Positions 1-64,000 of a stretch of 64,000 nt of DNA are shown here, one piece after another. The notes under the pieces were generated by a model. The model searched no databases. It saw only the letters and a program-made list of their open reading frames with translations, and was not told the origin of the DNA. The stretch is from Gammaproteobacteria bacterium. Its GTDB lineage: Bacteria > Pseudomonadota > Gammaproteobacteria > HK1. Both the position numbers and the translations under genes were made by a program. The stretch spans positions 310,001 through 374,000 of the forward strand of contig JAJFJV010000019.1 in the NCBI GenBank assembly GCA_021773635.1. The letters are read 5' to 3'. How positions within the stretch are numbered: the first letter of the stretch is position 1; the number at the start of each line of letters is the position of its first letter.

Positions 1-1420
1 CGAAGAGAGTGAGTTCCTCAGGATAGCGTGTGATTCTCTCGTTCAGAGCCATGAAATGCTCTTTGAACCGACGACGATTACACAGTCCGGTCAACTCATC
101 AGTCGTTGCCATTTTTTGCAGGCACTGCTCCGCAGCCTCCCGCTTCTCCACTTCCCGCTCCAGTTCGCTACGTGAGGCCATGGACTGCTGCAGGCTTTCC
201 ACCATGTCATTGATGGAGACGGCAAGGCCTCCAATCTCGTCAGTCCTCTTGAGAGAAATACGGGTGGCGAGATTCCCAGCACCGATCTCCGAAGCGGCGC
301 GGGAGATCATCTCGATAGGCTGTGCCAATCTGGAGCCAAGACGATAGGCTGCCAAGGCCATGAGCAGCATAAACACCAACCCACCGAGAGCCATATTCTG
401 GAGAATAATGCGTGAAGTTGGCGTTGATAAATGTTGCCCTCCATCTATCACCGCAAACCATCCAAACCCGCTGAAACCACCATGCTGATCGATTGCAGCG
501 GGATTACTGCCAAAACGATATCGGCTCTCAGGCAGGTTCATGGTGTTGGTAATGGGAGCATAGCCAAACAAGCGTGTACCATTCTCTTCCACTACGCTCG
601 CGGAATTCGGTTTCCTGCCCTTAAGGCCGTCAGCCACCACCGGATTAACGCGGCCGGAGAGCGGATCCCCGGTCTTCCCGAGTACTATCTCACCATTCGT
701 TCGCACCAATTTCAGTTCGCCAAAACCGATGCGACTGAAGATGCGAATCATCTTACGGAAGGGGCCGACGATTTTAATATTGGCCTTCAACATCCCGATA
801 ATCCGGCTACCGTCACGGATCGGAACCACCACCCCCAGCACATAGTTCCCGGCACTCACATCAAAGCCCCGATCATCAAAAAATATCTTCCCGTGGCCGC
901 CGTTATATCCCCCCTGCCACCAATATTTATGCTGGTGGGCAAGAGTGGTCAGTCGACCGGTAGAAGCGATCATCACCCCGTAGCGATTGGTCAGGAAAAT
1001 CTCTCCATAGGCATCGGGGAATAACGCCGAATGTTCCTTCAGCACCTTTGCTACCGGATTGGTCAACCTAGACCGAATAAAGGGATCGTCATCACGATGC
1101 ACAGCTCGCCATTTCTGATCCTGTGTAAGAATGCGCTGGACACGTATCTCGTCGCCCAGTGTGGTGAAGAACCGGTTGCTTTCTTTTAGTGCATGATCGA
1201 AAACAGAATGACGTGACAGCGTCAGAATGATATCTGCGTGCGCCTCAAGTCGACTCTGAAAATGGTTTGCTGCCTCTTGGGAAGCTAACTGGAGCTTGTG
1301 CCGGAATTCTACTTCCAACGTTTGTTGGGTAATGTAATGAAAGAGTAGAAAGAGCGCGGCCATAGCCAGCAGACCCAGAGCAAACAGTAACAGAGAGAGT
1401 TCGTGCTTAATCTGTTTCAT
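1..1420 (-). CDS. Membrane diguanylate cyclase (Cache-HAMP-GGDEF), C-terminus cut by window edge
   Basis: Reading the minus strand from the ATG at 1420 gives about 473 residues with no stop before the window edge. The layout is an N-terminal membrane segment (about residues 5-27), a large periplasmic Cache-like region (about 30-340), a second membrane segment (about 352-375), a HAMP linker, a short coiled stretch and then the start of a GGDEF domain with TDELTGLCNRRRF near residue 452. The GGDEF signature itself lies beyond the window, so activity cannot be judged. The family makes cyclic di-GMP in response to a periplasmic signal. It is transcribed away from the rest of the window and shows no operon partner here. 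No strong ribosome binding site is visible, so the start is likely but not certain. Confidence 0.85.
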   Translation of the reverse strand, partial: MKQIKHELSLLLFALGLLAMAALFLLFHYITQQTLEVEFRHKLQLASQEAANHFQSRLEAHADIILTLSRHSVFDHALKESNRFFTTLGDEIRVQRILTQDQKWRAVHRDDDPFIRSRLTNPVAKVLKEHSALFPDAYGEIFLTNRYGVMIASTGRLTTLAHQHKYWWQGGYNGGHGKIFFDDRGFDVSAGNYVLGVVVPIRDGSRIIGMLKANIKIVGPFRKMIRIFSRIGFGELKLVRTNGEIVLGKTGDPLSGRVNPVVADGLKGRKPNSASVVEENGTRLFGYAPITNTMNLPESRYRFGSNPAAIDQHGGFSGFGWFAVIDGGQHLSTPTSRIILQNMALGGLVFMLLMALAAYRLGSRLAQPIEMISRAASEIGAGNLATRISLKRTDEIGGLAVSINDMVESLQQSMASRSELEREVEKREAAEQCLQKMATTDELTGLCNRRRFKEHFMALNERITRYPEELTLF

Positions 1421-1631
1421 CGCATATGAGCGGACAGGATCACTCTGCACCTTAAATGGAAAAGGATCGGGCCGCATTTCCCTTGCCCCCTGGGCGACCC
1501 CCCGTCACCGACCGCCACTCATCACTCATGAACAGCACGCGCAAGGTCGTCCCACACCGTATTTTAAACCAAAGGGACACACACCGGGGACACTGGAGTC
1601 AGCATCCCACAGATTGCATCAACGGAATAAG

Positions 1632-2004
1632 GTGGGAGCCGGCCTGTAAGCCGGGTTCTGTCGGGGACAGTCATTCATCTGGGACGCACGTCGCCGCACG
1701 CCTCAAGCAACCTACCCGGAGGCCAGCGCGGGCCGCGCCTTTTCGCGCCAAAGCGCGATGTGCCCCCCTATTTGGTCTTGCTCCGAGTGGGGTTTACCCT
1801 GCCACCACTGTTGCCAGCGGCGCGGTGCGCTCTTACCGCACCATTTCACCCTTACCTCCAGCCCAAGGGCTGATGGCGGTATATTTTCTGTGGCACTTTC
1901 CGTGGATTCACATCCCCCAGGCGTTACCTGGCACCCTGCCCTGCGGAGCCCGGACTTTCCTCCCCACCGCGTGAGCGATGAAGCGACTGCCCGGCCGACT
2001 CCCG
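1632..2004 (-). ncRNA. rnpB: RNase P RNA (bacterial A type)
   Basis: The minus strand carries the conserved RNase P RNA blocks: GAGGAAAGTCCGGGC near the 5' end (about 1948-1962), CAGGGTGCCAGGTAACGCC just after it, an ATACCGCC block, and AACCCGGCTTACAGG near the 3' end (about 1640-1660). The two ends can pair as helix P1 (GGGAGTCGGCC with GGCCGGCTCCC), which sets the limits to within a few bases. It is the catalytic RNA that matures the 5' ends of tRNAs. Length is about 373 nt, normal for the A type. Long reading frames on both strands here are incidental. Confidence 0.95.
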
Positions 2005-2091
2005 GCGCCAAGTCTGGGACCTCTACCGGGGAGATGCAAGCTGCTAACAGCGCGTTATTTTGATAGCGGCACACTCATCGTTGGACGCCGA

Positions 2092-2943
2092 CTAGTCACC
2101 CTTTGAGTCCCGCATGGTGAGGGCCAAACGGTAGACACGGTTAGGCTTTACGCCACTTAGCCGGGCGGTCAAATCCACTGCCTGACTAAGCGGCAACTCC
2201 TCCAGTAATAGCTGCAGGGTTTCCCGGACGGCCCCGTCTTCCTCGGTGTCATCTGCTTCCGGTGCGCCCGCAACCACGATGACAAATTCACCCCGCTGCT
2301 GTGCGGGCTCGGCAGCCAGCCACGCACTCAGGGCCTGTAACTCTCCATGGCGCAGGGTTTCATAGGCCTTGGTCAACTCACGCATGACCGTCGCCAGACG
2401 CCCGGGACCGAAACATCTGGCCAGTGCCTCCAGGGTATCCAGCACCCGGTGCGGGGCCTCATAAAAAACCAGGGTGCGCGTCTCCCGGGCAAGCTGCTGG
2501 AGACGTTTCTCCCGGCCCTGGGTACGGGCCGGCAAAAAGCCCTCAAACACGAAACGGTCGGTGGGCAAACCGGCGACCGAGAGGGCGCAAATCACTGCGC
2601 TCGCCCCGGGTATTGGCACCACTCGTTCACCCTGACGGATAAGTTCTCTTACCAACAGGAATCCCGGATCACTGATTAGTGGAGTGCCTGCGTCCGAGAT
2701 CAACGCCAGCTGTTCACCCGCCTGCAAACGCCGGGTGAGTTTATCCACGAGAGCGCGCTCATTATGTTCGTGCACAGCCAACAGGGGGGTGCGAATCCCG
2801 TAATGGCGCAGCAACCGCCCGCTGCGCCGGGTATCCTCGGCAAGCACCAGATCAACTGCCGCAAGCGTATCCAGGGCACGTTGGCTGATATCGCCCAGAT
2901 TGCCGATGGGGGTCGATACGATATAGAGGGTGCCCGCTGTCAT
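2092..2943 (-). CDS. rsmI: 16S rRNA (cytidine-2'-O)-methyltransferase RsmI
   Basis: Encodes 283 residues starting MTAGTLYIVSTPIGNLGDIS, the classic RsmI N-terminus of the tetrapyrrole-methylase fold. Further marks are LAEDTRRSGRLLRHYGI, ALISDAGTPLISDPG and the PGASA loop. The enzyme methylates the ribose of C1402 in 16S rRNA using S-adenosylmethionine. The reading frame is open further upstream, but the ATG at 2943 gives the family start and the upstream part overlaps the divergent lpoA signal region. The pairing with divergent lpoA and then yraN is the usual gammaproteobacterial arrangement. Confidence 0.95.
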   Translation of the reverse strand: MTAGTLYIVSTPIGNLGDISQRALDTLAAVDLVLAEDTRRSGRLLRHYGIRTPLLAVHEHNERALVDKLTRRLQAGEQLALISDAGTPLISDPGFLLVRELIRQGERVVPIPGASAVICALSVAGLPTDRFVFEGFLPARTQGREKRLQQLARETRTLVFYEAPHRVLDTLEALARCFGPGRLATVMRELTKAYETLRHGELQALSAWLAAEPAQQRGEFVIVVAGAPEADDTEEDGAVRETLQLLLEELPLSQAVDLTARLSGVKPNRVYRLALTMRDSKGD

Positions 2944-2971
2944 TGACACACTATAGACTCCAACAGATACT
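2943..2971 (+). promoter_or_regulatory. Sigma-70-like promoter ahead of lpoA
   Basis: A perfect -35 TTGACA (2943-2948) is followed by a 17-bp spacer and GATACT (2966-2971) as a 4/6 match to -10. Transcription would begin near 2978, right at the chosen ATG of lpoA (2979), so the message would have almost no leader. This is sequence-only evidence. Confidence 0.4.
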
Positions 2972-2978
2972 CGCCGCG

Positions 2979-4880
2979 ATGCATTATTTCCCCTCGGGTA
3001 CTTGCCGACCTTTGTCGTTTTTCCATCTGCTCCTGCTACTGTTGCTCGGTGGCTGTGCGGGGGGACCCTCGCAGGCACCACTGGAAACCAGTGCCGCTGG
3101 CGGCGATTACGAAGCACAAAATCTCTATGCCGAGGGCGCCTACGCCCGCGCCGCCGCCGTCTGGATGCGCCTTGCCGAGGCGGCACCCGCACCCACCAGC
3201 ATGAGCTATCGCCTCGCCGCCGCCGACGCCTGGCTGGCGGCAGAGAATCTGCCAGCTGCCGAAGGCGTTGTGCTGGAACTGGATCCCCAAAGCCTCTCCC
3301 GCAGCCAACAGGCCCGCCACCAGATCCTGTCTGCCCGGATTGCCCTTGCCCGCCATCACGCAGACCAGGTGCTCAAGCTACTGGATTGGAACACCATCCT
3401 TAGCCAGGAACCGTCGTATCGGTCCTGGTTTCATCGCCTCCGTGCTGGCGCCTATGCCCATACTGGAAATCATTTGGAGCTTGCACGCGAGCGAGTAGCC
3501 CTGGCGAAATTTCTCCTGAGTCCGGAGGAACGCCGCGAGAACCGCCGCATCCTCTGGGGTGCGCTCTCGCGCCTGACAGCCACGGCTCTGGAGCATGCTC
3601 AACTGGCGCCTCCAGATCCTCTGGGTGGCTGGATATCCCTGGCGGGCATCAGCAAACGCTATCTTAGCGATCCGCAGGCTTTTGTGCAGGCACTTGCCGC
3701 CTGGAAGCAGGCCTGGCCCGAGCACAGCGCACACCTGGAGATCATCCCGGAGCTTGGTCGTGCCAGTGAAGTGGCGGTGATATCACGACGACATATCGCT
3801 CTCCTGCTTCCGCTCACAGGCCCCTTTGCCACCGCGGCAGCGGCTATTCGTGACGGCTTTCTGAGCGCCTGGTACGCGGAAGCTCTGGAAGCCCGGCCGG
3901 TAATCAGTCTCTACGATACCCATAACACTTCATTAGCTACCCTTTATGCCGAGGCAAAGGCTGCGGGTGCCGATTTCGCCGTTGGTCCGCTCCGTCGGGA
4001 GCGCGTTCAGGAGCTTGGAAATCCGGAGCCACTCGCGCTGCCAACGCTGGCCCTCAACTATCCACCCGTCACGGAACAAACAAATGGTGAAAATGCTTCA
4101 CCAGCCGCTCCGGAAAAGCTCTACCTTTTTTCCCTGTCTCCCGAGGATGAAGCCCGGCAAGTAGCTGAACGCGCCTGGTTTGATGGCCACGGCCGTGCCG
4201 CAATCCTGGTGCCAGCCGGTGATTGGGGTAATCGAGTACAGGCCAGCTTCAGCACCGCCTGGACCCGGCTCGGGGGTATCGTCATCGAAACCCAGGCCTA
4301 TAGCTCCAATTCCCAAAACCTGTCCGCGCCCGTGGCACAGTTACTGAACATTGACGACAGCGAAGGTCGCCGACGCTCGCTCCAGAAACTGCTGGGACCG
4401 GAGCTCAAGTACGAAACCCGGCCACGCGAAGACGTGGATTTTGTCTTTCTCGCCGCCTATCCGGCCGAAGCCCGGCAACTGCGCCCACAACTTAAATTTC
4501 ATCACGCATCGCGACTACCGATCTACGCAACCTCTCACAGCTATAGCGGAATCACGGACCCGCGCCTCGACCGGGACCTGGATGACATACGCTTTGGTGA
4601 CATGCCCTGGGTACTCCGGGCCAAGGATTATCCACTGCACCAACGCATGCACACGACCTGGCCAGAGACCTTTCCACGGCTTTCCAGACTCTACGCCTTC
4701 GGGGTGGATGCCTACCGTATCATTCCCCACCTCGGACGCCTGCATGCCCAATCCGGTGGCGAATTTTCAGGCCTGAGCGGACGCTTGAGCATCGGCCCTG
4801 ATCGGCGAATTCAACGCACCCTGTCATGGGCCAAATTCAAGGGGGGTCTTCCACGTATGCTCGAGGGAGAAGCCCAATGA
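2979..4880 (+). CDS. lpoA: Penicillin-binding protein activator LpoA (LppC family lipoprotein)
   Basis: About 633 residues. The N-terminus has a hydrophobic run ending in a lipobox, LLLLLLLGGC, predicting an outer-membrane lipoprotein. The first half (to about residue 270) looks like TPR-type helical repeats. The second half is a periplasmic-binding-protein fold with RRHIALLLPLTGPFATAAAAIRDGF and FGVDAYRIIPHL. In Escherichia coli LpoA activates PBP1A during peptidoglycan synthesis. A TTG 12 codons upstream is also in frame, but the ATG gives the better signal peptide. Its stop overlaps the start of yraN by 4 bases, so the two are co-translated. Confidence 0.92.
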   Translation: MHYFPSGTCRPLSFFHLLLLLLLGGCAGGPSQAPLETSAAGGDYEAQNLYAEGAYARAAAVWMRLAEAAPAPTSMSYRLAAADAWLAAENLPAAEGVVLELDPQSLSRSQQARHQILSARIALARHHADQVLKLLDWNTILSQEPSYRSWFHRLRAGAYAHTGNHLELARERVALAKFLLSPEERRENRRILWGALSRLTATALEHAQLAPPDPLGGWISLAGISKRYLSDPQAFVQALAAWKQAWPEHSAHLEIIPELGRASEVAVISRRHIALLLPLTGPFATAAAAIRDGFLSAWYAEALEARPVISLYDTHNTSLATLYAEAKAAGADFAVGPLRRERVQELGNPEPLALPTLALNYPPVTEQTNGENASPAAPEKLYLFSLSPEDEARQVAERAWFDGHGRAAILVPAGDWGNRVQASFSTAWTRLGGIVIETQAYSSNSQNLSAPVAQLLNIDDSEGRRRSLQKLLGPELKYETRPREDVDFVFLAAYPAEARQLRPQLKFHHASRLPIYATSHSYSGITDPRLDRDLDDIRFGDMPWVLRAKDYPLHQRMHTTWPETFPRLSRLYAFGVDAYRIIPHLGRLHAQSGGEFSGLSGRLSIGPDRRIQRTLSWAKFKGGLPRMLEGEAQ

Positions 4881-5239
4881 GCACCTCAACTAAACGCGGA
4901 GCCGAGGCAGAAGGTCTGGCCCTGGCCTACCTTGAGAATCAGGGATTGCTCCTGCTGGAGCGTAATTTCCATTGCCGCCATGGCGAGATTGATCTTGTGA
5001 TGAAACACAAGGAAAGTCTGGTCTTTGTTGAAGTACGCTATCGCCGCGACAGCTACTTCGGTAGCGGCGCCGCCAGCGTGGATTACCGTAAGCAAAAAAA
5101 ACTTGCTGCCACCGCAGCCTATTTCCTCCATGGCCAGGGGACATTGACACCGCCACCCTGCCGCTTTGATGTCGTATCCGTTTCCGGCCTGCTTGGCAGT
5201 GCCGAAATCGACTGGATTACTAATGCCTTTGAGGTCTAG
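4877..5239 (+). CDS. yraN: YraN family endonuclease-like protein (UPF0102)
   Basis: 120 residues starting at the ATG that overlaps the lpoA stop (ATGA). Shows the family pattern G-x3-E near the start (KRGAEAEGLALAYLENQG), then HCRHGEIDLVMKHKESLVFVEVRYR, the E-ID-EVR arrangement of a PD-(D/E)xK nuclease-like fold. The E. coli family member has no settled function. The position after lpoA is conserved. The phosphoheptose-isomerase-like diaA gene that often sits between yraN and dolP is absent here. Confidence 0.92.
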   Translation: MSTSTKRGAEAEGLALAYLENQGLLLLERNFHCRHGEIDLVMKHKESLVFVEVRYRRDSYFGSGAASVDYRKQKKLAATAAYFLHGQGTLTPPPCRFDVVSVSGLLGSAEIDWITNAFEV

Positions 5240-5281
5240 GGGCTCACACCCTGAGTACCCGGGATGCAGGAGAACACACCC

Positions 5282-5857
5282 ATGAAAAACATACTTTACG
5301 CAATTATTTTTGGCATCGTCGCCTGGCAGCTGCAGGGCTGTGCCGCGGGCGCTGCCGGGGCCGCGGGGGGTGGTACCACGGTGGTTATCGACCGTCGAAC
5401 AACGGGTACTATCGTTGATGACCAGCTTATCGAGTTCAAGGCCATCGATGCCTTCCATAAAGATACGGAGCTATGGAAAAAAAGCCACATCAACGTAACC
5501 AGCTACAACAATATCGTGTTGCTGAGTGGTGAAATTCCGGAAGAGGGCCTAAAACGCCGCGCCGTGGCTCTGGCACGAGGTATTGAGAAGGTTCGTCAGG
5601 TCCACGATGAAACAGCCCTTGCCGCCCCCAGCTCCCTGCTTGCCCGCTCCAGCGACACCTGGATTACCAGCAAACTGAAAACCAGCCTGATTCATGCCAA
5701 GGCGGTGACCGCTATCCGGGTAAAGATCGTTACTGAACGGGGAATCGTCTATCTCCTGGGTCTGGTCAACCGCGCCGAGGCTGAGGCAGCAACGGAATTA
5801 GCGCGCAAGATCTCGGGAGTACAACGCGTCGTAAAACTATTCGAGTACCGCGACTAG
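5282..5857 (+). CDS. dolP: Outer-membrane lipoprotein with two BON domains (DolP/YraP)
   Basis: 191 residues from the ATG at 5282, with the purine-rich GCAGGAGA just upstream as ribosome binding site. The signal peptide ends in a lipobox (WQLQGC), followed by a Gly/Ala-rich linker and two BON domains (about residues 45-110 and 120-190). In E. coli DolP supports outer-membrane integrity at division sites. It is the third gene of the lpoA-yraN-dolP run. Loss of diaA between yraN and dolP is the only departure from the usual order. Confidence 0.9.
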   Translation: MKNILYAIIFGIVAWQLQGCAAGAAGAAGGGTTVVIDRRTTGTIVDDQLIEFKAIDAFHKDTELWKKSHINVTSYNNIVLLSGEIPEEGLKRRAVALARGIEKVRQVHDETALAAPSSLLARSSDTWITSKLKTSLIHAKAVTAIRVKIVTERGIVYLLGLVNRAEAEAATELARKISGVQRVVKLFEYRD

Positions 5858-5859
5858 CT

Positions 5860-5965
5860 CCAGGGATGGAGTGTATGTTGCCAGACCGCCGGGAGCGGAT
5901 GGCAACGAAGCCCCAGGGATGGGATGTATGTCGCCAGACCGTCGGGAACGGATGGCGACGAAATC
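5860..5965. repeat. Two tandem 52-53 bp hairpin repeats with compensatory changes
   Basis: Copy 1 (5860-5911) and copy 2 (5913-5965) share most bases. Each can form a stem: outer arms 5877-5883 with 5900-5906 in copy 1 and 5930-5936 with 5953-5959 in copy 2, plus a 4-bp inner stem and the same CGGGA loop. The outer arms read GTTGCCA/TGGCAAC in copy 1 and GTCGCCA/TGGCGAC in copy 2. The inner arms read CCGC/GCGG and CCGT/ACGG. Where the copies differ inside stems, both sides of the pair change. Confidence 0.8.
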
Positions 5966-5987
5966 CATGGGTTACGACCTATCAGGC

Positions 5988-6485
5988 TCAGATATCTCCA
6001 CCAATCGCCTGCCGATACAAAACTGCATCTTCCTCGCTGAAACAGCAAGCAACTATCGATTTGAAGCGGGGTGCATACTCTTGCATTAGCCCACAGGCTA
6101 TAGCCACAGCCTGTTTCTTGGGATAGCCGTACACGCCCGTGCTAATCGCAGGAAAGGCGATGGTTTCAGCGTTGTTTTCGAGGGCCAGCTCAAGGCTGTT
6201 GCGATAGCAGTTTTCCAGCAACTGTGCCTCACGCTGCTGGCCGCCATGCCATACCGGCCCCACGGTATGGATCACCCAGCGCGCAGGCAGCCTGAAAGCC
6301 GGCGTGACCCTGGCCTCACCGGTGGCACAGCCGTGCAGGGCACGGCAGGCCTTAAGCAACTCAGGTCCCGCAACCCGATGAATCGCCCCATCCACACCGC
6401 CGCCGCCCAGCAGCGAGCGATTGGCGGCATTAACGATGGCATCTACCTGCAGGGTGGTGATATCCGCAACCAGGACTTCAATCAT
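5988..6485 (-). CDS. Macrodomain protein, O-acetyl-ADP-ribose deacetylase type (YmdB-like)
   Basis: 165 residues, a stand-alone macrodomain. Marks are MIEVLVADITTLQVDAIVNAANRSLLGGGGVDGAIHRVAG (the ADP-ribose binding N-A-A-N and GGGG loop), VIHTVGPVWHGG, and AFPAISTGVYGYP (the second binding loop). These enzymes remove ADP-ribose or O-acetyl-ADP-ribose adducts. The length is typical of the family. The hairpin repeat ends 22 bp beyond its stop codon. No other ADP-ribosylation gene is adjacent, though a broken ADP-ribosylglycohydrolase lies in the island. Confidence 0.93.
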   Translation of the reverse strand: MIEVLVADITTLQVDAIVNAANRSLLGGGGVDGAIHRVAGPELLKACRALHGCATGEARVTPAFRLPARWVIHTVGPVWHGGQQREAQLLENCYRNSLELALENNAETIAFPAISTGVYGYPKKQAVAIACGLMQEYAPRFKSIVACCFSEEDAVLYRQAIGGDI

Positions 6486-6588
6486 CGTATCTTCCTCTTT
6501 CGATTAGCGTTTGGAGAGAAAGTAGCACTGAAAATAGTGGCGGGACAGCGGCTGGAAACAGCCTTGAGCCAAACGACTGCGGGAAAAT

Positions 6589-6975
6589 TTATTTCACGAC
6601 CCGAAGATGGGGTGGAGCAACGCGATCTGCGGGCGGAGGATCCTCAGGCGGCTCATCATCTTCGAAATCCAGATCCTTGAATTCCAGCCCACGCCCGTTT
6701 TCACGCGCGTAGATGGCAAGTATTGCACGCATGGGCACATCAATTGGGTAAGGCTTGCCGGCGAAGCGGGCGCTGAAACATACACCCTCGTTGGACAGCT
6801 CCAGCCCCTGGGTAGCACTGGTGGAGACATTGAGGACGATCTTGCCGTCAACGGCGTAACCCGGCGGAACACACACGCCCTCCATGTCGGCATCGACGAT
6901 GAGCTGTGGAGTCAGTCCGTTGTCCAGAATCCACTCGTGAATTGCCCTGATGAGATAGGGGCGATTGGGCGTCAT
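6589..6975 (-). CDS. sspB: ClpXP specificity-enhancing factor SspB
   Basis: 128 residues: MTPNRPYLIRAIHEWILDNGLTPQL, then VDGKIVLNVSTSATQGLELSNEGVCFSARF and an acidic, proline-rich tail ending PPHLRVVK. The globular part binds ssrA-tagged peptides and the conserved LRVVK tail docks on ClpX, both visible here. It follows sspA in the same direction, the standard operon. Confidence 0.95.
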   Translation of the reverse strand: MTPNRPYLIRAIHEWILDNGLTPQLIVDADMEGVCVPPGYAVDGKIVLNVSTSATQGLELSNEGVCFSARFAGKPYPIDVPMRAILAIYARENGRGLEFKDLDFEDDEPPEDPPPADRVAPPHLRVVK

Positions 6976-7010
6976 AGCAGCTAACCGTCGGCCAGGAAGG
7001 CAGCCCCGGG

Positions 7011-7658
7011 TTAATCGAGGTCCAGTCCGTATTCCTCGCGCATCTCGGCCTCATCGGCACTCACGCTGCTGCGAAACGCCGGGCGCTGAAATAAACGCTC
7101 GGCATACTCGTCCAGCGGATCCGCCTGAGCCGGCAGGGTGACCCCCAGATGCGGCAGGCGCCACAGAACCGGGGCAAGCAAGCAATCCACCAGCGAATAA
7201 TCATCGCTCATGAAAAACTCGGTCTGGCCAAAGATCGGGGCAATCGCCGTGAGCTGGTCACGTAGTTCTTTCCGCAAGGCGGTTGCTTCCTTGTCCTTGG
7301 CCTCTTCCAGGGCCTCGGCAAGATCACATATATCTCGCTGAATACGGTACCGATAAAGGCGATTGCGTGCCCGTGTCACCGGGTCCACCGGCATCAGGGG
7401 TGGATGAGGAAAACGCTCATCCAGATACTCCATGATGATCTGGGGCTCGTACAACACCAGTTCCCGGTCCACCAGCGTGAGTACCGCGTTATAGGGATTC
7501 AGGTCCAGCAGATCCTCGGGCCGTTCATCGCCTTCAACCTGGTGAATGTCCACCTTGATGGCCTTTTCGGCAAGCACGAAACGCACCGCGTGACTGGATG
7601 CCCCGACGGGATCCGAGTACAGGGTCATCATGGAACGACGATTAGCCAAAAGGGCCAT
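7011..7658 (-). CDS. sspA: Stringent starvation protein A (glutathione-transferase fold)
   Basis: 215 residues beginning MALLANRRSMMTLYSDP, with the thioredoxin-like N-terminal domain (SHAVRFVLAEKAIKVDIHQVE, then LVDRELVLYEPQIIMEYLDERFPHPPLMP) and an all-helical C-terminal domain. SspA binds RNA polymerase and alters promoter choice under stress. It heads the sspAB operon and lies directly upstream of the bc1 genes read in the same direction, as in many gammaproteobacteria. Confidence 0.95.
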   Translation of the reverse strand: MALLANRRSMMTLYSDPVGASSHAVRFVLAEKAIKVDIHQVEGDERPEDLLDLNPYNAVLTLVDRELVLYEPQIIMEYLDERFPHPPLMPVDPVTRARNRLYRYRIQRDICDLAEALEEAKDKEATALRKELRDQLTAIAPIFGQTEFFMSDDYSLVDCLLAPVLWRLPHLGVTLPAQADPLDEYAERLFQRPAFRSSVSADEAEMREEYGLDLD

Positions 7659-7713
7659 AACAAAAAACCTTAGGGTGATTCAAACACAAAAAAGTTGCTG
7701 TTCAGAACCGGAA

Positions 7714-8463
7714 TTAATGAAGGTCCTTCCAGTACTCCCGGTACAGCAGACGAGTCAGCAGGAAAAAGCCTGCCAGGAACAACAGAACCCAAAAACCAAT
7801 TCCGTAGCGCACCAGTTTCGCCGGCTCACCCACGTAGACCAGGAAATTGGTCAGGTCACGCACGGCACGACGATACCCGTCAGCACTCAGCGTACCCGGC
7901 TCCTTCAGCTCCAGGCGCTCGATATGCTTCTTGCCATGGCTGTCCTCGGCGTACACGGGAACCTGCCGACCCTGAAGTTTCCATAGCACATGCGGCATGC
8001 CCACATCCTTGAAGACCAGGTTGTTGACGCCAAAGGGACGTGACGGGTTGGTGTCCTCATAGAAAGACAGGAAATAGGTGTACAGCCAGTCGGCACCGCG
8101 AGAGCGGGCAATCACGGAAAGATCTGGCGGTGCTACACCAAACCAGCGTTCTCCGTCCTCCGTGGACATAGCCACCTTCATCAGTTCACCACTCTTTTCA
8201 CCGGCAAACATGAGATGCTTTTGCAGTAACTTTTCATCGATCCCGAGGTCACGGGCCATGCGGTTATAGCGCATAAAATGGGCGCTATGGCAGCTAAGAC
8301 AGTAATTGACAAAAAGCTTTGCTCCCCGCTGCAGGGATGCCGTGTCCGAGAGGTCCACGTGGGCACTCTGGAGCGCTGCCCCCCCGCCCGACGCAAGCAC
8401 AGATCCGCTACCGCCAAGCAGCAGCATCAGACAAGTGATACCGAGGAAATTTTTCATTTCCAC
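7714..8463 (-). CDS. petC: Ubiquinol-cytochrome c reductase, cytochrome c1 subunit
   Basis: 249 residues. Signal peptide at the N-terminus, a single haem site CLSCH near residue 53, the downstream KVAMSTEDGERWFGVAPPDLSVIARSRGADWLYTYF block with the region that provides the haem Met ligand, and a C-terminal membrane anchor (YGIGFWVLLFLAGFFLLTRLLY). It carries electrons from the Rieske centre to soluble cytochrome c. Its start overlaps the petB stop by 10 bases, so expression is coupled. Confidence 0.96.
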   Translation of the reverse strand: MEMKNFLGITCLMLLLGGSGSVLASGGGAALQSAHVDLSDTASLQRGAKLFVNYCLSCHSAHFMRYNRMARDLGIDEKLLQKHLMFAGEKSGELMKVAMSTEDGERWFGVAPPDLSVIARSRGADWLYTYFLSFYEDTNPSRPFGVNNLVFKDVGMPHVLWKLQGRQVPVYAEDSHGKKHIERLELKEPGTLSADGYRRAVRDLTNFLVYVGEPAKLVRYGIGFWVLLFLAGFFLLTRLLYREYWKDLH

Positions 8464-9848
8464 ACCACCCTTTCCGGCACCGGCCGGGACTCATTGAGAC
8501 GGGTAAAGGCCGGACCCAGCAGGAAGACTGCGAGATAGGTCAGCGGCAACAGGGCACTACCCATAATCAAGGCACTCTTGGCCGGGTCGAAGCGCAGAAA
8601 ATCTATCGCCAGAATCGCACCCACCAGCACCACCAGCCAGGTAACGTAGACCGCTGGTGAACGTTCATTGCTATAGATCGACAAGATCAGGAAGAAGGCA
8701 AAATACAGCTCCGCCAGGCGAAAGCCCATTTCCGAATAGAGGATAGTGGCGGGTTGCGTCCCCAGGAAGCCAAGAATGACGAAGCACAGGGTAAATATCG
8801 TGATAAGCCAGAAGAACAGCGGGCTACGAAAACGGATGGACTTCACCGGATGACGGTCGATCCACGGCAGCAGGAACAGGCAGGCAATGGAGCCACCCAT
8901 GGCGGCCACTCCCGTCAGCTTGTCTGGAATCGCCCGCAAAATCGCGTAGAAAGGGGTGAAATACCACACCGGCGCGATGTGCTCCGGGGTCTTCAACGGA
9001 TTGGCTGGAACGAAGTTGGCATGTTCCAGAAACCAGCCTCCCATCTCCGGCACAAAAAACACCACGAAGGCAAAGAAAAACAGGAAGGCGGCGACGCCCA
9101 TAATGTCTTTCACGGTATAATAGGGATGGAAGGGAATACCGTCCTTGGGAATGCCGTCGGCCTTTACCTTCTTGATTTCCACCCCGTCCGGGTTGTTGGA
9201 GCCCACTTCGTGTAGCGCCATCACATGAGCCGCCACCAGCCCCACCAGCACCAGCGGCAAGGCAATCACATGGAGTGAGAAGAAACGATTGAGCGTGGCA
9301 TCCGAAACCACATAGTCGCCACGAATCCATAGTGACAAGGCCTCACCAATACCAAAAGGCAGGGCCCCGAACAGCGAGATAATGACCTGCGCACCCCAGA
9401 AGGACATCTGCCCCCAGGGCAGCAGATAACCCATGAAGGCCTCAGCCATCAGAGTCATGTAGATCAGCATGCCGAACAGCCAGATCAGCTCTCGCGGCTT
9501 CTTGAAAGAACCGTAGAGCAAACCACGGAACATGTGCAGATAGACCACCACGAAGAAAGCAGAGGCACCGGTGGAATGCAGGTAGCGAATCAGCCAGCCC
9601 CAGTCCACGTCGCGCATGATGTATTCCACCGAGGCGAAGGCGCGCTCCGCATCCGGCTTGTAATGCATGGTGAGCCAGATGCCGGTGAGCAGCTGCAGCA
9701 CCAGCACCATCAGCGCGAGGGAGCCGAAGAAATACCAGAAGTTAAAATTTTTCGGTGCGTAATACTTGGCCAGATGCTCATTCCACAACTTGGTCAGCGG
9801 GAAACGGGCATCTACCCAGTCGAGCAGGCAAACAAGAATGTTTTTCAT
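8454..9848 (-). CDS. petB: Ubiquinol-cytochrome c reductase, cytochrome b subunit
   Basis: 464 residues with about eight membrane helices. Haem-ligand histidines are seen in WLIRYLHSTGASAFFVVVYLHMFRGLLYG and in SLHVIALPLVLVGLVAAHVMALHEVG. The quinol-site PEW-type loop reads PVWYFTPFYAILRAIPDK (PVW in place of PEW, a known variant). The protein runs longer than minimal cytochrome b because of the full C-terminal domain. It overlaps petC by 10 bases and petA by one base, in one tight operon. Confidence 0.96.
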   Translation of the reverse strand: MKNILVCLLDWVDARFPLTKLWNEHLAKYYAPKNFNFWYFFGSLALMVLVLQLLTGIWLTMHYKPDAERAFASVEYIMRDVDWGWLIRYLHSTGASAFFVVVYLHMFRGLLYGSFKKPRELIWLFGMLIYMTLMAEAFMGYLLPWGQMSFWGAQVIISLFGALPFGIGEALSLWIRGDYVVSDATLNRFFSLHVIALPLVLVGLVAAHVMALHEVGSNNPDGVEIKKVKADGIPKDGIPFHPYYTVKDIMGVAAFLFFFAFVVFFVPEMGGWFLEHANFVPANPLKTPEHIAPVWYFTPFYAILRAIPDKLTGVAAMGGSIACLFLLPWIDRHPVKSIRFRSPLFFWLITIFTLCFVILGFLGTQPATILYSEMGFRLAELYFAFFLILSIYSNERSPAVYVTWLVVLVGAILAIDFLRFDPAKSALIMGSALLPLTYLAVFLLGPAFTRLNESRPVPERVVWK

Positions 9849-10444
9849 CAGGCGGCTCCCTGGTCTACGCCGATCACGATACGGGTATCGCTCAGGAAAC
9901 TATGTGGTGGCACCACCAGATTGGTCGGTGCCGGAACACTTTTGTAAACCCGACCGGCGAGGTCAAACTTGGAACCGTGACAGGGGCAGAAAAAGCCGCC
10001 GGGCCAATCATCACCCAGAGCGTGGGGGTCGGTGGTTTTGATGTACTGGGGAGAGCATCCCAAGTGAGTACAGATTCCCACCAGCACCAATATTTCGGGG
10101 CGTATGGAACGATGTCCGTTCTGAGCATAACCCGGTTGCTGGGCCGCTACATCGGAGCCCGGATCACGCAGCAAGTCATCCAGTTGAGTCAAACCACTGA
10201 GTGCCTCCGCACCGCGACGCAAAACCCACACTGGCTTGCCGCGCCACTTGACCCGGAGCATCTGGCCCTTTTCCAGCTTGCCAAACTCCACTTCTACCGG
10301 CGCACCGATGGCCTTGGCCCGCTCGCTCGGCTGCCAGGAGGCGACAAAGGGCACCGCAGTAAAAGCTGCGCCCACACCACCAACTACCGATACCGAGGAG
10401 GTGAGAAACCGGCGTCGCCGCAGATCCACATCCTTTTCGCTCAT
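9848..10444 (-). CDS. petA: Ubiquinol-cytochrome c reductase, Rieske iron-sulfur subunit
   Basis: 198 residues. The N-terminus has a twin-arginine type signal-anchor (DLRRRRFLTSSVSVVGG). The 2Fe-2S site is CTHLGC and CPCHGS, with both disulfide cysteines present, as expected for a high-potential bc1 Rieske centre. First gene of petABC. A paralogue with the same architecture sits alone in the genomic island at 35,613. Confidence 0.96.
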   Translation of the reverse strand: MSEKDVDLRRRRFLTSSVSVVGGVGAAFTAVPFVASWQPSERAKAIGAPVEVEFGKLEKGQMLRVKWRGKPVWVLRRGAEALSGLTQLDDLLRDPGSDVAAQQPGYAQNGHRSIRPEILVLVGICTHLGCSPQYIKTTDPHALGDDWPGGFFCPCHGSKFDLAGRVYKSVPAPTNLVVPPHSFLSDTRIVIGVDQGAA

Positions 10445-10634
10445 TGAGGGGAAAACTCCCGGGGATAAGTCTGAAACAGGGTACAGGCACGCCCGTTGGC
10501 AACCTGAACACAGCTTAAATTCAGCCCGCTCCCGGTCAAGCGACGGAAAGGGCCCACAAAGCGCGCTAGCTTCCTATAAGTGCGGTTTGAGGTCAAGCTT
10601 CATAAGGGATTTCGGGGGGATAAAGGCAAGGAAT

Positions 10635-11006
10635 TCAATTGTCACTGGCACCCTGATCAATCCAGCTTTTCAAAAGCTCGATCTGTGTCTGGTCGAGACG
10701 ACTCTTGCGGTCGTGCGGCATCCTGATCGATGCGTCCACACGATGCTCCACAAGCATCACCAGGGCGCTGGTAAAACTGTCACCTGGCTTAACCACAGGG
10801 CCAAAACGGGTGCCTTTCAGGAGGCCCTCATAACTGCCCAGGTCGAGCCCGCTCTTTAACAAGCCTGGCCCCGAACCGGTGTGACAATCGCCACAGCTCC
10901 CCTGCAGAATCGGTGCAATATCCCGGCTATAGCTGACCGGTTGATCGCAACCCACCAGCAGGATCGAAAACAGCAGCAATACGGCAATCCGGAAACAGTA
11001 TCTCAT
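10635..11006 (-). CDS. Small mono-haem c-type cytochrome lipoprotein
   Basis: 123 residues from the ATG at 11006, chosen because it starts the signal peptide MRYCFRIAVLLLFSILLVGC with a lipobox. One haem motif, CGDCH, follows within a PILQGSCGDCHTGSGPGLLKSGLDLGSYEGLLKG stretch, then RMPHDRKSRLDQTQIELLKSWIDQGA. This pattern resembles the cytochrome c domain found at the N-terminus of planctomycete-type proteins and in small gammaproteobacterial lipoproteins. It may hand electrons on near the bc1 complex encoded next to it; that role is inferred from position only. Confidence 0.8.
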   Translation of the reverse strand: MRYCFRIAVLLLFSILLVGCDQPVSYSRDIAPILQGSCGDCHTGSGPGLLKSGLDLGSYEGLLKGTRFGPVVKPGDSFTSALVMLVEHRVDASIRMPHDRKSRLDQTQIELLKSWIDQGASDN

Positions 11007-11061
11007 CGCATCCACCCTTGCCTTCAAGTGTAGCAAAGAAGATGAATTTTTCCGGAGATTT

Positions 11062-11820
11062 CTATACCGGATTGTCAATATCTACCGCGATATGCTCCAG
11101 TTCGTAGCGCTCCGCCAGATGCTCGCCCAGAGCACGCACACCGTAACGCTCGGTGGCATGATGGCCAGCGGCAAAATAGTGGATCCCCGCCTCCCGCGCG
11201 AGGTGAACCGTGGGCTCTGAAATCTCACCACTGATATAGGCATCAAGCCCCAGGGCGGCGGCTTCCTCGATACCCTCCTGAGCAGCTCCGCTACACCAAC
11301 CCACACGGCTGATTTGTGCCGGGCCGCCGGCAATATGCAGCGGTGTACGTTCCAGACGCTCCCCGATACGACCACCAAACGCGGCGGCATCCAGGGGCAT
11401 CTCAAGGGTGCCGTGACAGGCGATACCCGCGAGGGAACCGTGCTCGAAGCGCCCGGTAGTGCTCAATCCCAGACGCACCGCCAGCTGGGCGTTATTGCCG
11501 TGCAGCGGATGGGCATCGAGCGGCAAATGATAGGTAAGCAGGCTGATGTCGGCTGCGAGCAGGGCGGCCACGCGCCGGCGGCGCAGGCCGGTGATACAAG
11601 ATGATTCCCCTTTCCAGAAATAGCCGTGATGGACCAGGATTGCATCGGCGTCGAGCTCCACCGCCCGCTCCAACAGTGCGTAACACGCAGTCACCCCGCT
11701 GACGATTCGCCGAATCTCTCCACGGCCCTCGATCTGCAACCCGTTGGGGCAGTAATCACTGAACTGCTCTACTTCGAGGTGGCTATCGAGATAGGCAACA
11801 ACTTCACTTAAAGACACCAT
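11062..11820 (-). CDS. Nif3-like dinuclear metal centre protein (YbgI family)
   Basis: 252 residues from the ATG at 11818-11820. Characteristic blocks are MVSLSEVVAYLDSHLEVEQFSDYCPNGLQIEG, DADAILVHHGYFWKGE (metal-binding histidines), LLTYHLPLDAHPLHGNNAQLA, and the C-terminal HYFAAGHHATERYGVRALGEHLAERY. The family forms a toroid with a two-metal site. The molecular role is poorly defined. Divergent from the degS-like gene, with the two starts nearly touching. Confidence 0.92.
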   Translation of the reverse strand: MVSLSEVVAYLDSHLEVEQFSDYCPNGLQIEGRGEIRRIVSGVTACYALLERAVELDADAILVHHGYFWKGESSCITGLRRRRVAALLAADISLLTYHLPLDAHPLHGNNAQLAVRLGLSTTGRFEHGSLAGIACHGTLEMPLDAAAFGGRIGERLERTPLHIAGGPAQISRVGWCSGAAQEGIEEAAALGLDAYISGEISEPTVHLAREAGIHYFAAGHHATERYGVRALGEHLAERYELEHIAVDIDNPV

Positions 11821-11845
11821 GCGGTGGCCTCCTGATTTCAGTACC

Positions 11846-13036
11846 ATGGCTGCATCGAAGCTTGCGGCAGTTCCCCCCATGCGTCCAGGCAAAACCCTGC
11901 ACTTCATCTTTCAGTCCATCACCGCCGGTCTGGCCGCCGCGCTCGTGGTGCTGCTGTTCTTCCCTGAAATTTGGCAACGCGAAGCCGTCGTGGAAATTCG
12001 CGAAGGCATACACCCCGTGGAACCGCCCGATACTACGAAACCGGCGGTGGGCATGGTTTCCTACGCTCAGGCAGTCGCCCAAGCCACTCCGGCGGTGGTC
12101 AACATCCATACCGCCAAGCGGGTGCGGCAACGCCTGCACCCGCTCCAGGACGACCCGGTATTTCGGCGCTTTTTTGGCGAAACCCAAGGCAACCCCCGCC
12201 CACAACTGGAAACCAGCCTTGGCTCCGGCGTCATTATCAGCCCTGAGGGCTACATCCTCACCAATAATCACGTCATCGCCGGTGCCGACCAGATCTCGGT
12301 GATGCTGAAAGACGGGCGTGCTGCGACGGCCCAGGTGGTGGGCAGTGACCCCGACACCGATCTGGCGGTTCTGCGCGTTCAGCTCGACCACCTGCCCGCC
12401 ATCACCATAAACCGATCCAATGGGCTCAAGGTAGGCGATGTGGTGCTCGCCATCGGAAATCCCTTCGGCATTGGCCAGACCGTCACAATGGGCATCGTCA
12501 GCGCCACTGGCCGCAGCCAGCTGGGCATCAATACCTTCGAGGATTTCATCCAGACCGACGCCGCCATCAACCCCGGAAATTCCGGCGGTGCCCTGATCAA
12601 TCCCTACGGACAACTGGTGGGTATTAACACCGCGATCTTCTCACGCTCCGGCGGTTCCCAGGGAATCGGCTTCGCCATCCCGGTGAGCCTCGCGGGCAAG
12701 GTAATGGAAGAGATCATCGAGCACGGCTACGTGGTCCGCGGCTGGCTCGGCGTGGAGGTCCAGGAACTGACCCCAATGCTGGCGCAGTCCTTCGATCTCA
12801 AGGAACTGGTGGGCGTCGTCATCTCCGCCGTCGCCCGTGACGGACCCGCCCAGCGCTCAGGCGTCGAACCTGGCGATATCATCACCCGGGTAAACGGGGT
12901 GGAAATTGATACTCCGCGGACCCTGATGGAACACATCACCCGGGTCCCTCCGGGTAATCGCGTAGCCCTCCACATCCTCCGTGGCGGACGAGCGCTGGAC
13001 CTTGAGGTCGCCGTCTCACAACGACCTAATGGATAA
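11846..13036 (+). CDS. Membrane-anchored serine protease of the DegS/AlgW type
   Basis: About 396 residues if started at the ATG at 11846; ATGs at 11819 and 11879 are also in frame. One N-terminal membrane segment (LHFIFQSITAGLAAALVVLLFF), a trypsin-like domain with the catalytic triad visible as NNHVIAG, DTDLAVL and GNSGGAL, and a single PDZ domain (about residues 285-380). One PDZ plus one anchor is the DegS/AlgW layout rather than DegP. The family cleaves the anti-sigma factor RseA/MucA in the envelope stress pathway. No rseA or rpoE is in the window. Confidence 0.9.
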   Translation: MAASKLAAVPPMRPGKTLHFIFQSITAGLAAALVVLLFFPEIWQREAVVEIREGIHPVEPPDTTKPAVGMVSYAQAVAQATPAVVNIHTAKRVRQRLHPLQDDPVFRRFFGETQGNPRPQLETSLGSGVIISPEGYILTNNHVIAGADQISVMLKDGRAATAQVVGSDPDTDLAVLRVQLDHLPAITINRSNGLKVGDVVLAIGNPFGIGQTVTMGIVSATGRSQLGINTFEDFIQTDAAINPGNSGGALINPYGQLVGINTAIFSRSGGSQGIGFAIPVSLAGKVMEEIIEHGYVVRGWLGVEVQELTPMLAQSFDLKELVGVVISAVARDGPAQRSGVEPGDIITRVNGVEIDTPRTLMEHITRVPPGNRVALHILRGGRALDLEVAVSQRPNG

Positions 13037-13055
13037 CGAAAGCGGCCCCGCTACC

Positions 13056-13281
13056 CCGTCATTCCGGATGCAGCGGAGCGGAAATCCGGACAAAAGCGCG
13101 TAGCGCGTTGAACGCCCAAAGGGCGGCCCACAGGGTGAGCAAAGCGAATAATCCAGGGAACGTAGGTACAAAAGGAAACTCACCATCCTGATTTGAGAAT
13201 GCGGCGGAAGTCGTCCGCCTAGTGCGCACTGTTTGTACTGCCTTTGTTCCCTGGATTACCCGTTTCCACGGGTAATGACGG
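13056..13281. repeat. MITE-like intergenic element with terminal inverted repeats
   Basis: The 316-bp gap between the degS-like gene and hisC is filled by an element whose ends are CCGTCATT (13056-13063) and AATGACGG (13274-13281). Inside these, AATCCAGGGAAC near 13149-13161 is mirrored by GTTCCCTGGATT near 13246-13258, flanking a short central part. No reading frame inside resembles a transposase. It behaves like a non-coding miniature inverted-repeat element or an intergenic repeat family. Confidence 0.6.
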
Positions 13282-13352
13282 TGGTTTTTTAGGCGGACCG
13301 TGTCCACCGGGTGGTGGCCACGGAAAGGACAATGACACAGGGTTTGAAAGGC

Positions 13353-14441
13353 TTAGAGAAGCGGCTGCAGGGCCTCAAGAAAACGGTGGTTTTCTTCCGG
13401 GCTACCCACCGTTACCCGCAGGCAATCGGCCAAGGCCGGGTGGCTACCGTGGAGTTGCTTGATCAAGACACCAGCCTCCTGGAGGCCGCTGTGGATAGCA
13501 GCGGCACGGCCTGCTGGCACCCGGAATAGCAGGAAGTTGGCGCGACTTGGCCAGACATGAATCCCGTCCAACTCAGCCAATTGGGTATACAGCACTTCCC
13601 GATCACGACGTATGCGTGCGGTCTGTTCTTCCAGGATTTCATAATGACCCAGCAGGAATTGGGCACTCGCCTGGGTCAGTACGTTGATGTTGTAGGGCAA
13701 GCGTAATTTTTCCAGTTCCGCGATCCATGCCGGATCGCCCGCCAGCAGGCCAAGACGCAGCCCCGCAAGGCCCAGCTTGGACACGGTACGCATCACCAGC
13801 AGGTTGGGGTACTCGCCCAGACAGGAAAGAAGGCTGGCCTCGGCAAAGGGGGCGTAGGCCTCGTCGACCACTACCAGCCCGGGGGCCGCCTCGATGAGAC
13901 GCCGCAGCTCCTCTTCCGGATACAGGTTAGCAGTAGGATTGTTGGGATACGCGACAAAAATCACCGCTGGCTGATGCTGCCTGCAGGCGGCCAGCATGGC
14001 GTCAGGGTCAAGAGAAAAATCTTCTTGCCGCAGCGGAACTCCCTGATAGCGAAGGCCGGTAGCCAGGGCGATCATGCGGTACATCACAAAGGAGGGTTCC
14101 GGCGCCAATAACACCCGGTCAGGGCCCTGCAGCGCCAGGGCAATGAGCTGAATCAATTCATCAGAGCCGTTGCCCAACAAGATATCCATCCCCTCGGGGA
14201 TGGCCATCACCTTTCGCAGGCTCTCCTTGAGCGCCCCGCAGGCGGGGTCCGGGTAACGGTTGAGCTCCACGTGACGCAGGCTATCGAGCCACGCCCTGGT
14301 CAGTTCCTCGGGGAGTGCATAGGGATTTTCCATGGCGTCGAGCTTGATGAGCCCGGAGGCCGGGGGCACATGATAGGCAGAAAGTTTCCGGATCTCGGGC
14401 CGAATCAATCGCTCCAGCAGTTGGTCAATGTCCTGACTCAA
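13353..14441 (-). CDS. hisC: Histidinol-phosphate aminotransferase
   Basis: 362 residues, fold-type I PLP aminotransferase. Visible marks: [12 protein letters not shown] near the start, [24 protein letters not shown] (PLP-binding Asp/Tyr), and [15 protein letters not shown] with the PLP lysine. Converts imidazole acetol phosphate to histidinol phosphate. Its start overlaps the hisD stop by 4 bases, so it is translationally coupled to hisD. Confidence 0.95.
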
Positions 14442-15772
14442 GACGGGTCTTCCCCGTCAGCACCCAGGCGAAGTTCGGCGGAACGGGCATGGGCGGTCAG
14501 GCCTTCGCCACGCGCCAGTGTCATAGCCACCCTGCCCAGGCGATCAGCACCCTGTGATGAGCACTGAATCAGGCTGGTGCGCTTCTGAAAATCGTAGACC
14601 CCGAGCGGAGAGGAAAAACGGGCGGTGGCACCGGTAGGCAAGACATGATTGGGTCCCGCGCAGTAATCGCCCAGCACCTCTGCGGTATGACGGCCGATGA
14701 AGATCGCCCCAGCATTGCGGACCTGCGGAGCAAGGGATTCGGCATTTTCAAGTGCCAACTCCAGATGTTCCGGAGCCATACGGTTAACCACTTCCAGACC
14801 TTCTTCCAGGTCGCGCACGTGTACCAATGCCCCGTTCGCCACCAGCGAGGCGCGAATGATGGCAGCACGTTCCATCCCTGGCAGCAAACGCTGTATTTCG
14901 CTCTCCACCTGATCGAGATAGTCCGCATCGGGGGAAATCAGAATCGCGCGCGCTGCCTCATCGTGTTCCGCCTGGGAAAACATATCCATGGCCATCCAGT
15001 CCGGCGGTACACTGCCATCGGCGAGTATCAGGATCTCCGACGGCCCGGCCACCATATCAATACCCACGGCCCCGAAAACCAGCCGCTTGGCGGTGGCCAC
15101 GAAGCGATTTCCCGGCCCCACGACCTTGTCCACGCGTGGAATGCTTTGGGTCCCGTAGGCCAGTGCAGCCACCGCCTGTGCGCCGCCCACGGTATAGACC
15201 TGGTCGACCCCGGCAATTCGGGCCGCCGCCAGGGCCAGATCATTGATCTCTCCTCCGGGCGTGGGCATCACCATGATGATCTGGCCAACCCCCGCCACCT
15301 GAGCCGGAATCGCCCCCATGAGCACTGAAGAGGGATAGGCGGCCTTGCCACCCGGAACATAGACACCCACCCGATCGAGCGGCGTCAGCTGCTGCCCAAG
15401 TACCGTGCCATCGGCCTCGGTATAGGACCAGGAACTCTGCTTCTGATGTTCGTGAAAATCACGGATACGTGCCGCGGCCTCATTGAGGGCCTCGCGCTCG
15501 GTACTGCCTATGGCCGCCAGGGCCTCATCCAGACGCGCCTTGGGGAGCAGCAGCTCCGCCGCCGAACGCAGCTTTCGCTCATCAAAACGGTTGGTGTACT
15601 CCACCAGCGCCGCATCACCCCGACGACGGACCTCGGCGATAATCGCCCGCACCGTCTGTTCCAGACCATCGTCGGCAGGGAGGTCCCAGGCCAACAGCGC
15701 ATCGAGCTCGCGCAAAAACCCGGATGCCTGGCTATCGAACCGGCGTAGAGAGAATTTTTCTGAAACTGCCAT
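14438..15772 (-). CDS. hisD: Histidinol dehydrogenase
   Basis: 444 residues. Shows [30 protein letters not shown], then [16 protein letters not shown], the [10 protein letters not shown] block, [13 protein letters not shown] with the active-site His/Glu area, and [13 protein letters not shown] near the C-terminus. Catalyses the last two oxidation steps of histidine synthesis. Read with hisC in one unit; a 194-bp non-coding stretch with palindromes separates it from hisG upstream. Confidence 0.96.
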
Positions 15773-15850
15773 TTTTCAGGGCTACCTAACAGGCGATTGA
15801 AAAAGTTTCAGGTGAGTGCCAGACAAGGCAAAAATTGGCGAAAAAACTTT

Positions 15851-15890
15851 GGCCATGGATGGCCTTAGATCGCGAAGCACATGGATGTGC
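15851..15890. repeat. Two adjacent perfect palindromes between hisG and hisD
   Basis: GGCCATGGATGGCC (15851-15864) and GCACATGGATGTGC (15877-15890) share the core CATGGATG and each has 6-bp perfect arms, with 12 bases between them. They lie in the 194-bp gap 15773-15966. No T-run follows, so they are not obvious terminators. They may belong to a dispersed intergenic repeat or act at RNA level between the two his genes. Confidence 0.55.
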
Positions 15891-15966
15891 GTGAGCGACC
15901 CGACACATAGTAAGTGAGCATTTTGAGCCGGTTTTTAACGCAGTATGGTGCCGCATGAGATTTTTT

Positions 15967-16611
15967 CTAGCGGCGGGCGACGACGGCCGCAGTGAGCTGT
16001 TCAATCAATTTCGATACCGGTGCGTGTTTCATCTTCATGGCCGCCCGATTGACCACCAGACGTGAACTGATATCGGTGATGTGTTCCAGCGGCGCCATGC
16101 CGTTGGCACGCAGGGTATCTCCGCTCTCCACCAGATCGACGATACGATCTGCCAGGCCTACCAGGGGAGCCAACTCCATCGCCCCGTACAGTTTGATGAT
16201 CTCCACCTGCTGGGATTTCCCGGCAAAGAAGCGACGGGCGGTGTGTACAAACTTGGTGGCTATGCGCATGCGGCCTCTAGGCTCCGGTTCTCCCACCCTT
16301 CCGGCCACCATCAGGCTGCAACGCGCGATCTCAAGATCCAGGGGCTCGTAGAGTGCAGCGCCCTCATGTTCGAGCAGCACGTCCTTGCCTGCCACCCCGA
16401 GGTCGGCCGCCCCATGCTCCACAAAAGTGGGCACGTCGGCGGCCCGGATGACCAGCAGGCGAACATTGTCACGGTTGGTCTTGAGGATCAGCTTGCGGCT
16501 GCTGTCCGGATCATCCAGCGGCTCGATACCGGCCTCCGCCAGCAAGGGCAAGGTCTTGCGGTAAATACGCCCCTTGGACAGGGCGATAGTGATGCCATCT
16601 GCAGTGTTCAA
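15967..16611 (-). CDS. hisG: ATP phosphoribosyltransferase, short form
   Basis: 214 residues. Begins with [23 protein letters not shown] and carries [29 protein letters not shown], and [15 protein letters not shown], the phosphate-binding region. It lacks the C-terminal regulatory domain, so it is the short form, which normally needs HisZ as partner; hisZ is not in the window. First step of histidine synthesis. Follows murA in the same direction, 24 bases away. Confidence 0.95.
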
Positions 16612-16635
16612 GCAATTGTCTCCATTGGGATCCCC

Positions 16636-17901
<1,266 letters not shown>

Positions 17902-18138
17902 CTAGCCCCCGGGGGATTCCTCTGGCGTATAGGTTCTCAACGACACGGCGTGCACCGCATCCGTCTGAAAACTGTCCCCCAGCGCGGCATAGACACTGCG
18001 ATGGCGTTGCAAAGTCCCCTTGCCTGCAAAGTCCGGGCTGATAACAAGGACCTCAAAGTGCCGCCCATCACCACGCACCCGCGCCTCGCTACCGGGCATG
18101 GTCTCTTCGATCAGTGTTTTTAGTACTTCCGGTTCCAC
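17902..18138 (-). CDS. ibaG: BolA-family protein IbaG
   Basis: 78 residues with the BolA pattern LKTLIEETMPGSEARVRGDGRHFEVLVISPDFAGKGTLQRHRSVYAALGD. The FAGK-x-x-x-x-RH segment provides the conserved His used with monothiol glutaredoxin and Fe-S ligation in the family. Located between mlaB and murA, as in E. coli (yrbA). Confidence 0.92.
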   Translation of the reverse strand: MEPEVLKTLIEETMPGSEARVRGDGRHFEVLVISPDFAGKGTLQRHRSVYAALGDSFQTDAVHAVSLRTYTPEESPGG

Positions 18139-18157
18139 ATTCCTGCCTCTTTAGTTC

Positions 18158-18508
18158 TTAATTTAACTGCAGCAATTCATCCATCCGACTGGTGCGGGCA
18201 ATCACTTGCAGCTGTTGCGGCACGTTACGCAGCTCCAGCCGACCTTTGGCGCGCTGCAACACGCAGGCCCAGTCGACCAGCAGGGCCAGGCCCGCGCTAT
18301 CAGTATGAGTGACTTTGCCGAGATCCAGGCTAACGATCGCACCCTTATCGAACAGCTCCTGCCCCCGTTGCCACAGGTCACGCACCGAGGCAAAGGAAAG
18401 CGGACCACTCAGCACAAACTGATTATCCCCCACCGCCTGAATACCCGCTTCGTGCCCGGACGCATGTGTGTCGCGATCGCCGGGATGTGAAGGAGCGACC
18501 TCGCTCAC
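18158..18508 (-). CDS. mlaB: STAS-domain protein MlaB
   Basis: 116 residues. A STAS domain with SLDLGKVTHTDSAGLALLVDWACVLQRAKGRLELRNVPQQLQVIARTSRMDELL; the D-S-A-G loop is conserved. In the Mla system MlaB is a cytoplasmic partner of the MlaF ATPase. Its start overlaps the mlaC stop by 4 bases. Confidence 0.9.
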   Translation of the reverse strand: MSEVAPSHPGDRDTHASGHEAGIQAVGDNQFVLSGPLSFASVRDLWQRGQELFDKGAIVSLDLGKVTHTDSAGLALLVDWACVLQRAKGRLELRNVPQQLQVIARTSRMDELLQLN

Positions 18509-19110
18509 TTTTCCTGCACCTTATTACGCTTGGCCAACTTGTTGATCAATCCGTCCAGCCCCTCGCGCCGAATCTGCGAGTTGAAGGAAGCCCGATAGTT
18601 AATCACCAGGCTGACACCATCAATAGATACGTCATAGACCTTCCAGTCGCCATCGCCGTCATACATGGCATAGCCAATGGGGATCGGCATGCCTCCCGGG
18701 GGCCGCACCTCGGTACGAATCACCGCCTCGCTTGTGCGTGAACCCTTACGAACCGGCAAGTAGATGATCTTCTGATCGGAATACTCCAGCAACGCGGTCG
18801 CATAGGTGCGCACCAATAGCACCTGAAATTCCCGGGTAAAACGGGACCGTTGGCCCGCATCGGCCTTACGCCAGTGTTTCCCCAACACCCGCCGTGACAT
18901 GCGCTGAAAATCGAAGTGCGGCAGGACCGTATCATTAACCAATTCGTAGAGCCGGGGCAGATCCTTGCGTATACCCAGCACTTCATCATCCAGCGCGGTC
19001 AGTACCCGCGTGGTGGTGTCGCGCACCACCTGTTCCGCCGGATGCATAGGCATCGCTATCAGCGTGGCACTCCAGCACAGGGCCACCAGACCCGCCAGGA
19101 AATTTTTCAT
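18505..19110 (-). CDS. mlaC: Periplasmic phospholipid-binding protein MlaC
   Basis: 201 residues from the ATG at 19110 (an ATG at 19125 adds five residues). Signal peptide MKNFLAGLVALCWSATLIAMP, then the Tol-Tol-Ttg2 domain: DDEVLGIRKDLPRLYELVNDTVLPHFDFQRMSRRVLGKHWRKADAGQRSRFTREFQVLLVRTYATAL, and DVSIDGVSLVINYRASFNSQIRREGLDGLI. Shuttles phospholipids between the outer membrane and the MlaFEDB complex. Confidence 0.94.
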   Translation of the reverse strand: MKNFLAGLVALCWSATLIAMPMHPAEQVVRDTTTRVLTALDDEVLGIRKDLPRLYELVNDTVLPHFDFQRMSRRVLGKHWRKADAGQRSRFTREFQVLLVRTYATALLEYSDQKIIYLPVRKGSRTSEAVIRTEVRPPGGMPIPIGYAMYDGDGDWKVYDVSIDGVSLVINYRASFNSQIRREGLDGLINKLAKRNKVQEK

Positions 19111-19190
19111 CCGGTACATATTCATACTCCTTCTTCAGCCAAGCCCATCCCTGGCTACGACCCATGCATTCACCAGGTGTTCAACTGCCC

Positions 19191-19670
19191 CTAGGGACCC
19201 TTGCCTCCATCACCTTCCGATGCCTTGCTGTACAGGAACTGGCCAATAATCTGCTCCAGCACCACCGCCGACTGGGTCATGCGGATCTCGTCGCCCGCCT
19301 CCAGAAAGGCCTCCTCCCCTCCCGGCTCCAGCCCCACATACTGCTCGCCCAGCAGCCCCGCGGTAAAAATGCTGGCGGAGGTGTCTTTGGGCAGCCGGTT
19401 ATATTGCGGCTCTATAGTCATTCGGGCTACCGCCTCATAGGTCTCGTTATCAAAGCTGATTTCGGCCACCCGCCCGATACGTACCCCCGCCATGGTCACC
19501 GGAGAGCGCACCTTGAGCCCGCCAATATTGTCGAAACGGGCCTGCAGCTCATAGCCACCGTCAGCCGTCAGGGCACCCAGATTGCTCACCTTCATGGCCA
19601 GCATGAGCAGTGCGGCCAGACCCAGGGCGACAAATATACCGACACCGATTTCCAGGGTTCTGTTGTGCAT
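19191..19670 (-). CDS. mlaD: MCE-domain protein MlaD
   Basis: 159 residues. One N-terminal membrane helix (EIGVGIFVALGLAALLMLAMKVS), followed by a single MCE domain (ARFDNIGGLKVRSPVTMAGVRIGRVAEISFD ... LPKDTSASIFTAGLLGEQYVGLEPGG). Forms the hexameric ring on the periplasmic face of MlaE. A 65 to 80 bp gap separates it from mlaC. Confidence 0.95.
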   Translation of the reverse strand: MHNRTLEIGVGIFVALGLAALLMLAMKVSNLGALTADGGYELQARFDNIGGLKVRSPVTMAGVRIGRVAEISFDNETYEAVARMTIEPQYNRLPKDTSASIFTAGLLGEQYVGLEPGGEEAFLEAGDEIRMTQSAVVLEQIIGQFLYSKASEGDGGKGP

Positions 19671-19689
19671 CTCCGTTATTCCTCTTTTA

Positions 19690-20469
19690 CTAGCCGTTAA
19701 ACATGAGCGCGGTCAGCACAAAGTCCAGCCCGAGTACCGCAAGGGAGGAATGAACCACCGTACGGGTCGTAGCCCGACTGACGCCCTCCGAGGTAGGCAC
19801 CGTATCGTAGCCTTCAAACACCGCGATCCAGGTCACTGCGACACCGAATACCACGCTCTTGATGACGCCGTTAAGAATGTCATCACTGAGGTCTACCTTG
19901 GTCTGCATCTGTGACCAGAACGCCCCGTCATCCACCCCGAGCAGACCCACGCCAACGAAAAAGCCACCGATCACGCCCAGCGCACTGAACAGGGCCGCCA
20001 GCAGGGGCATGGCCAGAATACCGCCCAATAAACGCGGAGCAACAATGCGGCGCAGCGGATCCACCGCCATCATCTCCATCCCGGCCAGCTGCTCAGTGGC
20101 CTTCATCAGGCCAATTTCCGCGGTCAACGCGGAGCCCGCACGGCCGGCGAACAATAATGCCGAAACCACCGGCCCCAGTTCCCGTACCAGCGACAGGGCA
20201 ACCAGCACCCCAAGGGACTCCTCGGCCCCGAAGTCCACCAGCGTATTGTATCCCTGCAGGCTCAGCACCATACCCACAAAGGTGCCGGCGACTACGATGA
20301 GCAGCAGGGAACGCACCCCCACCGACCACATCTGCACCACCACCAGATGAAAACGCCGGATCAGCTCCGGGAAGCCCAGTAATACCTGAAAAAAGAACAG
20401 GCTACCCCGTCCCAGGCGCTGAAAGGCCTGCAATCCCACTTGGCCGAGCTGTTGCAACAGGTCCATCAC
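19690..20469 (-). CDS. mlaE: Phospholipid ABC transporter permease MlaE
   Basis: 259 residues, five or six membrane helices. Conserved blocks: [88 protein letters not shown], and FKGYD-like [23 protein letters not shown]. Inner-membrane subunit of MlaFEDB. Its start overlaps the mlaF stop by 4 bases. Confidence 0.95.
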
Positions 20470-21308
20470 CGCTCAGCTCCATGCATCAATTCATCGATAA
20501 ATTTTGGTGCCGGATAATCAAAGGAGACAGGCCCATCGGGGAGGCCCTGGACAAACTGCTCTACCCAGGGCGAATCAGTCCCGGATATCTCCTCCGGTGT
20601 GCCATGCCCCACCACCTTGCCGTGACCTATCACATAGACGTAATCAGCGATGGCGAGGGTTTCCCGCACATCGTGGGAAACCACAATACTGGAAAGCCCC
20701 AGGGCATCGTTCAGCTCGCGGATCAGCTTTACCAGCACGCCCATGGAGATAGGGTCCTGACCGGTAAACGGCTCGTCATACATGACCATCTTGGGATCAA
20801 GCACAATGGCCCGCGCCAGCGCAACACGCCGAGCCATGCCACCGGAAAGCTCCCGCGGCAACAGGCCATGAGCGCCACGCAAACCCACCGCCTCCAGCTT
20901 CATCAGCACCAGGTTACGCAACACGCTTTCCGGTAAATCGGTGTGTTCACGTAGCGGGAAGGCAACATTCTCAAAGACCGTGAGATCAGTGAGCAAGGCA
21001 CCGCTCTGGAACAGCATGCCCATGCGTTTGCGCAGCTGGAACAGCTTTTCCCGGGAAAGGCTATGCACCACTTCCCCGTCCACCTCGACGGCTCCCTGGT
21101 CAGGACGAATCTGACCACCAATCAGGCGCAACAAGGTTGTCTTGCCAGTGCCACTGGGGCCCATGATGGCGGTCACCTTGCCACGCGTGATCTCAATATC
21201 CACGCCATCAAAGATGTTGCGCCCGGCACGGGAAAAATGCAGGTCGCGAATGGAAACGAGGGAGTCCCCCGCGCCGCTCCCGGCGTTCACACCGCTATCC
21301 GGTGACAA
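20466..21308 (-). CDS. mlaF: Phospholipid ABC transporter ATP-binding protein MlaF
   Basis: 280 residues. Walker [12 protein letters not shown], signature [15 protein letters not shown], Walker [14 protein letters not shown] and the switch His in VVSHDV are all visible. Drives lipid transport by MlaFEDB. It begins 9 bases after secF ends, so secDF and the mla genes may be one transcription unit. The first 14 residues are low-complexity and the true start may be slightly later. Confidence 0.95.
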
Positions 21309-21317
21309 ATTTGACCC

Positions 21318-22262
21318 TCAGGGACGGGCATCCGCCGCCTCCCCTTCTTCGTCCTTCTTTACCGGCATCAGGTCGGCCTTGCTGATTCCCAGCGCCAATA
21401 CCGCGGTGCTGGCGACATAGATCGAGGAGTAGGTGCCGATGACCACCCCGGCAATCAATGCCGTGGCGAAACCATGAATCAACTCACCACCGAGAAAGAA
21501 CAGCGCCAGCAGCACCAGCAAGGTGGTCAGGGACGTGGTCAGGGTCCGGGTCAGGGTCTGGTTGAGGGAGACATTAATGATTTCTACCGCCTCACCCTTG
21601 CGCAGCTTGCGGAAGTTCTCCCGAATACGGTCGTAGACCACGATGGTATCGTTGAGCGAATAGCCAATCACCGCCAGCACTGCCGCGAGTACCGTCAGGT
21701 CGAAATCGAGGCCCAGAATCGAAAACAGGCCCAGGGTCAGAATGACGTCATGGGTCAGGGCGGCTACCGCGCCCAGGGCAAAGCGATATTCAAAACGCAG
21801 GCCCACATAGACGAGGATCCCGAACAGGGCGATGAGCATCGCCAAGCCGCCATCCTCGGTGAGTTCCTCCCCCACCTGCGGCCCGACAAACTCCACCCGG
21901 CGCAGGTTCAATTCTTCCTCGCTCCCGGCTTCCAGCCCACGGACCACGCGGCTGCTCAGCTCTGCCTTGCTCAAGCCCTCACGCGGGGCAATACGTATCA
22001 GCACCTCGCGAGTTGAGCCAAAATGCTGCACCACCGCCCCGGGAAAACCATCATCCTGCAGGGCCTTGCGGATCCCCGCCAGCTCCACTGATTCCGGATA
22101 ACCCAGTTCAATCAGGGTACCGCCGGTAAAATCGATGCCGAGACTCAAACCGCGCACCCCCAGGGCACCCAAAGAGAGCAGCAGCAAGGCGCCGGAAAAT
22201 ATCAACGCAAAACGCCGACGGCCCATGAAATCGAAGTGGGGGAGCTTGGCTAATAAACGCAT
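21318..22262 (-). CDS. secF: Protein translocase subunit SecF
   Basis: 314 residues, six membrane helices. LSLGIDFTGGTLIELGY is the SecF periplasmic-edge motif. The RND-like core shows GLRFEYRFALGAVAALTHDVILTLGLFSILGLDFDLTVLAAVLAVIGYSLNDTIVVYDRIREN. Works with SecD to pull exported proteins through SecYEG using the proton gradient. Separated from secD by a 44-bp gap. Confidence 0.96.
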   Translation of the reverse strand: MRLLAKLPHFDFMGRRRFALIFSGALLLLSLGALGVRGLSLGIDFTGGTLIELGYPESVELAGIRKALQDDGFPGAVVQHFGSTREVLIRIAPREGLSKAELSSRVVRGLEAGSEEELNLRRVEFVGPQVGEELTEDGGLAMLIALFGILVYVGLRFEYRFALGAVAALTHDVILTLGLFSILGLDFDLTVLAAVLAVIGYSLNDTIVVYDRIRENFRKLRKGEAVEIINVSLNQTLTRTLTTSLTTLLVLLALFFLGGELIHGFATALIAGVVIGTYSSIYVASTAVLALGISKADLMPVKKDEEGEAADARP

Positions 22263-22306
22263 ATTCCGTTCTCTTGGTTGTTTCCGGTGCTAAACCCGGG
22301 GCAGGG

Positions 22307-24166
22307 CTATAAGGTAAGCGCCCTTGCCTGCTTGCCGCCGTAGATCAGATTAATCACCGCACGCGTACCCATCAGGGCGGTGAACATGGAGGTCAGGATG
22401 CCGATAGACAGGGTGATGGCAAATCCCTTCACTGGCCCGGTACCAAAACCAAACAACACCACCGCCGCTATAAGGGTGGTGATATTGGCATCGGCAATGG
22501 TCGACAAAGCCTTTTCATAACCCGCATGGATACTCGCCTGGGGTGAATTGCCGTTGGCTAGCTCCTCGCGTATGCGCTCAAAGATCAGTACGTTGGCATC
22601 CACCGCCATACCCACGGTGAGCACGATGCCGGCGATACCGGGCAGGGTCAGGGTTGCCTGCAACATGGACAGCACCGCGACGATCATCACCAGATTCACC
22701 GCCAGCGCCAGATTGGCCACCAGGCCAAAACCCCGGTAGTAGAGCGCCATAAAGGCCAGTACCAGGCAGAAGCCAATAATGACCGATCGGAAGCCCTGAT
22801 CGATATTGTCCTGGCCAAGGCTCGGGCCGATAGTGCGTTCCTCGATAATCTCGATGGGGGCCGCCAGGGCGCCGGCACGCAATAACAGGGCAAGGTCACG
22901 TGCCTCGGTGGAACTGTCGAGGCCGGATATCTGGAAACGCTTGCCGAGGCGATCCCGGATCACCGCAACATTGATGACCTCCGCGATAACCCGCTTCTGG
23001 CGTACCGGCTTGCCATTGACCCGGCGGGTCTCGGTCTTGTTCTCGATGAACACCACGCCCATGCTCTTGCCGATGGCATTTTTGGTGCGATTGGAGAAGA
23101 TGCGTGCACCCTTGCTATCCAGGGTAATGAAGACCGCCGGCGTACCCGTCTGCTGCTCAAAACCCGAAGCCGCGTCGGTAATGTAATCACCAGTCAACAT
23201 CACCTGCTTCTTGAGCAGGATGGGCCGGCCGTTACGCTCCCGGAAAAGCTTGGCGCCGGGTGGAACCCGTCCACTCTGCGCGGACTGGGCATCGTGGTCT
23301 TCATCCACCATGCGAAATTCCAGCGTCGCGGTGGCACCAATGATCTCCTTGGCACGTACCGTGTCCTGCACCCCGGGCAGCTGCACCACGATACGGTTCC
23401 GGCCCTGCTGCTGAATCACCGGCTCGGCCACCCCCAGTTCGTTCACCCGGTTGCGCAGCGTGGTGATGTTCTGCTGCAGGGCAAAACGGCGAACCTCCTC
23501 TACCGCAGTGGGATTGAGGTAGGCACGCAGACGAAATTCCGCACCGTCGTCCTGTGACTCGAATAGCAGATCGGGATATTCCCGCTGAGCCAGGCTCCTG
23601 GCCTGATCGCGGACCGCCGCACTGCGGAAACTCAACTTGATGCCACTGCCGCGCTGCAGGGAAATGGATTTGTAGCGCAGCTTTTCGGAGCGCATCAGGG
23701 TACGCAGGTCACCGGTATAACGTTCCTCCGCCTGACTCACCGCCGCTGCCATATCCACTTCCATAAGAAAGTGCACGCCGCCACGCAGATCGAGCCCGAG
23801 ATACATGGGCAGGGTGCCCAGTTGTGCGAGCCAGGCGGGCATGGCCGGTGCCAGGTTAAGCGCCACCACGTAATCACTGCCTAACTGCTCACGCAGCAGA
23901 TCCGCTGCCTGTAACTGGATTTCGGTATCGGAAAAACGCAGCAGCAAACGATTCTCACGCTGCTCCGTAGCCTTGGCCGTAATCTCCGAGGCGCCGAGGA
24001 TCTCGGTCAGCCGGGTTTGCAGATCCGCCTCTACCGGTGCACCCCGGGAGAGTGAGACCTGCACCGCCGGGTCTTCCCCGAATACATTGGGGAGGGCGAA
24101 CAGGGCACCCACCAGCAGCACCCCGAGGATGAGCAAATTCTTCCACAATGGATATTGATTCAGCAT
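22307..24166 (-). CDS. secD: Protein translocase subunit SecD
   Basis: 619 residues. LGLDLRGGVHFLMEVDM near residue 120 is the SecD motif. The periplasmic P1 head domain is followed by the RND core with GIAGIVLTVGMAVDANVLIFERIREEL and a final FAITLSIGILTSMFTALMGTRAVINLIYG. Usual length and order (yajC-secD-secF). Confidence 0.97.
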   Translation of the reverse strand: MLNQYPLWKNLLILGVLLVGALFALPNVFGEDPAVQVSLSRGAPVEADLQTRLTEILGASEITAKATEQRENRLLLRFSDTEIQLQAADLLREQLGSDYVVALNLAPAMPAWLAQLGTLPMYLGLDLRGGVHFLMEVDMAAAVSQAEERYTGDLRTLMRSEKLRYKSISLQRGSGIKLSFRSAAVRDQARSLAQREYPDLLFESQDDGAEFRLRAYLNPTAVEEVRRFALQQNITTLRNRVNELGVAEPVIQQQGRNRIVVQLPGVQDTVRAKEIIGATATLEFRMVDEDHDAQSAQSGRVPPGAKLFRERNGRPILLKKQVMLTGDYITDAASGFEQQTGTPAVFITLDSKGARIFSNRTKNAIGKSMGVVFIENKTETRRVNGKPVRQKRVIAEVINVAVIRDRLGKRFQISGLDSSTEARDLALLLRAGALAAPIEIIEERTIGPSLGQDNIDQGFRSVIIGFCLVLAFMALYYRGFGLVANLALAVNLVMIVAVLSMLQATLTLPGIAGIVLTVGMAVDANVLIFERIREELANGNSPQASIHAGYEKALSTIADANITTLIAAVVLFGFGTGPVKGFAITLSIGILTSMFTALMGTRAVINLIYGGKQARALTL

Positions 24167-24206
24167 GAGCTTCCCTGCATGGGGAGAGTGTTAGAAGGGA
24201 ATGGCC

Positions 24207-24542
24207 TCACGAGGCCAGGGATTTAATGGTGCCCTTGGGCATCAAGGTACTCACCGCCTGACGCTGTACCTTGACCTCCATCCCCTTGGCAAGTTCCAGG
24301 GTGACAAAGTTGTCATCCACGCCAATGATGCGTCCCAGCAGCCCGCCATTGGTAACCACCTCGTCACCCTTGCTGAGGCCCGCCGCCATCTGTTTGTGTT
24401 CCTTGGCCCGCTTCTGCTGCGGCCGGATGAGGATGAAATAGAACACCACAAAAAGGATAACGAGGAATACCAGGTCCCCCATTCCGGGGCCCGCCGGGCC
24501 TCCACCTGTCTGTGCATAAGCATTGGCGATAAAAAAGTCCAT
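24207..24542 (-). CDS. yajC: Sec accessory membrane protein YajC
   Basis: 111 residues. A single membrane segment (GDLVFLVILFVVFYFILIRPQQKRAKEHKQM) and a C-terminal soluble part GDEVVTNGGLLGRIIGVDDNFVTLELAKGMEVKVQRQAVSTLMPKG. YajC joins the SecDF subcomplex. Located between tgt and secD, its conserved position. Confidence 0.96.
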   Translation of the reverse strand: MDFFIANAYAQTGGGPAGPGMGDLVFLVILFVVFYFILIRPQQKRAKEHKQMAAGLSKGDEVVTNGGLLGRIIGVDDNFVTLELAKGMEVKVQRQAVSTLMPKGTIKSLAS

Positions 24543-24625
24543 AAAAGCTTCCCGTGAGGATATCGATCAAAGGGCGGGAGTATACATGGGAAGCCGGAAA
24601 ACTGTCTTCCGCGGGAGGGTCGGTT

Positions 24626-26766
<2,141 letters not shown>

Positions 26767-26865
26767 GGGGCGCGGATGGTAGCAGATGAACCGCCGCACA
26801 CAAGATGACGGGCTGGCAAAGGGGGTTGCCGCAGCAGGGGGATTACTGAATACTAGCGCCGCTTA

Positions 26866-26952
26866 GCCGGGGTGGCGGAACTGGTAGACGCGCCAGATTC
26901 AAAATCTGGTATCCGTGAGGGTGTGCGAGTTCGAGTCTCGCTCCCGGCACCA
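26866..26952 (+). tRNA. tRNA-Leu, anticodon CAA, with encoded CCA
   Basis: 87 nt with a 7-bp acceptor stem (GCCGGGG pairing with the strand before ACCA), a D-arm starting TGGCGGAACTGGTAGACGC, an anticodon stem CCAGATT/AATCTGG around CAA, a long type-II variable arm and the T-arm GTTCGAGTC. The 3' end forms the first 14 bases of the island attachment repeat. Confidence 0.95.
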
Positions 26953-26962
26953 AGCATGCTTT
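26939..26962 (+). repeat. attL: left attachment repeat of the genomic island
   Basis: 24 bases running from the T-arm/acceptor end of tRNA-Leu (CTCCCGGCACCA) into AAGCATGCTTT recur exactly at 51568-51591. Weaker similarity continues for about 40 bases past both copies. A tyrosine integrase gene starts 157 bases downstream, as expected for islands in tRNA genes. Confidence 0.9.
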
Positions 26963-27054
26963 CTAGCATGTCCTGTAACATCCGCAACATCCATTACAAA
27001 CAACCACTTATAGCAATTCCGGAAGACTCCGAGCGCTAACGGACGTTATTGCAT

Positions 27055-27118
27055 GCGGGGGTATCTTGGGGGTATATTTGGGGGTACAAGGTAGCCGCCT
27101 CCCCAAAAGGTACCCCCA
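27055..27118 (+). promoter_or_regulatory. Integrase arm-type repeats at the left end
   Basis: GGGGGTA recurs in direct orientation at 27055-27063, 27067-27074 and 27079-27086 and inverted (TACCCCCA) at 27111-27118, immediately before the integrase ATG. The same repeat occurs near the right end (51463-51503). Such repeated arm sites are where the N-terminal domain of tyrosine integrases binds. They could also let the integrase regulate its own gene. Confidence 0.65.
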
Positions 27119-28318
27119 ATGCTTACCGCCTCTCAGGTAAAGACAGCCAAGCCAAGGGAAAAACCCTACAAACTAGCCGACGGGGGCGGTATGTTCCTGC
27201 TGGTGAACCCCAATGGCACCAAGTACTGGCGACTTAAATACCGCGTACATGGTAAGGAGAAAATGCTAGCGCTAGGGGTATATCCCAAGGTCACTCTGGC
27301 AGAGGCCCGTGGCAAGCGAGAGACAGCGCGTAAACAGCTAAAAGATGGCCTCGATCCCATGGCCGAGAAGCAGGAAGCTCAGCGCCAATCCCTACTACAG
27401 TCTGAAGACTCCTTCAAAGCACTTGCCCACGAATGGCATGAAATGAAGCGGGATATGTGGAGCCCCAAGCATGCGGCACGGGTGCTGGTGCTGCTAGAGA
27501 ACGACATATTCCCCGACTTGGGGCACCGGCCTATTAAGGAAATATCCCCCCCTGAGCTACTCGCCACGCTACGCAAGGTGGAGAAACGTGGCGCACTGGT
27601 GCTGCTTTCCAAGGTACGGGGGTATTGCGTGGTTATCTATAGCTTTGCCATTGCGAGCGGACGGGCAGAGCACAATATTGCCATGGAGTTACAGGGCGTT
27701 CTTAAGAGCCCAAAGGGGAAGCATTATCCGGCGCTAAAGCAGAGTGAACTACCCGACTTCCTGCGCGCTGTAACTGCCTATGGTGGAGAGCCTACTACCC
27801 GCCTGGGACTTCGGTTTCTCATTCTCACGCTGGTACGTACAGGCGAGCTTCGTCATGCCCGCTGGGACGAGATCGACGGTAAAGAGTGGCACTTACCGGC
27901 TGAGCGCATGAAGACAAAAGTTCCACACGTTGTACCCCTGTCCCGCCAAGCCCTGAGCATTCTGGAGGAGCTTCGCCCCTTAACTGGCCGGAGTGAACTT
28001 CTGTTCCCCGGCCGGGTGAGCCTAGCAAAGCCCATTAGCGAAAATACTCTGCTGTACGCCATTCACCGTATGGGCTACCAAGGGCGCGCTACCGGCCACG
28101 GGTTCCGCGCTACCGGCTCCACTATCCTCAACGAAATGGGCTTTAACCCTGACGCCATTGAGCGCCAGCTAGCCCATGCTGAGAAGAACAAGATCCGGGC
28201 AGCGTATAACCGGGCAGAGTACCTGCCCGAGCGGCAGAAGATGATGCAAGTGTGGGCAGACCTCATAGACGCACAGGAAGCTGGGGTCAAGGTAGTTCCT
28301 ATTCACCAACAGAGTTAA
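27119..28318 (+). CDS. Tyrosine integrase of the P4/phage-island type
   Basis: 399 residues. The N-terminal DUF4102-like arm-binding domain (MLTASQVKTAKPREKPYKLADGGGMFLLVNPNGTKYWRLKYRVHGKEKMLALGVYPKVTLAEAR) is followed by a core-binding domain and the catalytic domain. Catalytic residues can be seen: Arg in TLVRTGELRHARWDEID, His-x-x-Arg in ATGHGFRATG, His in RQLAHAEKN and the Tyr in RAAYNRAEYL. It should insert and excise the island at tRNA-Leu. The gene appears intact. Confidence 0.95.
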   Translation: MLTASQVKTAKPREKPYKLADGGGMFLLVNPNGTKYWRLKYRVHGKEKMLALGVYPKVTLAEARGKRETARKQLKDGLDPMAEKQEAQRQSLLQSEDSFKALAHEWHEMKRDMWSPKHAARVLVLLENDIFPDLGHRPIKEISPPELLATLRKVEKRGALVLLSKVRGYCVVIYSFAIASGRAEHNIAMELQGVLKSPKGKHYPALKQSELPDFLRAVTAYGGEPTTRLGLRFLILTLVRTGELRHARWDEIDGKEWHLPAERMKTKVPHVVPLSRQALSILEELRPLTGRSELLFPGRVSLAKPISENTLLYAIHRMGYQGRATGHGFRATGSTILNEMGFNPDAIERQLAHAEKNKIRAAYNRAEYLPERQKMMQVWADLIDAQEAGVKVVPIHQQS

Positions 28319-28320
28319 CC

Positions 28321-29265
28321 ATGGCCAAAAACAACCCTACCAAAGACTCGTCTCAGCAACTGACGACACCGGCAGACGGCGACAATCCGAACCCTTCCAA
28401 CTCGCCGGATCGGTTCATCGCCTATCCCAAGGCATACAAGCTACTGGCCGACCGAATTATTGATGTAACACCGGGGGAATTGGCTGCCTGGATATGGGCG
28501 GAGCCGGAAAATGGTGGTCTAGCGGCTTATTTGAATGTGGATGAGTCGGACTCTCCACCAAGGTTTTACTATGACCTCGGTAGAGAATCCGGCCACAACT
28601 ATCTATTACCACTCATGTCCTGCTGGTTCCTGGAAAAAGACATTGCCAACTTCGAGCCTATCGACCGTTACATCACAGGAGAAGCATTGATCGAGCGCTG
28701 GAGCAAACGGCTTGCTCACGATGTAGAAGGCTTTATTCAATTAAGGATTTCCAAGGGTCGGCTTCAGGACCTTCATCCGATCTGCGGGGGAATAACGGGA
28801 GCTTTACCCAATGACAATACCCACCCACCACTCGAAGAAGCGCTATTCCTGATATCGGAAGTGGAAGTAGTGGAGAGAAAAGACCTTTCCCCAAAAGAAC
28901 CTGCCAAGGCTCCCGAGCAAGTCACTTCTGAAAGCACCGAACAAACCACCCCAGAGAGGCAGCACGCCAACCCTCTAATGTGGGGGCAAGCACCACCGCC
29001 TAAGCCACCAGTTCTCCCAAATCTTCCCAAAACAAATCTAGATGGCTGGGCCAAGGCCATTGATGCTATGGCGCGGCACTTTCTGAGTGAATACAAACGG
29101 CAGCCGAACGAAACAGAAGCATGGCAGCAGCTATTAACTAACCCTCCAGCGAGTTATGCGATCACTTTCAAAGAAGGAAAATCTATTGAAATGCCCGGCG
29201 AGCCCCTTTTGACCCGAGATTCATTCAATTTACGCTGGAATCGGTACACAAAGATGCCCCCCTAG
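28321..29265 (+). CDS. Hypothetical island protein following the integrase
   Basis: 314 residues from the ATG at 28321, two bases after the integrase stop. No domain is recognised with confidence. Residues 25-170 are folded-looking with aromatic-rich segments (ITPGELAAWIWAEPENGG, YLLPLMSCWFLEKDI). Residues 185-235 are a Pro/Glu/Thr-rich linker. The C-terminus (about 240-314) looks like a short compact domain (GWAKAIDAMARHFLSEYKRQPNETEAWQQLL). Similar genes often follow integrases of P4-like islands in gammaproteobacteria. Confidence 0.75.
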   Translation: MAKNNPTKDSSQQLTTPADGDNPNPSNSPDRFIAYPKAYKLLADRIIDVTPGELAAWIWAEPENGGLAAYLNVDESDSPPRFYYDLGRESGHNYLLPLMSCWFLEKDIANFEPIDRYITGEALIERWSKRLAHDVEGFIQLRISKGRLQDLHPICGGITGALPNDNTHPPLEEALFLISEVEVVERKDLSPKEPAKAPEQVTSESTEQTTPERQHANPLMWGQAPPPKPPVLPNLPKTNLDGWAKAIDAMARHFLSEYKRQPNETEAWQQLLTNPPASYAITFKEGKSIEMPGEPLLTRDSFNLRWNRYTKMPP

Positions 29266-29424
29266 ATAACTCAGTTAGCCCCATTTATTTAGGCCAACTA
29301 ACGCCAAGCTCCCCCAATGGCCATCAATCACCGACAATGGCCGACACAAAACATGCCCCCCTGAATTAGCTGGTTTAATTCTCAGTACCCGGCCCTTAGC
29401 GGCCGTTATTAAAAGGTGCTGAGC

Positions 29425-29649
29425 ATGAAGAGATTGCTCCGACTGCCCGAGGTGCGGAGACTCACAGGACGTGGGACTTCCTCAATATACCTCGGCATGA
29501 AAAATCATACGTTTCCTGCGAGCGTGGCTATAGGGGAGCGTGCTGTAGCTTGGGACGCTGACTTGATAGAAGCGTGGGTGGCCAAGCGTATTGCTGAGAG
29601 CGAGGGGCGTGTGCCTAAGCCCGTTGCGATACCGAGGGCAGCCCCATGA
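29425..29649 (+). CDS. AlpA-family excisionase/regulator
   Basis: 74 residues from ATG 29425 (an ATG at 29416 is also in frame). MKRLLRLPEVRRLTGRGTSSIYLGMKNHTFPASVAIGERAVAWDADLIEAWVAKRI is the AlpA winged helix-turn-helix pattern: a MerR-like recognition helix and the W-x-x-x-I-x-x-W block. AlpA proteins turn on integrase genes and aid excision of P4-like elements. Its stop overlaps the next small gene by 4 bases. Confidence 0.9.
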   Translation: MKRLLRLPEVRRLTGRGTSSIYLGMKNHTFPASVAIGERAVAWDADLIEAWVAKRIAESEGRVPKPVAIPRAAP

Positions 29650-29783
29650 AAAGACAAACCCCGCTGGCGGGCGGGGTTCGCAAGGGGCCCTATCAAACGT
29701 ACGACGGACTGCATAGTACCGCTCTCGATTTAGCCGATATAGTGGCTTGGCGGGCCTTTTCCCTCAAGCGCCTGGAGCCATAG
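29646..29783 (+). CDS. Small hypothetical protein, 45 residues
   Basis: Starts at the ATG overlapping the AlpA stop (ATGA) and ends 3 bases before the next ATG, so it sits tightly inside an alpA operon. Sequence begins MKRQTPLAGGVRKGPYQTYDG and ends FSLKRLEP. No family recognised. The overlap and spacing are the main support for it being translated. Confidence 0.6.
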   Translation: MKRQTPLAGGVRKGPYQTYDGLHSTALDLADIVAWRAFSLKRLEP

Positions 29784-29786
29784 AGA

Positions 29787-30248
29787 ATGGCCCGGAAGAA
29801 AAAATACACGAACGCCAAGGATAAACGCGAACCAGGGCAATTCGTCACCCTCGCGGGGATGGTCCTTCAAAGTTACGGGTTCAGCCATTTAAACGCCTAT
29901 GCACTCAAACTTCTGATGGACTTAGTTGCCCAATACAACGGAAAAAATAATGGAGATCTGACTATGGCGTTTTCCATTATGCAGAAACGCGGCTGGAAAT
30001 CGGAGGCCACACTAAACAAGTACAAACGGGAGTTGCTCGAAACAGGCTGGATCATTTGTACCCGCCAAGGCGGAAAGAACCTAACGAGCCTGTACGCGGT
30101 TACCTTCTTCTCCATAGATGAATGCAAGGGGAAATTGGATGTCTCACCGACTTTTAGGCCACCATCGAACTGGCGAGAACATGAACCGCCTAGATTGGCT
30201 GTAAAAATTAGATCGCCTACTACAATTCCCGTAGTAACACCCCAGTGA
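29787..30248 (+). CDS. Replication-type winged-helix island protein
   Basis: 153 residues. The central region (FVTLAGMVLQSYGFSHLNAYALKLLMDLVAQYNGKNNGDLTMAFSIMQKRGWKSEATLNKYKRELLETGWIICTRQGG) has the winged-helix style of phage and plasmid replication or control proteins. This is inferred from pattern, not from a confident family match. The first of four inverted repeats lies in its 3' end and the rest just downstream, which fits a protein that binds near its own gene. Confidence 0.7.
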   Translation: MARKKKYTNAKDKREPGQFVTLAGMVLQSYGFSHLNAYALKLLMDLVAQYNGKNNGDLTMAFSIMQKRGWKSEATLNKYKRELLETGWIICTRQGGKNLTSLYAVTFFSIDECKGKLDVSPTFRPPSNWREHEPPRLAVKIRSPTTIPVVTPQ

Positions 30249-30356
30249 CTACGACAGGATATATAGTAACCCGTCACCAAATACCGGTTAGTTACTACGG
30301 AATATGTAGTAGTCAGCCCCTTTTTGGCTCCTTCGTTACTACAGAATCTGTAGTGC
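30217..30356. repeat. Iteron-like inverted repeats downstream of the winged-helix gene
   Basis: Three clear 22-bp copies: 30217-30238 (inverted), 30291-30312 and 30335-30356. In one orientation they read GTTACTAC-(G/A)(G)GAAT-x-x-GTAGT. Each is itself an inverted repeat of ACTAC/GTAGT. A degenerate fourth copy lies at about 30246-30270. Spacing is irregular. They could be replication iterons or operators. Confidence 0.65.
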
Positions 30357-30479
30357 TCTATAGATCTACCAGGGGGTAGGGGGAGAAACAATGGCAGTAA
30401 ACGGTACCGCTGGTATTAACAGACAGTCCAAGACGAATGGCACCTTGGCTAATGATTTCGAGTAAAACAGGGCAAGCAC

Positions 30480-30656
30480 ATGGGCGGCAGAGGTTCCGGC
30501 ACTTGGTATCGATGGGATAAGAAAACCACTTGTGAAGAAGTGAAGCGGGTGGATATTCGTTATCTGCAAAAACAGGGTTATCTCAAGACCGCCAGATTCG
30601 GCACGTTGTCCTGGTCACCACGCAACGCAAGTCGTTGCGAGGGGCACGGGAATTAG
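30480..30656 (+). pseudogene. Truncated phage/plasmid hypothetical protein (MGGRGSG family)
   Basis: 58 codons beginning MGGRGSGTWYRWDKKTTCEE, the typical start of a longer protein common on phages and plasmids. It runs to TARFGTLSWSP and then diverges into an unrelated tail with an early stop. The rest of the gene is missing, so this is read as a broken remnant at a junction. Between 30257 and 30479 no other gene is convincing. Confidence 0.55.
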
Positions 30657-30695
30657 ACGTATCTGGTGGAATCCGTGACTGTGGTACCGATCAGC

Positions 30696-31440
30696 CTATG
30701 GGTCCTCCTCGTTACCATCATCGCCGTCTAACCCGTCTTCGTCATAGCTCCTAGTCCGCATTTCCATTTCGGTCTCGGCGCAGCGCTGCTCTGACGCGAT
30801 CATGAGGTCGAGTTCTTCGATGTGTCTTTCGGCGAACGCTTTGACCACCGGCCGTTCGTCTGCCAGCCCCTCTATCAATGCCCCTTTCACGATCTTGCTG
30901 CGCCAGGCCGACGGGATGGCCTCTGCCCCGTAATAAGCACCGGCCAGCTGGCCATAGATGGCTCCCGTCGTATCCGCATCATCCCCAAGATTGACGGCCA
31001 TCAGCGCGCCTTCCTCGAAGGAATCGCTATTGCTAAAGGCCCAGAGTGCCGCCTCCAGGGCCTTTACCACGTAGCCCGTACCACGGATTTCCGGCGGATG
31101 GCGGTCTTTGAAGGAACCTGCGGCGATTTCATCGATACGCGGTGTGAGTGGGCTCGTGGACCAGAGATCCGCAACCGGCGTGTAGCGGGGTGCGAGGCGC
31201 ATCAGTGAGCCATTACCACCATAGCGGGGATGGGTTTCCCCCGCGAACGGCTCGCCTCTTAGCTCAAATTTGAGAAGCGCAGCACTGATCGTATTGCCAA
31301 TATCAAAGCAGCTGCCGGTGCTGCTCAGATAGCCCTCGCGATTCCAGCGCAGATAGCGCTCCATCTGGTCTTTGGCATTGAATCCCCGCTTTTCAACCAG
31401 GCTTTCCGCCAGCCGCCAGCTTTTGCCAGAATCCTCATGG
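30696..31440 (-). pseudogene. ADP-ribosylglycohydrolase, N-terminus missing
   Basis: About 222-247 residues from the C-terminal two-thirds of the family. [25 protein letters not shown] and [31 protein letters not shown] contain the substrate loop and the D-D-x-D-T metal-binding motif. The first metal-binding motif (near the N-terminus of complete proteins) is absent: upstream, the frame ([24 protein letters not shown]) runs directly into the end of an unrelated fragment. The native protein removes ADP-ribose from targets. This copy is probably inactive. Confidence 0.75.
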
Positions 31441-31587
31441 AGGACGGGGGATTTGCATGCGCTTGCAGATCTTTCCTAACGCTACATCCGATATCCCGTA
31501 GTCTTTTGCCAGGCGGGTCATGGGTTTTGACCAGACCTGCTCAAATAATGCCTCCCGCTTAACCACCGTCGCTTTAGTACCCGCCAT
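31435..31587 (-). pseudogene. Fragment of a helix-turn-helix type N-terminal region
   Basis: About 50 codons, [50 protein letters not shown], then TGA. The [33 protein letters not shown] pattern is the N-terminal part of longer DNA-binding proteins in which NIPRPP-x-GYW normally follows. It stops abruptly where the glycohydrolase remnant begins, so two fragments were joined here. 31588-31776 holds no recognisable gene. Confidence 0.6.
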
Positions 31588-31776
31588 CACTGCTGTCCCG
31601 TTAACTTTCACAGCAAAGCCATCTGATTCATATCGACTTGTAGAACGTGTGTAGGGTCGCCGCCAACTTGGCGGGACCGGCACCGGCGATCTCTATAGAG
31701 GCCTGTGCATGAGTGTCATTACTAGCGTTCGTCACCATCTATCGAGGGCACTGAATGGCATAAAACACCCCCATAA

Positions 31777-32412
31777 CTATGCCCACAGTTCGAGTTCATA
31801 GTGACGCATGACCGCCCCCAACAGATCGCTACGGCTAATAATCCCCATCAACTCCCCCTCATTTACAACCGGCATCGCCCCAATATGTTGTTCGACGAAC
31901 AGACGGGCAATGTACCGCACGTCGGCATCAACACTGGCTGCTAACACCCGCGGCGTCATTAATTGACCGACCCGAACGTCGCTTGTATGCGGCACTTGGC
32001 GTTGGTAACTTTCGGTCAAGCCCGCCAGGTAGCGTAAAATATCGCGATCTGAAACGATGCCCACCAGCCTACCTGCGGATGAGACAACAGGGACATGGCG
32101 AAAGCCATTTGTCTGAAATTGTTTTAATGCCTCGGATATCCTGTCCTCGGGCGTCAAAATCACTACCGGTGAAGTCATCACCTGTTCAGCCAACAGTATC
32201 GAAGAACTTTGCGGTAATTGTTGGACCGTACTATAGGCTTGTTCGGCTACCTGCTGCCGCTCACGTGGCTTAAGCGCGTCACGATGCTCCATCTCATTCA
32301 CAGGCGGCTCAGCCACAATAGCCACTGTTTTTTTAACAACAGGCTTTTCGAACATCCGCTCCAATGGCATGAGTTCATGGCTATTCAGGCCGTAAATCGT
32401 AAACGATGTCAC
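31777..32412 (-). CDS. CBS-domain pair protein
   Basis: 211 residues. An N-terminal non-conserved part of about 70 residues precedes two CBS domains: AEQVMTSPVVILTPEDRISEALKQFQTNGFRHVPVVSSAGRLVGIVSDRDILRYL and VGQLMTPRVLAASVDADVRYIARLFVEQHIGAMPVVNEGELMGIISRSDLLGAVMRH. CBS pairs bind adenine nucleotides and regulate attached or partner proteins. It is a stand-alone pair. Its neighbours are the metal-response regulators, but no functional link is shown. The 168 bases to the next gene include an open stretch without clear family. Confidence 0.88.
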   Translation of the reverse strand: MTSFTIYGLNSHELMPLERMFEKPVVKKTVAIVAEPPVNEMEHRDALKPRERQQVAEQAYSTVQQLPQSSSILLAEQVMTSPVVILTPEDRISEALKQFQTNGFRHVPVVSSAGRLVGIVSDRDILRYLAGLTESYQRQVPHTSDVRVGQLMTPRVLAASVDADVRYIARLFVEQHIGAMPVVNEGELMGIISRSDLLGAVMRHYELELWA

Positions 32413-32580
32413 TGATTATCCTCGCACCTTCTTTCCACCCACAACGACTGCTCCAAAAAAAATGCCGCCCCGGCTACGAACAAGTCCTCGCGGATTAGTT
32501 TCTCTTCGTATTTACCTAGGCGACCTCTATTGCCGCGCCCCCTTGTTTGGACGTTTTTCAGGATAGAAAGAAGATGCGTT

Positions 32581-33954
32581 TTAGCTACACATTGCTTGGG
32601 GAAACGCAACGACAACTCGTAATCCAGGCGAATTGTCCTCAAGCGAGATCGTTGCGTCGTGTAGCTTGGCGACAGCGGCAACGAAACTGAGGCCCAGACC
32701 GCTACCGGGCGTGGTACGACTCGCATCGAGGCGGTAGAAACGGCGGAATACCCGGTCCCGTTCCTTGGCAGGGATTCCCGGTCCGTTGTCACTCAGGGTG
32801 ATTTGCGGCCTTCCAGCTCGCATCTCAATACACATTTGGAGCCTCGTGCCGTTCGGCGTATGACGCAGAGCGTTCTCTACAAGATTCACGAGCATCTGCG
32901 TGAGCAGCTCTCGGTCGCCTCGCGCAGTGATGTTTGGATCGATGCGCGCAAGGAACGGCTTCCCCTCGTCTTCCGCGACGGCCACGAAAGCGTCCATAAT
33001 ATTCTCGGCGACGCCACTCAGATCCACCTGTGAAAAGCGCTCGCGCGGCGTACCTGCCTCAATCTGAGCGATGCGCAGTATCGCGTCGAAAATCTCCAGG
33101 ATCACGCAGGTGTCCTCGACGGCCGCATCGATCGCAGTCTCGTACTCGGCAGGGCTGCGCGGTTTCAGGCGGGTCGCCTCGAGTCTCTGGCGATGTCTGC
33201 CGAGTGGGGAGCGCAGATCGTGGGAAATGCTACTCGTTATGTGGCGCAGGTTCTCCATGAGCGCCTCGATTCGGGCGAACATCTGATTCAGGCTCTCCGC
33301 CAGTCTTCCAAGCTCGTCGTGCCACCCGACGGCCGGGATTCTTCGTGACAGATCGCCGTCCATGATGGCGCGTGCGGTACGATTGATGTCGTCAACCCGT
33401 CTGAGGAGCGCGCCGCCGATAGCCAGTCCACCAAAGAGTGCAAGCGCGGTGGTAATACCGAGCGCGATGGCAAAGGACCATATCAGCAGGGCCCGGGTCT
33501 GACGCAGATCCGCAGTGTCGTGCATCACGAGTATGAAAGTGTTGTCATCAAGTCGAGTGCCGAGGCCGCGAAACATCCGTCGCGCTCCGTTCAAGTCTCC
33601 TGAATCGGGTGGCAGCTTGATCTCCTGCCAGCCTTCGGATGGCGTCACTGGCGGCAGATCGCCTGCAAGGACCCTACCCTTTCCATCCTGTACGAGGAGG
33701 TGCATGGGGCTTGCGTCTTGGCGCTTGGCGTGCTGGCGCACGAGCCCCACGACCGAGTCCCGCCCATCCTGGACCAGATCAGCCCGCAGAACCGAGAGCT
33801 GTTGTTCGACCACCTCCTCCAGGTGTCGCTCCAGCAGCGACGTGGCCCAGCCGTAGATGAGTGCGAGCAGCGCGCCCATCACTACGGCCGACAGGCCGGC
33901 GAAGACGAGCGCGTAACGAGCCGGTGCGCTGTGGGCGGCATCGAGAAGCCTCAT
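32581..33954 (-). CDS. Sensor histidine kinase, heavy-metal type (CzcS/CopS-like)
   Basis: 457 residues. Two membrane segments (about 14-37 and 165-190) enclose a periplasmic sensor region; a HAMP linker (RRVDDINRTARAIMDGDLSRRIP) leads to HisKA with ITSSISHDLRSPLGRHRQRLE (phospho-His) and HATPase with LVNLVENALRHTPNG, DNGPGIP and GSGLGLSF. It follows its response regulator by 6 bases. Linkage to copper genes suggests periplasmic Cu or another metal as signal (inferred). Confidence 0.92.
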   Translation of the reverse strand: MRLLDAAHSAPARYALVFAGLSAVVMGALLALIYGWATSLLERHLEEVVEQQLSVLRADLVQDGRDSVVGLVRQHAKRQDASPMHLLVQDGKGRVLAGDLPPVTPSEGWQEIKLPPDSGDLNGARRMFRGLGTRLDDNTFILVMHDTADLRQTRALLIWSFAIALGITTALALFGGLAIGGALLRRVDDINRTARAIMDGDLSRRIPAVGWHDELGRLAESLNQMFARIEALMENLRHITSSISHDLRSPLGRHRQRLEATRLKPRSPAEYETAIDAAVEDTCVILEIFDAILRIAQIEAGTPRERFSQVDLSGVAENIMDAFVAVAEDEGKPFLARIDPNITARGDRELLTQMLVNLVENALRHTPNGTRLQMCIEMRAGRPQITLSDNGPGIPAKERDRVFRRFYRLDASRTTPGSGLGLSFVAAVAKLHDATISLEDNSPGLRVVVAFPQAMCS

Positions 33955-33960
33955 CGCAGC

Positions 33961-34638
33961 TCAATCCGACTCACGAATTGAATAGCCGGCACCGCGAATG
34001 GTATGAATCAACGATGCATCGAAGGGTTTGTCCACCTTGGCGCGTATCCGGCTCACATGGGTCTCGACAACATTTGTGTGGGGGTCGAAGTGGAAATCCC
34101 AAACATGCTCGAGCAGCATCGTTCGGGTGACCACTTCTTCAGCATGGCGCATCAGGTACTCCAGCAGCCGGAACTCCCGGGGCTGCAGGTCGATGGCTTG
34201 CCCGGCGCGGGTCACAGCGCGCTTGAGAAGATCCATCTCCAGGTTTGCGACACGCAGCACCGTTTCTGCCGATCCGATGGGCGGGCGCCGCGCGAGCGCG
34301 TTGATACGTGCAAGGAGCTCGGAAAACGCGAAGGGTTTGACGAGGTAGTCGTCGCCGCCGGCATCCAGGCCAGCAACCCGATCGTCCACACCACCGAGCG
34401 CGGAGAGAAAGAGCACGGGCGTGGAGACACCACCGCTGCGAATAGTCCTGACGATGGAGAGCCCGTCGAGCTCCGGCAGCATCCGATCGACGACCATCAC
34501 GTCATATGGCTCCCCGGCGGCCAGGAAGAGCCCGTCATGGCCGGTCGCCGCGAGGTCGACGATGTGGCCGTGCTCTTTCAGACCGTTTGCAATATACGCC
34601 GCGGTTTCGGCATCGTCTTCGATAACCAGTATCTTCAT
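33961..34638 (-). CDS. OmpR-family response regulator, heavy-metal type
   Basis: 225 residues. Receiver MKILVIEDDAETAAYIANGLKEHGHIVDLAATGHDGLFLAAGEPYDVMVVDRMLPELDG with the acceptor Asp in VVDRMLP, then a winged-helix DNA-binding domain (VTRAGQAIDLQPREFRLLEYLMRHAEEVVTRTMLLEHVWDFHFDPHTNVVETHVSRIRAKVDKPF). CzcR/CopR-like. Operates with the kinase downstream. The repeated TCCGTAA motif upstream of metal genes is a candidate binding site. Confidence 0.93.
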   Translation of the reverse strand: MKILVIEDDAETAAYIANGLKEHGHIVDLAATGHDGLFLAAGEPYDVMVVDRMLPELDGLSIVRTIRSGGVSTPVLFLSALGGVDDRVAGLDAGGDDYLVKPFAFSELLARINALARRPPIGSAETVLRVANLEMDLLKRAVTRAGQAIDLQPREFRLLEYLMRHAEEVVTRTMLLEHVWDFHFDPHTNVVETHVSRIRAKVDKPFDASLIHTIRGAGYSIRESD

Positions 34639-34731
34639 AATCCTTGGCCTCCAAAGCCACTGTGCGGATACGCCTCACCCGTCGGTACAAGCGGCTATTT
34701 CTCCTGGTCAACGCCATCGCACGGGTAAAGA

Positions 34732-35104
34732 TCATCCCGTCGCAGTGGTACGGGTTGTAACTGATGCCGGTGGCCGGCCAAGTACCTGGTACAGACCGAT
34801 GCTGCCCTCATCGAAATAGAAGGCACAGCCCGCCAGATATAATCGCCATAAGCGGTAAGTCACCTCACCCGAATAGCGTATCGCCAGCTCACCATCCGGA
34901 AAGATATAGCGGTTCATGAAGCGGGTCAGTGGCGAGCGTTGCCAGCCGGTCTCGCTGCTAATACCGTGATTGAGAAACAGGCCGCCGGGCTTGAGTACCC
35001 GACGGACGGTACCGAAATAAGTCGGAAAATTCCTGACGCCGATATGCTCGAACATGCCGATAAGCGCAACATCCTGAGACGAATCGTCCTGCTCTATAGA
35101 TCCC
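34732..35104 (-). pseudogene. Cyclopropane-fatty-acyl-phospholipid synthase family remnant
   Basis: Only the C-terminal third of the family is present: DVALIGMFEHIGVRNFPTYFGTVRRVLKPGGLFLNHGISSETGWQRSPLTRFMNRYIFPDGEL and SGEVTYRLWRLYLAGCAFYFDEGSIGLYQVLGRP. The S-adenosylmethionine-binding N-terminal region is missing; upstream codons (about 35,110-35,367) do not resemble the family. An internal segment between PDGEL and SGEVTYRLW also appears deleted relative to complete enzymes. Confidence 0.75.
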
Positions 35105-35612
35105 ATTCTGTGGCCTCCAAATCTTGTCGGGTTCGCTCTAGCCGCGGCGTGAGCGGAAACTAGCGGCTCGTAATGCAAGATTGGGGCAGTGTATCGGTTG
35201 TTGCCTTGGGCCGCGCTGACGGGAAGTATACGTATCCGTAATGTTGCGCATTGACGGCCGTCTGCATGAACGGTTGAAAGATATCGTGTACCGCTTTTGC
35301 CAACGGTAGCACGATGGTGCGAGTTTCCGCATGAGGTTGCATGATTGAAATAGGCAGGACACATCACAACCGGAATCGCTGCGCCGACCGGGATACCTGA
35401 CTCTCGCTACCACGCGATTATCACGTGTGGACCGTGGGCACGCATCAACTATCCGTAATGATGCGGAAATGCTTCGGAAAGCGCGGAGACCCTACCGTTT
35501 AGCCACGAAGTGACGATCCGGCTTTGGGTGTGCGGGGTGCGACCCCCGGCTCAGACGCCAGCAGATTGGAGAGCACGTTCGCGGCGACGAGCGGTCAGGA
35601 GAGATTCTCGAC
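35105..35612. other. Non-coding stretch with two regulatory-motif copies
   Basis: About 508 bp between the cfa remnant and the orphan Rieske gene. No convincing gene is seen. It contains TATCCGTAATG (35233-35243) and CAACTATCCGTAATG (35446-35460), matching motifs elsewhere in the metal block. The first copy faces the cfa remnant, the second precedes the Rieske gene. Confidence 0.5.
35446..35460 (+). promoter_or_regulatory. Repeated TCCGTAA motif upstream of the orphan Rieske gene
   Basis: CAACTATCCGTAATG lies 153 bases before the Rieske ATG and differs at one base from CAACTTTCCGTAATG (36318-36332) ahead of copA. A candidate site for the OmpR-family regulator at 33961. Confidence 0.45.
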
Positions 35613-36206
35613 ATGAGTACAGTCATCGACTTACGGCGGCGGCGGTTTCTGACGGCATCAACCGCGGTCGTCGGCGCCACCGGCATGGCAGTCGCGGCTT
35701 GGCCTTTCATCGCCTCCTGGCGACCGAGTGAACGCGCACGGGCTGCGGGCGCGCCCGTCGTCGTCGACGTCTCAAAGCTTGAGCCCGGCCAACAGATCAC
35801 AGTCAAGTGGCGCGGCAAGCCGGTTTGGATACTGCGACGGACGCCGGAGATGCTCAGCAGGCTCAGCAGGCTCACCTTGCAGCTACGCGATCCCGCGTCC
35901 CGGGTGGCCAGCCAACAGCCGGACTATGCTCGAAACGAGTACCGTTCGATCCGCTCCGAATATCTCGTTGCAGTCGGTCTGTGCACGCACCTCGGGTGCG
36001 TGCCGACCTTCAGGCCGGATATCGCCCCAGAAGACCTTGGCCCCTCCTGGCTCGGCGGGTACTTCTGCCCCTGCCACGGGTCGCGCTTCGACCTCGCGGG
36101 ACGCGTGTTCATCGGGGTCCCCGCACCAACCAATCTGGTCATCCCTCCATATCGCTATGTCAGCGACACCGTGATCGGGATTGGCATTGACGCGAGGACG
36201 GATTGA
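35613..36206 (+). CDS. Orphan Rieske iron-sulfur protein, PetA paralogue
   Basis: 197 residues, with the same layout as the chromosomal PetA at 9848: twin-arginine anchor (DLRRRRFLTASTAVVGATG), TVKWRGKPVWILRR, then the 2Fe-2S ligands CTHLGC and CPCHGS. About 60% of residues look identical by eye. No cytochrome b or c1 gene accompanies it. It is followed by a CopA-type ATPase in the same direction. It could replace PetA in the bc1 complex under metal stress, but nothing here tests that. Confidence 0.9.
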   Translation: MSTVIDLRRRRFLTASTAVVGATGMAVAAWPFIASWRPSERARAAGAPVVVDVSKLEPGQQITVKWRGKPVWILRRTPEMLSRLSRLTLQLRDPASRVASQQPDYARNEYRSIRSEYLVAVGLCTHLGCVPTFRPDIAPEDLGPSWLGGYFCPCHGSRFDLAGRVFIGVPAPTNLVIPPYRYVSDTVIGIGIDARTD

Positions 36207-36317
36207 CGGACTGTTACCCCACTGACCAAAGGAAACGAATCAGCGCGCCAGGTGCCATCGGCTCGCGAACCGATAGCGGAATCGGCGGACTCCAACCTAA
36301 AGATTACGACGGCGACT

Positions 36318-36332
36318 CAACTTTCCGTAATG
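36318..36332 (+). promoter_or_regulatory. Repeated TCCGTAA motif upstream of copA
   Basis: CAACTTTCCGTAATG lies 125 bases before the copA ATG, and another GATCCGTAG follows at about 36352. It differs at one base from the site ahead of the orphan Rieske gene. Confidence 0.45.
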
Positions 36333-36456
36333 TCCCGGCAATGAACAGGCGATCCGTAGAGTGCTAGCCTCATGCTCACGGTGCGAGGAAAACGAAAAAT
36401 AGATCGGCAAACAGGCACGGTTTCGTGCCTTCATCACAGAGCGGGGAAGCCTGACC

Positions 36457-38907
36457 ATGGACCACAGACACGCAGACACCAAAACCGATAAAGCAGAGAG
36501 AAACGCCACTTTTCGGGATCCCGTGTGCGGTATGGTCGTGACCCCAGAATCCGAGCACCGCTGCGTGCACGAGGAAGAGGCTTACTATTTCTGCAGCGCG
36601 CACTGCCAGGAGAAATTCCGGGCAGCGCCCACAACGTATCTCGAACCGGAAACGGCAACACGGCAACCGGGCACTCCGGAAAACGCCACCGTCTACGTGT
36701 GCCCGATGCATCCGGAGATTCGCCAGAACGGTCCCGGTACGTGCCCAAAATGCGGCATGGCGCTGGAGCCCGAGACGCCGTCACTGGCGACCACGACCCA
36801 ATACACTTGCCCAATGCACCCGGAAATCGTGCGCGACGAGCCCGGAGAATGTCCGAAGTGCGGCATGGCGCTGGAGCCGATGACGGTGGGCCAGGAGGAT
36901 GAGGAAAGCCCTGAACTCACCGACATGACCCGTCGGTTCTGGATGAGTGCAGTGCTGACCGTGCCGCTCATCATCGTCGCCATGGGGGAATATGTCGGGC
37001 TGTCTTTCGAATGGCTCGCGACGCCGAGGGTGCTGAGCTGGCTAGAACTTGCGCTGGCCACGCCGGTGGTGCTGTGGGGCGGTTGGGTATTCTTCGTGCG
37101 TGGCTGGCAGTCGCTGGTTAATCGCAGCCTCAATATGTTCACGCTCATCGGACTCGGTGTCGGTGTGGCCTACATCTATAGCGCGGTGGCAACGGCGCTG
37201 CCTGATATCTTCCCGGCCTCATTTCGAGACGCCGCCGGAAAAGTGGACATCTACTTTGAGGCTGCGGCTGTAATCGTGACCCTCGTGCTCCTCGGCCAAG
37301 TGATGGAACTGCGCGCACGCCACCGCACCGGCGCCGCCATCAAGGCATTGCTGGGCATGGCGCCGAAGACGGCCCGGCGCATAGAGGCCGATGGCTCAGA
37401 GGCTGACGTGGCACTTGAGCTTATACAGGTGGGCGACCGGTTGCGGGTGCGCCCGGGCGAGAAAGTGCCGGTGGATGGCGTGGTCGTCGAGGGCTTGAGT
37501 TCGGTGGACGAATCGATGCTGACGGGCGAGCCCATCCCGGTCGAGAAGCTGACCGGCGCCAAAGTCATCGGCGCCACTATTAACGGTACTGGTGGACTCA
37601 TTATCGAGGCGAAGCGGGTCGGAACTGACACGATGCTGGCCCAGATCATACAGATGGTGGCGGCCGCGCAGCGCAGCCGGGCACCCATTCAGAAACTAGC
37701 CGATGTCGTCGCGGGGTACTTCGCACCCCTGGTGGTGTTGATTGCCATTATTACCTTTATCGTCTGGGCGCTGATCGGCCCCGCGCCGGCCATGGCCTAC
37801 GCCATTATCAACGCGGTGGCGGTGCTGATCATCGCCTGCCCGTGCGCGCTCGGGCTCGCAACACCGATGTCCATCATGACGGCAACGGGCAAGGGTGCGA
37901 CGCTCGGCGTGCTGTTCAAAAATGCCGAGGCTATCGAGGTGATGCGGAAGGTCGACACCCTGGTGGTGGACAAGACTGGCACCCTGACCGAGGGCAAGCC
38001 GCGGCTGGTCCAGGTTGAGGCCACCCCCGGGATAGACGAGCCCACATTGCTGCGGCTGGCGGCAACTCTGGAGCGCGGCAGCGAACACCCGCTGGCGGCG
38101 GCTATCGTGGCCGGCGCCAGCGAACGCGGCGTCGAACTCGGCAAGGCGGAATCCTTCGAGTCGGTGACCGGCAAGGGCGTTACTGGCGAGGTCGACGGCA
38201 AGCGCGTTGCGCTCGGCAACGCGCGGCTGCTGGAGTCGCTCGGCGTCGACCCGGACGCACTTGTCCAACGGGCCGAAGCGTTACGCGCGGAGGGCCAGAC
38301 GGTCATGTTCCTGGCCGTCGACGGCACGGCAGCCGGACTTGTCGGCGTAGCGGATCCGATCAAGGAGACCACGCCCGAGGCGATCGACGCACTGCATGCG
38401 GAAGGAGTACGCATCGTGATGCTGACCGGCGATAGCGAAACCACCGCCAGGGCGGTCGCGGCGAAGCTTGGCCTGGACGAGGTCATCGCCGGCGTGCTTC
38501 CAGATCAGAAGGCGGAAACCGTGAAACGGCTGCAGCGCGAAGGCCGGGTTGTGGGCATGGCCGGCGATGGCGTTAACGACGCCCCCGCGCTCGCCCAGGC
38601 CCAGGTCGGCATCGCCATGGGCACCGGCACCGACGTGGCGATGGAGAGTGCCGGAGTGACGCTGATCAAGGGTGACCTGCGAGGAATCATTCGCGCTCGG
38701 CGACTGAGCCGCGCAACCATGCGCAATATTCGCCAGAACCTGTTCTTCGCCTTTATCTACAACGGTGCCGGCGTGCCCATCGCGGCCGGGGTGCTGTACC
38801 CGGAGTTCGGGATCCTGCTCAGCCCCATTATCGCGGCGGCCGCGATGAGCTTCAGTTCATTCTCGGTGGTGGTCAACGCGCTACGACTTAATCGCATAGA
38901 GCTGTGA
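36457..38907 (+). CDS. copA: Copper-type P1B ATPase with YHS and two heavy-metal-binding domains
   Basis: 816 residues. The N-terminus has a YHS domain ([36 protein letters not shown]), then two copies of the CPMHPEI ... [10 protein letters not shown] domain (about residues 90-118 and 129-152). The ATPase core follows, with TGEPIP, the metal-site CPC in [11 protein letters not shown], phosphorylation [10 protein letters not shown], the HP locus SEHPLA and hinge [13 protein letters not shown] plus the C-terminal [16 protein letters not shown] points to Cu(I) or Ag(I) export. Domains of this kind replace the usual HMA domain. It opens the metal operon. Confidence 0.94.
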
Positions 38908-38941
38908 ACCTCTGCACCCGGATAGGCAAGGAGTCAGACGA

Positions 38942-39193
38942 ATGAACGATACAAAATCCCGCTGGTGGCACAACCGGTCGAAGCTTTCCTTTGTGGTGTT
39001 TCTCGCCATCGCCGGCTATTTCCTCTGGACCGAGCACCAGGCCCACGCCATCGCGTTCCTGCCGTGGATATTGATTCTAGGTTGCGTGTTCATGCACATG
39101 TTTATGCATGGTGGTCACGGTAGCGGCCACGACCACGGTTCTGACCGTGACACGGGGAAACGAGGCAGCGACGAGGGGGGCAACGAGCGATGA
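38942..39193 (+). CDS. DUF2933-type small membrane protein
   Basis: 83 residues: one or two membrane helices (LSFVVFLAIAGYFLWTEHQAHAIAFLPWILILGCVFMHMFMHGG) and a His/Asp-rich tail (HGSGHDHGSDRD). The DUF2933 pattern is common in copper-resistance clusters. The tail could bind metal (inferred). It overlaps the next gene by 4 bases. Confidence 0.8.
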   Translation: MNDTKSRWWHNRSKLSFVVFLAIAGYFLWTEHQAHAIAFLPWILILGCVFMHMFMHGGHGSGHDHGSDRDTGKRGSDEGGNER

Positions 39194-39876
39194 ATACTCC
39201 GGCATCTGATTACGGACTGTGGTCGTTGGTGTTCATCAACTCTCTGGTATTCATTATCTTCGCATTCAGCTTCGCCAAGCCCCACACGGCGCGGGACTGG
39301 CGATCATTCGGTGCGTTCTCGGCATTCCTGGTGGCGTTGTTCACCGAAATGTACGGATTTCCGCTCACCATCTACCTGCTCTCCGGTTGGCTCACGAACC
39401 GTTTCCCGGGCGTGGACTGGCTTGCCCACGACTCGGGGCACCTGCTCGAGATGCTGTTCGGCTGGCAAGGGAACCCGCACTTTGGGCCCTTTCACCTGCT
39501 CAGCACCGTGTTCATCATCGCTGGCTTCTGGTTACTGTCATCCGCCTGGAAGGTGCTCTACGCGGCGGGGCGCTTGCGCTCGCTGGCGAGTACCGATGTC
39601 TATGCGCGTATCCGCCATCCCCAGTACGTCGGCTTCGTGCTCATCATGACGGGCTTTCTCTTCCAGTGGCCGACGCTGGTGACGCTCGCGATGTTTCCGG
39701 TGCTGGTATTCATGTATGTGCGTCTCGCCAGGCGCGAGGAGCACGAGGCGCTCGCGGAGTTCGGCGACACCTATCGCGCGTACATGCGCCAAGTGCCGGC
39801 CTTCCTTCCGAGACTCTCCGGCCCGAGCGCTGATGATCGCGATCCACCGCCGCATGCCAAAACGGGAGGTGAATGA
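39190..39876 (+). CDS. Membrane methyltransferase of the isoprenylcysteine carboxyl methyltransferase family
   Basis: 228 residues, about five membrane helices. The C-terminal half is typical: TDVYARIRHPQYVGFVLIMTGFLFQWPTLVTLAMFPVLVFMYVRLARREEHEALAEFGDTYRAYMRQVPAFLP, with the RHPxYxG and E-F-G-x-x-Y-x-x-Y motifs. Family members occur with DUF2933 and YHS genes in copper and mercury islands; the substrate is unknown. Overlaps both neighbours by 4 bases. Confidence 0.85.
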   Translation: MNTPASDYGLWSLVFINSLVFIIFAFSFAKPHTARDWRSFGAFSAFLVALFTEMYGFPLTIYLLSGWLTNRFPGVDWLAHDSGHLLEMLFGWQGNPHFGPFHLLSTVFIIAGFWLLSSAWKVLYAAGRLRSLASTDVYARIRHPQYVGFVLIMTGFLFQWPTLVTLAMFPVLVFMYVRLARREEHEALAEFGDTYRAYMRQVPAFLPRLSGPSADDRDPPPHAKTGGE

Positions 39877-40157
39877 AAATGGACGGTTTCCTTTCCTTTC
39901 TGCTCTTCGCGGTGCTCTTCTACGTGATGATGCGCTTCGGTTGCGGCGCCCACATGAGGCACGGCGATCATCCCTCCGGTGACGCCAACGACGCCAAGCA
40001 CGTCGATCCCGTGTGCGGCAAAAACGTGAGTCCGAGCGAGGGCTACGGGAAGATGTACGCAGACCGGCTGTATCGATTCTGCTCGCGGCAATGCCTGGAC
40101 GCCTTCGACGCCGAGCCGGATCGCTACATAACAAAGCAATTGGAGGAAAAATCATGA
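39873..40157 (+). CDS. Membrane-anchored YHS-domain protein
   Basis: 94 residues. An N-terminal membrane helix (FLSFLLFAVLFYVMMRFGCGAHMRH) and a C-terminal YHS domain (DPVCGKNVSPSEGYGKMYADRLYRFCSRQCLDAFDAEPDRYI) with the two conserved metal-binding cysteine sites (VCG, CSRQC). Likely metal handling. It overlaps the next gene by 4 bases. Confidence 0.82.
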   Translation: MKMDGFLSFLLFAVLFYVMMRFGCGAHMRHGDHPSGDANDAKHVDPVCGKNVSPSEGYGKMYADRLYRFCSRQCLDAFDAEPDRYITKQLEEKS

Positions 40158-40444
40158 GACACGATATTTCGCTGATCGCGGTCGGCCACGCCACCAGCCT
40201 GCTGCTTGCCATCACCTTCTCGCTGTGCGTGTTGTTCGATCTGCTGTTTCCCGAGATGGCCATGTTCCAGGTATGGCTGAGGCTCCTGCCGGGCTTCGAA
40301 TGGCTGTCGTGGCCGAGCTTTTTCCTCGGTCTGGTCGAAAGCTATGGCTACGGCTGGTACTTCACCCTGATCTGGGTGCCGCTCTACAACTTCACCGCGT
40401 CACGCCAAGAAAAGGCGCCCCCCGTAAACAGTGATTCACAATAA
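40154..40444 (+). CDS. DUF5676-type membrane protein
   Basis: 96 residues, two membrane helices (VGHATSLLLAITFSLCVLFDLLF and LVESYGYGWYFTLIWVPLYNF). The pattern matches the small DUF5676 membrane proteins that accompany copper and mercury clusters. Function unknown. The stop is followed after 14 bases by the first YHS mini-gene. Confidence 0.75.
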   Translation: MRHDISLIAVGHATSLLLAITFSLCVLFDLLFPEMAMFQVWLRLLPGFEWLSWPSFFLGLVESYGYGWYFTLIWVPLYNFTASRQEKAPPVNSDSQ

Positions 40445-40458
40445 CTGGAGAAATTCTC

Positions 40459-40629
40459 ATGACTAGAAATCAACCGAAGGCAGCACCAAACCGGGACCCC
40501 GTCTGCGGGAAGCGAGTCAATCGCAACAAGGCGTACATTGCCATCGAGTACAAGGGACGGGAATACCTGCTCTGCTGCCCTGTGTGCCAGGCCGAATTCG
40601 AGAAGGATCCGGAGAAATATCTCCGATGA
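40459..40629 (+). CDS. YHS-domain mini-protein, first copy
   Basis: 56 residues, NRDPVCGKRVNRNKAYIAIEYKGREYLLCCPVCQAEFEKDPEKYL. A complete small YHS domain with CGK and CCPVC sites. AACTGGAGAAATTC before the ATG gives a ribosome binding site. It is one half of a tandem duplication (see 40426-40919) and differs from the second copy at four or five residues. Confidence 0.8.
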   Translation: MTRNQPKAAPNRDPVCGKRVNRNKAYIAIEYKGREYLLCCPVCQAEFEKDPEKYLR

Positions 40630-40728
40630 GCCACGGCCGAGCGCCTGGAGGCAGGCAACAAGCCGCGTCACGCCTAGCAAAGGTGCGCTCCCGGAAACAG
40701 TGATTCACAATAATTGGAGAAATTCGTC

Positions 40729-40899
40729 ATGACCACAAAGCAACCGAAGGCAGCATCAAACCGGGACCCCGTCTGCGGGAAGCGAGTCAATCGCAACAAG
40801 GCGTACATTTCCATCGAGTACAAGGGACGGGAATACCCGCTCTGCTGCCCCGTGTGCCAGGCCGAGTTCGAGAAGGATCCGGAGAAATATCTCCGATGA
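40729..40899 (+). CDS. YHS-domain mini-protein, second copy
   Basis: 56 residues, near-identical to the first copy (NRDPVCGKRVNRNKAYISIEYKGREYPLCCPVCQAEFEKDPEKYL). It is the later copy of the duplication. The change of LLCC to PLCC and A to S are the main differences. Confidence 0.8.
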   Translation: MTTKQPKAASNRDPVCGKRVNRNKAYISIEYKGREYPLCCPVCQAEFEKDPEKYLR

Positions 40900-40933
40900 G
40901 CCACGGCCGAGCGCCTGGCGGGAGGTAGCAGGC

Positions 40934-41100
40934 ATGATTTCGGCAGTCGACGCGGCTACGTGGCGGTCTTCCCGAGCGTGAAGCTCCCGGTCACCAACCA
41001 TCCGGGAGCCGGTGTGGTCAGTGTGATCGATCTCGAGCGATTTGAGACCGGCGCCACGGTGGCGACCGGGTCTGCGCCGAACTACGCGGTGTCTTCCGGC
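40934..41100 (+). pseudogene. Possible remnant of a beta-propeller (YncE-like) gene
   Basis: One frame reads HDFGSRRGYVAVFPSVKLPVTNHPGAGVVSVIDLERFETGATVATGSAPNYAVSSG. The V-x-V-I-D-L-x-x-F-E-x-G-A-T-V-A-T-G-x-x-P-x-x-A pattern is that of one repeat of a YVTN-type propeller. No start or remainder is present. The call is tentative. Confidence 0.35.
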
Positions 41101-41178
41101 CCCGCACGAGATCGGTCTCTCCGACGACGGCGCCACGCCTTGCTGCCCTTTCCGTCTGTGCGCCTTGCAACGAGCTCG

Positions 41179-41874
41179 CTACGACACCGGGCGGCGCCAC
41201 GTGAAGTGGTCGTAGACCCCCGACCAGTACATACCGAAGGCGAGCGCAAAGGCGAGTTCCTCGAGCGGGATCGGGCCGACGAGGACACCCGAGAGGGCAT
41301 CAAGGTTCCACACACGATCCACATAGCCAGGGGAGAGCCACTCCAGACCGAGCACAAAGACGGCGTAGTAGAGGGTGAACACCACCCCGCCGACCCAGGT
41401 CTTGCTCTTCAGATCCGGACGGCACAGTACGGTGGTGATGCTGCCCACAATCATCGCGACGATGCCCGGGTAGATGGGATTGACGGGGAGGAAGTAGAGT
41501 ACCGGGAAGACCGCGAACGGCGCGGCGAGCGCCTTGTAGTGATGGCGGTGTAGCGGCGTGCGGCGCTCGTCTTCGGGCATCTCCTGGAGGCTTGCACCGG
41601 TGAGGACGTTGTAGATTACCGCTCCCACCCCGCCAATACCGAAGCAGAAGATCAGGCTCTCGATGTCGAATCCGGTGCGCTCGGCCAGATCGAACAGACT
41701 TGGCGGGGTCCAGTATTCGGGCACGAATAACGGCTCGGTGAGCCCGAGCGGCGTGGTGAAGATGCTCGCCCAAAACATGGCGCGCCGGTGTGCCGGAAAC
41801 GCGAACCAGAGCACCGCCCAGGGGAGCAGGAAGGCGCTCGCCCAGATCAACCAGACGTACTGATCGTTAATCAT
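41179..41874 (-). CDS. Lycopene cyclase-domain membrane protein
   Basis: 231 residues, about six or seven membrane helices. Marks are TEPLFVPEYWTPPSLFDL, FCFGIGGVGAVIYNVLTG, and VGPIPLEELAFALAFGMYWSGVYDH, where the P-x-E-E pair in a membrane segment is the proposed catalytic pair of heterodimeric or bifunctional lycopene cyclases. The gene reads opposite to copA. Paired with an FAD reductase upstream (42155-43333), it may modify an isoprenoid; carotenoid genes proper are not in the window. Confidence 0.75.
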   Translation of the reverse strand: MINDQYVWLIWASAFLLPWAVLWFAFPAHRRAMFWASIFTTPLGLTEPLFVPEYWTPPSLFDLAERTGFDIESLIFCFGIGGVGAVIYNVLTGASLQEMPEDERRTPLHRHHYKALAAPFAVFPVLYFLPVNPIYPGIVAMIVGSITTVLCRPDLKSKTWVGGVVFTLYYAVFVLGLEWLSPGYVDRVWNLDALSGVLVGPIPLEELAFALAFGMYWSGVYDHFTWRRPVS

Positions 41875-42154
41875 CGTCCCGTCCTCACAGTTCCCCCTTC
41901 CGTGTGTGAAAGCGCTACGGCCTCATTGACCTTCGCGTCGAGTGGAACACAAACGATGTTTGTCGTCATGATGTTCTTTGGCTTTCAGGTCTCGATTACC
42001 ACCAAGTATGGATGCCCTGTGTGTTCGGGTATGGCCTCTCATCGTGTTCGACAAGAATTATCGGAGGCCATTGAGAACATACGAGTTCGTGAGGTGCTCG
42101 GCCCTGGCGCACAGACCGCTGGCCACGACGGGTCCGAACGGTGTGCCGGCGCGC
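41875..42154. other. Gap between two minus-strand genes
   Basis: 280 bp separates the lycopene cyclase-domain gene from the FAD reductase upstream. One plus-strand frame encodes MFFGFQVSITTKYGCPVCSGMASHRVRQELSEAIENI, but no family is recognised and it lacks a clear start. No clear promoter is visible. Confidence 0.3.
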
Positions 42155-43333
42155 TCAGCGGCTCGCCGTCGGACTCGCTTCCTTCCCCGCCGGATGAGCA
42201 CGTGAGCCCGTGGCGTGGCACCGGCACCAAGTACAGTGGCAGCCTGGTTCCTCACACGTTGTGAGCGCACGCCGCCCGACGGAGCGTCCCGCGAGCGGGT
42301 AGAGCAGCGCCTTGAAGAGGGACATCGCATAATGCCTCTTGAGGCGTGCGCGTACCCCGCTTGTGCCAGCAATATGCGCGGCGAGCAACGCGCGAATCGG
42401 TTTGCCCAGGCCCGAGTACAGGTAACGGTTGACGATCGATGCACGAAGCTCGCGGCCGAAACGCGCGCGCCAGAGAGCATCGTAACGCTGGCACTCGCCC
42501 GAGAGCAGGGCGCGGGCCGCCAGATGACCGGACAAGAGTGCGTAGCGCATTCCGAACCCGGCGAACGCGTCCTGAAATCCGGCGGACTCGCCCGCGTAGA
42601 GCATGCGGCCCTTGCAGGCGGTTTTCGGGATCGAGTAACAGCCGACACCTCCGAAACGGCGCCGGTGGCGCATCTTGATCCCGAGCACCGATTCGAAGAA
42701 CTCAACGGTCTGCTCCAGGTAGTAGCGTTCGTTGTGGAAATCGTCGAACAGACAGGTCGCGACCACGCCTCGTCCGCGATGCACGAGCAGATAAGCGTAG
42801 CCCTCGCGGGCAAGCCTTGCGGGAAGCGCACAATAGGCACCATCGGCTGCATCGGTCTCAAACAGATACCCGACCGCGATAACCTGGACGCGCTTTGGCC
42901 CGTTGGCGACGATACCCCCATCGGGCAGGTTGGTGCACCGGTCGCCGAATGCCAACTCCACGCCAAGCGAAAGGGCCTGACGATACAGGCCCTGGTCGAT
43001 GGAACGGTCCCCCCGCCCGCGTTCCACCAAATAGAAGATCGGCTTTGTGTCGCGACACCGCCGCGCACGACCATCCGGGTCGAAGAGGACCATCTCGTAG
43101 AACGGCGTACATTCGAACGTGGGTTCGATGCCGAGGGCAGCGAGCTCGTCGAGGACATCGTGGTCAGTGGTCCAATTCTCTAAACCCTGGAGATCGCCGT
43201 GAAAACGGTGGCCGATGCCCTGGTGCTGTTCGTGCACGGTCACCGACGCGCCGGCACGCCCGGCGGTGATGGCGGCCGCAAGCCCCGCTGGGCCAGCACC
43301 CGAAATGGTGATAGATTGAGGCGTTAGACTCAA
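42155..43333 (-). CDS. FAD-dependent oxidoreductase, geranylgeranyl-reductase-like
   Basis: 392 residues. The FAD-binding N-terminus SITISGAGPAGLAAAITAGRAGASVTVHEQHQG has the GxGxxG motif. Later marks are GRMLYAGESAGFQDAFAGFGMRYALLSGHLAARALL (the G-D-A-like segment of this family) and a Cys/His-rich tail (CEEPGCHCTWCRCH). The pattern fits a group of reductases that act on isoprenoids. It lies next to the lycopene cyclase-domain gene in the same direction. The tail may be read into non-homologous sequence. Confidence 0.75.
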   Translation of the reverse strand: MSLTPQSITISGAGPAGLAAAITAGRAGASVTVHEQHQGIGHRFHGDLQGLENWTTDHDVLDELAALGIEPTFECTPFYEMVLFDPDGRARRCRDTKPIFYLVERGRGDRSIDQGLYRQALSLGVELAFGDRCTNLPDGGIVANGPKRVQVIAVGYLFETDAADGAYCALPARLAREGYAYLLVHRGRGVVATCLFDDFHNERYYLEQTVEFFESVLGIKMRHRRRFGGVGCYSIPKTACKGRMLYAGESAGFQDAFAGFGMRYALLSGHLAARALLSGECQRYDALWRARFGRELRASIVNRYLYSGLGKPIRALLAAHIAGTSGVRARLKRHYAMSLFKALLYPLAGRSVGRRALTTCEEPGCHCTWCRCHATGSRAHPAGKEASPTASR

Positions 43334-43445
43334 TGAGTTTAGGCTCCGCTACACGGGTCGCGCGAGCCGCATCGACTCCGCGCTGACCTGATTTGAGTTG
43401 CACACCCAGTATGCGGGAGACGGATTACGCCGTGGTCGCGAGAGC

Positions 43446-43460
43446 TATACGCATCCGTAA
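43446..43460 (-). promoter_or_regulatory. Repeated TCCGTAA motif near the FAD reductase start
   Basis: TATACGCATCCGTAA lies 113 bases upstream of the FAD reductase start (43333) and differs at one base from TATACGTATCCGTAA (35227-35241). The 195 bp from 43334 to 43528 otherwise hold no gene. Confidence 0.4.
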
Positions 43461-43528
43461 CCTTCGACTCTGATGGCCAGTATGAAGCGGCGGAGAGAGG
43501 GCGAACAAATGTGCGCAGTTCAGTCTCC

Positions 43529-43979
43529 TCATGAGCATTCTGTTAGGCCGTCCGTAGCCGATGACGAAGCCCCCCGAGTTTTCAGGATATGGTCGACTAT
43601 TGGAAGAATGTAGCTAAGTGATTTTCCTGAACCGGTGCCCGTGGTAAGGACATAACGCTCATTCCGCTGAGCAATGTCTATGGCATCCTGCTGATGCTTG
43701 TAAAGCTGTGCGGAGAATCCGGGGTTACTGCCCTCACGCCCGAATCTGAATATGTCCTGGCACGTAGAATGGAGCTTTCCCACACTTACCAGCTGCTCGA
43801 TATTCTGGCCAGATACATACGCCGGATTGAGCTGCACCAAAGGCGCCGGCCAGTAATGCCCTGAGTCATACCGACTGGTAACGAATTCCAGGATGTCACT
43901 CGCTTTGATCTTGGTGAAACTGGTAGTGAAAGATCTGTAGTCGGTAACAATCTTGTCGCGGTAACTTGAAGACGTCCAT
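43529..43979 (-). pseudogene. N-terminal remnant of a large DEAD/DEAH helicase, frameshifted and truncated
   Basis: An ATG at 43979 with a strong ribosome binding site (GGGAGG) begins MDVFKL. A one-base shift then moves to the frame RDKIVTDYRSFTTSFTKIKASDILEF and on to SGHYWPAPLVQLNPAYVSGQNIEQLVSVGKLHSTCQDIF and YKHQQDAIDIAQRNERYVLTTGTGSGKSLSYILPIVDHIL. The last is the Q motif and Walker A of a DEAD-type helicase. The gene ends abruptly at DHILKTRG and runs into an integron-type GCCTAAC. Complete relatives of this helicase type can exceed 1,000 residues and occur near defence systems (known of the family, subtype not assigned). Confidence 0.75.
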
Positions 43980-44047
43980 TTCTATTCCTCCCTTAACAGG
44001 AAATATTTTACCAATAAATAGGTTTTCCTACAGCTTCAACGTTGTCG

Positions 44048-45028
44048 TTAGATGCGGCACCTGATAATCGCGCCTGTCTTGGTCTCCACCTCAGCGTGGC
44101 CATCCCTTGAACCCTCAACGAGCCATCTATTCGTATCCGCGCTGTAACGACAAAGCAAAAGCTCGGGCTGGGCAATCGCTCGCGTGACGATCGCAAGGCG
44201 ATAGGCTGGGTCTTCCCCAGAGAACGCCTCATACTCATTTGGGGTGAGCTGCGCGGTAGGTGCCGGACCGGACAGCCCCTTAACCTCGATCTTCAGCTTC
44301 ACCTTCCCTGACGTCGCTTCGAGATCCCAGCCAACATTGTCCTTATCTACGCTTTCCACAAAGTATCCGAGCTGCACGTAGTATCTGCGCACGGTCGCGA
44401 CAGCCGCCTTCTCGACTTTCGCGTTGTGGTCAGGGTCAGTTGAGGACTTCCCTTGGCTCGACCGGGGAACGGGCTTTCCCGCGATCAATGCCCTTACGCG
44501 TTTGACTGTGCCTAAGCTCTCAGCGCTATCGGCAAACCACACGTTGGACTGTCCCATGCCGCCCTTGACCTGCCTCGGGATCTGACACGTCCGCTCATCC
44601 ACTGGCAGGAGCTGGGCGCCCCCGGCCTTGCCGCTGATTCGTTAGCCCCCGAGTTCATTGCGGCGATGCAACGCAGGGACAGACGTGAACTTCTGGTAGT
44701 AGCGATAAACCGTGGCGTCCTTGTACCAACCAACAACTACCGTGCCTCCCTTGGGCCTGCGCGCGGTCCAAACGACCAGAACGCCGTCAACCGAATCCGC
44801 CCCTGCTCCACCAAGACGATCGATGTTGATCTGACCCTGATCCGCCTTCGCCCCAGCGTTTGGAGGCTGCACGTAGCCATACACCATCCCTCGATGACCT
44901 CCGAAGTTGCAGACCTCGTGACCCATGCGCATTTCCGTCACGTACGATCCGCCGCCGGAAATAGTGTCGGTACTCGACAACCCTCGGTATGCGTCCATCC
45001 ATCCGACGTTGCAGAAGAGGATACTCAT
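44048..45028 (-). pseudogene. DUF3883-domain protein interrupted by one in-frame stop
   Basis: From the ATG at 45028 the frame reads MSILFCNVGWMDAYRGLSS ... HRRNELGG, then TAA (44642-44644), and continues in the same frame as RISGKAGGAQLLPVDERTCQIPRQVKGGMGQSNVW and on to the DUF3883 domain (KVEKAAVATVRRYYVQLGYFVESVDKDNVGWDLEATSGKVKLKIEVKGLSG). The two halves are one gene in relatives, where the position after GG is usually a Tyr, so TAC or TAT to TAA fits. A start inside the second half at 44602 would give the DUF3883 part alone. DUF3883 belongs to the restriction-endonuclease-like superfamily. The final stop TAA overlaps an ATCTAAC integron-like box. Confidence 0.8.
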
Positions 45029-45048
45029 GACTGTCGGCTCCGGATGAG

Positions 45049-45126
45049 CATCTAACGTTGCCATAAACGGCGCGACGTCAGGAGCGTCCGGCGACCGAAG
45101 GGACTGATTCGATGGCCTTGTTAGGC
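45049..45126 (-). other. attC site after the secreted-protein cassette
   Basis: On the minus strand it opens GCCTAACAAGGCC (R'' box at 45120-45126) and closes CAACGTTAGATGC (R' box). A variable centre lies between. It is followed by the DUF3883 gene. Confidence 0.75.
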
Positions 45127-45127
45127 T

Positions 45128-45508
45128 TCACTTGCAAACTGACTCCAAAACATAAAACGAAGACTTATAACGAAAACGTAAATTATTTCTTGCGTGCGCT
45201 TCATTGATAACGCTACGGTCTGACTGCACGAAGTTATGCCCCAACTCGTCAAATTGGCAAGATAACATGGTGCCACTATTTAGATTGAAAAATGCCAACG
45301 TACATAAATATGGCCTATCAGTAAGCGTGAAGTGTTTTCGCTGCCCTTCATGAGCGCCCGGCTTAAAGATAAAGGTATGCTCAATCGTTTGTTTTGTACC
45401 TGCGTTTACTTCTTGAATCACGATAGTACATACGGCCGTGTCTGCCCAAGAATGCAACGAGATCGCCAGGAGTAGAAAAGAGAGTGAGTACTTGAACATT
45501 GCAATCAT
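45128..45508 (-). CDS. Secreted hypothetical protein (integron cassette)
   Basis: 126 residues from the ATG at 45508 (an ATG at 45499 would give 123). The signal peptide MFKYSLSFLLLAISLHSWADTAVC is clear. The mature part has four or five cysteines and reads TIVIQEVNAGTKQTIEHTFIFKPGAHEGQRKHFTLTDRPYLCTLAFFNLNSGTMLSCQF. No family recognised. The gene has an attC at its 3' end. The region upstream has only a partial box (GCATCTAAC) between it and the TIR gene. Confidence 0.7.
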   Translation of the reverse strand: MIAMFKYSLSFLLLAISLHSWADTAVCTIVIQEVNAGTKQTIEHTFIFKPGAHEGQRKHFTLTDRPYLCTLAFFNLNSGTMLSCQFDELGHNFVQSDRSVINEAHARNNLRFRYKSSFYVLESVCK

Positions 45509-45554
45509 TCGTTTTTCAAAAGCTGGTCTTACCCACGATTTGTTAGATGCGCTG

Positions 45555-46496
45555 TTAAAAAGGAATGTCATCATCAAATTCCTCCTCAGCCGTCGCACTG
45601 GAGACTGTAATCAATGGCTGCATTTCCCGCTCTTTTAGTATTTCATTAAGAGCCGTCACGAAAGAGTCGGAGTTAGTCAAAACATTATTAGAAGACGCCC
45701 CATCTCGTAATTTTTCGAAATGCCTCTCGGGGAGAGTTTCTATCCTTCTCACTAGGTTTAACTTATCTATTGCTGTTTTCTCAACATTTGAAAGAAGCAT
45801 CTGATCTACTATTGAACCGGCCATCTTCCCTTTTGTTTTCGAATGATTCGCAAGTATTTGAAAGATTGCGTCAGCTACTTGACCTATGGTTTTTCCTTGG
45901 CCTTGCATACCTTGATACTTCCCTATAAACCCATAAGGGTCCAATCCCTTCCTAACAGGTACGATTAATATGTCTCGTCCTACTGCGACCCCTACTTCTT
46001 GATCTGTCCACTTGCTCTCATTAAATCCAGGCGTCAATATTGCCACTAGGGCATCCATGGAAAATAGTGCTTTTTCTATTTCGCTCTGCCACTCTTTTGT
46101 TGGCTCTATATCTTCGTGAGCTACAAATGCGGATATACCATAGTTACGAAGCGCACCTTGCAACTGAGCAGTTTTTGCCTTGAAGGATGAAATATGACTC
46201 AAAAATAACCGGAAGTGGCCAGCTAGCCAGAATTTACTATCTAGCGATTCTAGTGTAGATGGAACCGCGTAATCATGTTCAACCTCAAGCTCACCAGCAA
46301 TATTGAACAGCGTTTCATCTACGGCATCAGATAGCAGTTCTTTCGAATATACCCATTTGCTGTTCGCATTAGGCGTCTCTATTTTCGTATCAACACCAAA
46401 CCCACCAAGATAAACATCGATATCCGAGTAGGTCATTCTTGACTGTAACTCGCGCGCTATTCTATCAATCAGGTTAAATCGATCGATTCGTTTCAT
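45555..46496 (-). CDS. TIR-domain protein (integron cassette)
   Basis: 313 residues. Residues 1-90 are unclassified. A TIR domain spans about 95-230: FRLFLSHISSFKAKTAQLQGALRNYGISAFVAHEDIEPTKEWQSEIEKALFSMDALVAILTPGFNESKWTDQEVGVAVGR. The F-L-S-H strand and the Glu-containing W-Q-S-E helix match NAD-cleaving TIR proteins. The C-terminus is low in known motifs and ends acidic (EEEFDDDIPF). TIR NADases act in bacterial antiphage defence; that role is inferred here. It starts 10 bases from an attC. Confidence 0.88.
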   Translation of the reverse strand: MKRIDRFNLIDRIARELQSRMTYSDIDVYLGGFGVDTKIETPNANSKWVYSKELLSDAVDETLFNIAGELEVEHDYAVPSTLESLDSKFWLAGHFRLFLSHISSFKAKTAQLQGALRNYGISAFVAHEDIEPTKEWQSEIEKALFSMDALVAILTPGFNESKWTDQEVGVAVGRDILIVPVRKGLDPYGFIGKYQGMQGQGKTIGQVADAIFQILANHSKTKGKMAGSIVDQMLLSNVEKTAIDKLNLVRRIETLPERHFEKLRDGASSNNVLTNSDSFVTALNEILKEREMQPLITVSSATAEEEFDDDIPF

Positions 46497-46505
46497 TTTT
46501 TGAGC

Positions 46506-46549
46506 ATCTAACGTCTAAGCCAAGGGGCGGCTTGGGCGCCTTGTTAGGC
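46506..46549 (-). other. attC site, short, between the HEPN-like and TIR cassettes
   Basis: On the minus strand it reads GCCTAAC then CAAGCCGC ... GGCTTAGAC then GTTAGAT. This matches the R''-L''-L'-R' order of classical attC sites, with a minimal variable centre. The stop codon of the upstream gene is the TAA inside GCCTAAC. Confidence 0.85.
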
Positions 46550-47212
46550 CTGACCATCTAGTTTCTTTAGTATGAGTTCGTTGGTAAACGTAATTGTAGC
46601 TTCCACGTCACCCATTTCGAATTCATCCCACTGGGCATGAGTAGCTTTAGTGCGAACATGGGCACTAGCGCGCGCCCGTTTCGCCATAATTCCTGTTAAG
46701 GCTCCTGCTTTTGTAAGCTCAGAGATAATTGTATCGAGTTTTTTTCCGGCTTCATCTATGCCACTGTTTTTGCATACCCTACGAACTGTGTCCTCGAAAA
46801 CAACGCCTGCAATAACACCCGCTTCATTCTTTCGCCCTTCAGCCTGATATGCTCTTGCATGATCTAGGAAATCATCGAAGACCTCTGCCCGAGCTTGATC
46901 AATAATCGACAATAAAAGTCCATGTTTCAGATCAACAAGTAGATTTCTGAGGAGTTCTGTTATTGCTCCTACAGCCTGGTTTATTATCCATCCATGCTCT
47001 TTTATCGTAATTTCTTCTACATGCTTTCTGTATACCGCCTGATCATCTGGTAGTACAAGCTGTGTTATATTCCTAGCCGCTGCGATCCATCCCGAGCACT
47101 TTTGCATATGTGACTCGTCGATAGTGCTACCTTCTCTATCTCCGTGTCTAAGCGATTCTCCCTGAGAGATTAATTCTTCAAGGCGCGATTTAATTTTCTG
47201 ATCGATACTCAT
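46544..47212 (-). CDS. HEPN-like hypothetical protein (integron cassette)
   Basis: 222 residues, predominantly helical in look. The C-terminal block SAHVRTKATHAQWDEFEMGDVEATITFTNELI contains R187-x4-H192, the pattern of HEPN ribonucleases. Assignment as HEPN is an inference from that motif and position near the C-terminus. The gene ends on the TAA inside its attC. Upstream to 47340 no attC or recognised leader is visible. Confidence 0.72.
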   Translation of the reverse strand: MSIDQKIKSRLEELISQGESLRHGDREGSTIDESHMQKCSGWIAAARNITQLVLPDDQAVYRKHVEEITIKEHGWIINQAVGAITELLRNLLVDLKHGLLLSIIDQARAEVFDDFLDHARAYQAEGRKNEAGVIAGVVFEDTVRRVCKNSGIDEAGKKLDTIISELTKAGALTGIMAKRARASAHVRTKATHAQWDEFEMGDVEATITFTNELILKKLDGQA

Positions 47213-47722
47213 AGTTTCTCTACTACGGTCGAACTACTAAGAATTTATCCATCGTGCGCAGTCCAGCATAATGAATAAATGTCTGTTGGACTATGCCGCG
47301 ACCGACACGGCGGTGGCGGTTACTGTAGGCGCACCTTATATAGAGGGAATTGTATTCTCACGGGGTGGGTGTGTCGAAGGCGCGGAGGGCCAAACGACAG
47401 GTAGAGAGTAGTGGTTTCGAGGCGATGGTGGTTGAATCGGGGCTTTGCATGATGCCTGTTGAGCCGGTTTTTTTGTGTATTTCGGTCCTCGGGGCGCGCA
47501 CCATCCCAGACCGCTTCGGGCCTGTGCTGGGATGGCGTTTGTTGCTGTGGATATCGTCGGTGCCATCCGGGTCGCAAGCGCGCAGGGTTTGCAGGGTAAA
47601 CACCTTGCGTCAGTCGACGCCCTCCGAGATCGAATCCTTACAGAAAGACAAGCAGGCAGCCACACGGAGGGTGGACGAGTTGATCAAGGAGTACGGAATT
47701 TAAGCCCCCGGGTTATCCGCTC
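47213..47722. other. Non-coding or decayed stretch
   Basis: About 510 bp. Open frames exist on both strands but none resembles a known family. A short inverted repeat (CAGTCCAGCATA with TGTTGGACTATG) lies near 47262-47300. One plus frame ends DKQAATRRVDELIKEYGI (to 47703), which could be the tail of a decayed gene. Confidence 0.35.
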
Positions 47723-47992
47723 TCAGCAGTGGGCGGTCGAAGTGGGGACGCTAGCGGCTTTCAGGGTGGCAGCTTTCGACTTCCCAGTAGTGGGAAGTTG
47801 AACATCATCCCCGCGCCCCGCTTTGTGCGCCTTCTCCAGTTCCCTGCTCATACCGCCCAACCGCCGTTGAGCACGGAGCTTTATCTCTGCCGCCCAGGTT
47901 TCCAGGCCATTGTCTTTAACCTGCTTAGCGTAGAGCCTCAGCGCCTCAGCCTTGTCGCTGCTCGTGGAATTCGCCCATTGCGCCAAGGTCAT
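47723..47992 (-). pseudogene. Phage protein remnant
   Basis: About 89 residues from ATG 47992. AEALRLYAKQVKDNGLETWAAEIKLRAQRRLGGMSRELEKAHKAGRG resembles a short segment of phage proteins in which a longer N-terminal part precedes A-E-x-L-R-x-Y-A. It lacks both ends and ends in an unrelated tail. It lies next to the terminase fragment, divergent. Confidence 0.5.
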
Positions 47993-48014
47993 ACTTCTGT
48001 AAATATTCTCCCTA

Positions 48015-48629
48015 ATGAAACCTAATAACTCAATGACGATAAAGCAGCGCAAGTTTGCGGATCACTACCTCGCAGATCCGAAGCGTCGAGCCAATAGGGC
48101 ATATGACATGGCTTACGGGCGTGGACCGGAGAAAAGCGCCAACGCAGCACGAGTTGGCGGTTGCAGAATGCTCAGGAATCCGAGGATTGCCGCTTATATC
48201 CAGGAACGAGAACACGAGGTGACCCGGAAGCTCCAGCAGAAATATGAGATTTCAGAAGAACGCATTATCAGGGAGTTAGCGAGAGTCGCGTTTACCAACA
48301 TGGGGGACGTGGCGGACTGGGGCGCTGACGGAGTTGTGGTAAAGGACTCCTCCAAACTCGCACCAGAAGCCGCTGCCGCTGTCCAGGAGGTCTCGCAAAC
48401 TCAGCACGGCATCAGAATCAAGCTAGGCGATAAACGACAGGCGCTCGAACTGCTGGGCCGGTACAAGAATTTGAAGCTGTGGGTGGATAAGAAAGAGATG
48501 GGCTTGGATGACCCGCTAACAGAGTTAATGGCCGCTATTGCTGCCAAACGCGATATCGAGCCACCGGGGGTGATGATTGAAGCACATTGCCAGGCTCCGG
48601 GGATGCTTCCGAATCCAGAGGGAGGCTGA
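48015..48629 (+). CDS. Phage terminase small subunit
   Basis: 204 residues (an ATG at 48033 is also possible). MTIKQRKFADHYLADPKRRANRAYDMAYGRGPEKSANAARVGGCRMLRNPRIAAYIQERE is the Terminase_2 DNA-binding N-terminus. Then KYEISEERIIRELARVAFTNMGDVADW. No large terminase subunit or capsid genes follow, so this is a lone remnant of a prophage. The C-terminal 30 residues may be replaced sequence. Confidence 0.85.
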   Translation: MKPNNSMTIKQRKFADHYLADPKRRANRAYDMAYGRGPEKSANAARVGGCRMLRNPRIAAYIQEREHEVTRKLQQKYEISEERIIRELARVAFTNMGDVADWGADGVVVKDSSKLAPEAAAAVQEVSQTQHGIRIKLGDKRQALELLGRYKNLKLWVDKKEMGLDDPLTELMAAIAAKRDIEPPGVMIEAHCQAPGMLPNPEGG

Positions 48630-49125
48630 ACCCAGCCCAACTGGCGAATGATAGAGAGAGCCTAACGCCGCCTGCAGGCAATAAAAATGCCCCTCCTGGA
48701 TGACGACGATCCGGCAGCGATTGCGTTACGTGGGACCATCCAGTGAAGAGCTGCTTGAAACGATAGTTGTTGGGCAGGATGCCGTCAAGGCAGGCAGCTA
48801 AATGATTACGGGGCACTGCATCGGTGTGTGGCTACAATTGCAGGAAATATGGATATTGAATGTGGCGGGGCCGAAAGACGACAAATGCCCCGGAATTCAT
48901 AAGCAGACATCGCGCTTTCTTAAGAACGTGTTATCTGAACACAACTTCAACAGCGAGGCCGAACCGGGGCAGTGCATATGAGCATGCCAGGCTTGGAGTA
49001 TTTCTGACTTGCAATACCTTTCATGGTTTCTCCCTGGCGCTATCGCTTTAACCTTCGCCAACCCTGTACAAAACTGCGGGATTGGCGTTACATTCGTCCG
49101 CTGAGAGGTCACAAGAAGACCCACC
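48630..49125. other. Decayed stretch without an intact gene
   Basis: About 500 bp between the terminase gene and the intI remnant. Only short interrupted frames occur. CCTAACGCCGCC near 48661 resembles an integron box but has no partner. It separates phage-derived from integron-derived sequence. Confidence 0.35.
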
Positions 49126-49326
49126 ATGGCATCACCAGAAGCCGCAAACGTCATCTCCCCGGACCGCATTCAGCGGTACGTGTACCCCGCACCTACCGTT
49201 CGGGCGAATAATTCGTCATTTCACCGAAAGTACCCAAAAGCCCCAACAGACTGGTGCTGGCAGTGGGCCGTCCATCAGGCGTTCACCATGACCGTACCCC
49301 TGCGCACCACATTTGATGAACTGTGA
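49126..49326 (+). pseudogene. Probable remnant of an integron integrase
   Basis: A 66-codon frame contains RYVYPAPTVRANNSSF then KYPKAPTDWCWQW (49228-49266). The K-Y-P-x-A-x-x-x-W-x-W-Q pattern with a preceding V-Y-x-P is the hallmark of the extra domain of IntI proteins, absent from other tyrosine recombinases. The catalytic boxes are missing and the flanks are out of frame, so the gene is dead. It reads in the same direction as the adjacent leader and cassette. Confidence 0.5.
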
Positions 49327-49340
49327 GCCAGCAAAAGAAA

Positions 49341-49474
49341 GGTGTTTTATGCGGGTCCACATAACACCGCCAATATACGGAGGTGGTGTGCTAACTCTTT
49401 CATTTAATGGTACTTTCAGAAGAATTCAGAACATCCATACAGCGTCATATGCGGATCCGTATATTTATTGTTAT
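49341..49474 (+). other. Integron leader copy 1 (candidate attI-like region)
   Basis: 134 bp immediately upstream of the HEPN cassette. It aligns with the region at 54864-55028 on the opposite strand, sharing GTGCTAACTCTTTCATTTAA, GAATTCAGAACA, CAGCGT and ATATGCGGA in the same order, about three-quarters identical by eye. It lacks a 31-bp internal segment of the other copy. Confidence 0.7.
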
Positions 49475-49513
49475 GGAGCTCGCAAGGCTACAGGCAATAG
49501 TTGAGAAGCATCG

Positions 49514-50773
49514 ATGGAGTGTGTTGCTAATTACGAAGTAAAAGCCGAGTGCTCCGTAGTGGAGGATGATCTCAAACTGCGAATACGGCATCCGAAAAAT
49601 CAATATAGTGCCATCGTTCGGAATATCGCACGATCAGACTATACAACGCCATTCCTGCTTTCTTTGCAGCTGTGCTTTGAAGCACCCAGCTTAGATGATG
49701 CTAGAGATATTGCGGAAGAGCATCTGGCTGATTGCTTAAATATGCTGTGCCTGGCAACGGGATCAAGTTTCAAACGATACCGTATACGCCAAGTAGTTGA
49801 TGCATCTCCCGGAACCACCGGCATGAAAACATTACTCATGTGGAGCGACTCCATAGATCATGAGGATCCACAACCCTTCCTTTCCAACGAAACTGTTGCT
49901 TCCATAGAAAGACTCTCGAAATTTGACGTCCCCCCTGCAATCCGTCGCGCTATGAGATGGTATCGATTGGGTATCGGAGCAACTGCTCCAGACGATCAAT
50001 TTACGTATTTTTGGTTCGCATTAGAAATCATCGCGGTATTTCAAAAAGACCCCAATAAGGTTCCAGATAAGTGCCCACACTGTGAGTCTGCGCTTTATTG
50101 TGAATCGTGCAAAACTCATCCAACACATAAGCCCTATCCAAAACAGGCGATACATGCCCTACTAAAGTCAGCGGACAAAGAGTGCGACGATGCAACCGTT
50201 AAACTATTGGAAAAGACCCGTAATAGTTTGATGCATGGAAAAACGTTAAGGGAAATCGAAGCGAATCTGCCTGAACCTAGGGCAGAAATCGTCGATATAT
50301 TGGGCCGCTTGTTGTGGAAGGCGCTAATTCTTCAATTTCGTCACGAAATGTTTGATGGAACACTAATACTGGGAGCCCCATCAACATATGTTCATAGAAC
50401 CATGCATGGTATCGCTCATATGCAAACAGTAGTCCCTTTCGACGGCGACGGTGATCTAGATCTTAGTTTCAAAGGAACAACGATTCAGTTCGTAGTGGAT
50501 GGCCCACCTCAAAGCGCCTTGCCGTCGGTAATACGCATGAGTTCAGTACAATATGAGCGCCTAGGCAAACTGGCATCTTTCGCGGGGGACCATCAAGAGA
50601 TGTGCAAACGAATATACGGGAAGGTCAAACGAGTGGATGACGGAGTTCAAGCTCTCGTTTTGGCGACTGATATGGCAACTATCAGAAATGCGCTGGATAA
50701 AGAGCCGAAGGAAGAGTGGCAAAAACTCTTCAGTGAGATAATCGGCGAAGCTGGAGGAGAGAGTGCCCCATAA
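49514..50773 (+). CDS. HEPN-motif protein with zinc ribbon (integron cassette)
   Basis: 419 residues. A Zn-ribbon-like CPHCESALYCESC lies near residues 193-205. LLEKTRNSLMHGKTL carries R236-x4-H241, the active-site pattern of HEPN ribonucleases. The remaining N-terminal (about 1-150) and C-terminal (about 270-419) parts are unclassified, and the arrangement resembles ApeA-type HEPN proteins. HEPN RNases act in defence and toxin systems (family knowledge). The stop codon lies in the attC. Confidence 0.8.
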   Translation: MECVANYEVKAECSVVEDDLKLRIRHPKNQYSAIVRNIARSDYTTPFLLSLQLCFEAPSLDDARDIAEEHLADCLNMLCLATGSSFKRYRIRQVVDASPGTTGMKTLLMWSDSIDHEDPQPFLSNETVASIERLSKFDVPPAIRRAMRWYRLGIGATAPDDQFTYFWFALEIIAVFQKDPNKVPDKCPHCESALYCESCKTHPTHKPYPKQAIHALLKSADKECDDATVKLLEKTRNSLMHGKTLREIEANLPEPRAEIVDILGRLLWKALILQFRHEMFDGTLILGAPSTYVHRTMHGIAHMQTVVPFDGDGDLDLSFKGTTIQFVVDGPPQSALPSVIRMSSVQYERLGKLASFAGDHQEMCKRIYGKVKRVDDGVQALVLATDMATIRNALDKEPKEEWQKLFSEIIGEAGGESAP

Positions 50774-50836
50774 CAAGCGCATGAAGTCGCTCACTGCGAC
50801 GCGGCTACCGTCGCGCGCCTTATGCGGGCGTTAGTA
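50768..50836 (+). other. attC site after the HEPN cassette, plus orientation
   Basis: CCATAACAAGCGC opens the site and GCGGGCGTTAGTAG closes it. Arms around GCG/CGC and the central TCGC/GCGA pairs give a stem-loop. The gene stop TAA is part of CCATAAC. Unlike the other attC sites, it faces the plus strand. Confidence 0.8.
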
Positions 50837-50988
50837 GACTCATCCCGTTATTGATGAAGGAGGCCCTGTAAGCCCCGCGTATGCACACAGATGCCCAGAA
50901 GATGTATCGTGGTTTTCCGCAAAACCGGTGAGGTGCTCTACATCATTGCGCTAGGCATCTAGCATCCAGACAGCGATCACACGCACTT

Positions 50989-51361
50989 ATGGCATTATCA
51001 CTCGCGCTATTGGAAAGACATGCAGAGGCAGGGCACCGTTGGGCCTGGGGCGAGTTGGCCACGCTGTATCTGCGTGGCATTGGTGTTAAGCAGAATTTCA
51101 GAGAAGGCAAACTGCTGCTACTGATTGCGGCGCGCACTGCTGACAGAAAAGCAGGCATGCGGTTGGCTGCGTATTATCGGCTCGGTAGCAATGGATTTGA
51201 GCGAAAAGAGGAGAGCGCCACCTTATTGGCGCGACCGAATGGATCGAGTGCTCTTATCCGATGTTTCCGTTATCTATGGAGAAGGCTACGAACACCTGCG
51301 AGAGATATCAGAGCAACGTTATCAACGCTGGCAGGAAATTCGCGCTTGGCTGTGGCCTTGA
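50989..51361 (+). pseudogene. Sel1-repeat protein with frameshift
   Basis: Frame one reads MALSLALLERHAEAGHRWAWGELATLYLRGIGVKQNFREGKLLLLIAARTADRKAGMRLAAYYRLGSNGFERKEES, with a Sel1-type A-x-x-x-L-G-x-x-Y-x-x-G pattern. After a one-base shift near 51215, frame two continues APPYWRDRMDRVLLSDVSVIYGEGYEHLREISEQRYQRWQEIRAWLWP. The N-terminus is probably missing too. Confidence 0.55.
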
Positions 51362-51462
51362 GTAAGGGCTCTGGGCCAAGCCGGCCGGTCGCACCCCCAG
51401 CATGGGCAAATTCCCGGTGCCGGGATCGGCTCTGGGAGGCAGGGATACGTATTCCTTCAAAC

Positions 51463-51503
51463 TAGGGGGGTACCCAACCACTCTGGGGGTACTTCTGGGG
51501 GTA
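51463..51503 (+). promoter_or_regulatory. Integrase arm-type repeats at the right end
   Basis: GGGGGTA occurs at 51466-51472, TGGGGGTA at 51484-51491 and TGGGGGTA at 51496-51503, all in direct orientation, 65 to 100 bases before attR. The same repeat is found beside attL. Confidence 0.65.
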
Positions 51504-51567
51504 TATCCTCACACCCCTTTACCACTCAACCAATATATTCAATCGCTTATGCCTCTGTTTTGGTTGC

Positions 51568-51591
51568 CGCTCCCGGCACCAAGCATGCTTT
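51568..51591 (+). repeat. attR: right attachment repeat of the genomic island
   Basis: Exact 24-base copy of 26939-26962, including the last 14 bases of tRNA-Leu. It sits between the last island gene and the cassette array outside the island. Similarity to the left end continues weakly beyond it (CCATTA-ACAAACACTTAT), suggesting an earlier or related insertion next to it. Confidence 0.9.
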
Positions 51592-51714
51592 TCAGCACTT
51601 CCCGCAACACCCATCATTTCCATTAACAAACACTTATCATGCAGTGGTCGTATTCACGTGATCGCAGGGCACGGAACAAGACCTGACCCGGAAGGTTCTT
51701 TTTCCCTTTTAAAG

Positions 51715-51800
51715 AGCTAACGCCTGCCTTCAGCCGAACGCTTGGAGCGGATGACCGAAGGGAACTAGCGGAGAGTGGATCGGCTGAAGGCATTGTTAGA
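51715..51800 (-). other. attC site of the DUF6615-like cassette
   Basis: On the minus strand: CTCTAACAATGCCTTCAGCC opens it and GTTCGGCTGAAGGCAGGC with GTTAGCT closes it. GCCTTCAGCCGA and TCGGCTGAAGGC form a 12-bp perfect stem. The stop of the gene above is the TAA in CTCTAAC. Confidence 0.9.
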
Positions 51801-52620
51801 GATCATTTTCTCGTAAATCCCAGACCATAATTGAATCGACCTTTGGAAGTTGGTGCGAAAATTCAGACTCCCACCAATCCGGTATATCTTCACCTTTTGA
51901 TTCCAGTAGTGAGCGTACAAACAGAGGCAACCTATCGTGCAGCCCAATTAGCGCACTAGAATTGCTGTTCTCCTCAGGTTCAAACATCTCGCTATAGTAG
52001 TGCCGAATATGTCCGTAAATGCCTCGGATAGCATCGTTACGAGGGGCCATTGAGCGAGGACAACAGACTAGGCATTCGTATGGATTGCACTTGCTAGCAA
52101 TATCACTCGTAGAAACATACTTTCTGGCGGGCTTTACGAAGTGCGTTTCAAGCGTTTTAGCTGCGGCAAGAAGTACTGCTGGGTTTGCAGTCCGTGTTGA
52201 GGGGTTTCCGCCGCAAAGAAAGCTGCTAGATAAAGGCTCTGAATAAAACGCATAGAATGCCAGAGCGTTCATGCGACTTGCGTCTGAAAGTAGTTTCTCG
52301 ATTTGCAGGCCATGCGCATTGGAATATGCGAGTGATGGGTAATTATCACCTTTAGGCTTTAACTTCTTAGCTTGAATGCGAAGGCGTATGGATTGGCTTG
52401 CTCCTACGATCCACCACTCCCAATCTGCTCCTGTGGTTCTCGCTTCTTGGTGTTTTGTGAACTTCTTATACTTTAGCGGTGCGATATTGCTTGATAGCGT
52501 ATATAGCAACCAATCGGTGATGGATTCTTCGCCCACTGAGGGTTGCGCTGCGATCCATCTTGAGATGTAAGATGATGCCGAAATGAAATGGTTACATGCA
52601 GTATTCATGGGTGTGTCCAA
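51796..52620 (-). CDS. DUF6615-like protein, possible nuclease (integron cassette)
   Basis: 274 residues. EESITDWLLYTLSSNIAPLKYKKFTKHQEARTTGADWEWWIVGASQSIRLRIQAKKLKPKGDNYPSLAY is the recognisable part: E-x-x-x-T-G-A-D-W-x-W-W followed by R-x-Q-A-K, resembling the metal-binding and Lys positions of PD-(D/E)xK nucleases. A Cys cluster (CNPYECLVCC) follows near residue 185. The rest is unclassified. The final TAA lies in its attC. An ATG at 52608 is an alternative start. Confidence 0.75.
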   Translation of the reverse strand: MDTPMNTACNHFISASSYISRWIAAQPSVGEESITDWLLYTLSSNIAPLKYKKFTKHQEARTTGADWEWWIVGASQSIRLRIQAKKLKPKGDNYPSLAYSNAHGLQIEKLLSDASRMNALAFYAFYSEPLSSSFLCGGNPSTRTANPAVLLAAAKTLETHFVKPARKYVSTSDIASKCNPYECLVCCPRSMAPRNDAIRGIYGHIRHYYSEMFEPEENSNSSALIGLHDRLPLFVRSLLESKGEDIPDWWESEFSHQLPKVDSIMVWDLRENDL

Positions 52621-52624
52621 TGAT

Positions 52625-52727
52625 CTCTAACGACCAGATAACCTGCGATTTGGCAGCGTGGTGGCTTTGCGGAAGCCAAGGCGCCCCGCCCCGCTGTCAA
52701 ATTGTCAGCGTTGATCTGCTTGTTAGG
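52625..52727 (-). other. attC site of the HNH cassette
   Basis: On the minus strand: GCCTAACAAGCAGATCAACGC at the start and CTGGTCGTTAGAGATCA at the end. Long pairing arms: GACAATTTGACAGCG with CGCTGCCAAATC. Length about 103 bp. Confidence 0.8.
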
Positions 52728-52763
52728 CATACGTTGTACCTTAGCTTCCTTCGATAGCCCGAC

Positions 52764-53360
52764 TTACCTCATGCCTGCCATAGCAACAGGAAACTCTTTC
52801 TCCGCAATTTTCTGCCACGAAAGAATGCTGCCACTCGGGTGAAACTCTTTGTTTTCTTCAAGATAACTAAGGAACCAAGCCAACATCCCATCCCACTCAT
52901 CAATCTTTCCTGGTGGATGTAATTCCCACCCTAGCTCTTCCAATAGCCATTGCGCCTTTGCCGAGTTGTGAAGCGTTGATGTAGTAGCAAAGTTCGATTC
53001 ATCATCTTTTCCACCGCGCGAAATTGGAACAACGTGATCGACAGCAGGCCATAGCTCCCAATAAACAATATGGCTATCCGAGGACTTCCATGTAGCACTA
53101 TGTGGGAAGACTTCCGGAACCAGTTCGCCTAATAGTAAAAGCGCACCTGGGAATACTAGCTTCATTCCAAAATACCGATCCATGAACCCATCTCTCCGAA
53201 ATACTTGTAGAGATTTACACTGATTCATAGAACGCTTTTCAGGAACTATCGATTTCCAAGGATACCCCTCCTTACCCAGCGTAGCCGCAGATTGAATATT
53301 GCCTTTAGTCAGCTCCTGACATATCTCGGAAATCAGCTCTGCTTTATTGCTTTGCACCAA
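52764..53360 (-). CDS. HNH endonuclease-like protein (integron cassette)
   Basis: 198 residues. The core is VYWELWPAVDHVVPISRGGKDDESNFATTSTLHNSAKAQWLLEELGW, an HNH motif (D-H-V-V-P, G-G-x-x-x-x-S-N, and H-N). A helical N-terminus of about 90 residues precedes it. Such HNH proteins are common in integron cassettes and as stand-alone defence-like genes. Substrate unknown. The array sits outside the island's attR. Confidence 0.85.
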   Translation of the reverse strand: MVQSNKAELISEICQELTKGNIQSAATLGKEGYPWKSIVPEKRSMNQCKSLQVFRRDGFMDRYFGMKLVFPGALLLLGELVPEVFPHSATWKSSDSHIVYWELWPAVDHVVPISRGGKDDESNFATTSTLHNSAKAQWLLEELGWELHPPGKIDEWDGMLAWFLSYLEENKEFHPSGSILSWQKIAEKEFPVAMAGMR

Positions 53361-53370
53361 TATTCTTCCT

Positions 53371-53448
53371 GCCTAACGCTGCAATGTGGGGCTGGCAACC
53401 CAGAGCGAAGCGGCGGGTTGACAGTCACACACGATTGACTTGTTATGG
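53371..53448 (-). other. attC site of the zinc-ribbon cassette
   Basis: On the minus strand: CCATAACAAGTCAATCG at the start, CAGCGTTAGGC at the end. Box sequences GCCTAAC (53371-53377) and GTTATGG (53442-53448) on the plus strand mark the limits. Confidence 0.8.
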
Positions 53449-53459
53449 CAATTATTCAC

Positions 53460-53894
53460 CTAACCCTCATCTGGATATGTGTAGGTAGATGCGTGAAATT
53501 TTGATTTACATTCTGGGCATTGTAGATCTGAAATACCTCGGCACTGGTTTAGTAAAATAAAAAAACCGTCTTTAGTCTCACATCTAGGACAGAATGGAGG
53601 GCCCTGTGGGGTTCCATTTCCACGATCTTCGTAACGGAATCCGTGCTTGGTCACAGTTGTTCGGCGAAACTCAAATGCTTTTTTTAGTCGATCGATTTCT
53701 TGATCTTTTTCCTGAATCTCATTTTGTGCGTCAACTAGGGAAACTTTCGCATCAGCTAGACTTTCGGTAAGGTCGGCTAGCCGGAGTTTGAAACCCGCTT
53801 CGTCAACACCTCTATCAATTTCACGGAGATCCTTTGCGATGCCTATGGCCGTTGCAATTGACTGAACGGCAGTACTTATATCCATATTTAACAT
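53460..53894 (-). CDS. Coiled-coil zinc-ribbon protein (integron cassette)
   Basis: 144 residues. An N-terminal helix, a coiled coil (LTESLADAKVSLVDAQNEIQEKDQEIDRLKKAFEF) and a C-terminal zinc ribbon with CPRCETKDGFFILLNQ ... LQCPECKSKF. No enzymatic motif. Small proteins of this layout are often found in cassettes. Function unknown. Other starts within the first four codons are possible. Confidence 0.75.
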   Translation of the reverse strand: MLNMDISTAVQSIATAIGIAKDLREIDRGVDEAGFKLRLADLTESLADAKVSLVDAQNEIQEKDQEIDRLKKAFEFRRTTVTKHGFRYEDRGNGTPQGPPFCPRCETKDGFFILLNQCRGISDLQCPECKSKFHASTYTYPDEG

Positions 53895-53960
53895 TTACCT
53901 TTTTTATAACAGAGACTCATAAAATACAGTTTATATTTAGAGTCATCTATTATTTATGAG

Positions 53961-54020
53961 CCATAACGCCAAGAATAAGGGGCGGCCTTCAGGCCGTCCC
54001 TTTTGATTCCTTTGTTAGGC
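53961..54020 (-). other. attC site of the 65-residue cassette
   Basis: On the minus strand GCCTAACAAAGG opens and CTTGGCGTTATGGC closes, with GGGACGGCCTGAAGGCC in the centre. The gene stop TAA is in GCCTAAC. Confidence 0.85.
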
Positions 54021-54212
54021 TTTTGGACTTGAACATACTTTAATTGCCTTTAACTCCATAATGGAGTCCTGCCCTATTAGTCTTGTTGTCCCGTCTTCCC
54101 TTTCTACGCGGTACGACTTTGGTGTTTTCTTAATGCATTTAACGGACTTTTCATATTCTATTTCATAACGGCCTGTTGAGAACGCAACATCATAAGTTTT
54201 GCCTATTTCCAT
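54015..54212 (-). CDS. Small hypothetical protein, 65 residues (integron cassette)
   Basis: MEIGKTYDVAFSTGRYEIEYEKSVKCIKKTPKSYRVEREDGTTRLIGQDSIMELKAIKVCSSPKA, a beta-rich-looking small protein. Cassette limits on both sides support it as a gene. No family recognised. Confidence 0.65.
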   Translation of the reverse strand: MEIGKTYDVAFSTGRYEIEYEKSVKCIKKTPKSYRVEREDGTTRLIGQDSIMELKAIKVCSSPKA

Positions 54213-54265
54213 TTTGCAATCCCTGTATTCATTCTATGCTAAACACTGACCTTGATAATCCTGAA

Positions 54266-54326
54266 GCCTAACGTCTCGCCTCAGTCGCGCGGCGTTGCCG
54301 CGTCGACCTGTAGCCGCTTGTTATGC
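54266..54326 (-). other. attC site of the first array cassette
   Basis: On the minus strand GCATAACAAGCGG opens and GACGTTAGGC closes. The gene above runs into it and ends at 54281, encoding HNKRLQVDAATPRD from the attC itself, which is common for cassette genes. Confidence 0.85.
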
Positions 54327-54844
54327 CTTTCCTCGCTAAAGACCTCATTAATTTTTGGCTGAAGAAACCAAACCCCAATAGGTGAGAACCAAAATAGGAA
54401 AAATGGTCCGCTATAATCGAGGAACTTTACTTTTTCGTTTCTTTGCAAGGTCACAAACTGCTTCGCAGTAAACCAAAGTCCGTAAAACATACCAAACGTT
54501 GACACAACATGAATAGGTAGCAACCAAGCTGGCGGTGTTTGTGGCTCATTTGACAATTCCATATTTGGAAAAATGGAAACCGCCATAAGAACGGTGTAGA
54601 GAATTGTGACGCCAAATCCCAACCTATAAACAATCGGACTCTTTCTCAAATCTTCGGGAAGCCACCTATTGGCCGTTGAACCGACAGCGTATAGCCACCC
54701 AATAATAACTAACATCCATATCAAAGTTACGGCCCCAAACCATTTGAGACCCTCTGGACCCTGCAGAATCAACATCGGCAATAACATTGGTGTAATAACT
54801 AGCACGAACATCTGCCATGCTTTCAGTTTAAGGAACAATTTCAT
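54281..54844 (-). CDS. Hypothetical membrane protein, first cassette of the array
   Basis: 187 residues with four predicted membrane segments (about 11-30, 36-56, 75-95, 105-130 by hydrophobicity). Reads MKLFLKLKAWQMFVLVITPMLLPMLI and FWFSPIGVWFLQPKINEVF near the C-terminus. No family recognised. The conserved leader (54864-55028) lies 20 bases upstream of the start, consistent with first position in an integron array. Confidence 0.7.
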   Translation of the reverse strand: MKLFLKLKAWQMFVLVITPMLLPMLILQGPEGLKWFGAVTLIWMLVIIGWLYAVGSTANRWLPEDLRKSPIVYRLGFGVTILYTVLMAVSIFPNMELSNEPQTPPAWLLPIHVVSTFGMFYGLWFTAKQFVTLQRNEKVKFLDYSGPFFLFWFSPIGVWFLQPKINEVFSEERHNKRLQVDAATPRD

Positions 54845-54863
54845 ACATATTCTCTATTTTAGG

Positions 54864-55028
54864 CATGACAATGAATATACGGATCCGTATAAGACGCCGG
54901 AATCCGCGGTTGGTCCGCATATAACGCTGCATGGGTGTTCTGAATTCTCCAGAAAAAACTTTTAAATGAAAGAGTTAGCACGTCACGCCTAAATATTTAG
55001 GGTTTTATGCGGATCCGCATAAGGCACC
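54864..55028 (-). other. Integron leader copy 2 (candidate attI-like region)
   Basis: 165 bp before the first cassette. It holds TTATGCGGATCCGCATAA (55005-55022) and TATACGGATCCGTATA (54876-54891), both perfect palindromes sharing CGGATCCG. Aligns with 49341-49474 on the other strand apart from a 31-bp insert (54886-54916 area). From 55029 to 55185 no gene is visible and no intI is found. Confidence 0.7.
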
Positions 55029-55185
55029 TTTTCTTTGCTCGCTTACAGCTCATCTATCCGGCGGAATATTCCAGATGGATTGCGGTTCCTGACATGGGGA
55101 TAAATCATCGTAGCCTCGATCTACTGTGTCAGAGCAGTCCCCCTACCGTTCGAATATCGTGACCACCTTTGCTACCCCACTCGCG

Positions 55186-56592
55186 TTACTCCCCTTCCTC
55201 CGCGAGCACACCTGACTTTTTCTCCGTGTCATCCGCTGGAGCCTCCAGACCATACTGGCTAATCAAACGCCTCAGGCGCGGCCGGGATATGCCCAGAACC
55301 TCACAAGCCTGGCCCCGATGCCAATTGGTTGCCGCCAGTACCCGGGCGATATGCTCACACTCCACATCCGACAAACTCTGCTCGGTTGCCGGTTTCGCCC
55401 TGGCAGCATCCGTGCCCTTCCCGCCGGTCCCGGCTATTTGCTCCGGCATCAGGTCCAGGGTGATGGTATTGCCCGGGCTCAATGCCACTGCCTTCATCAG
55501 CACATTCTCCAATTCACGCACATTGCCCGGCCAGTCATAGGCCCGAAAGGCCTCCATGACTTCTCCCATGAGCCGCGGCACCTTGCGGTGCATGGTGCGA
55601 TTGATCCTGCCCAGCAGGGCGGGTACCAATTGTTCGAGATCCTCCATGCGCTCGCGCAACGGCGGTAGATGGATGTTGACCACCTGGAAACGGTAATAAA
55701 GGTCCTCGCGAAATTTTCCCTGCCCGACCCGCTCCAGCAAATCGGCATTGGTAGCACCAATGACCCGGGCGTTGGTGCGCTTAACCTCGCTCCCGCCCAG
55801 AGGCACAAACTCTTTTTCCTGGATCACTCGCAGCAGCTTGGCCTGTACTCCCGGCGATAAATCACCAACCTCATCGAGAAAGATGCTGCCGTCCTGGGCC
55901 AGGGAAAATTTGCCGGGCTGACGACTAAGCGCACCGGTGAATGCACCTTTCTCGTGGCCGAACATGTCGGATTCCAGCAGCGTCTCCACCACGGCCGCGC
56001 AGTTCACCGCCACGAACGGCGCCGATGGCTTGGTAGCAGCACAATGAATGGCACGGGCCACCAGCTCCTTGCCGGTTCCGGACTCGCCAGTAATCAACAC
56101 CGTTGCCGGACTTTGTGCCACCAGGCCGATGGTCTTGTAGATCTCTTTCATGGCTCGGCTACTGCCCACCATGGCGTAGTCGCTGTCCCCGGCACCCCCT
56201 CCACCGGCATGCACCATGCCCCTTTCGGAGCCATTGCCCGCCAGGATCTTGGTGACCGCGGCGTCCAGCTCATCGATATCAATGGGCTTGTGGATGTAGT
56301 CATCCGCTCCACGCTGCATGGCCTGAATCGTGCTTTCCATATCGTGGAAGGCGGTGATCATAATGACGCGGATGTCGGGAAAGTTTTGCTTGAACTCCGG
56401 CAGGCCCTCCAGCCCTGATTTACCCGGCATGCGGATATCCATCACCAGCAGATCCGGCTGCATTTGTTCGGCCGTAGCCAATCCTTCATCGACGCCCGAC
56501 GCCACTGCGGTATCGTAACCCTGGCTACGAAAGTGCAGCTGCAGGGTACGGCCACTCGCTACGTCATCATCAATCACAAGTATCTTTTTCAT
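55186..56592 (-). CDS. Sigma-54-dependent NtrC-type response regulator
   Basis: 468 residues. Receiver domain (phospho-Asp in LVMDIRMPGKSG), AAA+ domain with Walker A GESGTGKE, the sigma-54 contact GAFTGA, Walker B-like DGSIFLDEVGDL, and a C-terminal Fis-type HTH (EHIARVLAATNWHRGQACEVLGISRPRLRRLISQYG). It should activate -24/-12 promoters. It overlaps the kinase gene by 4 bases. The divergent respiratory genes are the likely target. Related regulators (AioR) control arsenite oxidase genes in other bacteria. Confidence 0.93.
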   Translation of the reverse strand: MKKILVIDDDVASGRTLQLHFRSQGYDTAVASGVDEGLATAEQMQPDLLVMDIRMPGKSGLEGLPEFKQNFPDIRVIMITAFHDMESTIQAMQRGADDYIHKPIDIDELDAAVTKILAGNGSERGMVHAGGGGAGDSDYAMVGSSRAMKEIYKTIGLVAQSPATVLITGESGTGKELVARAIHCAATKPSAPFVAVNCAAVVETLLESDMFGHEKGAFTGALSRQPGKFSLAQDGSIFLDEVGDLSPGVQAKLLRVIQEKEFVPLGGSEVKRTNARVIGATNADLLERVGQGKFREDLYYRFQVVNIHLPPLRERMEDLEQLVPALLGRINRTMHRKVPRLMGEVMEAFRAYDWPGNVRELENVLMKAVALSPGNTITLDLMPEQIAGTGGKGTDAARAKPATEQSLSDVECEHIARVLAATNWHRGQACEVLGISRPRLRRLISQYGLEAPADDTEKKSGVLAEEGE

Positions 56593-59222
56593 AGCTGCTC
56601 GCCAAGCTCCGCCACCGGCGCCGTTTCTGTATCAGATACCATCAGTTCATTTACAGGGCCGGTAGGCAGGGTGACCACGGCGCAGGTGCCCTTCATCTCC
56701 CCCGACCTCAACACAATATCTCCACCATGCTGGTCGAGGATGCGTTTGACAATGGCGAGACCCAGTCCGGTACCCGAGGCGCGGGTAGTAAAGAACGGAT
56801 CGAACAGCTGCTCCTGCAAACCTGGGTCGATGCCCCGCCCGTTATCACAGATGTCCACCTGAATTCTGGATCCCGCAGGGGCCAATTCCAGGCGCGTGTG
56901 AATACTGACCTGAGCTTGCCCCCGCGCAATCCCCTCCGTTGCCTGGGCGGCATTAATAATGAGATTCGAGAACACCTGCCGTAGCTTGGTACTGTCTCCG
57001 TGCAGCGTCGGGAGCCCGGGGCGAAAATGGGTGACCACCTCAACCCCATATTCATCAATACGCTTCTGGGCCAGGCTGATGGCCGTCTCCATGAGCTTGT
57101 CGATGGCAATCCATTCGGGCTTGAGGGCATCGGGCCGCGAGTAGGTCAACAGATCGGCGAGGATATCCTCCATGTAGCGCACCCGTTCCAGCGCGATCTG
57201 GTGCAGCTCGTGCTCATCGCCTCCCCACTCCCCTGCCGGTTTCCTTCCCAGCATCTGTAACGTCATCTTGATAGACGATAACGGGTTGCGCAGATCATGG
57301 GCAATCATCGAAGCCGCCTGACCCATGGCCGCCAGCGCCCGTGACCGAAGCAGCTGCTGATTGCGAGCCTCCACTTCCTGCTCCAGACGCTTGCGCTCGG
57401 TGATGTCCTCCTTGACTGCCACAAAGTGGGTGATTTCACCATCCGCAGCACGCACGGCCGAGATGGATGCAGTTTCCCAGTAAAGCTCGCCGTTTTTTTT
57501 CCGGTTCTGGAACTCGCCGCGCCACTCGCCGCCGGCGGAGATGGTTTCCCACAATTCACGGTATTCGTCCGCGCTGGTGTTCTCCGACTTGAGCATATTC
57601 GGATTTTTGCCAATCACCTCTTCCGGCATATAACCGGTCAGGCGGGCGAACTTGGGATTGACGTACTCGATGATGCCATCCCGGCTGGTGATCATAACGG
57701 TGCTGGGGCTCTGTTCGACGGCACGTGACAATTGCCGCAACTCCCGCTCGGCACGTTCCTGATCGGTGACATCCTCGCCAATACAGGTAATCCCGGTGGC
57801 CGTGCCTTCCGAACTCAGGGACAGTGTCCGGTTCCAGGAAATCACCAGCCGTTTGCCGCCGCGGGTGAGGATTTCATCCCGGTGCGACGCGGCATACGCC
57901 CCTCCCCGTTCCGGGCTCAGCAACTGCTCCCTGCTCGTAGCCCGTCGCTCAGGCGGTATAAAGGTCTCAAACCAGTCGTGCCCGTATACCTGCTCATGCT
58001 GCCATCCGGTCAGGCGCAGGAGAAAGTCGTTACAAAAGGCAATCTTGCCGTTCATGTCCAGGGTTACGGCGGCCAGCTGCACATTCTCCAGAGTCCTGCG
58101 AAAACGCCGCTCATACTCACGCTCCGCAGCCAGCTGCCGGTGCCGGAGCTGGCTGCGGGCAAGAAATATGGATGCAATCGCCAGCAATGTCAGCATCGTG
58201 GCATAGAGCAGCAGGTTCCGGCGCAGGAAAACAAGCGGTGTCGACTGCAGAACAGCGGGCGACACGTGAGCGATCACCTTCCATTGATAGGGGTCACCGT
58301 TATCAGCAGCGGGCAGCCCCGCATCCGGATTGTGGGCAACCCGGGCCTCCAGCACCGGATGGATGGTAGTAAAAGTAAACAGGCCGCCAGAGTTTAGGAA
58401 CTGCCCCGACTCGGTATTCAGGATCTGCTTCCAGGCCTCGGGATGACGCCGCCCAAAAGTCCGATCATTGTGAAACATGAAGCCCCATTGATCTTCTTCA
58501 CGCGGGCTGCTGAGCCAAAAACCATCGGCATTAACCAGTTCCACATGATCGGCAATGTTGGCGGCAGCTCGCTTGAAATGCCGAATAAGCCGCTGCCCAA
58601 AGTAGTTGAGAAAGACCACGCCTTGCTTTTGTCCGGCGCTATCGAACACCGGCATGGCAAAGCGGATCATCGGTTTTAATGGCCGTTCCACCTGCCCCCC
58701 TTCAACATTCAGGTCCAGCGGTGAAATATAGATCTGGCCACGCCCGGTTCTTAAAGATTCAGAAAAGTAATAGCGCTTCGATTTGTCCTGTAATTCACTG
58801 TCCGACACCGCTCGCACCCGCCCGCCACTATGGTTAACGCGTACGGTCTCCATCCCCGCCTTGTCGATAAACCGGGCTTGGTCATAGAGCTGTTTGTTGC
58901 GGAGAAAAGCCTTGAACTCGGTGGCGATCGGCGCCTTGTGTTGGGCGGCCGGGATTTCAAGCAAGCCGCGCGCCTCGATGTGGCCCGCCAGGAAGCCTAA
59001 ATCTGCAACCACCCCCGCAATATCCGCCCCAATCATCCGTCGCGCCAGGTCGACATTCAGCGTCTCGCTGGCCTCACGGGTAATCCGTGCAGTGCGATAT
59101 TCAGCGAAATAGTGGCTCCCCATTATGACGACAAGCAATGCCGCCAGGGGAATAAAGATACGCAAAAAGCCCTTGCTGAGGCCCCAGGGGAAAAGTTCGG
59201 AGGCTATGGGATCATGGGTCAT
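56589..59222 (-). CDS. Membrane PAS sensor histidine kinase
   Basis: About 877 residues from ATG 59222 (a start at 59288 would add 22 residues). Two membrane segments (about 18-38 and 330-350) bound a double-Cache-like periplasmic sensor. Two PAS domains follow (RFRRTLENVQLAAVTLDMNGKIAFCNDFLLRLTGW and LSRAVEQSPSTVMITSRDGIIEYVNPKFARLTGYMPEEVIGKNPNML), then HisKA with AASMIAHDLRNPLSSIKMTLQML and HATPase with FSNLIINAAQAT, DNGRGIDPG, ASGTGLGLAIV. Partner of the sigma-54 regulator. The ligand is unknown. Confidence 0.93.
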   Translation of the reverse strand: MTHDPIASELFPWGLSKGFLRIFIPLAALLVVIMGSHYFAEYRTARITREASETLNVDLARRMIGADIAGVVADLGFLAGHIEARGLLEIPAAQHKAPIATEFKAFLRNKQLYDQARFIDKAGMETVRVNHSGGRVRAVSDSELQDKSKRYYFSESLRTGRGQIYISPLDLNVEGGQVERPLKPMIRFAMPVFDSAGQKQGVVFLNYFGQRLIRHFKRAAANIADHVELVNADGFWLSSPREEDQWGFMFHNDRTFGRRHPEAWKQILNTESGQFLNSGGLFTFTTIHPVLEARVAHNPDAGLPAADNGDPYQWKVIAHVSPAVLQSTPLVFLRRNLLLYATMLTLLAIASIFLARSQLRHRQLAAEREYERRFRRTLENVQLAAVTLDMNGKIAFCNDFLLRLTGWQHEQVYGHDWFETFIPPERRATSREQLLSPERGGAYAASHRDEILTRGGKRLVISWNRTLSLSSEGTATGITCIGEDVTDQERAERELRQLSRAVEQSPSTVMITSRDGIIEYVNPKFARLTGYMPEEVIGKNPNMLKSENTSADEYRELWETISAGGEWRGEFQNRKKNGELYWETASISAVRAADGEITHFVAVKEDITERKRLEQEVEARNQQLLRSRALAAMGQAASMIAHDLRNPLSSIKMTLQMLGRKPAGEWGGDEHELHQIALERVRYMEDILADLLTYSRPDALKPEWIAIDKLMETAISLAQKRIDEYGVEVVTHFRPGLPTLHGDSTKLRQVFSNLIINAAQATEGIARGQAQVSIHTRLELAPAGSRIQVDICDNGRGIDPGLQEQLFDPFFTTRASGTGLGLAIVKRILDQHGGDIVLRSGEMKGTCAVVTLPTGPVNELMVSDTETAPVAELGEQL

Positions 59223-59361
59223 TATCAAGGCGCCTGAAGCACCCGAACAAGACGGTGGCGATGCAGCCACCGACCACGGGAGTTTCATCTTAGCACGCCC
59301 GAAAAAACCCGCGATTACCTCCGAAACCAGTTGAACAAAATCGACTTTATCAACCTGGGAT

Positions 59362-59382
59362 GATTGAACGATCCGTTCAATC
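59362..59382. promoter_or_regulatory. Perfect 21-bp inverted repeat, candidate activator site
   Basis: GATTGAACG (59362-59370), ATC, CGTTCAATC (59374-59382). It is the only strong palindrome in the divergent region between the kinase and the respiratory genes. It lies 86 bases before the -24/-12-like site and 231 before the next start. NtrC-family activators bind such sites. No T-run follows, so it is not a terminator. Confidence 0.55.
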
Positions 59383-59467
59383 CAACCCCTTTCCCTGATC
59401 AGAAGATGCTTGAGCTGGAAGTTGTATCCGCCTGTTTTGTGACCGTCTTCTCAGTTTTTCGGGAGAT

Positions 59468-59482
59468 TGGCATGCTTCTTGG
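59468..59482 (+). promoter_or_regulatory. Weak sigma-54-like promoter
   Basis: TGGCATGCTTCTTGG matches TGGCAC-N5-TTGC with the GG (-24) in place but G instead of C at the critical -12 GC. It would give a leader of about 130 bases before ATG 59613. Confidence 0.3.
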
Positions 59483-59612
59483 AAGTGACCTTGTATTTAG
59501 GGAACACGTCGCAAGCTCCGGCAAAGAACCGGGCATACACGTGAAGGGTCCCCCGGAACATACGAACTGCAAGCCCGATATAGCGGCCGACCTGATTGAG
59601 GAGATGTTGTTG

Positions 59613-60416
59613 ATGCGAGCTGGAAAATTCCGGAACACCCTGACAGCCGTGGCGGCCTTGTTGCTAGCCCTTCCCATCGTCAGTCATGGCGCCACCTACA
59701 AGGTTGTCGAGGTGGCCGACGGCGGCAGTGTTAAGGGAAAACTCAGCTTTGAGGGTGCGCTTCCGGCCGACGCCATAGAAAAGATCGGCATCACCAAGAA
59801 TCCTGAAGTCTGTGACAAAGACCCAAACAATCCCGGCTACCGGGAGGTCATCTGGATAGATGTAGACAAGGGCGCGCTGCGTGGTGCCTTTGTCTATCTG
59901 GACAAGGTTAAAAAGGGTAAAAAATGGGCGCCGCCAACGGACGGAAAGGATGGGGATTTTCTCGTCAACCAGGAAGGCTGTCGCTTTCGACCCTGGGCCC
60001 AGGTAGTCAAGCCGGGCAACCTGGTAATCAGAAACAGCGACAAGGGTGTATTGCACAACATTAATACCCGCGAGCTCATCGGCGTCGAGAAAAAACGCAA
60101 ACCCATCAAGCGCACCATGTTCAACTTTGGCCAGCCGGACCCGGGTGATATCGAGCAGGAACTCAAACCCCGGCGCTCAGCGCATATCTCCGTTAACTGT
60201 GAGGCCCATAACTTCATGTTTGCCTACATGATGGCCCCCAAGCATCCCTATGCAGTGGTGGTCAAGGAAGACGGTAGCTATTCCATCGACAACATCCCGC
60301 CAGGCAAGTACACCCTCAAAGCCTGGCACCCCAGGCTCGGAGTGAAGAAGGCCAAGATCACCGTCCCGGCCAAGGGCTCGGTGGAGAACAATTTCGTATT
60401 TTCCGCGAAGAAATGA
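59613..60416 (+). CDS. Periplasmic cupredoxin-like protein with regulatory-like C-terminal domain
   Basis: 267 residues from the ATG at 59613; GAGGAG 9 bases before it and the signal peptide MRAGKFRNTLTAVAALLLALP support this start over the longer frame. Putative type-1-copper ligands: His in VLHNINTREL, and Cys-x2-His with a following Met in VNCEAHNFMFAYMMAP. The C-terminus (SYSIDNIPPGKYTLKAWHPRLGVKKAKITVP) resembles a carboxypeptidase-regulatory or CNA-B fold. The layout is that of methylamine-utilisation plastocyanin-like proteins. It may carry electrons for the enzymes encoded downstream (inferred). Confidence 0.75.
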   Translation: MRAGKFRNTLTAVAALLLALPIVSHGATYKVVEVADGGSVKGKLSFEGALPADAIEKIGITKNPEVCDKDPNNPGYREVIWIDVDKGALRGAFVYLDKVKKGKKWAPPTDGKDGDFLVNQEGCRFRPWAQVVKPGNLVIRNSDKGVLHNINTRELIGVEKKRKPIKRTMFNFGQPDPGDIEQELKPRRSAHISVNCEAHNFMFAYMMAPKHPYAVVVKEDGSYSIDNIPPGKYTLKAWHPRLGVKKAKITVPAKGSVENNFVFSAKK

Positions 60417-60438
60417 CAGATAGTCAGGAGGAACGGTC

Positions 60439-61596
60439 GTGAGGAACCAAATCAGACAGGCACCCCCATGGCGCTCGGCTTTAATGACCGCACTGGTGGC
60501 CGTATCGATTGCAATACTCCCCGGATTTGCCAGCGCCGGCGACTACCCCGCACTGGGCCCCCTGGCAGCAAAAAAGGCCCCCAAATCTGCCCTCGTAGAG
60601 ATGGGGAAACGGCTGTTCTTTGATGCCCGAATGTCGGGCGATGGCGCCATCAGCTGCGCCACCTGCCACCATCCCAAACAGGGCTTCACCCGACAGAAAG
60701 ATGAGGACGGCAAACCCATGGTGCTGTCCGATGCCTATCCGGGCACCAAGCACTACCGCAACGCCCCCACCCTCATCAATACCATCTATAAGGCGGACTT
60801 TGCCGATGCCGGCTGGTCCTGGGATGGGCACATGGGGGCCAACCTTAACGACGTGGTACGCAACGAGATCACCGAGACCATGATCCTGAACCTGGACATG
60901 CGCCTGATGCACGAGCGCATGAAACAGGACCCGGTGTACGTGAAGATGTGCAAGCAAAACTTCAACGGCGAATGCAGCTCCGGCAAGGGCCGCAAGGCGC
61001 TGGTGGCTTTTGTGCAAACCCTGGTGTCCCGGGATGCACCCTTCGATAAGGGCAAGTTATCGAAGGCAGCCAAGCGTGGCCGCAAGCTGTTTGAAGGCAA
61101 GGCCGGCTGCATCCAGTGTCACAACGGCCCCTACCTCTCCGATGGCAAGCCCCATAACACCGGAGTCGACGAGAACTTCGATGTCTTCAAGAATCCGTTG
61201 CGCCACATCACCTTGCGCGCCGTAACCACCAACCACGGCGTACCCAAGGCGGATATCTGGCGCCGGGATGTGGGTTACTTCCTGGTGAGTAAAAACTACG
61301 CCGATGTGGGCAAGTTCATCACCCCCACCCTGCGTGAACTCAAATACACCGCCCCCTATATGCACAACGGGATGATCGCCACCCTCGACGCGGTGGTGGA
61401 GTTCTATAACCAGGGCGGGGGGCACGATGACCCGCTGGCCACCGAATTGAAGCCATTGAAGCTCAAGGCAAAAGAGAAGAAGGATCTGGTGGCCTTTCTG
61501 AAGAGCCTGAGCAGCGCCAAGCCAGTCACGGTGGAGCCGGTCAAGGTGCCGCAGAAATATAAACCCATCGCGAACTGGGCAAGCACACACAATTAG
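60439..61596 (+). CDS. Di-haem cytochrome c peroxidase-like protein (IdrP-type)
   Basis: 385 residues, GTG start with AGGAGG 7-8 bases upstream, signal peptide to about ASAGD. Two haem c motifs: CATCHHPKQGF near residue 75 and CIQCHNGPYLSDG near residue 228. The sequences between carry the CcpA/MauG-type blocks (KHYRNAPTLINTIYKADFADAGWSWDGHMGANLND, TPTLRELKYTAPYMHNG). In iodate-reducing bacteria two such peroxidases, IdrP1 and IdrP2, accompany iodate reductase. The gene precedes a second copy after 11 bases. Confidence 0.88.
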   Translation: MRNQIRQAPPWRSALMTALVAVSIAILPGFASAGDYPALGPLAAKKAPKSALVEMGKRLFFDARMSGDGAISCATCHHPKQGFTRQKDEDGKPMVLSDAYPGTKHYRNAPTLINTIYKADFADAGWSWDGHMGANLNDVVRNEITETMILNLDMRLMHERMKQDPVYVKMCKQNFNGECSSGKGRKALVAFVQTLVSRDAPFDKGKLSKAAKRGRKLFEGKAGCIQCHNGPYLSDGKPHNTGVDENFDVFKNPLRHITLRAVTTNHGVPKADIWRRDVGYFLVSKNYADVGKFITPTLRELKYTAPYMHNGMIATLDAVVEFYNQGGGHDDPLATELKPLKLKAKEKKDLVAFLKSLSSAKPVTVEPVKVPQKYKPIANWASTHN

Positions 61597-61607
61597 AGGA
61601 CAAAGCG

Positions 61608-62828
61608 ATGAAAGCAATCACAAAACTATCCAGTGTGCTGCTCGCGAGCTTTGTTTTGGCGACCATCAGCACGAACGTTCTGGCCGAAGGCGACCCGGAC
61701 AAGGATCCGGCACTGGCACCTTTGCCACCGGTACCGACGCCGCCGGACAATCCCATCACCAAGGCGAAATCCGAGCTCGGCAAGCTGTTGTTTTTCGACC
61801 CGAAACTCACCGGTGATGCCAGCCTATCCTGCGCCGACTGTCACGACCCGAAACAGGGCTTTGGCACCAACGAACCCATCTCCCGGGGTTATCCGGGCAC
61901 GGTCCACTGGCGTAATGCCCACACCGCCGTCAACAGCGGCTATCTGGCGAAACTGTTCTGGCAGGGAAATGTCGGGAGCCTGGAGAAGCAGGCACCCACG
62001 GCCAATAAGGGTGCGCTGGCCGGCAACGGCGAGAACGACGTGATGGAGGCACGGCTGCGGCAGACGCCCTACTACATCAAGGCTTTCAAGGAGGTTTATG
62101 GGACAAGGCTGCCCAACATGGGCGATGCCTGGATGGCCATCGCCACCTTCGAGCGTGACATGCTCACCCAAAAGAACACACCGCTGGATCGTTACCTGAA
62201 GGGCGACAAAAAGGCTTTGTCAAAAGACGCCGTCGCCGGCATGAAGCTGTTTACCGGCAAGGCCAATTGCATCGAGTGTCACAACGGTCCGATGCTCTCG
62301 GACGAAAAGTACTACAACCTCGGCCTGCCACGCCCGCCAGAGTTCGAGGAGTCCGGCATGAATCAAATCGCCTACCGCTGGGAGAATTACGCCAAGGGCG
62401 TGTACGAGAAACGTTATCGGGAATGGAAGGACGATGCCGGGGTGTATTACACCACCAAGCGCATCAAGGATGCCGGCAAGTTCCGCACCCAGCCGCTGCG
62501 CTATCTCGCCTACACGGCCCCCTATATGCACGCGGGCCAGTTCTTCACCCTCGAAGAGGTGGTGGATTTCTATAACGAAGGCGGTGGTGAAAACCAGTTC
62601 ACCAAGCAATACGGCAACAAAACCAAGATTCTCAAACCCCTGAACCTCAACGACGAGGAGAAGGAGGCTTTGGTGGCCTTTCTGGAAGAGATCAGTGGCG
62701 AAGAGATCCAGATGGCAATTCCCAAGGTCCCCGGTTACGGAGTGATGCCGGACGTCAAGGGACTCACCCAGAGCAAGGCCAAACGCATCGGTCTTGAGAC
62801 CCACCTGTCCAGCACCGCGAAACGCTAA
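61608..62828 (+). CDS. Second di-haem cytochrome c peroxidase-like protein (IdrP-type)
   Basis: 406 residues, signal peptide ending near VLAEG. Haem motifs CADCHDPKQGFG (near residue 76) and CIECHNGPMLSDEKYYNLGLPRP (near 221). Similar to the gene before it but with different flanks (HWRNAHTAVNSGYLAKLFWQGNVGSLE). The paired arrangement points away from a lone stress peroxidase and towards the iodate-reductase type of cluster. Stop is followed after 13 bases by the Rieske gene with a strong AAAGGAGG. Confidence 0.88.
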   Translation: MKAITKLSSVLLASFVLATISTNVLAEGDPDKDPALAPLPPVPTPPDNPITKAKSELGKLLFFDPKLTGDASLSCADCHDPKQGFGTNEPISRGYPGTVHWRNAHTAVNSGYLAKLFWQGNVGSLEKQAPTANKGALAGNGENDVMEARLRQTPYYIKAFKEVYGTRLPNMGDAWMAIATFERDMLTQKNTPLDRYLKGDKKALSKDAVAGMKLFTGKANCIECHNGPMLSDEKYYNLGLPRPPEFEESGMNQIAYRWENYAKGVYEKRYREWKDDAGVYYTTKRIKDAGKFRTQPLRYLAYTAPYMHAGQFFTLEEVVDFYNEGGGENQFTKQYGNKTKILKPLNLNDEEKEALVAFLEEISGEEIQMAIPKVPGYGVMPDVKGLTQSKAKRIGLETHLSSTAKR

Positions 62829-62841
62829 AGGAGGCGACCCC

Positions 62842-63393
62842 ATGCCTAGCAAACAAGACAAGACGCCGTCGAAATCGGGCTGCATGAGTCGCAGAGCCTT
62901 CCTGTTCCGCAGCAGCGCGGTAGTCGGGGGAACGGTGGTACTCACCCATATTCCCGGGATGGAGGGTGAGGCCCTGGCGGCCGAGATAGCCCGCTACCCG
63001 CGGATGCTGATTGGCAAACTGAGCCAGCTCAAGGTGGATAAGCCGGTTGCATTTAACTATCCGGACAAGGGCGCCAACTCCCAGAGCCTGCTGGTCAAGC
63101 TCAGTGCCGAGGCCGGCGGTGGCATCAGCCCCAAACACAACGTGGTGGCCTTCAACAGCCTGTGCACCCATATGGGTGGCCTTATGGGTGCCACCTACAA
63201 GCCGGCGGATCAGGTCCTTGGGCCTTGCCCCCTGCACCAGTCCACCTTTGACCTTACCCGTCACGGCATGGTCGTCAGTGGCCATGCCACCGAGAGTCTG
63301 CCTCAGGTCCTGCTGGAACTGGACGGCGACAAAATCTACGCGGTTGGCATGCTCGGCCTGATTTATGGCCGCCACGACAACCTCAAAAGCTAG
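62842..63393 (+). CDS. Rieske small subunit of arsenite-oxidase-family enzyme (AioB/IdrB-like)
   Basis: 183 residues from ATG 62842 with AAAGGAGG before it. A twin-arginine signal (SRRAFLFRSSAVVGGT) predicts Tat export. The 2Fe-2S ligands are CTHMG and CPLHQSTFDL. The positions after each pair are Gly and Leu, so the disulfide cysteines of high-potential Rieske proteins are absent. It is immediately followed by the large subunit, the usual order for this family. IdrB and AioB both fit. Confidence 0.9.
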   Translation: MPSKQDKTPSKSGCMSRRAFLFRSSAVVGGTVVLTHIPGMEGEALAAEIARYPRMLIGKLSQLKVDKPVAFNYPDKGANSQSLLVKLSAEAGGGISPKHNVVAFNSLCTHMGGLMGATYKPADQVLGPCPLHQSTFDLTRHGMVVSGHATESLPQVLLELDGDKIYAVGMLGLIYGRHDNLKS

Positions 63394-63408
63394 CGGAGGA
63401 TTAGCCCC

Positions 63409-64000
63409 ATGGCAGACTCAAACTCCACCCCGTTTTATCATCCGGAAGACAAGGTACCGCTGCCTCCGAAAAATGCCGAGGTACTCACCACTTGCTGTGA
63501 CTACTGTTCCATAGCCTGCGGACTGAAGGTCTATCGCTGGCCGGTGAACAGCCCTGATGGCGGCCCTAAAAAGAGCCAGAACGCCCTCAATCGGAATTAT
63601 CCGTTACGGCCTGGCCAGGGCGGCTGGGTTGGGCCCAATCAGTACACACAGGCGACCCACAAGGGACGGCTGCACAATATCGCCATCGTCGCCGATCACA
63701 AGAGCCGGGTGGTCAATGTGGGCGGTGGACACAGTATTCGTGGTGGCTGTATCGCCCAGAAGGTCTACAACCCGCAAAAACCCACCCAGGATCGGCTACA
63801 GCATCCCATGATCCGCATCAACGACATCCTGATGCCGGTCACCTGGGATTTCGCCCTCGATATCGCCGCTGAGGTCTCCAAACACGTAATAAAAAAACAC
63901 GGCGAGAGCGCCTGGGCACTGAAGTATTACAGCTACCAGTTCTTCGAGAATACCTACGCGCTGACCAAGCTGGCCCTGAAGAGCATCAACACACCGGCCG
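63409..64000 (+). CDS. Molybdopterin large subunit, arsenite-oxidase/iodate-reductase family (AioA/IdrA-like), 3' cut
   Basis: First 197 residues. LTTCCDYCSIACGLKVYRWP provides the C-x2-C-x3-C 3Fe-4S motif of this family, and GGGHSIRGGCIAQKVYNP holds the segment where other DMSO-reductase enzymes have the fourth Cys but AioA has Ser. FENTYALTKLALKSINTPA resembles the AioA block after it. No twin-arginine signal, so it would be co-exported with the Rieske subunit. Whether the substrate is iodate or arsenite cannot be decided from this part. Confidence 0.88.
   Translation, partial: MADSNSTPFYHPEDKVPLPPKNAEVLTTCCDYCSIACGLKVYRWPVNSPDGGPKKSQNALNRNYPLRPGQGGWVGPNQYTQATHKGRLHNIAIVADHKSRVVNVGGGHSIRGGCIAQKVYNPQKPTQDRLQHPMIRINDILMPVTWDFALDIAAEVSKHVIKKHGESAWALKYYSYQFFENTYALTKLALKSINTPA

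Follow-up and report, generated by a model that had tools for sequence, protein, structure and literature searches.

A gene cluster at one end of a 64,000-nucleotide stretch of gammaproteobacterial DNA (hereafter the window; G000:C11:310001-374000, from a genome of 2.55 Mb in 46 contigs, 99.6% complete) probably encodes a periplasmic iodate-reductase system of the IdrABP1P2 type, which would belong to a distinct subclade and be encoded in a single block together with a respiratory module of its own. On our best reading, what is new here is an Idr variant that has a respiratory module dedicated to it, of a kind seen elsewhere in nitrite-oxidizing bacteria. Until now, descriptions of the electron route into Idr have named no more than a non-dedicated quinone oxidoreductase; in the ocean, how iodate is re-formed is unsettled, and more work has been called for (PMC8692401). 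The recurrent, repeatedly recombined partnership of Idr with a nitrite-oxidizer-type module supplies named genes for both of these questions, and further suggests that idrA alone may fail to separate reducers from oxidizers in metagenomes.

Four genes lie side by side on the + strand at 60439-64000, as the earlier note had described: a pair of di-haem peroxidase-like genes, then a Rieske gene and, last, the beginning of an AioA-family gene, all in one direction. Both idrP1 (60439..61596) and idrP2 (61608..62828) encode di-haem peroxidase-like proteins, probably periplasmic, with a CCP_MauG domain and two CxxCH motifs, a motif pair present in all long homologues of P1 (75/75) and P2 (76/76); the solved structures closest to P2 are cytochrome c551 peroxidases. 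Next comes idrB (62842..63393), a Rieske [2Fe-2S] subunit gene whose product matches TIGR02694 at 110.8 bits (cut-off 95.65; arsenite_ox_S family) and carries the motifs C-x-H...C-x2-H together with a twin-arginine (Tat) SRRAFL. The window edge cuts the last gene, idrA (63409..64000), assigned as the molybdenum catalytic subunit by phylogeny and residues; its complete form, read from the fetched contig (L002:9410-12115, window-equivalent 63409-66114), encodes 901 aa. Inspection by eye gave Sec-like N-termini for P1 and P2 and no signal on IdrA. In all of the 74 related loci that extend 3.3 kb or more upstream, the window's own included, idrA comes with P1, P2 and B, with P1 on the opposite side of idrA in L076 alone; such recurrence means that the arrangement exceeds chance. 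A tRNA-Leu/integrase element in the window was considered as a genomic island carrying idr, and was rejected as it stops at ~51.6 kb, short of the cluster.

The large subunit groups with IdrA. AioA and Idr-type proteins split at 100/100 support in a careful tree whose IdrA side is anchored on idr-type clusters (P1P2BA) and not on the SCT, IR-12 or DN11 IdrA sequences, and the window protein stands on the IdrA side; the same tree places it within an 11-row subclade (100/100), with which a quick tree of 80 rows agrees. Identity to AioA is below 30% over the whole length, and identity to IdrA-type proteins of sister clades is 49-60% (55, 51 and 50% for Vibrio THAF190c, Azonexus hydrophilus and Thiothrix plasmid genes). 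At the position of AioA E203, the window protein has a serine; all 22 subclade members carry S/A/G there and all 49 other Idr-type members S/D/P/A, as against glutamate in 8/8 AioA proteins. H195, R419, H423, three cysteines and the cluster serine are all retained on the Idr side, leaving three of the four residues of the AioA arsenite-site set (H195/E203/R419/H423) in the window protein, with E203 missing. Its [3Fe-4S] motif, C30-x2-C33-x3-C37-x71-S109, corresponds to that of DN11 IdrA, C-x2-C-x3-C-x70-S (PMC10149662), with a spacer longer by one residue. The nearest solved relatives of the large subunit are arsenite oxidases. The phylogeny and the active-site residues that the earlier note had proposed to check thus both turned out in favour of its Idr-type assignment, as did the linked idrP1P2; neither of the findings it had named as contrary (a large subunit inside AioA with arsenite-binding residues, or aioX/ars genes further on with no IdrA affinity) was made, and the canonical AioBA of the genome sits elsewhere. 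Sequence evidence places the cluster in the Idr family with good support, and the window IdrA represents a distinct, well-supported IdrA subclade; its substrate would be iodate.

Loci in our scan, which used one genome per species, are of two kinds, i.e., with large subunits 67-95% (L020-L040) or 56-60% (L041-L099) identical to that of the window. Hosts of the subclade comprise Gamma-, Beta- and Alphaproteobacteria, Planctomycetota and one Deltaproteobacteria/Myxococcota bin, several of these names deriving from MAG binning and possibly being wrong; with such mixed hosts, gene phylogeny and host phylogeny disagree. Within the genus of the host itself, one genome (G001) has a large subunit copy 95% identical to that of the window, and a third (G002) lacks the gene, having AioA-like matches only.

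Relative to the IdrABP1P2 systems of Pseudomonas sp. SCT, Denitromonas sp. IR-12 and Azoarcus sp. DN11, the present cluster has the same P1-P2-B-A set and order, an AioA-related molybdenum subunit with a [3Fe-4S] motif, a Rieske protein with a Tat motif and a sigma-54 system nearby. It differs in its IdrA subclade, in what is attached to it (two CydA-like modules, a cupredoxin, a HEAT protein and several c cytochromes) and in that moaA is not beside idrA; in the published idr island, idrABP1P2 is joined at most by c551, moaA and a two-component system, and a quinone oxidoreductase dedicated to Idr is not part of it. The Azonexus locus runs kinase-regulator-P1-P2-B-A-cytochrome c-moaA, and a kinase-regulator pair, cytochrome c and moaA are the accessory set reported for the confirmed iodate-reducer clade (PMC8801600). 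The Azonexus Idr-type large subunit is annotated as arsenate reductase (azurin). A chlorite-dismutase route, as in the published SCT model, was also considered and set aside, there being no PF06778 match in the host genome.

Immediately upstream of idrP1 lies a gene for a secreted type-1 copper protein with a cupredoxin-like domain and a C-terminal beta-sandwich (59613..60416, + strand), for which ATG 59613 is a more likely start than the TTG 59364 of the longest frame. Its AF2 model (pLDDT 90) has amicyanin, pseudoazurin and NirK as best Foldseek matches, and H148, C196, H199 and M202, the predicted copper ligands, are invariant across 24 homologues. This companion, already pointed out in the earlier note, is real and recurrent, with a cupredoxin-like gene near idr in about 30 loci. 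On the - strand, a sigma-54-dependent response regulator of the AtoC/NtrC-like type (55186..56592; Pfam Response_reg, Sigma54_activat and HTH_8) adjoins its partner, an AtoS-like PAS sensor histidine kinase with an uncertain start codon (56589..59288; Pfam HK_sensor_dom_bact, PAS, HisKA and HATPase_c). The note had also recorded this pair; its description of the system as an unusual companion did not hold, as a sigma-54 two-component system is reported upstream of idr in the confirmed iodate respirer Azoarcus DN11 (PMC10149662) and in most of the confirmed iodate-reducer clade (PMC8801600). Many of the related clusters likewise have the sigma-54 system next to them, with regulator homologues adjoining idr in L018, L019, L020, L023, L096 and others, and in L134 a response regulator 60% identical to that of the window adjoins NXR. 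The true variant feature is not the sigma-54 system; it is the CydA-like/cytochrome module past the window edge.

Directly past idrA, genes for a HEAT protein (742 aa) and a c cytochrome are followed by those for a CydA-like protein (724 aa) and three more cytochrome subunits, the largest of which has an EB_dh domain. Further on are more c cytochromes, SCO1 and another CydA-like protein, of 617 aa, which has three subunits of its own and beyond which lie genes for a Usp/PCP_red protein, a NirJ/AhbD-like radical SAM protein and protoporphyrinogen oxidase. These two copies, ~8 kb apart, are the sole CydA-family genes found in the genome. The 724-aa membrane protein is predicted to have the CydA (bd-oxidase) fold: its AF2 model (pLDDT 78.6) superposes on bd oxidases by VIA with a Z of 31 over 345 residues at 3.8 A, and membrane subunits of alternative complex III, considered as a match, were rejected at Z 16-20, well under bd oxidases. 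In an alignment that is itself weak, H55, E142, H279 and M441 seem to match H19, E107, H186 and M393 of E. coli CydA, and no clear equivalents of its E99 and E445 were seen in the CydA-like proteins; hhalign of the 617-aa copy against E. coli CydA likewise gave a weak alignment. A search for the module on plasmids returned no plasmid match.

The module recurs with idrA well beyond this one genome. Of the 15 subclade loci that extend 5 kb or more downstream, 13 have a 724-type module downstream of idrA; in one genome lacking it there (L025), both module types are on another contig, and in a Planctomycetota genome (L035) neither type was found. The 724-type is also near the idrA of the other clade (L065, L073, L077 and L096), and the 617-type is upstream of P1 in 14 loci, e.g., in Candidatus Thiodiazotropha. 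In Rhodospirillaceae (L073/L077/L096), an other-clade IdrA (57-58% identity) is paired with this same module, there 74-79% identical, which indicates that the two parts were joined more than once. Across 369 evenly drawn gammaproteobacterial genomes, idrA is present in 14, the module in 14 and both in 9 (0.53 expected; p about 1e-11, the genomes not being independent), as scored with a module search model that was built from idr-linked copies and may favour that subfamily. Counted by genus, 8 co-occurrences were observed versus 0.49 expected, and with the genus of the window omitted and only genomes with both counted, 6 genera remain (p about 2e-7). In G169, G218 and G233, idrA and module are on separate contigs. 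The module is absent from the Idr-type genomes of Ruegeria, Endozoicomonas and Enterovibrio, and its absence from many Idr-type genomes means that iodate reduction as such does without it. In our literature search, no paper tying iodate reductase to cytochrome bd was found; one may exist elsewhere.

The most likely function is to reduce iodate, with a respiratory module dedicated to the enzyme. Reduction is favoured because every tested Idr system reduces iodate, and iodate reduction by Idr-type bacteria has been demonstrated (PMC8692401, PMC10149662, PMC11445184). Electrons would pass between IdrA (Mo-bisPGD, [3Fe-4S]) and the membrane CydA-like/cytochrome modules by way of the Rieske centre in IdrB and of the periplasmic copper protein and c cytochromes; at low oxygen, the main reaction would turn iodate into hypoiodous acid or iodide. 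The peroxidase-like P1 and P2 may remove peroxide or reactive iodine, the sigma-54 two-component system would turn the cluster on, and the CydA-like modules may either draw on the same cytochrome pool to reduce O2 or join it to the membrane chain. Besides the many Idr-type genomes that lack the module, two observations count against this proposal. The arsenite oxidase model TIGR02693 scores above its cut-off on the large subunit (385.7 bits, cut-off 359.05), a name that the Azonexus Idr-type protein bears too; standard annotation labels Idr-type large subunits as arsenite oxidase, and the clusters are easily misread. Moreover, the module type stands beside NxrAB in three genomes, a setting in which electron flow has been modelled from cytochrome c to oxygen (PMC10839748), i.e., in a direction opposite to that of iodate reduction.

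These three genomes belong to the five among the 369 that have the module and no idrA: NxrA is beside the module in G135 and G355 and NxrB in G030 (NxrA 1628 bits and NxrB 584 bits against the Kuenenia enzyme), and in the other two (G109, G209), short contigs carry idr-like accessory genes. In the CydA-like tree, which included the gammaproteobacterial NXR-linked copies and no named Nitrospira sequences, the G030 copy is nested among idr-linked copies. The module moreover resembles OR-N CydAA' of Nitrospinota and Nitrospirales, in features, namely its CydA-fold protein, the lack of an adjoining CydB, its c-type cytochromes, an EB_dh subunit (type II DMSO reductase haem-b) and its occurrence beside gammaproteobacterial NxrAB, with the difference that the present module is paired with Idr and not NXR. 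In nitrite oxidizers, OR-N is proposed, as a model only, to take electrons from cytochrome c for the reduction of O2 (PMC10839748, PMC12342949). The parallel makes reverse oxidation a real alternative, in which the enzyme would work mainly to oxidize HOI or iodide toward iodate at IdrA and pass electrons via IdrB, cytochromes and the CydA-like modules to O2; that AioA, the sister enzyme, is an oxidase points the same way.

Thermodynamics cuts both ways: at pH 7 the IO3-/I- potential averages about +0.67 V and so lies under that of O2/H2O, in favour of oxidation, but the potential of the I-/HOI step is near that of the O2 couple. Also against oxidation, every tested Idr system works reductively, and the host, in which RuBisCO was looked for and not found (leaving RuBisCO-based autotrophy without support), has an aa3-type oxidase elsewhere (C42), so it needs neither lithotrophy nor a CydA-like oxidase; the absence of clear E99/E445 equivalents leaves O2 reduction by the CydA-like proteins unproven. 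On balance we hold a mainly oxidizing enzyme to be rather unlikely, and the stricter proposal that the subclade Idr and a CydA-like oxidase respire iodide or hypoiodite with O2 for energy to be unlikely. If true, oxidation would represent a biological source of iodate and an iodine counterpart of nitrite oxidation.

Action of the subclade enzyme on another oxyanion, with the Idr architecture retained, would fit the identity of only 49-60% to other Idr-type clades and the confinement of confirmed iodate reducers to a few clades (PMC8801600); since neither the examined catalytic residues nor the P1P2 companions differ from those of the other clades, we find a change of substrate quite unlikely. 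That the CydA-like modules are mere neighbours with no functional tie to Idr draws on the several lineages whose Idr-type clusters have no module, and is very unlikely given the strength of the co-occurrence, which includes genomes with the two on different contigs, and given that one module type was repeatedly combined with IdrA of different clades. Last, an arsenite oxidase (AioBA) shares with the present system a Rieske and a molybdenum subunit, the fold family, most active-site residues and scores above cut-off for TIGR02693 and TIGR02694, yet this identity is rejected as extremely improbable by the tree, the loss of E203, the low overall identity, the linked di-haem peroxidases and the separate canonical AioBA, with E203 present, that the same genome encodes (L100:3486-4010, 4034-6529).

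That AioBA pair lies near an aquaporin-like gene. The host genome also encodes a NapA-like protein (C9) and a second COX1-family gene adjoining a cytochrome b (C13), and a bc1-type cytochrome b is encoded within the window.

The CydA-like module (a cytochrome-bd-like CydA-fold protein with c cytochromes and an EB_dh subunit) adjoins the nitrite oxidoreductase subunit NxrA or NxrB, of the Kuenenia type, at loci L132, L134, and L136 of gammaproteobacterial genomes; at L134, a kinase and regulator display 55-60% identity to those of the window. A further gene set, encoding a Usp/PCP_red protein, a NirJ/AhbD-like radical SAM protein, and protoporphyrinogen oxidase (L003:12061-16944), recurs close to the idr (iodate-reductase-type) cluster or the CydA-like module, being found at L003, L025, L029, L032, L072, L084, and L094. 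This set may provide special haem synthesis for the CydA-like module.

Within the window, a tyrosine integrase gene (27119-28318) comes after a tRNA-Leu (caa) gene. The 24-bp sequence CGCTCCCGGCACCAAGCATGCTTT is present as a direct repeat at the tRNA 3' end (26939) and again at 51568. This stretch (26866-51591) is an integrated element of ~24.6 kb, the far end of which (51591) precedes the idr cluster. Inside the element lies a gene for a bc1-type Rieske protein with a UCR TAT signal (35613-36206); the genes for cytochrome b/c1 are located apart from it, at 7714-9848.

G+C content is 0.46-0.51 across 44000-56000, versus about 0.58. Small orphan genes occur in this low-G+C stretch, along with one gene that has a MauJ domain (49514-50773) and another with DUF6615 (51796-52620).

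Elsewhere in the same genome, genes for a pentapeptide-repeat-like protein and an aquaporin-like protein are found near canonical aioBA, encoding arsenite oxidase (L100:3486-8384).
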